Shown piece by piece: positions 1 through 35,697 of a DNA stretch of 35,697 nt. Where the stretch lies: contig WLNW01000012.1 in assembly GCA_009699605.1 (NCBI GenBank), positions 1 to 35,697 on the forward strand, read 5' to 3'. The translations under genes were made by a program, and so were the position numbers. Positions within the stretch are counted from its first letter, which is position 1; every line of letters starts with the position of its first letter. This DNA is from Actinomycetota bacterium (GTDB lineage Bacteria; Actinomycetota; Acidimicrobiia; Acidimicrobiales; WLNW01). The notes under the pieces were generated by a model. It had not been told where the DNA came from, searched no databases, and saw only the letters and a list, made by a program, of their open reading frames with translations.

Positions 1-425
1 CGGTGCGCCCGAATCGCGAGCCAACCGGCGGCCGATGCCCACCGGGTTTCACCCAGAGGCGACCGTTCACGGTGGTGACGTCGTCGATGGCGAACCAGAA
101 CCCGACGACGTTCTGACGGTCGGTCCACAAGAAGGTGTGGTCGGTGTGGCACGGCACCTCGCCACCGATGTGTGGCTGCCTGAAGATGTACATCGATTGC
201 AGAAGCTGCGGATCTTGTCGCCCGAACCGAGGAAGTACTCGTCCTCGATGTGTTGGCTTGTGCCGTCGGTCGTGAAAATCGTCGCGTTCTCCGGGCTGAG
301 CGCGAGCTGCTCGGCGAGCACCATCGCACGCAGCGCTCGGCATCGTCGACGAAGTTGGGGAGCACGAGGAACCCATCGCGCTCGAACGCCGTGAGTTGAT
401 CGTCGGACAGCACCCCGTTCGTCAT
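1..425 (-). pseudogene. Phytanoyl-CoA dioxygenase (PhyH) family remnant, frameshifted and internally deleted, cut by window edge
   Basis: The PhyH-like protein can only be read by moving through three frames. From the ATG at 425 one reads MTNGVLSDDQLTAFERDGF and then LVLPNFVDDAER. From about 324 the frame changes to ENATIFTTDGTSQHIEDEYF and GSGDKIR. From about 205 a third frame gives QLLQSMYIFRQPHIGGEV, then CHTDHTFLWTD and PGGHRPP to the window edge. The HTD of CHTDH fits the HxD iron-binding motif of Fe(II)/2-oxoglutarate dioxygenases. In the family roughly 55-60 residues lie between GSGDKIR and LLQSMYIF; they are absent here, so there is an internal deletion as well as two frame changes. 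The ATG overlaps the deoA stop by ATGA, so it was once the next gene of the cdd-deoA unit. Sequencing or assembly error is the main alternative to true decay. Confidence 0.7.
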
Positions 426-1693
426 TGGCTGATCCTCTCGTGCACGAGTGGGCGGGGGACGAAGAGCGCGTCGCTCACCACGAACGCATCGGCCAACGCA
501 GCGAGTGCATCGGGGATTCGCGCGGCGTCGTCGGCCAGTAGTTCGAGCAACGCTTGGCCGACTTCGACCGGCTCGCCCGGCTTCACGAGGATGCGCACGC
601 CGGCCGCCGCCGAGACGGGATCCTCTTTACGCGCGCGTCCCGCGCCGAGCCGCCAGACCGCGTTGCCCACCGCACGCGCATCGAGGTGTTGCAACGTCCC
701 CCGCGCAGTGGCGCGCACGAGCTCGCGCTCGTTCGCCTGCGGAAGCGGTGCGTCAGGGTCGCCACCCTGTGCCGCGATCATGGAACGCCACACATCCATG
801 GCCTTGCCCGACGCGAGCACGTCGGCCGGATCCACATCGAGCCCGACGAGCGCAACCATCTCGCGCGCGAACGCCAACGTGACCTCGACGAGATCGGCGG
901 GCCCGCCGCCAGCGAGCACTTCGATGGATTCCTCGACCTCGATGCCGTTGCCGACGGTCCGGCCGAGCGGCCACTCCATGTCGGTGATGAGGGCAACCGT
1001 GCGCACGCCGTTGCGCTCGCCGATACCCACCATGGTGCGCGCGAGCTCGCGCGACAGTTCGATCGGCGGAAGGAACGCACCGCCGCCGGTCTTGATGTCA
1101 AGCACCAGTGCACTCGTGCCCTCGGCGATCTTCTTCGACATGATCGAGCTCGCGATGAGAGGGATCGACTCGACCGTTCCGGTGACATCGCGCAACGCGT
1201 ACAGCTTGCGATCCGCAGGTGCGAGGTCGTCGCTCGCCGCGCAGATCACCGCGCCCACATCGCGCAGGATGCGCAGCGCTTCCTCGTTGGTGAGCTTGGC
1301 GCGCCACCCAGCGATGGCCTCGAGCTTGTCGAGCGTGCCACCGGTGTGGCCGAGTCCGCGACCCGACAGTTGGGGCACCGCTGCGCCGCACGCGGCGACG
1401 AGGGGGCACAACGGCAACGAGACCTTGTCGCCGACCCCGCCGGTGGAGTGCTTGTCGACGGTGGGCCTCGTGAGCGATGACAGGTCGAGGCGCGAGCCCG
1501 ATTCGATCATCGCGGCGGTCCACGTCGCGAGCTCGCGCGGCGTGAGGCCGACGAACACGATCGCCATGAGCAACGCGCTTGTCTGCTCGTCGGGGATACG
1601 CCCTGCGGTATAGCCGTCGATGAAGAAGCGGATCTGCGCGTCGGTGAGCTCGCCGCGGTCACGCTTTGTGCGGATCACATCCAGGGCGTTCAT
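422..1693 (-). CDS. deoA: Thymidine phosphorylase / pyrimidine-nucleoside phosphorylase
   Basis: This 423-residue cytoplasmic enzyme splits thymidine or uridine with phosphate into base and (deoxy)ribose-1-phosphate. The phosphate-binding loop DKHSTGGVGDK is at residues 80-90, and the family signature SGRGLGHTGGTLDKLE is at 110-125. Length is normal for the family. The open frame runs further upstream to 2020, but that extension lies antisense-like over cdd and is not PNP-like. I chose the ATG at 1693 because MNALDVIRTKRDRGELTD is the usual family N-terminus and a -10-like TACACT sits 6 bases upstream. It lies 70 bp behind cdd on the same strand. Its TGA overlaps the ATG of the broken PhyH gene. 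Cdd plus DeoA deaminate and then phosphorolyse imported pyrimidine nucleosides. Confidence 0.95.
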   Translation of the reverse strand: MNALDVIRTKRDRGELTDAQIRFFIDGYTAGRIPDEQTSALLMAIVFVGLTPRELATWTAAMIESGSRLDLSSLTRPTVDKHSTGGVGDKVSLPLCPLVAACGAAVPQLSGRGLGHTGGTLDKLEAIAGWRAKLTNEEALRILRDVGAVICAASDDLAPADRKLYALRDVTGTVESIPLIASSIMSKKIAEGTSALVLDIKTGGGAFLPPIELSRELARTMVGIGERNGVRTVALITDMEWPLGRTVGNGIEVEESIEVLAGGGPADLVEVTLAFAREMVALVGLDVDPADVLASGKAMDVWRSMIAAQGGDPDAPLPQANERELVRATARGTLQHLDARAVGNAVWRLGAGRARKEDPVSAAAGVRILVKPGEPVEVGQALLELLADDAARIPDALAALADAFVVSDALFVPRPLVHERISQ

Positions 1694-1699
1694 GCGCGA

Positions 1700-1705
1700 A
1701 GTGTA
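1700..1705 (-). promoter_or_regulatory. -10 element (TACACT) for a leaderless deoA transcript
   Basis: On the minus strand TACACT fits the actinobacterial TAnnnT -10 pattern and is followed by 6 bases and then the deoA ATG at 1693. There is no Shine-Dalgarno in between. This predicts a transcript starting at or next to the start codon, in addition to read-through from cdd. The same geometry recurs at cdd, rbsK, the S9 peptidase gene and the Gfo/Idh gene. No convincing -35 was seen. Confidence 0.5.
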
Positions 1706-1763
1706 CCGACGGGTAGCTGGCGGCTGATCGGTGCCGCGTACATCGCGCGACGCGCCGACTACC

Positions 1764-2144
1764 TCACGCGGGTAGGTCGTCGGGGCCGAACGCGCCGGGC
1801 AGCAAGTCGAGGATCCGCTGCCCGTCGACCAACAGCTCGCGACCACCCGCTTCGTACAACAGCTGGCGGCAGCGCCCGCACGGTGTGAGCGTGTTGCCGT
1901 CACCGTCGACGCAGGCCATCGCCACGAGCCGGCCGCCGCCGGTGGCGTGCAGGTTCGAAACGAGCCCGCACTCGGCGCACAACGTGAGGCCGAAGCTCGC
2001 GTTCTCGACGTTGCAGCCACGCACGATGCGACCGTCGTCCATGAGGCCGGCGGCCCCGACGCGCAGCTTGGAGTAGGGCGCGTAGGCGTGCTGGGCGATG
2101 GCGGTGGCCTCGGCCCGGAGCTTGACCCAATCGATGCTCGTCAT
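1764..2144 (-). CDS. cdd: Cytidine deaminase
   Basis: This small homotetramer-type cytidine deaminase of 126 residues converts cytidine and deoxycytidine to uridine and deoxyuridine. The zinc site is visible: CAE at residues 56-58 (Cys56 ligand, Glu58 proton shuttle) and PCGRC at 88-92 (Cys89 and Cys92 ligands). CNVENASFG at 44-52 is the substrate-binding segment. The ATG at 2144 (MTSIDWVKLRAEA) gives the normal length; the open frame reaches 2213, but that would run over the divergent rbsK start. It is the first gene of a cdd-deoA unit and is divergent from rbsK with only 23 bp between start codons. A TACGAT box 6 bases upstream suggests a leaderless mRNA. Confidence 0.95.
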   Translation of the reverse strand: MTSIDWVKLRAEATAIAQHAYAPYSKLRVGAAGLMDDGRIVRGCNVENASFGLTLCAECGLVSNLHATGGGRLVAMACVDGDGNTLTPCGRCRQLLYEAGGRELLVDGQRILDLLPGAFGPDDLPA

Positions 2145-2167
2145 GCGAAGATCGTAGAGTCGCCAAC
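2145..2167. promoter_or_regulatory. 23-bp bidirectional leaderless promoter between cdd and rbsK
   Basis: The whole gap between the two start codons is 23 bp. The ten bases 2151-2160 read ATCGTAGAGT on the plus strand. They contain TAGAGT (2155-2160), 7 bases before the rbsK ATG at 2168. On the minus strand they contain TACGAT (2156-2151), 6 bases before the cdd ATG at 2144. The two hexamers share the central TA. There is no room for 5' untranslated regions or Shine-Dalgarno sites. The same design is present at 18298-18320. Confidence 0.6.
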
Positions 2168-3100
2168 ATGACCACGTCAGCACGCCGTCCGCGGATTTGT
2201 GTTGTCGGTTCATCGATCATCGATCTCGTGAGCTACGCGCCACGCTTGCCCAAGCTCGGTGAGACCTTGCTCGGAACGCGCTTCGACACCGGCTTCGGCG
2301 GCAAGGGCGCGAACCAGGCCGTCATGGCGGCGTTGCTCGGCGCCGACGTGCACATGATCAGCAAGGTCGGCGACGACACCTTCGGCCGTGACTACCTGGC
2401 GAACTTCGCCGACGTCGGCATCGACGCGAGCGCCGTGTCCCAGAGCAACACCGCGTCCACCGGCGTCGCGCCCATCTGGGTCGACGAATCGACCGGCGCG
2501 AACTCGATCATCGTCGTGCTGGGCGCCAACGACGAGCTGTCGTTGACCGACGTCGCCGCGGCCACCGACGCGATCACTTCTGCCGACGTGGTCATCGGTC
2601 AGTGGGAAGTGCCGATCGAGTGTGTCATCGCGGCGTTCCGCATCGCCCGCGGCAGCCAGGTTCGCACGGTGTTCAACCCTGCGCCGGCCCGGGGGGCGCT
2701 TCCCGCGGAGATCTACGAGCTCACCGACGTGTTCTGCCCGAACGAGTCCGAGGCCGAGTCACTCACCAGCATGAGCGTCGCAACGCTCGCCGAGGTCGAG
2801 CTGGCCGCACGAACCCTGCTGGCTCGCGGCCCATCGAGCGTGGTGGTTACCCTCGGCGAGCGCGGGGCACTGGTCGTCGACGCAACGGGCGCGGTGCACC
2901 ACACCGCGCCGGCCGTGCACGCAGTCGACACCACCGGTGCGGGCGATGCGTTCGTCGGCGCGTTCGCCACGATGCTCGCAGCCGGTCGATCCGTCAGCGA
3001 GGCCGTCGGCGTCGCCATCGACCTCGCCTCGCAGACCGTGCTGCGCCCCGGCACGCAGAAGTCCTACCCGAACCTCCGCGCCACACCTCCCTGGGCCTGA
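2168..3100 (+). CDS. rbsK: Ribokinase (PfkB family)
   Basis: This 310-residue sugar kinase phosphorylates D-ribose to ribose-5-phosphate with ATP in the cytoplasm. The first PfkB signature region GGKGANQA is at residues 44-51. The second signature DTTGAGDAF is at 254-262, with Asp260 as the catalytic base and the GAG part forming the anion hole. NPAPA near residue 175 and PNESEAE near 195 are also typical of ribokinases. It starts at the ATG that has a TAGAGT -10 box 7 bases upstream. It is divergent from cdd-deoA, which fits a role in using the sugar of salvaged nucleosides. A related deoxyribokinase activity cannot be excluded from sequence alone. Confidence 0.9.
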   Translation: MTTSARRPRICVVGSSIIDLVSYAPRLPKLGETLLGTRFDTGFGGKGANQAVMAALLGADVHMISKVGDDTFGRDYLANFADVGIDASAVSQSNTASTGVAPIWVDESTGANSIIVVLGANDELSLTDVAAATDAITSADVVIGQWEVPIECVIAAFRIARGSQVRTVFNPAPARGALPAEIYELTDVFCPNESEAESLTSMSVATLAEVELAARTLLARGPSSVVVTLGERGALVVDATGAVHHTAPAVHAVDTTGAGDAFVGAFATMLAAGRSVSEAVGVAIDLASQTVLRPGTQKSYPNLRATPPWA

Positions 3101-3133
3101 CCCCACCAGCGCGCGCCAGAGCGCTCGCCGCTT

Positions 3134-3174
3134 GTTGCGCGATTACGCCGCATAGATCGGCGCGATCGCGCAAC
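3134..3174. repeat. 41-bp palindromic repeat, copy 1 (upstream of the AbiEi-like/DUF559 gene)
   Basis: This copy has a perfect 10-bp outer stem, GTTGCGCGAT (3134-3143) with ATCGCGCAAC (3165-3174), and an inner stem CGCCG/CGGCG around the loop CATAGAT. A second copy lies in the same orientation at 4173-4213, matching at 36 of 41 positions. The two copies bracket a single gene. Each copy could also serve as a hairpin terminator for the preceding gene. Confidence 0.8.
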
Positions 3175-3190
3175 GACCTCCACTCGCTAG

Positions 3191-3211
3191 GCCGGGCACG
3201 CGACGCCCGGC
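3191..3211 (+). terminator. GC hairpin downstream of rbsK
   Basis: A perfect 7-bp stem, GCCGGGC (3191-3197) and GCCCGGC (3205-3211), encloses a 7-base loop. It follows rbsK and the first palindromic repeat and precedes the next gene. There is no T-run, as is common in high-GC actinobacteria, so termination is likely but not certain. Confidence 0.45.
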
Positions 3212-3244
3212 GGCACTGTCACACCTCGCCACAAGACTGGGCCG

Positions 3245-4153
3245 ATGGCCAGTGAGTTCGACGTCCAGCGCCTCGCAGTCCGGCAGCACGGGCTTGCCAC
3301 ACGAGAACAACTCATCCCGCTCGGTTTCACGCGCCACCAGATCCAGACTCGCGTCGCGGCCGGACGGTGGGCGCGCGCTGCTCCGTCCGTGTACGACGTC
3401 GCCCCGGCCAGCTTCGACGGCCGGCGGGCGTTGCACGCCGCAGTGCTGGCATCGCGCGGGCTTGCATCGCACCGCAGCGCGGGTTCCCTCCGACAGCTGA
3501 TCGATGTCCCACCTGATCGACCAGAGATCGTCGTCGCGGGCGCCACGCTTCCCCGCGGTCTCGACGCGTGGGTCCATCGCAGTCGCACCATCGGCCCAAA
3601 GCACCACACACGGGTGGACGGCATCGCCACCACATCGATAGTGCGGACATTGCTCGATCTCGGCTCGGTCGTGAGCGAAGCCACACTGTCGATTGCGGTC
3701 AGTCGAGCCATCGTTTCTCGCCAGACCGCAGTGCCGCGGATCCTGGCGGCGGTCGACGATGGCCCATTGATGGGTCACCGTGGCGTCGCTCCTCTCCGCG
3801 TCGTTCTCTCCCACTACCGCGTCGACCGCCAGGCGTGCGAGAGCGAGCTCGAGTCGCTCCTCCACGAGGCGATCGCACAGCAGCGGATCCCCACCTTCCG
3901 CCAGCACCGTGTGCGCGTTGCCGGGCGGCGCTATCGGTTCGACTTCGCGTGGCCGGATCAGATGGTGTTCGTCGAGGTCGATGGACTCGCCGAGCACACC
4001 GAGCGGTCGGCCTTCGATAACGATCGTCGACGCCAGAACCTGCTCGTTGCCATGGGCTGGCTGCCGCTCCGGTACACGTGGACCGATCTGACCAAGCGTC
4101 CCCACGAGGTTGTGACCGAGATCATCGCAGTTCTCTCGTCCCGCACCCGCTGA
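3245..4153 (+). CDS. AbiEi-like N-terminal domain / DUF559 (Vsr-like endonuclease fold) protein
   Basis: This 302-residue protein is of the kind annotated as 'type IV toxin-antitoxin AbiEi antitoxin domain' or DUF559 protein. The N-terminus (about 8-50: QHGLATREQLIPLGF, then TRHQIQTRV) is a winged-helix segment. The C-terminal part (about 225-300) carries FDFAWPDQMVFVEVDG, matching the D...ExDG core of the PD-(D/E)xK / Vsr-like DUF559 domain, followed by a conserved R-R-Q-N-L helix. Nuclease activity and any antitoxin role are unproven, and no adjacent toxin gene (AbiEii-like nucleotidyltransferase) exists. The ATG at 3245 gives the family's usual N-terminus; no clear ribosome-binding site is seen. 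The gene sits alone between two direct copies of a 41-bp palindrome inside a nucleoside-salvage region, which suggests it was inserted as a cassette. Confidence 0.75.
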   Translation: MASEFDVQRLAVRQHGLATREQLIPLGFTRHQIQTRVAAGRWARAAPSVYDVAPASFDGRRALHAAVLASRGLASHRSAGSLRQLIDVPPDRPEIVVAGATLPRGLDAWVHRSRTIGPKHHTRVDGIATTSIVRTLLDLGSVVSEATLSIAVSRAIVSRQTAVPRILAAVDDGPLMGHRGVAPLRVVLSHYRVDRQACESELESLLHEAIAQQRIPTFRQHRVRVAGRRYRFDFAWPDQMVFVEVDGLAEHTERSAFDNDRRRQNLLVAMGWLPLRYTWTDLTKRPHEVVTEIIAVLSSRTR

Positions 4154-4172
4154 ACTACTCCGTCGCGCGCTC

Positions 4173-4213
4173 GTTGCGCGGATCTGCCGCACAGATCGGC
4201 GCGATCGCGCAAC
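4173..4213. repeat. 41-bp palindromic repeat, copy 2 (downstream of the AbiEi-like/DUF559 gene)
   Basis: This copy matches copy 1 (3134-3174) at 36 of 41 positions, in direct orientation. The outer stem is GTTGCGCG with CGCGCAAC; an inner GCCG/CGGC pairing is kept, and GATCT/AGATC gives an alternative fold. The changes fall mostly in the left inner part, and the right half is unchanged. It lies between convergent genes and can act as a bidirectional terminator. Confidence 0.8.
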
Positions 4214-4255
4214 AAGCATCAACCAGCCGCGCCGGCCGGCAGTCGGTTCGCGGGG

Positions 4256-5224
4256 TCAGTAGTGGCCGGTGAGGGTGCGGTGGTGTTCGCCCATGCGCGC
4301 CCGCAGCGCATCGGCGGCGGCGACGGTGGCCCAACGCAGTGCGTGCTCCCACTCGCTGTCCTTCGCCACGAGCCGGCGCTCGTCGATGGCGGCCGCGAGA
4401 TCGTCGTCGTAGGTGAAGATCCCCCAATGCCGAAACACCTTCGGGATCATGTAGTCGGGGTACACCGGGAAGCCGTCGAGCTCGGCGAGCGTGCGGGCGG
4501 TGACGTCGGCCGGCAGCACGTGGGCCACCGTCCGACCGGCCCGGATGACGGTGATGGCATCGGCGATGGCCAACACCTCGTCGAGATTGTGCGAGATGAA
4601 CATCGCCGTGACACCCTCGGCGGTGAGCCCGCGCAGGGACGCGAACAACTCGTCGACCTCGTGCGGCACCAACACTGCCGTCGGTTCGTCGAGGATGAGG
4701 ATCCGGGCGCCGCGATAAAGGACCTTGAGGATCTCGACGCGCTGGCGCTCGCCGACACCGAGCTCGTCGATCTTGGCGTCGGGGTCGACGTTGAGACCGT
4801 AACGATGACTCAGTTCGACGATGCGTTCGCGCGCGCCGTCGATGTCGAGTCGCCATTTCTTGCCGGGCTCGTCGCCGAGCACGATGTTCTCGATGACCGT
4901 GAGATTGCCGGCCAGCATGAAGTGCTGATGCACCATGCCGATGCCCGCCGCGATGGCATCGCGGGGTGACTTGAAGGAGCGCAACGTGCCGTCGACGGTG
5001 ATGGTGCCTTCGTCAGGGGCCTGCTCCCCGTAGAGGATCTTTATCAATGTGGACTTGCCGGCGCCGTTCTCCCCCACGATCGCGTGCACGGATCCGTGCG
5101 CCACGGTGAGGTCGACGTTGTCGTTGTCGATGACCCCGGGGTATTGCTTGGAGATCCCACGCAGCGCGATGGCCGGCGCCGGACCGGTGGGTTCGGGGGC
5201 CGCGTGGGCCGGCGCGTCAGCCAT
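4256..5224 (-). CDS. Chimeric ABC ATPase: nucleoside-type NBD 1 joined to a Q_salvage (Qng1/DUF2419)-like C-terminus
   Basis: Residues about 18-249 are the first NBD of a RbsA/NupA-type ATPase for BMP-family nucleoside importers. Walker A GENGAGKST is at 51-59, the Q-loop HQHFML at about 99-104, the signature LGVGERQRVE at 155-164, and Walker B ILILDEP at 175-181. Family members are about 500 residues with two NBDs. Here, after TARTLAEL (about 249; DNA near 4476), the protein continues as DGFPVYPDYMIPKVFRHWGI, then TYDDDLAA and EWEHALRWATV, and ends HHRTLTGHY. That tail fits the C-terminus of queuosine-salvage glycosidases (DY..P.V..H.G, final HR....Y), with about 35 residues before the end also missing. 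NBD 2 and both permeases are absent. It is probably a deletion product and may not work. Start choice among 5263 (GTG), 5239 and 5224 is uncertain, because the upstream options lie in a large hairpin. Confidence 0.75.
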   Translation of the reverse strand: MADAPAHAAPEPTGPAPAIALRGISKQYPGVIDNDNVDLTVAHGSVHAIVGENGAGKSTLIKILYGEQAPDEGTITVDGTLRSFKSPRDAIAAGIGMVHQHFMLAGNLTVIENIVLGDEPGKKWRLDIDGARERIVELSHRYGLNVDPDAKIDELGVGERQRVEILKVLYRGARILILDEPTAVLVPHEVDELFASLRGLTAEGVTAMFISHNLDEVLAIADAITVIRAGRTVAHVLPADVTARTLAELDGFPVYPDYMIPKVFRHWGIFTYDDDLAAAIDERRLVAKDSEWEHALRWATVAAADALRARMGEHHRTLTGHY

Positions 5225-5243
5225 GGCGGCGCAACCCATGACG

Positions 5244-5283
5244 CGTCGGGGGGGAGCCAGCACACGTGCCGACCCCCCCGACG
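5244..5283 (-). terminator. Long G7/C7 hairpin between the BMP lipoprotein gene and the ABC ATPase gene
   Basis: The arms CGTCGGGGGGG (5244-5254) and CCCCCCCGACG (5273-5283) pair perfectly over 11 bp, with an 18-base loop that holds a further GCAC/GTGC pairing. It lies between the binding-protein stop (5317) and the ATPase start. Such intercistronic hairpins commonly protect the binding-protein mRNA 3' end or partly terminate transcription, giving more binding protein than ATPase. Which of these applies here is inference. Confidence 0.55.
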
Positions 5284-5316
5284 TGCAAACGAATTGCGGT
5301 CACGACATGCCGACGA

Positions 5317-6426
5317 TTACTTGCTGGGCACCGTGATCTTGGCGGCCGCGATGTCGGCCTTGTACGCCTCGAGCTTCTTGATGGTGTCGGCGGTGAGGAA
5401 GCCACCAGAAGTGGCATAGCCCACGCCATCGGCCTTGAGGTCGAACACGTCAGCCTTGCCGCCGGCGAACGTGCCGCCGACGAACGCCTTGATGGCGCCG
5501 TACACCGCGACGTCGACGCGCTTGAGCATCGACGTCATGACGAAGGCCTGCAGGTCCTTGCCGACCGTGAGGTACTGGTCGCTGTCGGCCCCGATGCCCC
5601 ACACCTTCTTCGATGCACCGTTCTTGTCGGTGTAGGCCTTGGCTGCCTCGAACATGCCGGTGCCGGACGTGCCTGCGGCGGCGTAGATGATGTCGACGCC
5701 GTCGAAGTACATCTTGTCGGCGATGACCTTGGCCTTGTCAGGAGCGGTGAAGCCGGTGAAGTCACCGTCGAGGGTGATGTACTTGACATCGACCGTGACG
5801 GTGGGCTCGGCCGCCTTGGCGCCCGCGACGTAGCCTGCGGCGAACTTCTTGATGAGGTCGTTCTCGACGCCACCGATGAAGCCGATCTTCTTCGACTTGG
5901 TCTGCAGTGCAGCAGCCGCGCCGACGAGGTATGAGCCCTCTTGCTCCGCGAAGGTCACCGAGTAGACGTTCGGCTGTGCGACGACGGAGTCGACGATCAC
6001 GAACTTCTTGGTGGGGTTGGCCTTGGCCGCCTCTTCGATGGGCGTGGCCCAGAGGAAGCCCACCATGGCCATGAGCTCGTTGTTGGCCACCATGGCCTTC
6101 GCGCGCTCGGCACGATCGCCTTCTTTGGCCTGCACCGACTCGCTCGGGGAGATCTTCAGCTCCTTGGCCGCACGGTCGAGACCGCACGCGGCAGAGTCGT
6201 TGAACGACTGATCGCCACGGCCGGCGAGGTCGAACAGCAGACCCACCTTCTTGCCGGCCGGGTCGCCCTTCTCGGCCGCCTTCGGGCACGAGCTCGAGGC
6301 CGCCGCACCGGTACCGGCGCTGCCGGTAGCCGTAGAACTCGTACTCTTCCCATCGTCGCCGCAAGCCGCGGCGAGCAGCGAGACCGCTGCCAGCGCCGCG
6401 ACGAGCAGCAAAATCCGCTTACGCAT
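5317..6426 (-). CDS. BMP-family nucleoside-binding lipoprotein
   Basis: This 369-residue secreted lipoprotein has a signal peptide MRKRILLLVAALAAVSLLAA with lipobox Cys at LAAAC|G, followed by a Ser/Thr/Ala/Gly-rich linker. The mature domain has the BMP (PF02608) pattern: KVGLLFDLAGRGDQSFND at the start, then A...NN...MVGFLWA, KFVIVDSVV, FAEQEGSYLVG, KIGFIGG, DIIYAAAGTSGTGMFEAA and VWGIGADSDQY. BMP proteins bind purine or pyrimidine nucleosides outside the membrane for ABC import, which agrees with cdd, deoA, rbsK and the PfkB kinase nearby. An AGGAAA site lies 5 bases from the ATG. The permeases that should follow are not in the window, and the adjacent ATPase is chimeric, so the importer looks incomplete here. 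Confidence 0.92.
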   Translation of the reverse strand: MRKRILLLVAALAAVSLLAAACGDDGKSTSSTATGSAGTGAAASSSCPKAAEKGDPAGKKVGLLFDLAGRGDQSFNDSAACGLDRAAKELKISPSESVQAKEGDRAERAKAMVANNELMAMVGFLWATPIEEAAKANPTKKFVIVDSVVAQPNVYSVTFAEQEGSYLVGAAAALQTKSKKIGFIGGVENDLIKKFAAGYVAGAKAAEPTVTVDVKYITLDGDFTGFTAPDKAKVIADKMYFDGVDIIYAAAGTSGTGMFEAAKAYTDKNGASKKVWGIGADSDQYLTVGKDLQAFVMTSMLKRVDVAVYGAIKAFVGGTFAGGKADVFDLKADGVGYATSGGFLTADTIKKLEAYKADIAAAKITVPSK

Positions 6427-6640
6427 TTATTTCCTACCATGTGGAAATGCGACGTCGGTTTCGCTGAACCGGCGCCGCGTCGTTGCCCGAAGCTATCCCG
6501 CGGTCACCGACCGTGCGCAAGGCCGCGCGAGATCGTCATGTGCAGGGCACCTGGCCGAGGAGTCCTAGGCTCCTCTCGCCTACTACCGTCCGGCGGTCGT
6601 TGGCGACGCGGTGGTAGAGACCCGGTACAGAGGAGTGCGC
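6427..6640. promoter_or_regulatory. Divergent intergenic region (BMP lipoprotein / PfkB kinase)
   Basis: These 214 bp hold both promoters. On the plus strand TACCGT at 6584-6589 is a possible -10, and AGAGGAG at 6629-6635 is a strong Shine-Dalgarno 5 bases before the kinase ATG at 6641. GAGGAG (6557-6562) and CTCCTC (6570-6575) form an inverted repeat around TCCTAGG, just upstream of that -10, and could be an operator. No -35 element is convincing, and no small gene was recognised. Confidence 0.4.
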
Positions 6641-7609
6641 ATGGCCGAGTTCGATGTGGTTGGCGTTGGAAACGCGATCGTCGATGTGATCTCGATCGTC
6701 GACGAGGCGTTCATCGTCGAAAATCATTTGGCGAAGGGTTCGATGTCACTCATCGACGCCGAGCGCGCGACGCAGCTCTATGCCTCGATGCCGTCGGGCA
6801 TCGAGTCGTCGGGCGGCTCGGCGGCCAACACCATGGCCGGCGTCGCGTCGTTCGGTGGACGTGCGGCGTACATCGGCAAGGTTCGCGACGATCAGCTCGG
6901 CGAGGTGTTCCGCCACGACATCCGCTCCACCGGAGTCAGCTACGACGTGCCGTACGCAACCGACGGCCCACCAACCGCGCGGTGCCTCATCCAGGTCACC
7001 CCCGACGCCGACCGCACGCTGAACACGTTCCTCGGCATCTCGAGTCTGCTGTCACCCGACGACATCGATCCGGCGCTCGTCGCCTCGGCCAAGCTCGTCT
7101 ACTGCGAGGGCTACCTCTGGGACATCGAGATCGCGAAGCAGGCCATTCGCAAGGCCATGGACATCGGCCGCGCTTCCGGGGCAAAAACGGCGCTCACGCT
7201 CAGCGACTCCTTCTGCGTCGAGCGCCACCGCGACGAATGGCTCGAGCTCATCGGCTCGCGCGTCGACATCATCTTCGCCAACGAGACGGAGATCTGTGCG
7301 CTGTACGAATGCGACTGGGACACCGCAGCCGACAAGATCGCCGGCCAGGTCGAGATCGCCTGTCTCACCCGCCACTCGTCGGGTTCGGTGATCGTCACCG
7401 CCGACGAGCGGTTCGCCATCGGTCCCGAACCGTGCGAGCAGCTCGTCGACACCACCGGTGCGGGCGATCTGTACGCGGCCGGTTTCCTCCACGGTTACGC
7501 CCGGGGCCTCGATCTCGCGACGTGTGGACGCCTCGGTTCGCTTGCCGCGGCCGAGATCATCGGCCACGTCGGCGCACGACCCGCGATCCCGCTCAGCACA
7601 CTGCGTTGA
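6641..7609 (+). CDS. PfkB-family kinase, adenosine-kinase-like
   Basis: This 322-residue cytoplasmic kinase starts at the ATG with AGAGGAG 5 bases upstream; the open frame from 6611 ignores that site. The N-terminal DVVGVGNAIVDVIS, the GG segment SSGGSAANTMAG, FLGISSLLSPDDID, EGYLWD and FANETEICAL are typical of bacterial adenosine-kinase-like PfkB proteins. The C-terminal signature DTTGAGDLYAAGFL carries the catalytic Asp. The likely reaction is ATP-dependent 5'-phosphorylation of a nucleoside, probably adenosine, or of a related sugar. Its position next to a BMP nucleoside-binding protein supports nucleoside salvage. The substrate is inferred; inosine/guanosine or ribose-like sugars are alternatives. 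Confidence 0.85.
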   Translation: MAEFDVVGVGNAIVDVISIVDEAFIVENHLAKGSMSLIDAERATQLYASMPSGIESSGGSAANTMAGVASFGGRAAYIGKVRDDQLGEVFRHDIRSTGVSYDVPYATDGPPTARCLIQVTPDADRTLNTFLGISSLLSPDDIDPALVASAKLVYCEGYLWDIEIAKQAIRKAMDIGRASGAKTALTLSDSFCVERHRDEWLELIGSRVDIIFANETEICALYECDWDTAADKIAGQVEIACLTRHSSGSVIVTADERFAIGPEPCEQLVDTTGAGDLYAAGFLHGYARGLDLATCGRLGSLAAAEIIGHVGARPAIPLSTLR

Positions 7610-7618
7610 CGTGTCGCA

Positions 7619-7648
7619 GCGCTGAGCGAGATCGCGGATCCTCAGCGC
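7619..7648. terminator. Hairpin between convergent kinase and peptide-binding protein genes
   Basis: GCGCTGAG (7619-7626) pairs perfectly with CTCAGCGC (7641-7648) around a 14-base loop. It fills the gap between the kinase stop (7609) and the binding-protein stop (7650). A second, competing inverted repeat exists: 7583-7597 with 7621-7635 (15 bases, one mismatch), which starts inside the kinase gene. It probably ends transcription from both sides. Confidence 0.55.
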
Positions 7649-7649
7649 A

Positions 7650-9362
7650 TCAGCCGATCCAGGCCTTGTCGAACATGACAACCGTGGCGACCGTAGGCCG
7701 GATCCCATGGACGTTCTTGTTCCAGGCGATCATCTCGACCAGCGCCTCGTAGACCGGCGTCGGCATGTCGACGCGCCAGATGTCCTGAATCTTGTCGAGC
7801 GCGGCCTTGCGCTCGGCGTCGGTCTTGCCGGAACGCACGAGCTGGATCTGCGCGTCCATGTCGGTGCTGATGTAATTCATGCTGTTGGCCGCACTGGTCG
7901 AGAGCATGGCGGAGAGCAGGGCGATCTCCGGCGCTTCCTCGGCCACGTTGAGGCCCCAGCACGCGACGTCGTACGCCTTGTTATTCAAGATGTCGGCGAC
8001 GAGGCCGTTCACGTCGTAGTCGTTCTTCAACTTCACGGTGAAGCCTGCGGCGGTGAGCAGGGTCTGGAATGCCTGCGCCCAGCTCTGACGGCTCGGCGCG
8101 TTGTGGCAGTTGAGCCGGATGGTGCCGTCCCATTTGCCTTCGGCCTTGACCTCGGCGATGAGCGCCTTCGCCTTCGCGAGGTCGAACGTGTTCACCGGCG
8201 CGGTCGACGCCCACTTCGAGGTCTTCTGGAAGATGTCACCACCCGGGAAGCCGGCGCTGTTGTTCGCCCGCTGGTTGATCACGTTGGTGTCGAGCGCGTA
8301 GCCAATGGCCTGACGAATTCGCCGATCGGCGGTGATGGTGTCGATGGTGATGACGCCGTCGGGTTTACCCGCGCACACCGCAGCGGGGATGCCGCCCTTG
8401 CAGTTGATCCGGCCGTTGTTCAACAACGCCACGCCACCCATCCACTGGAGGTTGATGTAGCTGTCGACCTTCTTCTCGTCCTGGGCCTTTTTCACAACTT
8501 CGGCCTCACGGATGAAACCCACCTGCAGCGTGCCGGTGTTCAGCGCGTCGTAGGTGGCGGGCGCGCCCGACAGCACCTTGAACACCACGCCGTCGAGGTA
8601 CGGCTTACCGCCCCAGTAGGTGTCGTTGCGCACGAGGGAGATCGACTCCTTCGGCTTGTAGCTGTCGACCTTGAACGGCCCAGCCCCCACCGGCTTCAGG
8701 TTGAACGCGCAGTCCTTGGGCTTGGTCTCCTGGTTGGCACCACATGCGGCTTTGACCGCGGTGGGCGACGGGATCATTCCCACGGTGTACGACAGCGTGT
8801 ACGCGAAGTTGGCCCAGGGTGCGCTGAGGGTGAACTTCACGGTAAGCGGGTCGACCACGGCGTAGTCCTTGATGATCGCGATCTGCGCTGCGGCTCGGGA
8901 GCCGAACGTCAGGTGACGCTTCATGCCGAACACGACCGCTTCAGCATCGAGCACGGTGCCGTCGGTGAACTTCACGTCGGGGCGGAGCTTCAACGTCCAC
9001 TCGGTGAAGTCGGCGTTGGCCGCAAGTCCCTGCGCGAGCTGCGGCTCGAAGACCTTCTTCTCGGTGTTGTAGCGCATGAGCGTGTCAAAGATGGCGGTGA
9101 GCTCGGTCTGGCCCGTGGTGCCGCCGCCGTTCGTGACTACGGGGTCGAGGCCCGCGGTCTCGCTGTACATGCCCATCGTGATCGTGCCGCCCACCTTCGG
9201 CACGGCTGTGGTCGTGGTGTTCGCTGCGGTCGACGTGGAGAGGCTCACTTGTCCCGTCGAGCCCGGCTTGGTGGTTCCCCCTCCGTCGTCACCACACGCC
9301 GCGGCCACGATTCCCATGGCCGCGACAAACAGCACGAGGCGATTCATACGCCCGCGATTCAT
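7650..9362 (-). CDS. Oligopeptide/dipeptide-type ABC substrate-binding lipoprotein (SBP_bac_5)
   Basis: This 570-residue lipoprotein has the signal MNRGRMNRLVLFVAAMGIVA, a Cys in VAAAC|GDDG, and a low-complexity Gly/Thr/Ser linker. The mature protein follows the SBP_bac_5 pattern: GGTITMGMYSETAGLDP, FDTLMRYN, then LAANADFTEWTLKLRPDVKF with TDGT, RNDTYWGG, and AIGYALDTNVIN. Family members bind peptides, nickel or other ligands; the ligand is not predictable here. The ATG at 9362 is chosen over 9347 because GGGGAG lies 7 bases upstream. No Dpp/Opp permease or ATPase gene lies nearby, so this is an orphan that must share a transporter encoded elsewhere. A TAGTAT box and a palindrome lie upstream. 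Confidence 0.9.
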   Translation of the reverse strand: MNRGRMNRLVLFVAAMGIVAAACGDDGGGTTKPGSTGQVSLSTSTAANTTTTAVPKVGGTITMGMYSETAGLDPVVTNGGGTTGQTELTAIFDTLMRYNTEKKVFEPQLAQGLAANADFTEWTLKLRPDVKFTDGTVLDAEAVVFGMKRHLTFGSRAAAQIAIIKDYAVVDPLTVKFTLSAPWANFAYTLSYTVGMIPSPTAVKAACGANQETKPKDCAFNLKPVGAGPFKVDSYKPKESISLVRNDTYWGGKPYLDGVVFKVLSGAPATYDALNTGTLQVGFIREAEVVKKAQDEKKVDSYINLQWMGGVALLNNGRINCKGGIPAAVCAGKPDGVITIDTITADRRIRQAIGYALDTNVINQRANNSAGFPGGDIFQKTSKWASTAPVNTFDLAKAKALIAEVKAEGKWDGTIRLNCHNAPSRQSWAQAFQTLLTAAGFTVKLKNDYDVNGLVADILNNKAYDVACWGLNVAEEAPEIALLSAMLSTSAANSMNYISTDMDAQIQLVRSGKTDAERKAALDKIQDIWRVDMPTPVYEALVEMIAWNKNVHGIRPTVATVVMFDKAWIG

Positions 9363-9416
9363 CAGATGTCTCCCCTGGTCGCTCCGCCGGTTCCGGCGGT
9401 CCCCCGACCACGGCCG

Positions 9417-9438
9417 ATACTAGTCAAGCGAGCGCTTG
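9417..9438 (-). promoter_or_regulatory. -10 box and operator-like palindrome upstream of the peptide-binding lipoprotein
   Basis: On the minus strand TAGTAT (9422-9417) fits TAnnnT. Directly behind it is a perfect inverted repeat CAAGCG-AG-CGCTTG at 9425-9438, in the spacer/-35 zone. Palindromes of the CAAGCG..CGCTTG kind are often TetR-family sites in actinobacteria, so repression is plausible. The regulator is not in the window. Confidence 0.4.
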
Positions 9439-9838
9439 CTCTGGACAATTGTCATACCGTGTCACCAATTGCCACCCGGGGGCGTCGAACCCGGAGGGAC
9501 CGCACGGCCCGATCCTGTGTGCCGCCCCGACGGGGATCGACCAGCGCCCATCTCGCTTCACCGTGGCGATGCCCGTCCTCGATCTCGTCGCCATCCACAT
9601 CGGGATGAAAACTCCCTCGTACCTGGCACACCACCGTCGTCTCGAGTTCGCATTCGCCGAGCCTTGCGCTCGGTTTGGGCGAGAGGTTTCGGCGATATCC
9701 ACGGGTCTTCCGCCGAGGAGCCGCGAAATCCCCGTTGCAGCAAAGGGGCTCTTCACAAAGACATGCACAAGATCGCTGGGAGCTGAGTGGGCGTTCCGGT
9801 CGTACCGCCGTGCGAAATGGTCGGCCACGCCCAGGCGC

Positions 9839-9868
9839 TACGTTCGGTCCGACCAAGGGGGTTCGTTG
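9839..9868 (+). promoter_or_regulatory. Promoter (-10 TACGTT) and ribosome-binding site of the isomerase gene
   Basis: TACGTT at 9839-9844 fits TAnnnT and would start RNA near 9851. AAGGGGG at about 9855-9861 lies 7 bases before the ATG at 9869. This settles the start at 9869 rather than the open frame's earlier codons from 9449. Confidence 0.5.
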
Positions 9869-10666
9869 ATGACGCGGTTGTTGTACGAGACGATTCAGTT
9901 CTCGCCGTTCGTGTGGGATGGCGAACCCGACCTCGCGGCACAGTTCGCCGCGGCGGCCGACGCGGGTTTCGATGGCGTCGGCATCGACGTGTGGACCATC
10001 GATCGGCACCTCGCGAACGGTGGCTCGGTTCGCCAGCTGACCGATGCGCTCGACCGCAGCGGCATCCCTTGCATCGAGCTCCAGGCGCTCGTCGTGAGCG
10101 AGGACATGCCGCCGATCTCGCGCCCGCCCCGCTTCACCGAGCTCGTCGAGGCGTTCCGCCCCGAGATCATCATGTCGGGCTTCACAACGATCCCGACCGA
10201 TGCCGAAGTCGACACCTTTCGCCGCGCCGTCGACGAAGTCACGCACCACGGCGCGATCGTCGCTATCGAGTTCTTGCCCATGATGCCGGTCGACACCATC
10301 GCGAAGACCCTCGACATCGTGCACCGCGTCGGCGGGCCGGTCGGCGTCTGCGTTGACACGTGGCACTTCTTCCGCGGCCCCGATTCGTGGGCCGAGCTCG
10401 AGGCGTTGCCGGCCGAAGACCTCGCGTACATACAGTTCAACGACGCGCTGCCACTCGAGTCCGACGATCTCATGAGCGAGACCCTGCAGCGGCGCACCTT
10501 GCCCGGCGACGGCGAGTTCGAGCTCGGAAGGTTCTGCGACATCGTTCGCGCCAAGGGCTACGACGGTCCGGTAGCGATCGAGATCATGTCGTCGTCGCTT
10601 CGCGCCGAAGGCCCCGCCGTGTTCGCACGAAAGGCGGAAGCAGCCGCGCGCCGGTACTGGCCCTGA
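9869..10666 (+). CDS. Sugar phosphate isomerase/epimerase family TIM-barrel protein
   Basis: This 265-residue protein belongs to the AP-endonuclease-2/xylose-isomerase-like TIM barrel family. The metal site expected for the family is visible: Glu134 in AIEFLP, Asp163 and His166 in CVDTWHFF, and Glu238 in AIEIMS, with LPGDGEFEL at 211-219 shaping the pocket. Members isomerise or epimerise sugars and keto-sugars or dehydrate inosose; the substrate cannot be told from sequence. It stands alone, divergent from the orphan peptide-binding protein and convergent with an acyl-CoA dehydrogenase. The start at 9869 is set by AAGGGGG; MTRLLYETIQFSPF is a natural first strand of the barrel. Confidence 0.8.
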   Translation: MTRLLYETIQFSPFVWDGEPDLAAQFAAAADAGFDGVGIDVWTIDRHLANGGSVRQLTDALDRSGIPCIELQALVVSEDMPPISRPPRFTELVEAFRPEIIMSGFTTIPTDAEVDTFRRAVDEVTHHGAIVAIEFLPMMPVDTIAKTLDIVHRVGGPVGVCVDTWHFFRGPDSWAELEALPAEDLAYIQFNDALPLESDDLMSETLQRRTLPGDGEFELGRFCDIVRAKGYDGPVAIEIMSSSLRAEGPAVFARKAEAAARRYWP

Positions 10667-10770
10667 GCCACGCCACGTCCGCTCGTCGGTCTCACGAACA
10701 CGGTGATCATGCCCCACAACGGTGGAACCGACACGCCATCACGTACTCGGTAGGTGATCGGGTCTGAACG

Positions 10771-11985
10771 TCACTCCACGCGCAGGCCGGTCAACGCACG
10801 AGCGATGACCAGTCGTTGGATCTCGGAGGTTCCTTCGAAGATTGTGTAGATCTTCGCGTCACGGTGCCAACGCTCGACCGGGTACTCGCGGGTGTAGCCG
10901 TAACCGCCCAGGATCTGGATGGCCTGCTCGGTGACCCACACCGCGACCTCGCCGGCCTTGAGCTTGCTCATCGAGCCTTCGCCCCGCGAGAGGCCGCCAT
11001 TGCGCGACAGCCACGCGGCGCGCCACACGAGCAAGCGGGCCGCGTCGATCTCCATCGCCATGTCGGCGAGCTTGAAGCCGATCGCTTGGTGCATGGCGAT
11101 CGACTTGCCGAACGTCGTGCGCTCCTTCGCGTACTCGAGCGAGTATTCGAACGCGGCACGCGCGATGCCGACCGCCTGCGCGGCCACCGTGGGCCGCGTC
11201 ATCTCGAACGTCGACATTGCGGGCTGCTTCTGGCCCGAGTGCCCGGCCTCGCGCGCCCGTGCGAGCTTTGCGTCGAGCTTTTCCTTGCCGCCGAGCAGGC
11301 AGTGTCCAGGCACGCGCACCTCGTCGAGCACGACCTCGGCGGTGTGCGATGCGCGGATGCCGTGCTTCTTGTACTTCTGCCCCATCGACAGACCCTTGGT
11401 GCCGGGCGGTACGACGAACGACGCCTGCCCTCGACCACGTAGTTCGGGGTCGACCGCGGCGACCACCACGTGGATGTCCGCGATGCCGCCGTTCGTGATC
11501 CATGCCTTGGTGCCGTTCAGCACCCACTCGCCGGTGGCTTGGTCATACACGGCACGCGTGCGGAGCGACGACACATCGCTACCGGCATCCGGTTCACTCA
11601 CGCAGAACGCGCCGAGCTTCACGTCGTCCGCGGTCCCGAAGCACTGGGGTGCCCATTCGGCGACCTGCTCGGGGGTTCCGGTGCCGGCGATGCCGGTTGC
11701 GGCGAGGCCTGAGCCGAAGATCGACAGGCCCATGCCCGCGTCGCCCCAGAACAGCTCCTCGGCGGCGATCGGGTACGTGAGCCCGGTGGGGTCCATGCTC
11801 GCGTTTGCCGCGAAATCGAACGAGTACAGCCCATTCCTCGCCGCTTCCTGCACGACCGGCCACGGGAACTCCTCCCGCTCATCCCATTCGTGCGCGACGG
11901 GCCGCATGACATCGACGGCGAACTCGTGGATCCAGCTCTGGATCTGTAGGTGATCGTCGTTCGGCCGCAGCGAGAACTCGGTCAT
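10771..11985 (-). CDS. Acyl-CoA dehydrogenase (FadE-like)
   Basis: This 404-residue flavoprotein makes the alpha,beta double bond of an acyl-CoA and passes electrons to ETF. The FAD/substrate motif [16 protein letters not shown] is at about 146-161, and WITNGG follows. The C-terminal [18 protein letters not shown] carries the canonical catalytic Glu at residue 384, so this enzyme has an intact active site, unlike the pair at 30921-33085. The chain length preference is not predictable. GAGGAG about 6 bases upstream supports the ATG at 11985. It follows an MFS exporter gene on the same strand but has its own promoter with an 18-bp palindrome. No beta-oxidation partners are adjacent. Confidence 0.92.
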
Positions 11986-12011
11986 GGGATCTCCTCGGGT
12001 CGCGGGTGTGA

Positions 12012-12029
12012 AGTTACCCTATGGTAACT
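12012..12029 (-). promoter_or_regulatory. Operator-like palindrome over the -10 box of the acyl-CoA dehydrogenase gene
   Basis: AGTTACC (12012-12018), CTAT, then GGTAACT (12023-12029) is a perfect 7-bp inverted repeat. On the minus strand it contains TAGGGT (12021-12016), a TAnnnT -10 box about 30 bases from the ATG at 11985. A TetR- or GntR-type repressor sensing an acyl-CoA is the likely user (inference). It overlaps the stop codon of the upstream MFS gene. Confidence 0.5.
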
Positions 12030-13257
12030 CCGCTGGAGCGGCATCCACGCCGAGCCGCCCGCCGCCCGCCAACACCGCGAACGCCAGCCCCAGCAGCACC
12101 GCGCCGACCACGTAAGGCCACGGCACACCGGCGCGATCGAACAGAACCCCACCGAGCGCCGGGCCGCCGATCCGGGCGAGTGCCGAGGCCGACTGCTGGA
12201 ACCCGAGCGACTCACCCCGGCGATCGACCGGGGCCCACTCGACCACCATCGCGGTAATCGACGGCACGGCCAGCCCCTGGCCAATCGACAGGAGCGCCAG
12301 CGCGGGCACGAGCACGGGCCACGTGGTGGCACTGGCCAGCAAGACCATGCCCAAGGCGTTCATCACGATCGCCGTCTGCACGGTGCGCGTGACCCCGAGT
12401 CGCTTCGTGACCTGGCCCACCCCGCCGCCTTGCACGAGCACGAGCAGCACGCCAATGCCGACGAACACCGCGGCGACCGAAGCCTCGGTGAGGCCGAACC
12501 GCCGATCCGCGAAGAGCGAGAAGGTCGCCTCAAAACCACTGAACGCACACGTCACCAGGAAGCCCACCACGGCGAGCCGCACGAGGGCCGCCGCATGCGG
12601 GCCCCGAGGCGACCGGGCCCGGCGACGCGAGACGTCGGCCGCGTCGCGATCGGTAGCCGCGCGATCGGTAGCCGCGCGATCGACTGCGGCGGGCCGGGTT
12701 TCGGGGAGGCGGAAGATCGCTACCACCCCGTTCACCAGCGCGATGACGCCTGCTACATAGAACGGCACGTGGGGTCCACCGAGCGCCGCCAGGCTGCCGA
12801 TGGCCGGACCGATCACGAAGCCCACGCCGAACGCGGCGCTGAGCATGCCGAGCAGGCGGGCCCGGTCGGCCGGGCTCGCGACGTCGGCGACCGCTCCCTG
12901 GGCCACCGACACGCTCGCGCCGGAGGCACCATCGAGAATTCGACCGACGAAGACGAAGAACAGCGACCCGGCCGCGCCTGTGATGAGGCTGCCCACCGCG
13001 GTGCCGAACAGCGACAGCAAGATGACCGGCTTGCGGCCTATGCGATCGCTCAGCCGGCCGAGCAGCGGTGAGCACACGAACTGCGCCACGCTGAACGACG
13101 CGAACAACAGACCGATGGTCAGGCCCGACGCGCCGAACCGCTCGGCGTACAACGGCAAGATGGGCGCGACGATGCCAAAACCGATGAGGTCGATGGCGAC
13201 GGTGGTCCAAATAACGCCATAGCCCCGGGGGAAGGAGCGTTGCCGGGCAGGGTTCAC
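12019..13257 (-). CDS. MFS transporter, DHA1 drug-efflux-like
   Basis: This 412-residue, probably 12-helix protein of the TetA/DHA1 group acts as a proton-driven exporter. Helix 1 reads WTTVAIDLIGFGIVAPILPL, and the motif A loop between helices 2 and 3 is GRLSDRIGRKPV. The second half begins near VRLAVVGFLVTCAFSGFEAT. The central loop has a short in-frame repeat (DRAAT twice) from a 15-bp tandem repeat. The start is a GTG at 13257, followed by NPARQRSFPRGYGV; no Shine-Dalgarno is obvious. It lies 33 bp upstream of the acyl-CoA dehydrogenase, but that gene has its own promoter. The substrate is unknown. Confidence 0.85.
   Translation of the reverse strand: MNPARQRSFPRGYGVIWTTVAIDLIGFGIVAPILPLYAERFGASGLTIGLLFASFSVAQFVCSPLLGRLSDRIGRKPVILLSLFGTAVGSLITGAAGSLFFVFVGRILDGASGASVSVAQGAVADVASPADRARLLGMLSAAFGVGFVIGPAIGSLAALGGPHVPFYVAGVIALVNGVVAIFRLPETRPAAVDRAATDRAATDRDAADVSRRRARSPRGPHAAALVRLAVVGFLVTCAFSGFEATFSLFADRRFGLTEASVAAVFVGIGVLLVLVQGGGVGQVTKRLGVTRTVQTAIVMNALGMVLLASATTWPVLVPALALLSIGQGLAVPSITAMVVEWAPVDRRGESLGFQQSASALARIGGPALGGVLFDRAGVPWPYVVGAVLLGLAFAVLAGGGRLGVDAAPAELP
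12646..12675. repeat. 15-bp tandem repeat in the MFS gene
   Basis: GCGATCGGTAGCCGC occurs twice in a row (12646-12660, 12661-12675), followed by a degenerate third copy beginning GCGATCG. It keeps the frame and adds DRAAT repeats to the cytoplasmic central loop, a place where length changes are tolerated. Confidence 0.8.
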
Positions 13258-13597
13258 GAAGCCGCTAGCCGACCCGCATCGGTCGGTCGCGTCAAATCGA
13301 AGCTCCGGCGGGTCACTACACCCGACCTACGATCGACCGATGCGAGACACGTCCACCATGGCGGCGACGCGCTTTCGACCACTGAGCACATTCCCCACGC
13401 CCTGGCCTGAACCGTCGAACAAAAGGGCCTGGCGCCGTTCACGGTGAGCTTCGGGGTGGTCGAGGCCGGGGCCGACACCACCCGCGACCGCGTGGTCGTC
13501 GGCATCGACGCCGGATGCGGAACGGTCTGACCCACCGGCGGCGCGAGCCGTTTCGGCATCGTCGTTCGGGGGCCCCGGCAGGTAGCGTCAGGGTCCG
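13258..13597. other. 340-bp intergenic region between the MFS gene and valS
   Basis: The region holds an inverted repeat: 13275-13289 and 13330-13344 pair at 14 of 15 positions. It also holds a stop-bounded plus-strand stretch ending at a TGA near 13530 (reading GLAPFTVSFGVVEAGAD and RVVVGIDAGCGTV). This stretch has coding-like codon use but no start or recognised family; it could be the tail of a lost gene. The valS promoter is at the right end. No gene is called. Confidence 0.4.
13583..13588 (+). promoter_or_regulatory. -10 element (TAGCGT) of valS
   Basis: TAGCGT fits TAnnnT and lies 9 bases before the valS ATG at 13598. RNA would start at or within two bases of the start codon. No Shine-Dalgarno of normal strength is present, and no T-box leader is seen, so classic tRNA-dependent control is not supported. 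Confidence 0.4.
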
Positions 13598-16171
13598 ATG
13601 ACCACGTCCAGCAAGCCCCCAATCGTCCCCCCGAAGCCGGCGCTCGAGGGCATCGAGCAGAAGTGGGACACCGCGTGGGAGAGCTCGGGCGTCTACCGCT
13701 TCGACCGCACCGCAACCCGCGAAGCCGTGTTCTCGATCGACACGCCACCGCCCACGGTTTCAGGGTCGCTCCACGTCGGTCACGTGTTCAGCTACACCCA
13801 CACCGACACCGTGGCCCGCTATCAGCGCATGCGCGGCCGGGCGGTGTTCTACCCCATGGGCTGGGACGACAACGGCCTGCCCACCGAGCGCCGCGTGCAG
13901 AACTACTTCGGCGTGCGATGCGACCCCACCGTCGCGTACGACCCCGCGTTCGAGCCGCCGGCCAAGCCTGACGCCGACAAGCCGGTGTCGATCAGCCGCC
14001 GCAACTTCATCGCGCTGTGCCACCGCCTCACGGTCGATGACGAGAAAGCGTTCGAGGATCTCTTCCGCCGCCTCGGGCTCTCGGTTGATTGGCGAATGAC
14101 CTACGCCACCATCGACGACCACTGCCAGCGCACGTCGCAGCAGGCATTCCTCAACAACCTGGCGCGCGGCGAGGCCTACCAGAGCGAAGCACCGTCGTTG
14201 TGGGATGTCACCTTCCGCACCGCGGTCGCCCAAGCCGAACTCGAAGATCGCGAACGCCCCGGGGCCTACCACACGCTCGCGTTCCACCGAACCGATGGCG
14301 GCGGCGACATCACCATCGACACCACGCGCCCGGAGCTGCTCGCATCATGCGTGGCGCTCGTGGCCCATCCCGACGATCCGCGTTACCAACCGTTGTTCGG
14401 CACCATGGTCCGCACGCCCTTGTTCGACGTCGAGGTACCGATCCGCGCTCACGAGCTCGCCGACCCCGAAAAGGGCACGGGCATCGCGATGATCTGCACG
14501 TTCGGCGACCTCACCGACGTGATCTGGTGGCGCGAGCTCGCGCTGCCGGTGCGGGCCACCGTCGGCCGCGACGGCCGCATCCTGGCCGAGCCCCCGTTCG
14601 GCATCGAGTCCCCGGCTTCGCTCGAGGCCTATGCACAACTCGTCGGCAAGACCGTCGTGTCCGCGCAGAAGATCATGGTCGAGATGCTCCGCGCCTCGGG
14701 CGAAATGCACGGCGATCCGCGCCCCATCACGCACCCGGTGAAGTTCTACGAAAAGGGTGACAAGCCGCTCGAGATCGTGACCACGCGGCAGTGGTACATC
14801 CGCAATGGCGGCCGTGAGGCGCCGCTGCGGAACGCTCTGCTCGAACGTGGTCAGCAGCTCAACTGGGTGCCCGCGTACATGCGCGGGCGCTACGACAGCT
14901 GGGTCGGTGGCCTCAACGGCGACTGGCTCATCAGCCGCCAACGCTTCTTCGGTGTGCCGCTACCCGTGTGGTATCCCCTCGACGCCCTCGGCGACCCGAT
15001 CCACGACTCGCCGATCGTGCCCGACGCCAGCTCGTTGCCCATCGATCCGGCCAGCGACATACCGCCGGGTTACACCGACGCGCAACGCGGCCAACCGAAC
15101 GGGTTCGTCGGCGATCCCGACATCATGGACACGTGGGCAACCTCGTCGCTCACGCCCCAGATCGCGTGCCACTGGATCGACGACCCCGACCTGTTCTCGC
15201 GAACGTTCCCCATGGACATGCGCCCGCAGGGGCACGACATCATCCGCACGTGGCTGTTCTCCACGGTCGTTCGCGCCCACTTCGAGCACGACAACGTGCC
15301 GTGGACCAACGCCGCGCTGTCAGGATGGATCCTCGACCCCGACCGCAAGAAAATGTCGAAGTCGAAAGGCAACGTCGTCACGCCGATGCACCTGCTCGAG
15401 CAGTACGGCAGCGACGCCGTGCGCTATTGGGCGGCGAGCGGTCGGCCGGGCACCGATACCGCGTTCGACGAATCGCAGATGAAGATCGGCCGCCGGTTGT
15501 CGATCAAGCTGCTCAACGCATCGAAGTTCGTGCTCGGCTTCGGTGACGACTCGACGATCGACGTCGATGCGATCACCGTTGCCTCCGACCGTGCGTTCCT
15601 CGCGCGTCTCGCGGAACTCGTCGACGAATCGACGCGAGCCTTCGACGCATACGACTACGCACGAGCGCTCGAGCGCACCGAGACGTTCTTCTGGACATTC
15701 ACCGACAACCACGTCGAGCTCGTCAAAGCACGGGCCTACGGCGAATCCGGCGAAGAGCCGGCGCGCTCCGCGCAGCACGCGTTGCGCCTTGCGTTGTCGA
15801 CATTGCTCCGGCTGTTCGCGCCGCTCCTGCCCTTCGTCACCGAAGAGGTGTGGTCGTGGTGGCACGACGACTCGGTGCACTCGAACCCTTGGCCCGATGC
15901 CGCCGCGCTCCGCGCGGTCGCTTCGGGGGTCGACCCGGCAGTCAGCGATATCGCGGCGGCGGTGCTGAGCGAGATCCGCAAGGCCAAGACCGAAGCGAAG
16001 AAGTCGCTCATCACCCCGGTCGACCACGTGGTCCTCACCGACACCGCGGCCCGCCTCGCGCTCGCCGCGCAGTCACTCGACGACGTGCGCGCCGCCGGCC
16101 GCGTCGCCGAGGCGATCACCACGGTCGAAGGTGACTCGTTCTCCGTCGCAGTAACCCTCGCCGCTGACTGA
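13598..16171 (+). CDS. valS: Valyl-tRNA synthetase
   Basis: This 857-residue class I synthetase charges tRNA-Val. The HIGH motif is HVGH at 59-62 after TPPPTVSGSL, and KMSKS is at 585-589. GWDDNGLPTERRVQNYFG follows the first motif. The CP1 editing domain (about 200-350) shows DTTRPELLASC and the GTGIAMICTFGD segment, needed to clear Thr-tRNA-Val. QGHDIIRTWLFSTV and the anticodon-binding helical domain follow. The GWDDNGLPTER type and the short C-terminus lacking a long coiled-coil arm match the compact, archaeal-like ValRS found in some actinobacteria and alphaproteobacteria rather than the E. coli type of about 950 residues. It is a monocistronic housekeeping gene, convergent with the S9 peptidase gene and separated from it by 5 bp. 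Confidence 0.95.
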   Translation: MTTSSKPPIVPPKPALEGIEQKWDTAWESSGVYRFDRTATREAVFSIDTPPPTVSGSLHVGHVFSYTHTDTVARYQRMRGRAVFYPMGWDDNGLPTERRVQNYFGVRCDPTVAYDPAFEPPAKPDADKPVSISRRNFIALCHRLTVDDEKAFEDLFRRLGLSVDWRMTYATIDDHCQRTSQQAFLNNLARGEAYQSEAPSLWDVTFRTAVAQAELEDRERPGAYHTLAFHRTDGGGDITIDTTRPELLASCVALVAHPDDPRYQPLFGTMVRTPLFDVEVPIRAHELADPEKGTGIAMICTFGDLTDVIWWRELALPVRATVGRDGRILAEPPFGIESPASLEAYAQLVGKTVVSAQKIMVEMLRASGEMHGDPRPITHPVKFYEKGDKPLEIVTTRQWYIRNGGREAPLRNALLERGQQLNWVPAYMRGRYDSWVGGLNGDWLISRQRFFGVPLPVWYPLDALGDPIHDSPIVPDASSLPIDPASDIPPGYTDAQRGQPNGFVGDPDIMDTWATSSLTPQIACHWIDDPDLFSRTFPMDMRPQGHDIIRTWLFSTVVRAHFEHDNVPWTNAALSGWILDPDRKKMSKSKGNVVTPMHLLEQYGSDAVRYWAASGRPGTDTAFDESQMKIGRRLSIKLLNASKFVLGFGDDSTIDVDAITVASDRAFLARLAELVDESTRAFDAYDYARALERTETFFWTFTDNHVELVKARAYGESGEEPARSAQHALRLALSTLLRLFAPLLPFVTEEVWSWWHDDSVHSNPWPDAAALRAVASGVDPAVSDIAAAVLSEIRKAKTEAKKSLITPVDHVVLTDTAARLALAAQSLDDVRAAGRVAEAITTVEGDSFSVAVTLAAD

Positions 16172-16185
16172 TCAGCTCAGCGGCG
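16159..16185. terminator. Bidirectional hairpin overlapping the stop codons of valS and the S9 peptidase gene
   Basis: CGCCGCTGA (16159-16167) and TCAGCGGCG (16177-16185) are a perfect 9-bp inverted repeat with a 9-base loop. The valS TGA (16169-16171) is in the loop, and the peptidase TGA (complement of 16177-16179) is in the right arm. One element thus serves both convergent genes. Confidence 0.6.
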
Positions 16186-18297
16186 GAGTGCCTGGCGGAA
16201 GAAGTCGACCTCGAGCGCCAGCAGGTTCGCGGCCACGTTCTCCTGTGGGGTCATGTGCGTGACGCCCGACAGGGGCACCACGCGATGGTCGCGCCCCGCT
16301 TCGAGCAACGCTCGCGACAGCCGCAAGGTGTGGGCCACCACCACGTTGTCGTCGGCCATGCCGTGCACGAGCAGCAACGGGCGTTCGAGTGCGCTCGCGA
16401 GCGGTATCAGGTCGGAACGCTCGTAGTTCTGCGGCTCGACCCGCGGATCACCGAGGTAGCGCTCGGTGTAGTGCGTGTCGTACAGCCCCCACTCGGTGAC
16501 CGGTGCACCGGCCACCGCCGCGTGGAACACGTCGGGGCGGCGCAGCACTGCGAGCGCGGCCAGGTAGCCACCGAACGACCAGCCGCGAATGCCCACCCGT
16601 GCGAGATCGAGCGAGAGATGCGTAGCAGCGATGCCTTGCAGCGCGGCCACTTGGTCGTCGAGCACGGGCGTCGCGAGGTCACCGCGCACCGAACGCTCCC
16701 ATTGCGGGCCGCGCGCTGGCGTACCACGACCGTCGCACACGATCACGGCGTAGCCCTGGTCGGCGAACCACTGCGAGGTCGCAAAGGCGTTGCGACTGCG
16801 TTGCACGCGCAACGCGTGAGGACCGCCGTAAGGATCGAGCAGCACGGGTAGCTTCGCGCCGGGCGCCACGTCGTGGGGCAGCACGAGGGCCACACGGAGC
16901 CCGCGCTCGCCCACGGTGTGGAACGTGACGTTCGGGTCGACCGACGGCACATCGGCGAACGACTCAACGTGCAGGTCGGCACGCGTCGCAGCGCGTACGC
17001 GAACGCGAGCGCCGAAGTGCTCCATGGTGCTCGACGAGAACACCCCGACCGTGCCACCCGCTCCGCCTCCGAACGTGGCGCCGTGCACCCCGGGCTCGTC
17101 GGTGAGCCAGGTGAAGGTGCCGTCGTAGTCGCACCGTGCGATGTGCACCTCGGTCGGCTCGATCGTGGCCGCCACGTAGACCGCATCGGCGGCGATGTCG
17201 ATCACCCGCCGCACCTGAACGCCGACCGGCGTGATCGGTCGGTCGTCGATGCACAGCCGCCGCGTGTCGTCACGGTCGACGACGGTCACCAGACGATCGC
17301 CGGCCCATCCGGGCGCACCGGGGACGAGCTCGACCCAGTCGGCGTTGTGCTGGCGGTGGATCTCGCTCGTGGCACCCGTGGCCGGGTCGACGTCGAGCAC
17401 GGCGACCACTCGCTGGTCGCGGGTCTGCACGACCAGCGATGGCCGAGTGCGAGTGCCCCACAACACGTCGCACAGGTACTCGAACTCGCCCTTTGCCCAG
17501 TCGACGGCGACGCGTGACCCGTCGAGCCCGACGATGGCCAGCGTCACGACGGCATTGTCGGTGCCGGCCTTCGGATAGCGCACGGCTTGCGGCTCGGCCC
17601 ATGGCTCGGCAGGCGAGCTGATCCACCACGTCGACACCGGGCCGACGTCGACGCGCGCCACCAGCAGGTGCGCCCCGTCGGGGGCCCACCAATAGCCCCG
17701 AGAGCGATGCATCTCCTCGGCGGCCACGAACTCTGCGGATCCCCACGAGATCAACGGGTCGTCGGCGCCCACCACGAGGCGATCGCGCGCCGAGTGTTCC
17801 GCCACGTCGATGACGCGCAGCGCGGAGCCCGACACGTAGGCAATACGCGACCTCGTCGGGTCGAGCCGTGGATCGAAGGCCGCGCCGCCGACCGGCAGCT
17901 CGATCGAGGTGCCGGCGATGATGTCGATGCGGAACAGACGGCCGTTGAGCACGAACGTGGCCGTGGTCAATGCCGCGTCCACGTCGTAGCTCACGATGCC
18001 GCCGGCCGATTCGCGCGCCCGTTCACGGCGAGCTCGCTCAGCCGCGGTCTCCTCGACACCGTCGACGGCGTCAGCGTCGGCGTCGGCGTGCGCCTGCAAG
18101 AGCCCCGTGGGATCGGCCACGATTCGCGTCTCGCCGGTCGCGAGGTCGAGCACCCAGAGCACGTTGACCGGATCGACACCCGAACGCGACCGCAAGAACG
18201 TCACCCTCGAACCGTCGGAAGCCACCCGGAAATCTCGGGGCGCACCAAGGGTGAACCGTCGCGTGCGGGCTGACTGGTGCGGGTAGGAATCGCTCAC
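16177..18297 (-). CDS. S9 family prolyl-oligopeptidase-type serine peptidase, DPP-IV-like
   Basis: This 706-residue protein has an N-terminal beta-propeller (about 15-450) and a C-terminal alpha/beta hydrolase domain. The catalytic triad is visible: Ser574 in GWSFGGY, Asp649 in HGMADDNV, and His681 in GVTHMT. The paired Glu194-Glu195 in VAAEEMHRSRGYWWAPDG corresponds to the Glu-Glu motif by which DPP-IV holds the free N-terminus of its substrate, so it probably cuts X-Pro or X-Ala dipeptides from peptides. No signal peptide is seen, so it is probably cytoplasmic. I chose the GTG at 18297 (VSDSYPHQ), which has TAGTGT 7 bases upstream; the open frame's earlier codons run over the divergent gene's start. 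Confidence 0.88.
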   Translation of the reverse strand: MSDSYPHQSARTRRFTLGAPRDFRVASDGSRVTFLRSRSGVDPVNVLWVLDLATGETRIVADPTGLLQAHADADADAVDGVEETAAERARRERARESAGGIVSYDVDAALTTATFVLNGRLFRIDIIAGTSIELPVGGAAFDPRLDPTRSRIAYVSGSALRVIDVAEHSARDRLVVGADDPLISWGSAEFVAAEEMHRSRGYWWAPDGAHLLVARVDVGPVSTWWISSPAEPWAEPQAVRYPKAGTDNAVVTLAIVGLDGSRVAVDWAKGEFEYLCDVLWGTRTRPSLVVQTRDQRVVAVLDVDPATGATSEIHRQHNADWVELVPGAPGWAGDRLVTVVDRDDTRRLCIDDRPITPVGVQVRRVIDIAADAVYVAATIEPTEVHIARCDYDGTFTWLTDEPGVHGATFGGGAGGTVGVFSSSTMEHFGARVRVRAATRADLHVESFADVPSVDPNVTFHTVGERGLRVALVLPHDVAPGAKLPVLLDPYGGPHALRVQRSRNAFATSQWFADQGYAVIVCDGRGTPARGPQWERSVRGDLATPVLDDQVAALQGIAATHLSLDLARVGIRGWSFGGYLAALAVLRRPDVFHAAVAGAPVTEWGLYDTHYTERYLGDPRVEPQNYERSDLIPLASALERPLLLVHGMADDNVVVAHTLRLSRALLEAGRDHRVVPLSGVTHMTPQENVAANLLALEVDFFRQALRR

Positions 18298-18320
18298 CGG
18301 TGTGACACTACCGTGGCCTG
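18298..18320. promoter_or_regulatory. 23-bp bidirectional leaderless promoter between the S9 peptidase and Gfo/Idh genes
   Basis: The start codons (GTG at 18297 on minus, ATG at 18321 on plus) are 23 bp apart. ACACTACCGT at 18305-18314 gives TACCGT (18309-18314) on plus, 6 bases before the ATG. It also gives TAGTGT (18310-18305) on minus, 7 bases before the GTG. The hexamers share the central TA. The spacing total (7+10+6) equals that at 2145-2167 (6+10+7). Confidence 0.6.
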
Positions 18321-19316
18321 ATGAGCGCACTTCTCAGGGTCGGTGTCGCGGGAACGGGTCGCATCGCGCAGGCGCTCGTGTCGGGAGCCGCCTTCGCGCC
18401 CGAGGTCCGCATCGTGGCGGTGTCATCCCGTCACCAGGCCGCCGCCACCGAGTTCGCCCAGCGATACGGAATCGGTCGCGCACACCAGGGCGCCGACCGG
18501 CTCGCCGATGACGATGACGTCGACCTCGTGTACGTCGCGTCGCTCAACCACCTGCACCACCGCGACGTGTGCCGGTTCCTCGACGCGGGCAAGCACGTCC
18601 TGTGCGAGAAGCCGTTCGCGCTCGATGCCGCGAAGGCCGCCGAGATGATCGCAGCCGCCGAGCGCAACGATCGCTTCCTGATGGACGCGTTGTGGTCGCG
18701 CTTCTTGCCGTCATGGCAGCGAGTGCGCTCGCTCGTCGACGACGGTGCCATCGGCGCGCCGCGTTCGCTTTCCGCCGAACTCGGATTCGCCTCCACCGAT
18801 CCGCCCCACGGCCGATTGCGAGATCGTGGCCAAGGTGGTGGGTCCCTACTCGACTCCGGTATTTATCCGCACGCGTTCGCGTCGTGGTTCCTCGGCGAGC
18901 CAGAGCGCGTGCACGCCGTTGCCGACATCGGCCCCACCGGCGTCGACGACGAGACCTCGTGCACGCTCACGTACGCATCCGGAGCGCACGCCCAGATTCG
19001 CAGTTCATTCCGCGACGCGCTTGCGTCGGCCGCCTTCGTCGCCGGCCCCGACGGCGCGATCGAGCTGAGCCCACGAATGCACCGGTCGACCAGGGTCGTG
19101 TTGCGCCGCCTCGGCCGTGACGACGTCGTCGAGACGCTCCCCTACGAGGGCAACGGTTTGCACCTGCAACTCACGCACGTCGCTCGCTGTATCGCCGAAG
19201 GACGGCGCGACAGTCCCGTGATGCCGCTCGCCGAGACGCTGGGGATCCTGCGCACGCTCGATGCCATCCGAGCGCAGATCGGCCTGCGCTACGACACCGA
19301 CGCTCAGGACCAGTAG
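18321..19316 (+). CDS. Gfo/Idh/MocA family NAD(P)-dependent oxidoreductase
   Basis: This 331-residue protein has an N-terminal Rossmann domain (GVAGTGRIA at 8-16, typical GxGxxA) and the family's CEKPFA at 95-100, in which the Lys is catalytic. A C-terminal alpha/beta domain contains GGGSLLDSGIYPHAFASWFLG, which marks the trans-1,2-dihydrobenzene-1,2-diol dehydrogenase / sugar dehydrogenase subgroup. It oxidises or reduces a sugar, inositol or diol; the substrate is unknown. It starts at the ATG with TACCGT 6 bases upstream. It is divergent from the S9 peptidase and convergent with the phosphotransferase gene, with the two 3' ends overlapping by 13 bp (19304-19316). Confidence 0.88.
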   Translation: MSALLRVGVAGTGRIAQALVSGAAFAPEVRIVAVSSRHQAAATEFAQRYGIGRAHQGADRLADDDDVDLVYVASLNHLHHRDVCRFLDAGKHVLCEKPFALDAAKAAEMIAAAERNDRFLMDALWSRFLPSWQRVRSLVDDGAIGAPRSLSAELGFASTDPPHGRLRDRGQGGGSLLDSGIYPHAFASWFLGEPERVHAVADIGPTGVDDETSCTLTYASGAHAQIRSSFRDALASAAFVAGPDGAIELSPRMHRSTRVVLRRLGRDDVVETLPYEGNGLHLQLTHVARCIAEGRRDSPVMPLAETLGILRTLDAIRAQIGLRYDTDAQDQ

Positions 19317-20398
19317 CTGCCGTCGAGCATCGCGTCGAGAAGGTCGCGGTGCATCACGAGATCCTCGCGGTCGGCCGGTTGCTCCATGTCGCCGTATGCG
19401 ATAGCCCGCGCGCTCGTGCGGACACTGATGATGGCGAACCGAAGCGCGGCGAACACCTCGTAGTACTCAAGGTCGGCCGCAGGGTGACCCGAGAGCTCTT
19501 CGTACTGCCGGGCCACGTCTTCGCGCCGGAACATGTCGGGAAGGCCCGGCATGCCGTATCGCTCGGCCATGTTCTGGAAGAACCGATGCAAGAACATCAT
19601 CCAGCTGAGGTCGACAGCGGGGGCACCGATCGCCGCCATCTCCCAATCGAGCACCGCGACCGGCACGAACTCGTGCCACATGATGTTGCCGATGCGCGCG
19701 TCGCCCCAGTTGAGCACTGTGCGTTCGTCGCTCGGTCGGTGGGCCTCGAGCCAGGCGAACGAGCGCTCGATGATGTCGTAGTGGACACCCTCTCGAGCCC
19801 AGTCGTAGTAACACCGCTGATAGTTGAGGTGCTGATCGAGCGGCGTGGCCCCGAAGGCTGGCCGGTCGAGAAACACCGCGTCGGCACCCGTGATGTCGAT
19901 GGCGTGGAGCTTGGCCAACACCTCGATGGCGTTGCGTTGCATCCGCTCGCGCTCAGGTGCGGATGCCTCGAGCACCCATCCGCCGAACACGTAAGGCGGC
20001 AGGTCGGTCGGCACCACACCTTCGACGCGACGCATCACGAAGAACGGCGCGCCGAGGGGCGCCTCGTCGAGCTCGATCCACGGTGTCTCCGGCACGGGCA
20101 CGTCGCTGTGGGCCGCGACGAGTTGCAGACAGCGGTGTTGCAGCTGGAGGTCGTACTCGGGGAACACCGGGAAGTCGGTCATCTCGGGTCGGACGCGCGC
20201 CACGTAGCGCTCGGCGCGCTCGGCGCCGTCGTCCGACCACGTGGCGGTGAAGAGCAACGTCTCGCTCGACATGCCGGTGCCTTCGGGTACCGACAGATCG
20301 GACACGACCGGCGCCGCGCCGGGCGGCAATTGCGTGGCGAGCCACCCGGAGAGACGGCGGCCGAACTCTGCATGATCACGTTTGGAAGGCAGCGGCAT
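19304..20398 (-). CDS. Aminoglycoside-phosphotransferase-fold kinase (APH family)
   Basis: This 364-residue APH-fold protein is related to the ACAD10/FadE36-type kinases common in fatty-acid-degrading actinobacteria. The kinase core is visible: FVMRRVEG at 120-127 in the hinge region, the catalytic loop NWGDARIGN at 230-238 (Asp233, Asn238; Trp replaces the His of HGD), and the metal site LDWE at 250-253. Drug resistance is unlikely; members may phosphorylate hydroxyacyl compounds. The ATG at 20398 (MPLPSKRDHAEFG) has TACGTT 9 bases upstream. It follows the ABC binding-protein gene but is separated from it by a strong terminator, so it is transcribed on its own. Confidence 0.82.
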   Translation of the reverse strand: MPLPSKRDHAEFGRRLSGWLATQLPPGAAPVVSDLSVPEGTGMSSETLLFTATWSDDGAERAERYVARVRPEMTDFPVFPEYDLQLQHRCLQLVAAHSDVPVPETPWIELDEAPLGAPFFVMRRVEGVVPTDLPPYVFGGWVLEASAPERERMQRNAIEVLAKLHAIDITGADAVFLDRPAFGATPLDQHLNYQRCYYDWAREGVHYDIIERSFAWLEAHRPSDERTVLNWGDARIGNIMWHEFVPVAVLDWEMAAIGAPAVDLSWMMFLHRFFQNMAERYGMPGLPDMFRREDVARQYEELSGHPAADLEYYEVFAALRFAIISVRTSARAIAYGDMEQPADREDLVMHRDLLDAMLDGSYWS

Positions 20399-20407
20399 AA
20401 CGCAGAG

Positions 20408-20413
20408 AACGTA
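20408..20413 (-). promoter_or_regulatory. -10 element (TACGTT) of the phosphotransferase gene
   Basis: On the minus strand TACGTT lies 9 bases before the ATG at 20398, directly downstream of the terminator hairpin of the preceding gene. No Shine-Dalgarno is present, so a leaderless or nearly leaderless mRNA is expected. Confidence 0.4.
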
Positions 20414-20416
20414 GCG

Positions 20417-20454
20417 CGAGCGTGGGTGGCCGAAGACCCGGCCACCCACGCTCG
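20417..20454 (-). terminator. Strong 15-bp hairpin terminator after the ABC binding-protein gene
   Basis: CGAGCGTGGGTGGCC (20417-20431) and GGCCACCCACGCTCG (20440-20454) pair perfectly over 15 bp with an 8-base loop. It lies between the binding-protein stop (20477) and the phosphotransferase start. It lacks a long T-run, but its length and place make it the best terminator in the window. Confidence 0.75.
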
Positions 20455-20476
20455 GACTACCTATGAGCCGGATCGA

Positions 20477-22057
20477 TCAGCGAGCGATCGCACGACCGGT
20501 ACCGACGACGGTGAAGCACGTCTTCACCTTGTCGGGGGTCTTGGTCCCCGGGCACGGCGAGTTCCACTTCAGCGTGAAGAGCATGTCCCAGCCCGACAGC
20601 TTGCCCGGCTTGAACGTGGCCGGGATCTGAGCGTTGGAGTCGACCGCGCCGATGTTTTCCTTGGCCTTCAACAGGTCGGCCCTGGTCGGGTTCTCGCCCG
20701 CCAAGTACACGATCCGTGCTGCAAGACGAGCGAACGTGCAGGCCGAGCCCACGGCACCGGCCTGGCTGTTCTCGGTCTCGATTGTCAAGTCGAACTTCTC
20801 GCCGACCTTGTTGTTCTCGCTATAGACCTTCTCGCACATCGTGTTCCACTCGGACTTTTTGAAGTCGGTGCCGCGGTAGTCGCCGGTGGGCGTGGTGTCG
20901 ATGGCGATGGTGCCGTTGTACAACGCGGCCGCCTCAGCACCGCCGAAGTCGACGATCTTCGACGACACGAGGTCGCCGGCCTGGCTGTTGTAGTTCGACT
21001 GGTACATCTGGATCTGGCCGTTCTTGATGCCCTTGGTGGCCATCTCCTTGAGGTACCCCGGCAGCGACACCACGTTGAGGGCCGGGAACAACACGTCGAT
21101 CTTGTTCGAGATCAACTTGTCGACCGACGCCGGGGTGCCGTCGCCGCACGACGAGCCGCCCTTGCAGCCGATCACGTCCTCTTGGACGATGTTCAGGCCG
21201 GCCTTCTTGAGCGACGCGATGAGGCCTTCCTTGATGGCCTCGGGATAGCCGGGCGTGTCGGGGTAGACCACGGCGATGCGCTTGCCGGTGAGCGTGCCCT
21301 GCTTGACGAGGTCGTCGCCGAGGTTCTTGGTGTACTCGCTGAGCGTGGGCGCGATCGACGTCATGCGCCCCTTCGAGTCGATGGTGGTCTGGTTGGTGTC
21401 CGAAGTCGACGTGATGAAGATCGTGTCGTGCTCGATCGTGAGGCACTGGAGGCCGGTGCCGGCGAAGCCGGTGCTGTTGACCGCGATCGGGGCCTTGAGG
21501 TCCTCGGTGACCGCGATGCACGCCGCACGGCGATCGGCGTCGAGCGTGGTGCTCTGCGAGTTGACCTCGACGATCTTGTAGTCGATCTTGCGCCCGCGGA
21601 TGCCGCCGCACTTCTCGTTGATGTACGTGAAGAACGTGCGGTACATCTCATTGTTGTCGCCGAGCGGCAATGCGAACCCGATCTTCTCGAGCTGCTCGAG
21701 TTTGGTGCGCAGGTTCACGATGACGATCGAGTCGGCGCTTACCGCGTCGGTGGCCTTGCGGTTCGCGGCGGCCGGGTTCGACGTGCAGAACTCGGTGAGC
21801 GAGGAGAACGGGTCCTTGCTGCGGTCGAACGTCTTCTGGAACGCGTCGTAGATGCCGCCCCGGGGATCGGTGGCGAAGACACCTTTCGCCGCGCCCGACG
21901 CACCAGTACCGGTGGCTCCGGTGGCCGTCGCGCCGCTGGACGAGCCGGTCGTACCGGTGCTCGCACCACCTGAACCGCCTCCGCCGTCGTCGCCACACGC
22001 CGCGGCAATGAGTCCGAGCGCCAAAATCAACGTGGCGCCTCTCCGTACGCGTTTCAT
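20477..22057 (-). CDS. Branched-chain amino acid/amide-type ABC substrate-binding lipoprotein (Peripla_BP_6)
   Basis: This 526-residue lipoprotein has the signal MKRVRRGATLILALGLIA with lipobox Cys in IAAAC|GDDG, then a long Gly/Ser/Thr/Ala linker. The mature part follows the LivJ-type fold: IGFALPLGDNNEMYRTFF, then YINEKCGGIRGRKIDYKIVE, AVNSTGFAG, and GKRIAVVYPDTPGYPEA. Six or more Cys residues suggest disulphides outside the cell. The ATG at 22057 with GGGGAA about 7 bases upstream is preferred to the frame start at 22108. It is divergent from the MFS-LivF and LivH-LivM-LivG genes and probably delivers ligand to them. The ligand could be an amino acid, amide, urea or carboxylate. Confidence 0.88.
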   Translation of the reverse strand: MKRVRRGATLILALGLIAAACGDDGGGGSGGASTGTTGSSSGATATGATGTGASGAAKGVFATDPRGGIYDAFQKTFDRSKDPFSSLTEFCTSNPAAANRKATDAVSADSIVIVNLRTKLEQLEKIGFALPLGDNNEMYRTFFTYINEKCGGIRGRKIDYKIVEVNSQSTTLDADRRAACIAVTEDLKAPIAVNSTGFAGTGLQCLTIEHDTIFITSTSDTNQTTIDSKGRMTSIAPTLSEYTKNLGDDLVKQGTLTGKRIAVVYPDTPGYPEAIKEGLIASLKKAGLNIVQEDVIGCKGGSSCGDGTPASVDKLISNKIDVLFPALNVVSLPGYLKEMATKGIKNGQIQMYQSNYNSQAGDLVSSKIVDFGGAEAAALYNGTIAIDTTPTGDYRGTDFKKSEWNTMCEKVYSENNKVGEKFDLTIETENSQAGAVGSACTFARLAARIVYLAGENPTRADLLKAKENIGAVDSNAQIPATFKPGKLSGWDMLFTLKWNSPCPGTKTPDKVKTCFTVVGTGRAIAR

Positions 22058-22253
22058 CAGATCGTTCCCCGGATGCTCGTCGCGCCATGTGACGCTGGGC
22101 ACTGACATTAGTCATATCCGGGCGGAGGGCGCGTCGCGGTTCCGCCCACTGTGGCGCCGGGGGAAACCTTCCCACTACTGTGCCAATCTCTGTGTCGGCG
22201 GTCACGTTTGAGGGCACACGGAGCGCACCGACGAGCGAGCGCCTGGGGGAAAC
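22058..22253. promoter_or_regulatory. Divergent promoter region of the Liv-type transporter
   Basis: On the minus strand TAATGT (22110-22105) is a -10 candidate for the binding protein and sits inside TGAC-ATTA-GTCA, a short inverted repeat. On the plus strand TACTGT (22176-22181) is a candidate for the fusion gene, which has GGGGGA three bases before its GTG. No small gene or riboswitch was recognised. Confidence 0.35.
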
Positions 22254-24473
22254 GTGGACGACAACACGCAGCTAGTCGACGACGATCCGGCGAGCCTGGT
22301 CGCGACGGTGCTCGAAGAGGAAGCCAAGCGACAGGCTGAGCAAGCGGCGCGCTCGGCCGAGAAGGTCCTCCCCGACGACCTGCTTCCCGGGGTGGGCGCA
22401 GCGCAGATGTCGCTCGGCGAGGCGGCCCGGGGCGGCGGCTACTTCATGATGCTGCTGCTACCCCTCATCGCCATGGCCGAGGAGATGGACCGGCTGGCGA
22501 TCGCCGTACTCGCCCCCGACATCCAAAAGACCCTGAACATCAGCGACACCACGCTGATCGGCATCGCGAGCTTCGGCGGCATTGCGCTCGTGCTCGGAGC
22601 CGTACCGCTCGCCTGGCTGGCCGATCGCCTCTCGCGGGTGCGCATCGTCACCATCGCCACGCTCTTCGGGGCGTTCACCGTCTTGTTGAACGGCCTCGTC
22701 GTGAACCCGTTCCAGTTGTTCTGCGCCCGGGTGGCCGTGGGCAGTGCACAGTCCTACAAGACACCGGTACACAACTCCCTGCTCACCGACACCTATCCCA
22801 TTCAGGCGCGTGCCCGGGTGTTCGGGGTCGAAGGCCTCGCCCGGCCGGTCGGCCTGTTGATCGGCCCGTTCATCGCGGGCGGCGTCGCCGACATCGCGGG
22901 CGGCGACGAAGGGTGGCGCTGGGCTTTCGTGGTCTTCTCGCTGCCGCTGGCCCTACTGTCGATGTTGTCGCTTGCCCTCAAGGAGCCCAAGCGCGGTCGC
23001 CACGAGCAGGAGATGGTGCTCGGCAAAGAACTCGACCCGCCGCCCATCGGATCGCAGATTCCCGTGTCGATGTCGGCCGCGTACGCCCGCCTCAAGAAGA
23101 TCAAGACATTCTTCTACATATGTGTGGGCATTGGCACGCTCGGCTTCGCGCTGGTTGCGGTGCCGGTGCAGCTCAGCCTGCTACTCGAGAACGACTACGG
23201 CTATGACGCATTCAAGCGCGGCTGGATGCTCTCGCTCACGTGGCTCGCGTCGATCGTCGCGATCCCCTTCGCGGCCCGGGCGTACGACAAGGCGTTCCGA
23301 TCGAACCCCACGCGCATGGTGCGCATCGGCGGCGCGCTCATCGCCATGTACGGCGTGCTCATGTTGGTCGCGCTGCGATTCCACGATCCGCTGTGGATGA
23401 TCGCCGGCATCAGCCTGGCGAACGCCTGCACGAGTGCTGCGTTCGTGTGCGTCGGCCCCACTATCGGCGCCGTGGCTCCCTACCGCATGCGCGCCCAGGC
23501 GTTCGCGCTCGTGCCGGTGTTCATCTTCTTGATGGGCGGCTTCTTCGGCGGCCTCATCGCCGGTGCCATCTCCGACGCGAACGATGAACGAACGGCCCTC
23601 ACGGTGGTTGCACCACCCGCCGCGATCATCGGTGGCGCGCTGTTCGTCTACGGCTCCCGCTTCTTGAAGCGAGACATCTCGCTCGCCGTCGAGGAGCTGC
23701 TCGAGGAGCAGGACGAACTCAAGCGCATGAGCGCGAACCCCGACGACATCCCGCTGTTGCAGGTGCGCAACCTCGACTTCAGCTACGGGCCCGTCCAGGT
23801 GCTCTTCGATGTCGGCATGGAGCTCAAGCGGGGCGAGGTGCTGGCGCTACTCGGCACCAACGGTGCAGGAAAGTCAACGCTGCTTCGCGCCATATCGGGG
23901 CTGGGCATTCCCGACCGCGGCGTGGTTCGCCTGAGCGGCCGCACGCTCACCTACGTCGACGCCGAGGTTCGGTTCAAGCACGGCATCGTGCAGCTCCGCG
24001 GCGGTGCCGGCACGTTCCGCGAGCTCTCCATCCGCGACAACCTCCGCTCGGCCATGCTGGCCACCCGTAAGTCCGATACCGACAGGGACTCCCGCATCGA
24101 CGAGATCATGCAGCTGTTCCCCGCGCTCACCAACCGCCGCGACGAGCTCGCCGGTGATCTGTCGGGCGGACAACAGCAGATGCTCGCGTTGGCCATGGCG
24201 TTACTGCACGAACCCGAGGTGCTCCTCATCGACGAGCTGTCGCTCGGCCTGGCTCCGCTCGTGGTGCAGGAGCTGCTGGTCATCGTCGAACAGCTCAAGG
24301 CACGCGGGCAGTCGATGATCATCGTCGAACAGTCGGTCAACGTGGCGCTCGCATTCGCCGACCGCGCCGTCTTCATGGAGAAGGGTCGGGTGCGCTTCGA
24401 AGGCCCCGCCCGCGAGCTCGCAGAACGTGATGATCTCGTCCGAGCGGTGTTCCTCGGCGGAGAAGGAGGCTGA
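22254..24473 (+). CDS. MFS permease fused to a LivF-type ABC ATPase
   Basis: This 739-residue polypeptide joins two transporter classes. Residues 1-55 are an acidic cytoplasmic leader. About 60-475 form a 12-helix MFS domain, with LIAMAEEMDRLAIAVLAPDI in helix 1, a motif-A-like LADRLSRVRIV, and SAQSYKTPVHNSLLTDTYPI. After a charged linker (LEEQDELKRMS), about 500-739 is a LivF NBD with Walker A GTNGAGKST at 534-542, signature LSGGQQQM at about 636, and Walker B LLIDELSLGLAP at about 657-668 (DEL where DEP is usual). The start is a GTG with GGGGGA upstream. The stop is 3 bp before the LivH-LivM-LivG gene, so both are one operon. The LivF part should pair with the LivG domain; what the MFS part moves is unknown. 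No frame break occurs at the joint. Confidence 0.88.
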   Translation: MDDNTQLVDDDPASLVATVLEEEAKRQAEQAARSAEKVLPDDLLPGVGAAQMSLGEAARGGGYFMMLLLPLIAMAEEMDRLAIAVLAPDIQKTLNISDTTLIGIASFGGIALVLGAVPLAWLADRLSRVRIVTIATLFGAFTVLLNGLVVNPFQLFCARVAVGSAQSYKTPVHNSLLTDTYPIQARARVFGVEGLARPVGLLIGPFIAGGVADIAGGDEGWRWAFVVFSLPLALLSMLSLALKEPKRGRHEQEMVLGKELDPPPIGSQIPVSMSAAYARLKKIKTFFYICVGIGTLGFALVAVPVQLSLLLENDYGYDAFKRGWMLSLTWLASIVAIPFAARAYDKAFRSNPTRMVRIGGALIAMYGVLMLVALRFHDPLWMIAGISLANACTSAAFVCVGPTIGAVAPYRMRAQAFALVPVFIFLMGGFFGGLIAGAISDANDERTALTVVAPPAAIIGGALFVYGSRFLKRDISLAVEELLEEQDELKRMSANPDDIPLLQVRNLDFSYGPVQVLFDVGMELKRGEVLALLGTNGAGKSTLLRAISGLGIPDRGVVRLSGRTLTYVDAEVRFKHGIVQLRGGAGTFRELSIRDNLRSAMLATRKSDTDRDSRIDEIMQLFPALTNRRDELAGDLSGGQQQMLALAMALLHEPEVLLIDELSLGLAPLVVQELLVIVEQLKARGQSMIIVEQSVNVALAFADRAVFMEKGRVRFEGPARELAERDDLVRAVFLGGEGG

Positions 24474-24476
24474 CCG

Positions 24477-27335
24477 GTGTTCGCATTCGAGCTCACCATG
24501 CAGATGCCGTTCAACGGCATCGTGACCGGCCTCACCTACGCCGTGTTCGCCGCGGGCTTCGTGTTGATCTATCGGTCGACCGGAGTCCTCAACTTCGCCC
24601 AGGGCGAGATCGGCGCGTTCGGCGCGGCAATCCTCGCTCTGTTTGTCTCGAACTACTCCATTCCCTACTGGCTCGCGTTCGCGTTCGCGGTGACGCTATG
24701 TGCCCTGTCCGGTGCGGTGGTCGAGCTCACGGTGGTGCGCCGGCTCTTCAAGGCGCCCCGGCTCGTGTTGCTGATCGCCACATTGGGCGTGGCCCAGATG
24801 TTCACGCTCGGCAAGATCTACCTGCCCGATGTCACGAAGTCGGGCAACTATCCGCTGCCCTTCGCCGAGACGAGCCGCTGGAAGGTTGGGTCGGTCAGCA
24901 TCCTCGGACGCGACCTCATCGTGCTGCTCGTCGTGCCCGTGCTCGTCATCGCGCTCGGGCTGTTCCTCACCCGCACCCGCTTCGGCCTCGCAGTGCGCGC
25001 CTCGGCCTCAAACCCAGACACCGCCCGGGTGTTCGGCATCAGCGTCAAACGCACCTCCACCATCGTGTGGACGTTGGCCGCGGGGTTCGCGGGCGCCACG
25101 GGAATTATGCTCGCGCCGCTCCTCGGCACAACCGCTGCCAAGGCCGGCGCCGATTCACTCGGCCCACCGATGCTGCTGCGGGCGCTCGCAGTGTCGCTCC
25201 TGGCTCGCATGAGATCCTTGCCGGCCTGTCTCGCGGGTGGCATCGCCATCGGCATCGTCGAAGCCGTCGTGAGCGCCAACGTCGGCAACGCGAACCGCAG
25301 CCTGCCCGACGTCTACCTCTTCATCGGCGTGCTCGTGCTGGTGCTCGTGTTCAACCGTGACCGACGTGCCGCCGACGGCTGGTCGTTGTCGTCGCAGGTC
25401 AAACCGATCCCCGCACGACTCCAGCAGATGCGGCTCATCCGGATGCTCCCGGCCATCGGCTTCGTGCTGTTGTACGGCTTCCTCGCACTCATCCCGGTGG
25501 TGCTCAACAAGCCGTCCGACTTCTTCACCTGGACCGACATTCTGATACTGGCGATGGTCGCGCTCTCGTTGTCGATGCTCACCGGTTGGGCTGGGCAGCT
25601 CTCGCTCGGGCACTTCGCGTTCGTCGGCCTAGGCGCGCTCACACTCATTGCGGTGAAGGGCGGAAACGACATACCCGTGCCGTTCGATCTGTGGGACATG
25701 CACCTCACGGTCGGATGGCTGCCGGGTCTCGCCATTGCCACCACCGTCGGCATCGTCGCCGCGATCATCGTCGGCCTGCCCGCGTTGCGCGTGAAAGGAC
25801 TGTTCCTCGCGGTCACCACCCTTGCGTTCGCGGTGATGGCGCAGACCTGGCTGTTCCGCCAGAAGGTGTTCCTCAAGTCGGGCAGCAGTGCCCGAATCCG
25901 GCCGCAGAAGTTCTTCGGATGGACCTTCCCCAACGACCGCAAGCAGTACTACTACTTCTGCCTGATCATCCTCGCGTTGTTGTCGATCATGGTCGCACGC
26001 CTGCGCCGCACCGGCCTCGGCCGTTCGCTCATCGCGGTGCGCGAGAACGAGGACATGGCAGCCGCGTCGACGGTGTCGCCCACGCGCATCAAGCTCACCG
26101 CGTTCGGCATCGCGGGCGGCATCGCCGGACTCGCCGGCGCGCTCCACGCCACGTTGTTCACGAACGTCACGCCCGAGACGCAATACGACCCTGCGGCATC
26201 GATCCGCGTTGTCGCGACCACCATCATCGGCGGCCTCGGCACTGTCGCCGGCCCGGTGCTCGGCGCGCTCTGGACCCGCGGGCTGCCGGCGCGCTTTGAC
26301 AACACCGACGAAGTGAAGTTGTTGACGTCGGGCATCGGCCTGCTCATTTTGTTGCTGTACTTCCCGGGCGGCCTGATGCAGATCGTGTACTCGGTCCGCG
26401 ACGGCATGCTCGGCTTGGCCGACCGCCGCCTCGGCGAACGCGGGGTCGAGAATCCCGTGCCGGCGATCCAGAAGAAGGTGCCGGTGCGTCCGGCGCGCAA
26501 CATCACCGTCGCCGAGGGCACGCCCTGGGTGGCCACGCGAGGCATGCACGTGCGATTCGGCGGCAACCATGCGGTCAATGACGTGAGCATCCACGCGAAC
26601 CGCAACGAGCTCGTAGGGCTCATCGGCGCGAACGGGGCGGGCAAATCCACGTTGATGAACGCCATCAGTGGGTTCGTGCCATCCACGGGCGGCGTCGACG
26701 TGCTCGGCCGCGACGTGTCGAGCGTCGCCGCCTATCGCCGTCACCGCATGGGGCTCGGGCGCGGGTTCCAGTCGGCCAAGCTCTACCCCGACCTCACGGT
26801 GCGCGAGACGCTCATGGTGGCGCTCGAAGCACGCCAGCGAAGCCTGCTCATCCCCTCGCTCACCGCGCTGCCGCCGTCGATCCCCCACGAGCGCCGCAAA
26901 CGCTCCGATGCAACGGACATCATCGACTTCTTGGGCCTGTCGCGCTACGGCGACCAGTTCATCGCGAACTTGTCCACCGGCACGCGGCGCATCGTCGAGC
27001 TCGGGTGTCTGCTCGCGGTCGATGCGAAGGTCCTGCTGCTCGATGAGCCGACAGGTGGAGTCGCACAGAAGGAGACCGAGGCGTTCGGTCCCCTCATCCG
27101 ACGCATCCAGCGCGAGCTCGGGGCGGCGATGTTGGTCATCGAACACGACATGCCGCTGATCATGAGCATCAGCGATCGCGTGTATTGCCTCGAGGCCGGA
27201 TCCATCATCGCCGAAGGCACACCCAGCGAGGTGCGCAACAACCCGCTCGTCATCGCGTCGTACCTGGGCACCGACGAACGGGCCATCGAACGCTCGGGCA
27301 GTGGCTCGGTGGTCGGGGCCACGACAGCCGACTGA
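24477..27335 (+). CDS. LivH-LivM-LivG fusion: both permease domains and one ATPase of a branched-chain amino acid-type ABC importer
   Basis: This 952-residue chain contains three normally separate proteins. About 1-295 is LivH (GLTYAVFAAGFVLIYRSTG, then VLNFAQGEIG). About 315-640 is LivM (LSLSMLTGWAGQLSLGHFAF, LPALRVKGLFLAV, RTGLGRSLIAVRENE, IGGLGTVAGPVLGA). About 675-935 is LivG, with Walker A GANGAGKST at 718-726, Q-loop FQSAKLYPDLTVRET, signature LSTGTRR at about 831, Walker B LLLDEPTGG at about 850, and switch His in IEHD. The GTG start has AAGGAGG 8 bases upstream, overlapping the end of the previous gene. Together with the LivF domain of the upstream protein and the divergent binding lipoprotein, it completes an importer. 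Transport is inward by family knowledge. Confidence 0.92.
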   Translation: MFAFELTMQMPFNGIVTGLTYAVFAAGFVLIYRSTGVLNFAQGEIGAFGAAILALFVSNYSIPYWLAFAFAVTLCALSGAVVELTVVRRLFKAPRLVLLIATLGVAQMFTLGKIYLPDVTKSGNYPLPFAETSRWKVGSVSILGRDLIVLLVVPVLVIALGLFLTRTRFGLAVRASASNPDTARVFGISVKRTSTIVWTLAAGFAGATGIMLAPLLGTTAAKAGADSLGPPMLLRALAVSLLARMRSLPACLAGGIAIGIVEAVVSANVGNANRSLPDVYLFIGVLVLVLVFNRDRRAADGWSLSSQVKPIPARLQQMRLIRMLPAIGFVLLYGFLALIPVVLNKPSDFFTWTDILILAMVALSLSMLTGWAGQLSLGHFAFVGLGALTLIAVKGGNDIPVPFDLWDMHLTVGWLPGLAIATTVGIVAAIIVGLPALRVKGLFLAVTTLAFAVMAQTWLFRQKVFLKSGSSARIRPQKFFGWTFPNDRKQYYYFCLIILALLSIMVARLRRTGLGRSLIAVRENEDMAAASTVSPTRIKLTAFGIAGGIAGLAGALHATLFTNVTPETQYDPAASIRVVATTIIGGLGTVAGPVLGALWTRGLPARFDNTDEVKLLTSGIGLLILLLYFPGGLMQIVYSVRDGMLGLADRRLGERGVENPVPAIQKKVPVRPARNITVAEGTPWVATRGMHVRFGGNHAVNDVSIHANRNELVGLIGANGAGKSTLMNAISGFVPSTGGVDVLGRDVSSVAAYRRHRMGLGRGFQSAKLYPDLTVRETLMVALEARQRSLLIPSLTALPPSIPHERRKRSDATDIIDFLGLSRYGDQFIANLSTGTRRIVELGCLLAVDAKVLLLDEPTGGVAQKETEAFGPLIRRIQRELGAAMLVIEHDMPLIMSISDRVYCLEAGSIIAEGTPSEVRNNPLVIASYLGTDERAIERSGSGSVVGATTAD

Positions 27336-27342
27336 GCACGCA

Positions 27343-27359
27343 GCGGCCCGGAGAGCCGC
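27343..27359. terminator. Weak hairpin between convergent LivHMG and RDD genes
   Basis: GCGGC (27343-27347) pairs with GCCGC (27355-27359) around a 7-base loop in the 26-bp gap between the two stop codons. The stem is only 5 bp and there is no T-run, so its function is doubtful. Confidence 0.3.
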
Positions 27360-27361
27360 CT

Positions 27362-27940
27362 CTACCTCGTCTTCACCACGAGCGTGCCCGCCGCACGGTC
27401 ACCAACGGTGCGGTGCTGCTCGTCGGTGAAGAGGAACACCAGTGACACGATGAACACGATGGCCCCGATGCACGGAATGGCGGTGACGACCCAACGGATC
27501 AACGCCGGGCCCCAACCTGGAGGGCACACACCGGCGGTGGTGGTGACACCGATACCCATGATCATCTTGCCCGGCGTGGCCCCCTTCAACGCGGTGAACC
27601 CGCCCTCGTACAACAGGGCCGCACCGATGAACAGGAGCTGCAGTCCGAACTGGTTGCCTCCGACCCCCACGATCACCGCTATGATGAGGGCGGCGGACAA
27701 GATGGCGCCGTCGAGTAGCCGGGCGAGGATGCGGATGCCCGGACCGGCGAGCGGCCGACCGGAGGAAATGTCGCCGTACGCGAGGCCTGGCGTGCTGCCC
27801 GGCATGTATCCAGGCGCGCCCGCAGCGGCCACCGGTTGCGGACCACCGACCCATTGCGCGCCATCCCAGTAGCGATGTGTACCCGGGGGATCGCCTTGGG
27901 CGTAGTACCAACCAGACTGCTGGCCAGAACCTGTGCTCAT
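27362..27940 (-). CDS. DUF2510 / RDD family membrane protein
   Basis: This 192-residue protein has an N-terminal DUF2510 motif (SGWYYAQGDPPGTHRYWDG, then AQW, residues 9-30), a Pro/Gly/Ala-rich linker, and an RDD domain. The RDD domain has three to four membrane helices: ARLLDGAILSAALIIAVIVG, a second helix near LQLLFIGAALLYEGGF, and a third near VTAIPCIGAIVFIVSLVFLF. GATPGKMIMGIGV and HRTVGDRAAGTLVV are RDD hallmarks. Function is unknown; some RDD proteins have been linked to ion transport. The ATG at 27940 has GGAAGGAG 7 bases upstream, which rules out the longer open frame to 28066. It is convergent with the transporter and divergent from the SDR gene. Confidence 0.85.
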   Translation of the reverse strand: MSTGSGQQSGWYYAQGDPPGTHRYWDGAQWVGGPQPVAAAGAPGYMPGSTPGLAYGDISSGRPLAGPGIRILARLLDGAILSAALIIAVIVGVGGNQFGLQLLFIGAALLYEGGFTALKGATPGKMIMGIGVTTTAGVCPPGWGPALIRWVVTAIPCIGAIVFIVSLVFLFTDEQHRTVGDRAAGTLVVKTR

Positions 27941-28077
27941 CAGCTGCTCCTTCCGAACGGAAGCCGCACGATAGTCCCAGGGGCATCGGCCGTCGGCGAC
28001 GCCGGGTGGGCGCATGTGCGGCGACGCGCCCGCCTCTAGTGTCGAACCACCCGAAAGCAATCCCAAGGGAGCCCCTC
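27941..28077. promoter_or_regulatory. Divergent promoter region between the RDD and SDR genes
   Basis: On the minus strand TATCGT (27973-27968) is a -10 candidate for the RDD gene, with GGAAGGAG following. On the plus strand TAGTGT (28037-28042) is a -10 candidate for the SDR gene, with AAGGGAG at 28065-28071, six bases before its GTG. Both genes therefore have normal leaders, unlike the leaderless pairs elsewhere. Confidence 0.45.
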
Positions 28078-29010
28078 GTGAGCAAGTTGTGTGAAGGACG
28101 AATCGCCGTGATCACCGGTGCCGGCCGAGGCATCGGACGCGAGCATGCGCTGATGCTGGCCGAGCACGGCGCAAAGATCGTCGTCAACGATCTCGGCGCG
28201 AGCACCGACGGCGTGGGCACTGACGCCGGCCCCGCCCACGAGGTCGCAGAGCTCATCCGTGGGATGGGCGGCGAAGCGGTGGTGAACGGCAACGACATCA
28301 GCGACATGGACGGCGCGAAGCAGCTCATCGATCAAGCAATCGACACCTTCGGAGGTCTCGACATCGTGATCAACAACGCGGGCATCCTCCGCGACCGCAT
28401 GGTCTTCTCGATGAGCGAAGTCGACTGGGACGCCATCATGAAAGTGCACCTCAAGGGCACGTTCGCCACGTCGCACTACGCGTCGAGCTACTGGCGTGAG
28501 CAAACCAAAGCCGGCAAACCCGTCGATGCCCGCATCATCAACACCGCGTCACCGTCAGGCATCTACGGCAACGTCGGCCAGACCAACTACGGCGCGGCCA
28601 AGGCCGGCATCGCGGCCTTCACGGTGATCGCCGCAATGGAGCTCGTGCGCTACGGCGTCACGGTCAACTGCATCGCACCCGGAGCGCTCACGCGACTCAC
28701 CTCGGGGCTCATGGGCGCAGCCCAAGAAGACGAGTCGATACGCGAAGCGATGTCGCCGCGCTGGATCGCACTCATCGCGACGTGGTTGTCGAGCGCCGAG
28801 GCGAAGAACGTCACCGGTCGCGTGTTCGATGTGCGCGGCAACTCGCTGGCCATTGCCGAAGGATGGGTGCGCGGCCCCGAAGCTACCCAACCGGACGACC
28901 CCACGAAGCTCGGCTCGATCGTGGCCGATCTCATGGGCCGCGCCCGCCTGAACTCCGATATGAACGGTGCACCCGCCGAAGGCTCCGGCCGCCCCAGCCA
29001 CACCATCTAG
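28078..29010 (+). CDS. SDR family oxidoreductase (3-hydroxyacyl-CoA/hydroxysteroid dehydrogenase-like)
   Basis: This 310-residue NAD(P)-dependent dehydrogenase has the nucleotide motif TGAGRGIG at 13-20, NDLG after strand 2, and NNAG at 99-102. The catalytic Ser is in NTASPSG (158 or 160), and Tyr171 and Lys175 are in NYGAAKAG. The VVNDLGAS pattern and the extended C-terminus (about 50 residues past the core, with MNGAPAEGSGRP) resemble the peroxisomal MFE-2-type 3-hydroxyacyl-CoA dehydrogenase domain and mycobacterial relatives, so oxidation of a 3-hydroxyacyl-CoA is the likely role. The GTG at 28078 with AAGGGAG six bases upstream is the start; the longer frame from 27877 is not supported. 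It fits the acyl-CoA catabolic genes that follow. Confidence 0.85.
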   Translation: MSKLCEGRIAVITGAGRGIGREHALMLAEHGAKIVVNDLGASTDGVGTDAGPAHEVAELIRGMGGEAVVNGNDISDMDGAKQLIDQAIDTFGGLDIVINNAGILRDRMVFSMSEVDWDAIMKVHLKGTFATSHYASSYWREQTKAGKPVDARIINTASPSGIYGNVGQTNYGAAKAGIAAFTVIAAMELVRYGVTVNCIAPGALTRLTSGLMGAAQEDESIREAMSPRWIALIATWLSSAEAKNVTGRVFDVRGNSLAIAEGWVRGPEATQPDDPTKLGSIVADLMGRARLNSDMNGAPAEGSGRPSHTI

Positions 29011-29060
29011 TGCTGTACCTGGCCAACTCGAGGGTCGGCCAACGAGCTGGTTCGAGCGGG

Positions 29061-29849
29061 TCAGCGGCCTTCGAAAGTGGGGGTGCGCTTTTCGCGAAAG
29101 GCGAGGATCGCGTTCTGCATGTCGCTCGTGCCGCCGTTGACCGCTTGGGCCATAGCTTCGTGCTCGACCGCCTCGGCGAGCGTGACGTCCTTCGCCTCGT
29201 TGAGGAGCCGCTTGGTCAGGCCGAGCGCGATCGGTGGGCCCGCCGCGAGGCGGGCGGCGATGTCGTCGACGAATGCGTCGAGGTCGTCATGAGCCACGAC
29301 GCGGTTGACCAGACCGAGGCGGTCGGCTTCGTGCGCATCAATCATGTCCGCGAGCAGCGCGAGCTCCTTCGCCTTGTGGATGCCCACGAGGCGCGGCAAC
29401 AACCACGAGCCGCCGAAGTCGATCGACAACCCGCGCTTGGCGAAGATCTCGGAGAACCGAGCGCGGTCGCTGGCATAGATCAGGTCGCATCCGAGCGCCA
29501 GGTTCATCCCCGCACCGATCGCGTCACCGTTGACCTTGGCGATCACCGGTTGCTGCAGCTGTGCGAGCGCCAACACCGTCTCGCCGATGTTGCGCATGTG
29601 GTGCAACACGTGGAGACGCTCGACGCTGTCGGCAGAGCCCGAGAGGTCGGCTCCGGAGCAGAACGCGTCGCCCGCGCCCGTGACGACGACCACCCGATCC
29701 TGCGGGCGCTCGGTGATCGATCGGAAAACTTCGCGAAGTTCGCGGAACATCACCGCGTGGATCGCATTCTTGCGCCGAGGGTTGTCGAGGGTGATCGTGA
29801 CGACGCCGCGGTCGTCGCGCTCGACTAGCAAAGATTCGTAGGACGACAC
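29061..29849 (-). CDS. Enoyl-CoA hydratase/isomerase family protein, PaaG-like
   Basis: This 262-residue crotonase-fold enzyme has oxyanion-hole segments CSGADL (64-69) and GDAIGAGMN (108-116). At the active site it has SIDFGGSWLLPRLVG with Asp144, the pattern of PaaG-type delta3,delta2-enoyl-CoA isomerases; the two Glu residues of classical hydratases are not both present. It therefore probably shifts a double bond in an unsaturated acyl-CoA rather than hydrating it. It is the second gene of a BKACE-crotonase unit: the upstream BKACE stop is 2 bases before this ATG. Hydratase activity remains possible. Confidence 0.85.
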   Translation of the reverse strand: MSSYESLLVERDDRGVVTITLDNPRRKNAIHAVMFRELREVFRSITERPQDRVVVVTGAGDAFCSGADLSGSADSVERLHVLHHMRNIGETVLALAQLQQPVIAKVNGDAIGAGMNLALGCDLIYASDRARFSEIFAKRGLSIDFGGSWLLPRLVGIHKAKELALLADMIDAHEADRLGLVNRVVAHDDLDAFVDDIAARLAAGPPIALGLTKRLLNEAKDVTLAEAVEHEAMAQAVNGGTSDMQNAILAFREKRTPTFEGR

Positions 29850-29851
29850 GT

Positions 29852-30751
29852 TCAGCCTTTCGTAGCCATGCCGAGGATCTCACGGGCCTGACGAGGCGTG
29901 GCCACCGGACGACCGACGGTTTCGCACAGCGCCACGGCCTCGCGCATCAACTCGACGTTCGATGGTTGCCGATCGCCGAAGTGGTCTTCGAGCCCGACCC
30001 GGAGATGTCCACCACGCTCGAGCGTGGCGCGGGCGACGGGTGTGGCGAGCAGGTCGCCCCCGGGCACTGCGCTGAACCACGGGAGCGGGCAGCCCTCGAG
30101 ATCCATCATCTCGAGGTAGGCGTCGAGCGCGGTGACGGTGGGCGGCAAGCCGAAGCTCACACCGCGACCGCGCGCCATGTAGCCGTTGTCGCCCCCGAAA
30201 TAGAACTTGACGAATGACCCCGGCGTGAGGCGACCGAGTCGCCAGTACGCGAACACGTTGCGCAGAAAACCCGGCTCGAATATGGCGAAATGCATCGCAA
30301 ACGAATTGCGGTGCGCCTGCTCGATGGCCCAGTTCATCTCGTCGTAGGTGTTGATATAGGCGAAGCCCTGCGGTGTGCCGTCGGGTTCGGCCCAACCGAG
30401 GTTGATCGAACCCGGATCGATGAACCCGATGTCGAGCAGGCCACGGGCGCCGAGTGCATCGAGATGGCCGAGCTTGCCGTCGATCCCGGGCCCCGAGGCG
30501 ATCGTGGGCATCGGCAGCAGGTTCGGATCGATCTCGAGCCACGCGTCGAAGCAACGTGCGTACCCCTCGACCGTGTCGTCGAGCGGCAGCCCATGCTGCA
30601 CGAGATGGGTGTGCACGACGGTGGCCCCGAGTTCGATACAGGCCCGGCCCTGCTCGATGATCTCGTCGATCGACGTGGGAACGGTGCCGTTGCGCTGCGG
30701 CGAGGTCGCGCCGTTGAGTGCGACCTCGATGATCACCGGTGTCGTCGACAT
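29852..30751 (-). CDS. BKACE family beta-keto acid cleavage enzyme (DUF849)
   Basis: This 299-residue TIM-barrel zinc enzyme of the BKACE/Kce family condenses a beta-keto acid with acetyl-CoA and splits it into acetoacetate and a new acyl-CoA. The family zinc site fits His47 and His49 in VVHTHLV and Glu255 in VGLEDHF. IIEVALNGA at the N-terminus and PGGDLLATPVA near 225 are family-typical. The beta-keto acid used varies between subfamilies and cannot be named here. It starts at the ATG at 30751 with AGGGGGA just upstream. It heads a two-gene unit with the PaaG-like protein and is divergent from the acyl-CoA dehydrogenase pair. The combination suggests degradation of a carboxylated chain through a 3-oxo acid. 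Confidence 0.85.
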   Translation of the reverse strand: MSTTPVIIEVALNGATSPQRNGTVPTSIDEIIEQGRACIELGATVVHTHLVQHGLPLDDTVEGYARCFDAWLEIDPNLLPMPTIASGPGIDGKLGHLDALGARGLLDIGFIDPGSINLGWAEPDGTPQGFAYINTYDEMNWAIEQAHRNSFAMHFAIFEPGFLRNVFAYWRLGRLTPGSFVKFYFGGDNGYMARGRGVSFGLPPTVTALDAYLEMMDLEGCPLPWFSAVPGGDLLATPVARATLERGGHLRVGLEDHFGDRQPSNVELMREAVALCETVGRPVATPRQAREILGMATKG

Positions 30752-30920
30752 TGTCCCCCTACGGGTACGGCGCCCTCAGCCGTACAGTCGGAGCGTAGGC
30801 GCCGTGAGCCGGGCACTGCGGCGTACAGGATGACCCGTCATAGCGATTCCGTTCTACCGCTTCGCCACAGTGGCCAAGTGCCCCGTAACCTCCCAGCAGA
30901 CCGACGCGGGAGAGCGACGC
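30752..30920. promoter_or_regulatory. Divergent control region of the BKACE and acyl-CoA dehydrogenase operons, with inverted repeat
   Basis: GTACGGC (30765-30771) and GCCGTAC (30779-30785) form a perfect 7-bp inverted repeat with a 7-base spacer, 13 bases from the BKACE ATG. A further GCGTACAGG lies near 30820. TACAGT at 30783-30788 is a plus-strand -10 candidate. The repeat could be a regulator site serving both directions, or a hairpin in the BKACE leader. Confidence 0.4.
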
Positions 30921-31940
30921 ATGGATCTCGACCTCACCGAAGACCAGAAGGCCATCAAGGAGGTGTTCTCCGGGTTCTTCACCAACGAAGCGCCACCCAC
31001 CGTCGCTCGCGCGGCCGAGCCGTTCGGCTTCGACCGCTCGTTGTGGACCCGCCTGCTCGAGACTGGTGCACCGGGCATGGGCGTGGCCGAGACCCACGGG
31101 GGCGGCGGCGCATCCCTCGGCGACCTCGTGGTCGTAGCCGAGGCGTTCGGGCGGGCCATCGCACCCGTGCCCCTGGTCGAGCACCTGGTCGCGGCACGGC
31201 TGTTCCCGGCCGACGACGTCGTGAGCGGCGAGTCCATCGCGACGCTTGCGCTGCACCCCGCCGATGCTGACGGCACGTGGCGCATCGTGCCCGCCGGCGC
31301 AGTCGCCGACGTGGTCATCGGTGTCGACGGCGCCGAGATCGTCGCCGTGCGCAGCGCCGCGCCGGGCACGGGCCCGCGCAACCACGCGGCGGCCCCCCTC
31401 GCAGATCGGTCCGCTCGCATCGGCGAGCGGACCGTGCTCGGCCCCGCGGCCGAGTTCTCCCACGCCATCGCCGAGTGGCAGACCGTCACGTCGGGCGCGC
31501 TGGTGGGCATCGCCGCGCAGGCGTTGGCTATCGCGCTCGAGTACGTGATGGCCCGCCAACAGTTCGGCGTTCCAATCGGCTCCTTCCAGGCCATCCAGCA
31601 GGGCATGGCCGATTTGCCGATCCTCGTCGACGGCGGTCGGCTCCTCACCTTCAAGGCGGCGTGGGCCGGCGATCTCGGCAAGCCCGGCATCACCGACGCC
31701 GGCGACAGCAACATCACCGACTTCGAGGCACTCGCATCGATGGCCTTCGTCTTCACGAGCGACGGAGCGGCACACGCCACCGATCGCAGCCTGCACTACC
31801 ACGGCGGATACGGCTTCGCCGAGGAGTACGACATCCAGCTCTTTTACCGCCGTGCCCGAGGCTGGGCACTGGTGTATGACGACCCGAGCCGCGAGGCGCT
31901 CCGGCTCGCCGGCCGTCTCTTCCCCGAGGTGAACCACTGA
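30921..31940 (+). CDS. Acyl-CoA dehydrogenase-like subunit (short, lacking the canonical Glu)
   Basis: This 339-residue ACAD-fold protein has a normal N-terminal helical domain start (MDLDLTEDQKAIKEVFSGFF) and VTSGALVGIAAQALAIALEY and RQQFGVPIGSFQAIQQGMAD in the C-terminal domain. It lacks the FAD/substrate beta-domain motif of active ACADs. Where EGTSEIQ would be, it has YDDPSREALR. Such short ACADs form alpha2beta2 heterotetramers with a second subunit in actinobacterial steroid and branched-acyl degradation (FadE26-27, FadE28-29 type). The start is the ATG with GGGAGAG 6 bases upstream, not the earlier codon of the frame (30870). Its TGA overlaps the next ATG by one base, giving coupled synthesis of the partner. 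Confidence 0.85.
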   Translation: MDLDLTEDQKAIKEVFSGFFTNEAPPTVARAAEPFGFDRSLWTRLLETGAPGMGVAETHGGGGASLGDLVVVAEAFGRAIAPVPLVEHLVAARLFPADDVVSGESIATLALHPADADGTWRIVPAGAVADVVIGVDGAEIVAVRSAAPGTGPRNHAAAPLADRSARIGERTVLGPAAEFSHAIAEWQTVTSGALVGIAAQALAIALEYVMARQQFGVPIGSFQAIQQGMADLPILVDGGRLLTFKAAWAGDLGKPGITDAGDSNITDFEALASMAFVFTSDGAAHATDRSLHYHGGYGFAEEYDIQLFYRRARGWALVYDDPSREALRLAGRLFPEVNH

Positions 31941-33085
31941 TGGACTTCGCACTGCCTCCCCACGTCGAGGAGTACCGCGACACCGTTCGCCGCATCATCG
32001 CCGAGAACGTCACCCCCGAGATGATCGATCGCCAGCACGAGTCGGGCACGTTCAACAGCTACGAGCTGAACCGCGCCATGGCCGAGGCGGGCTTGCTCGA
32101 GCGCGCGGTCCCCGGACTCGGCAAGGGCGACCCGATCGAGCTGTGGGTGCTCTTCCACGAGCTCGAGAAATCACAGGCGCCGTACGACTCGATCTCGGTC
32201 GCGCTCATGATCGCGGGGGTCATCAACGCGGTCGGTACCGAGGAACAGAAGGCGCTCATCATCCCGTCGATCCTCACGGGTGAAGCGCTCGTGTGCATGG
32301 GCTACAGCGAGCCCGACTACGGCAGCGACGTCGCCTCGATCGTCACCCGCGCGGTCAAGGACGGCGACGAGTGGGTCATCAACGGCGCCAAGATGTGGAC
32401 CACCATGGCCCATGAGGCGAAGTGGCTGATCTTGCTCACGCGCACCAACCCCGACGTGCCGAAACACAAGGGCCTCACGATGTTCATCCTGCCGATGGAC
32501 ACGCCGGGCATCACGGTCGAGCCCGTCCCCACCATGGGCACCGAGAAGACGAACGCCACGTTCTACGACAACGTCCGCGTCGGCGACGAGTGGGTGCTCG
32601 GCCAGGTCGACGAGGGTTGGCGTGTCATGGGTGTCGCCCTCGCGTTCGAACGCGGCGTCATGGGTGGCACCAGCGTGGCCACACCACTGCTACGCCACTT
32701 CCATGACTGGGCCGCCCACGTCGGCCTCGCCAACGATCCGCTCGTGCGCGAGCGCATGGCGCGTGTGGCCATCGATGCCGAGGTGTCGAAGCTCCTCACG
32801 CAGCGCTGCGCCTGGATCGCGGCGAGCGGCGGGTTGCCCGGGCTCGAAGGCTCCATGGCCAAGGTGTTCGCCACCGAGTCGTACCAGAAGGCGTCGCGCT
32901 GGTTCCAGCAGATGGCTGGTCCGCGAGGGCTGCTGCAGTTCCACGAGCCCGACGCGGCTGCCGACGGCTGGATCGAGTACGACGCTCGACATTCGCCGGT
33001 GACCACCATCTACGGCGGCACCAGCGAGATCAACCGCAACAACATCGCCGAACGGCACCTCGGGCTGCCCAAGGCACGCCGCTGA
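31940..33085 (+). CDS. Acyl-CoA dehydrogenase, partner subunit with Gly at the canonical Glu position
   Basis: This 381-residue ACAD carries the FAD/substrate motif MGYSEPDYGSDVASI at 120-134, WVINGAKMWTT, and the helix with FERG (Glu237). The C-terminal loop reads IYGGTSEINRNN, so the usual catalytic Glu is Gly. In this subgroup a Glu on helix G takes over, and Glu237 fits that place (as in isovaleryl-CoA dehydrogenase and the FadE pairs of cholesterol side-chain breakdown). It starts in a TGATG overlap with the preceding short subunit, which strongly suggests one complex. The substrate is probably a branched, cyclic or steroid-derived acyl-CoA (inference). The C-terminus (ERHLGLP) is family-typical. 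Confidence 0.88.
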   Translation: MDFALPPHVEEYRDTVRRIIAENVTPEMIDRQHESGTFNSYELNRAMAEAGLLERAVPGLGKGDPIELWVLFHELEKSQAPYDSISVALMIAGVINAVGTEEQKALIIPSILTGEALVCMGYSEPDYGSDVASIVTRAVKDGDEWVINGAKMWTTMAHEAKWLILLTRTNPDVPKHKGLTMFILPMDTPGITVEPVPTMGTEKTNATFYDNVRVGDEWVLGQVDEGWRVMGVALAFERGVMGGTSVATPLLRHFHDWAAHVGLANDPLVRERMARVAIDAEVSKLLTQRCAWIAASGGLPGLEGSMAKVFATESYQKASRWFQQMAGPRGLLQFHEPDAAADGWIEYDARHSPVTTIYGGTSEINRNNIAERHLGLPKARR

Positions 33086-33104
33086 GCAACCGAACGCTGA
33101 CCGA

Positions 33105-33740
33105 TCACCAGCCGCGGTCGACCCACTCTTGGAGATGCGGGCTCTCGTTGCCGATGGTGGTGCCGCCGCCGTGGCCGGGGAACACAATCGTGTCGGCGGG
33201 CAGCGGCGCGAACAGAAGCCGGTCGATCGACTCGACAATCTGCGGGAAGCTGCTGCCCGGGAACGTGGTCGCACCGGGGCCGCCGGGGAAAAGCGTGTCG
33301 CCGCTGAACAGCACCGGAGCGCCTTCGAGGTGGAAGCACATCGACCCCGCGGTGTGCCCCGGTGTGAGGATGGTGCGCAACCGGAGGCGCCCGATCTCGA
33401 GCACGGTGTCGTGCACGAGGAGGTCGTCGTAGCTCGGCAGCATCGAGGCGTCCTCGGCGGTGACCGCCACGCGGTAGCCGGCCGCGCGCACCTGCTCGAC
33501 AGCCTGGACGTGGTCCCAGTGCCCATGGGTCTCGAGGACGCCGCGCACCTCGAGCGTGCGGCACAGCTCGAGCAGGCGTTCGTGCTCGTTCGCTGCGTCG
33601 ATCAAGATCCCATCGCCGGTTTCACGACAACGCACGATGTACACGCGGTTGTCCATCGGACCGACCGACACCATGTGCACCTCCGCCAGCGCGTCGTTCC
33701 AGACGCATGTGGGGTCGCTCACGTGGCTTGTGGGTTTCAT
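33105..33740 (-). CDS. MBL-fold metallo-hydrolase (glyoxalase II-like)
   Basis: This 211-residue metallo-beta-lactamase-fold hydrolase has the metal motif THGHWDH at 71-77 (HxHxDH), His in TPGHTAGS, Asp in LFSGDTLFPGG, and His in VFPGHGGGTTIG, the complete dinuclear site of the glyoxalase II-like branch. It probably hydrolyses a thioester or lactone. It is the third gene of the LLM - crotonase - MBL unit, and its ATG at 33740 overlaps the stop of the crotonase (ATGA). This is preferred to the long open frame to 34364, which lies over that gene. As a thioesterase it would release the product of the two preceding steps (inference). Confidence 0.88.
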   Translation of the reverse strand: MKPTSHVSDPTCVWNDALAEVHMVSVGPMDNRVYIVRCRETGDGILIDAANEHERLLELCRTLEVRGVLETHGHWDHVQAVEQVRAAGYRVAVTAEDASMLPSYDDLLVHDTVLEIGRLRLRTILTPGHTAGSMCFHLEGAPVLFSGDTLFPGGPGATTFPGSSFPQIVESIDRLLFAPLPADTIVFPGHGGGTTIGNESPHLQEWVDRGW

Positions 33741-34552
33741 GTGGCCTCTCGTTGTTCGGCCGCGGCCTTCTTGACGCTTGCGAGCGCGTTCTCGCGGAAG
33801 GCCAGTGCGGCTTGCGTGTGCCCGGCGAGCGCCTGGAGCTCCTGACCGGCGCGGATCGCAGCGCGTGCGCCCCACACGTCCATCTGGCGATGCACGACCC
33901 GCTTGTTGATCTGCGTGAGTTCGCTCGGCACGCCCGCGATGCGCACCGCTATGCGCAGCACCTCGGCCTCGAGATCGACGGGGGCGAACGCCCGGTTCGC
34001 GAAACCGATCGCCGCGGCCTCGGTTCCCGAGATCGGATCGCCGGTGAGCATGAGCTCCATGGCTCGGCGCATGCCTAGCAGCACCGTGTGGTACTGCCAG
34101 TCGGGCGGCGATGCCACCCGTACGACGGGGTAGGAGATCTTTGCGTCGTCGGCGACGTACACGAGGTCGCACGCAGACGCGAGCTCGGTGCCGCCCGCCA
34201 TGGCGTACCCGTGGATCTGAGCGATCACCGGTTTCGCGAGGTCCCAGATGCTGAACCAGGTGTCGTTGGCCTGCCGTGCCCATTGGCCGTCGCCGGGCGC
34301 GGAGTAGAACGGCGCGTCGAGCATCATGTTGCCCGAACTGAGGTCGTAGCCCGACGAGAAGCAAGGCCCCGCGCCGCGCACGATGGTGATTCGCACATCG
34401 GAGTCGTGATCGTGCTCACGCAGGGCGTGTAGGAGCTCGTTGCGCAACGGAGTCGAGATCGCATTGCGCTTCTCGGGCCGGTTGAGGGTGATGCGCCGCA
34501 CGGTGGGCGCCGGTTCGTCGATGAGGATGAGCGAGTACTCGGTCATGTTCAT
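33737..34552 (-). CDS. Enoyl-CoA hydratase/isomerase family protein
   Basis: This 271-residue crotonase-fold protein opens with EPAPTVRRITLNRPEKRNAI and has oxyanion segments CFSSGYDLSSG and HGYAMAGGTELASACDL. After YPVVRVASPPDWQYHTVLLG there is no Glu or Asp at the usual second catalytic place; the segment instead has Pro-Pro-Asp-Trp-Gln. It may be a hydrolase-, lyase- or ring-cleavage-type crotonase rather than a hydratase. The start at 34552 gives an ATGA overlap with the LLM gene; an in-frame ATG at 34546 is an alternative. It is the middle gene of a three-gene translationally coupled operon. Confidence 0.85.
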   Translation of the reverse strand: MNMTEYSLILIDEPAPTVRRITLNRPEKRNAISTPLRNELLHALREHDHDSDVRITIVRGAGPCFSSGYDLSSGNMMLDAPFYSAPGDGQWARQANDTWFSIWDLAKPVIAQIHGYAMAGGTELASACDLVYVADDAKISYPVVRVASPPDWQYHTVLLGMRRAMELMLTGDPISGTEAAAIGFANRAFAPVDLEAEVLRIAVRIAGVPSELTQINKRVVHRQMDVWGARAAIRAGQELQALAGHTQAALAFRENALASVKKAAAEQREAT

Positions 34553-35619
34553 GCACCCACTGCGGGCAGCTCGTCACGGGTGCCGCCGAGCTCGGCCGCG
34601 AGGTCGAGCTCGGCAGTCGAGTTGCACCGCACGATCAGCCCGGTGGCGCCGCTCTCGGCGATGCCACTTGTCGCCCATCGCTCACGGATGCGCGCTGGTG
34701 AGCCGAGCAGATTGCCCTGCTCGATGTACTCGTCGGGCACGGCGTCGATCGCTTCCTGCTTCTTGCCCGCGAGCCACAGCTCGTGGATGCGCGCTGCGGC
34801 CTCGGGGAAGCCACGCCGGGCCATTGCCTCGCGGTGGTAGTTGTGCGTCGCACTACCCATGCCCCCGACGTACATACCGGTGAGCGGCTTCTTGGCGTCG
34901 ATGGCCGCCCGCACGTCGTCGGTGATCTCCACGCTGATGCCGGTGAAGATCTCGAAGTCGGCGAGCGTGACGCCATCGGTGCGCTTCGCGAAACCGGTAC
35001 GCAGTGCTGCGCCGTGTACCTGCATACCATCGGCGCCGAAGCCCATCGGTAGCCAGCCGTCGCACAGCTCGGCCGCGAGCGCCGTGTTCCTCGGGCCACC
35101 CGAGGCCATCCACAGCTCGATGCCGGGTGTCGGGTGCAGGATCGACTTGAGCGGCTTGCCCTGGCCGATCGAACCTGGCCCGCGGTAGGGCAACGAGATC
35201 TCGGGGCCGTCGTGCGAAACGGGCTCCTTGCGATCGAGGACCTTGCGCACGATGGTGAGGTAGTCGCGCAGCCGGGCATTGGGCTTGCCCCAGGGCTGGC
35301 CGTACCAACCCTCGACGATCTGCGGACCCGACACCCCGACACCGATGATCACGCGGCCGCCCCCGGCCAACGCGTCGATGGTCATGGCGTGCATGGCCAG
35401 CGTGGCCGGCGGGCGCGCCGCCAGTTGCACCACTGCGGTACCGAGCTTGATCCGCGACGTGAGCGCCGCGATGTACGCCAGCGGCGACAACGCGTCGGAC
35501 CCGTACGCCTCGGCCGTCCACACCGAATGGAACCCCAGCGACTCCGCGCGCCGGATCTTGTCGATGGGCACTTCGAGGCGAGCCCCGCGGTACAGATCGA
35601 GACCGAGACCGAGCTTCAT
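34549..35619 (-). CDS. LLM class F420-dependent oxidoreductase
   Basis: This 356-residue luciferase-like TIM-barrel protein has LGFHSVWTAEAYGSDALSPL, then ALTSRIKLGTAVVQLAARPP and GGGRVIIGVGVSGPQIVEGW, which are marks of the actinobacterial F420-dependent LLM families (mer, Fgd-like). ELWMASGGPRNTALAAELCDG forms the later barrel. It would use reduced coenzyme F420 (or FMN in some members) for hydride transfer to an unknown substrate. The ATG at 35619 has GGAAGGAGG 5 bases upstream, which excludes the longer frame to 35688. It is the first gene of the LLM - crotonase - MBL operon; any promoter lies within the last 78 bases or beyond the window. Confidence 0.88.
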   Translation of the reverse strand: MKLGLGLDLYRGARLEVPIDKIRRAESLGFHSVWTAEAYGSDALSPLAYIAALTSRIKLGTAVVQLAARPPATLAMHAMTIDALAGGGRVIIGVGVSGPQIVEGWYGQPWGKPNARLRDYLTIVRKVLDRKEPVSHDGPEISLPYRGPGSIGQGKPLKSILHPTPGIELWMASGGPRNTALAAELCDGWLPMGFGADGMQVHGAALRTGFAKRTDGVTLADFEIFTGISVEITDDVRAAIDAKKPLTGMYVGGMGSATHNYHREAMARRGFPEAAARIHELWLAGKKQEAIDAVPDEYIEQGNLLGSPARIRERWATSGIAESGATGLIVRCNSTAELDLAAELGGTRDELPAVGA

Positions 35620-35697
35620 CGCGCCTCCTTCCGACGCCGCGATCCGCGACGACATCCGATCATCGCCCGTCCGGCCACGTCGCGCCATCCCACCCGC

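Follow-up and report, generated by a model that had tools for sequence, protein, structure and literature searches.

A Spinster-like MFS domain fused to the LivF ATPase of a Liv-type ABC importer in Actinomycetota

An operon from a bacterium of the order Acidimicrobiales encodes a Liv-type ABC importer whose LivF ATPase is joined, in a single open reading frame, to a 12-helix MFS domain, and the same fusion recurs in dozens of related genomes. The ABC and MFS superfamilies, both among the largest groups of transporters, are regarded as separate in mechanism. The reading that we hold to be somewhat better than even is that of a Liv-type importer whose LivF holds a Spinster-like (Spns-like) carrier by the channel, the two handling the same or a linked solute; assembly into one complex, transport by the MFS part, and the shared or linked solute are the parts of this reading that we infer. 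Both halves are of known kinds and their conserved union is new, though prior notice elsewhere is possible; no description of an MFS-Liv ATPase fusion was found in the PMC full-text literature, as judged by titles and abstracts and with subscription journals mostly outside it. This conserved and repeatedly duplicated family of MFS-ABC motor proteins offers a natural setting for testing primary and secondary transport in one complex, in which naturally occurring members that have or lack either half serve as built-in controls.

The window is the whole stretch of DNA that was analyzed (35,697 nucleotides). The features of the fusion operon within it are as follows:

20477..22057, - strand: divergent solute-binding lipoprotein, periplasmic binding protein type I (Peripla_BP_6-like)
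22254..24473, + strand: MFS-LivF fusion gene (739 aa, GTG start; Pfam, NCBIfam, AlphaFold2 model)
22383..22397, + strand: conserved N-terminal LPGVG motif ahead of TM1 (aa 44-48)
22419..23705, + strand: Spinster-like MFS domain with 12 TM helices (aa 56-484)
23673..23744, + strand: linker helix (aa 474-497), the end of a continuous helix 445-494 from TM12 to LivF
23754..24464, + strand: LivF-type ATPase domain (aa 501-737)
24477..27335, + strand: LivH-LivM-LivG fusion gene (952 aa, GTG start; Pfam, NCBIfam)
24477..25376, + strand: LivH domain (aa 1-300 of LivH-LivM-LivG)
25434..26426, + strand: LivM domain (aa 320-650 of LivH-LivM-LivG)
26523..27281, + strand: LivG-type ATPase domain (aa 683-935 of LivH-LivM-LivG)

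The two fusion genes lie in the same frame, separated by a TGA stop (24471-24473) and 3 bases that precede the second GTG, and Shine-Dalgarno-like sequences are found 5' of each start (GGGGGA for 22254, GGAGG for 24477). The first-pass annotation had read the first frame as an MFS domain followed by a complete LivF, and the frame 3 bp downstream as LivH, LivM, and LivG. Both assignments are borne out by the open reading frames and by Pfam and NCBIfam, together with the AlphaFold2 model for the first protein. The 739-aa protein matches MFS_1 (residues 75-419, E 2.6e-39) and ABC_tran (519-661, E 1.9e-27), and the 952-aa protein matches BPD_transp_2 in two stretches (1.2e-65), ABC_tran, and BCA_ABC_TP_C, the LivG C-terminal motif. 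Among NCBIfam models, the closest to the ATPase domains are UrtE/LivF and LivG/UrtD; the closest to the channel domains are UrtB/UrtC, with scores below the cut-offs of those models. The ABC motor motifs (Walker A/B, signature, and D-loop) are intact in the LivF and LivG parts; those of the LivF domain read GTNGAGKST, LSGGQ, LLIDEL, and SLGLAP, with EQS at the switch position. The Walker B DEL that had been remarked on as an oddity is the family norm: of 72 relatives, at least 90% have it.

The AlphaFold2 model of MFS-LivF (pLDDT 82, pTM 0.77), a single-chain model that is silent on packing against LivH/LivM, has 12 TM helices followed by the ATPase, and in it TM12 and the linker form one continuous helix (residues 445-494) that reaches the ATPase. 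Fifteen type I sequences (the layout of the window, defined below) show no variation at residues D474, E481, L482, E484, and E485 of the linker or at P45, G46, V47, and G48 of the N-terminal motif. No RNA families were found in the window.

The divergent lipoprotein had been proposed to complete the importer, and its lipobox, its relatives, and its profile all agree. The lipobox cysteine (C21) is invariant in eight relatives. The product of 20477-22057 itself has no Pfam match; Peripla_BP_6 is matched in 14 of 19 aligned relatives, and the group profile matches the type I binding protein 3lop (E 1.6e-7). A low-confidence model of the protein (pLDDT 57) also matches type I binding proteins, and a ligand guess from this model was rejected because its confidence is too low for anything beyond the fold. 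Since channel, ATPase, and binding-protein parts are all identified, the operon encodes all parts of a Liv-type importer and, in addition, an MFS domain. Like the LivFGHM/UrtABCDE importers (HAAT), it has LivH, LivM, LivG, and LivF with a type I binding protein, as well as intact Walker A, signature, and D-loop; in contrast to those systems, the four proteins have become two, and LivF carries an MFS carrier.

The fusion is widespread, and the absence from all relatives that would have spoken against it is not what the genomes hold. Within the same genome, a second copy lies on contigs C104 and C269, which overlap by 149 identical bases; it has the layout of the window (divergent binding protein, MFS-LivF, LivHMG) and is 56% identical to the window MFS-LivF over residues 122-738. 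A count of three copies in the genome was rejected, as the two contigs are the two ends of one locus and the genome therefore has two. A match spanning both MFS and LivF was found in 29 of 59 genomes of the order (one genome per family). At E <= 1e-80, a threshold that LivF alone does not normally reach, fusion-level matches occur in 67 of the 247 genomes from the class and 19 of the 396 from the phylum; a few of these matches are fragmentary, for the most part where a contig ends. Several genomes of the order have at least eight fusion copies. The fusion is also present in isolates (Yinghuangia seranimata and Embleya sp. NBC_00888), and one full-length match, from Embleya, was found among 72,556 plasmid records.

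The 72 nonredundant fusion proteins fall into two operon layouts. Type I (41 proteins), the layout of the window, is MFS-LivF, normally followed by LivH-LivM-LivG, except that in a few loci LivG has a frame of its own (L118, L122) and in one LivHM is upstream (L071). Type II (31 proteins) is LivH-LivM followed by MFS-LivF-LivG. The expectation that MFS-LivF always neighbors a LivHMG fusion thus holds normally for type I and fails for type II and for the deviating loci. In every fusion protein of either layout the MFS domain immediately precedes LivF on its N-terminal side, and each complete operon of either layout contains one LivF, one LivG, one LivH, and one LivM. Because there is one complete LivF/LivG pair per operon, these operons are most naturally read as tethering the MFS domain to the ABC core.

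Both layouts have cousins in the same order that share the ABC core of the fusion operons and, unlike them, have no MFS domain: LivF|LivHMG (L138, L155), and LivHM|LivFG and LivHMFG (L126, L137-L156). In some of these the whole core LivH-LivM-LivF-LivG occupies one frame of 1237-1655 codons (L126:12283-16095 on the + strand, L150, L152, L154, and L156). A homologue of the window binding protein adjoins most type I operons (31 loci examined, 29 proteins). Proteins of a different family, about 563 aa long and with a membrane segment at the N-terminus, lie beside 17 MFS-bearing type II operons and 15 MFS-less FG operons (the loci include L083-L086 and L110-L112); no Pfam match was found in the members tested, and this is probably an undescribed binding-protein family. 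The LivHM|LivFG and LivHMFG forms have this family in common with type II.

By profile and predicted fold, the MFS part is nearest to the Spinster (Spns) family of lipid transporters. The profile built from 42 fused MFS domains has its best match in the bacterial family member HnSpns (6e8j, E 2.7e-44), with weaker matches to human Spns1 (4e-31), DgoT (5e-29), and Spns2 (2e-22). The MFS part of the AlphaFold2 model aligns with human Spns2 (8ex4) at Z 40.1 and rmsd 3.2 over 395 aligned residues in VIA-align, from which the MFS matches came; the top Foldseek matches of the whole MFS-LivF model are ATPases. One close MFS relative with established transport is DgoT, a D-galactonate:H+ symporter (6e9n/6e9o; E 5e-29, Z 37), but it has no ATPase and is a weaker match than HnSpns.

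In Spns proteins, motif A joins an Asp of TM4 and an Arg of TM11 in the cytoplasmic gate; the proton switch consists of a TM1 Asp-Arg, a TM4 Arg, and a TM4 Glu, and the outside latch of a TM2 Asp and a TM7 Arg (PMC9440201; PMC13192786); the TM4 Glu of HnSpns, E129, is the master proton switch (PMC9440201). The fused MFS domains have in common with Spns (HnSpns 6e8j, human Spns1 9boi, Spns2 8ex4) the EPxRG motif after TM6, motif A, and the TM4 Asp/TM11 Arg network; in type II, the TM1 Asp and the TM4 Arg are also present in nearly all members. The gate is near-invariant among fused sequences (D124 in 69 of 74, R128 in 74 of 74, D179 in 73 of 74, and R413 in 74 of 74). The fused domains differ from Spns in having extra TM1 acids and in being joined to an ABC ATPase, and acids 76 and 77 of TM1 are conserved in both types. 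D79 (HnSpns D41) is Asp in 30 of 31 type II sequences and acidic in 27 of 43 type I sequences; the position of HnSpns R42 is Arg in 24 of 31 and 17 of 43, respectively, and R159 (HnSpns R122) is Arg in 30 of 31 and 27 of 43.

In contrast to Spns, the TM4 Glu switch is replaced: the position of E129 is Gln in the window and mostly Lys, Arg, or Gln across the 74 fused members. Nor is the periplasmic bridge (HnSpns D60-R289) kept, the TM7 position being acidic in most sequences and the TM2 Asp occurring mainly in type I. With E129 replaced and the Asp-Arg bridge gone, the mode of transport is not readable from Spns. Variation is greatest in the C-terminal half, where TM9 and TM10 have the highest entropy. 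As to the substrate-path conservation that the first-pass annotation proposed to check, the gate network and the TM1 acids are kept, and the cavity outside TM1/TM4 varies. Taken together, these alignments suggest that the moving parts of the MFS domain have been retained and its proton logic altered. We infer a working carrier rather than an anchor, although a loss of transport ability is conceivable.

Phylogenetic trees place unfused relatives of each half within the fused clades. In the LivF tree, type I forms one group with the unfused LivFs of L138 and L155 inside it or at its base, and several strongly supported nodes place the unfused FG rows L145, L147, L148, and L151 inside type II; unfused LivFs fall between types I and II with weak support. 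The MFS tree separates the two types (support 100/99) and has stand-alone MFS proteins inside type II: L125 with L067 (100/99), L127 (98/98), L124+L126, and L123, the last being less certain because of its position close to a contig end. These trees are most simply read as showing repeated loss or release of each half. Because unfused LivFs and stand-alone MFSs nest inside fused clades, each half appears able to work alone.

The divergence of the MFS domain follows the LivH/LivM channel and not the LivF to which it is covalently joined, as judged from sequence distances. Mean pairwise identity is 0.38-0.39 for MFS, 0.41-0.44 for LivH/LivM, and 0.59-0.64 for LivF/LivG. With LivF and LivG removed, the partial correlations of MFS with LivM/LivH are 0.62/0.62 in type I and 0.61/0.72 in type II, equally high values occurring in 0 of 2000 permutations; partial Mantel tests are liberal, and rate effects in fast-evolving membrane domains could contribute to these values. 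With LivH and LivM removed, the partial correlation of MFS with LivF is 0.26 in type I and -0.01 in type II. For comparison, LivH and LivM correlate at 0.72 in type I and 0.50 in type II. Such co-divergence is expected if the specificities of MFS and channel change jointly.

In the favored model, the LivHM channel, the LivG/LivF motors, and the lipoprotein receptor make up a complete Liv-type ABC importer, as predicted from the genes, and the Spns-like MFS domain would be an alternating-access carrier placed beside the ABC channel, with LivF fixing its position and a 1:1 ratio. The MFS domain would handle a solute that is the same as, or metabolically linked to, that of the importer; it might control backflow or overflow, export a product or counter-solute, or provide a high-capacity second route. 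The stand-alone copies nested in type II argue that the MFS domain works by itself. These copies, with the unfused LivFs and the MFS-less FG operons that have the type II binding-protein family, would also suit two autonomous transporters joined for co-expression and a fixed ratio, with neither a mechanical nor a substrate link. We regard such a pairing as unlikely but worth serious attention: the MFS diverges in step with the channel domains and not with the ATPase it is fused to, it is joined in every case to the N-terminus of LivF, and the modeled TM12-linker helix is continuous and has invariant linker residues.

That same straight helix from TM12 into LivF is compatible with a sensor or regulator (transceptor), in which solute in the cavity or pH would alter the LivF ATPase and gate import; retention of the gate with loss of the Spns proton switch might suit a binding-competent, uncoupled carrier. 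The derived stand-alone copies (L124-L127), which have no ATPase to regulate, speak against this role, and we think it rather improbable. An ATP-energized MFS, in which ATP hydrolysis in the LivF/LivG cycle would, through the TM12-linker helix, drive or gate the alternating access of ABC channel and MFS alike and tie the import of one solute to the movement of a second, would explain loss of the proton switch alongside a kept gate network; we give this idea little credence. Very improbable is a membrane anchor or assembly scaffold that does not transport, a role the first-pass annotation had entertained and to which the variable TM9 and TM10 and the lost proton switch could be fitted: the evidence suggests otherwise, in that the gate network and TM1 acidic cluster are conserved, the MFS co-diverges with the channel, Liv ABC cores without MFS are common within the same clades, and stand-alone MFS copies persist. 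An assembly or frame artefact has a negligible chance of accounting for the fusion, given the second copy in the genome, the isolates, and a recurrence across families and class that rules out chance or misassembly.

For the Spns-like carrier and importer of the favored model, the probable solute is an organic acid or lipid-like acid, to judge from Spns affinity and catabolic neighbor genes. The neighbors in the window encode an acyl-CoA dehydrogenase, an enoyl-CoA hydratase, a BKACE, an SDR, and an APH-type kinase; those at other loci encode SDR, enoyl-CoA hydratase, and AMP-binding enzymes, with putative amidohydrolases and CoA-transferases recognized by eye from the sequence. A ligand from conserved neighbors was sought and rejected, since SDR, enoyl-CoA hydratase, AMP-binding, sulfatase, and rhamnosidase genes occur at differing loci and form no single pathway; the neighbors thus indicate organic-acid catabolism in general and no single ligand.

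Elsewhere in the window, a 397-aa frame (30759-31952, - strand) between the BKACE and acyl-CoA dehydrogenase genes has no Pfam or NCBIfam match. Other transport genes (4256-9362, - strand) encode two binding proteins, one of the SBP_bac_5 type and one Bmp/PnrA-like, together with an ABC ATPase whose frame (4256-5263) has an additional C-terminal match to Q_salvage; they adjoin genes for a pyrimidine nucleoside phosphorylase and a PfkB kinase. The valyl-tRNA synthetase at 13598-16171 (+ strand) scores below the cut-off of the usual valS model (TIGR00422) and above those for alt_ValS (NF000540) and PRK13208.
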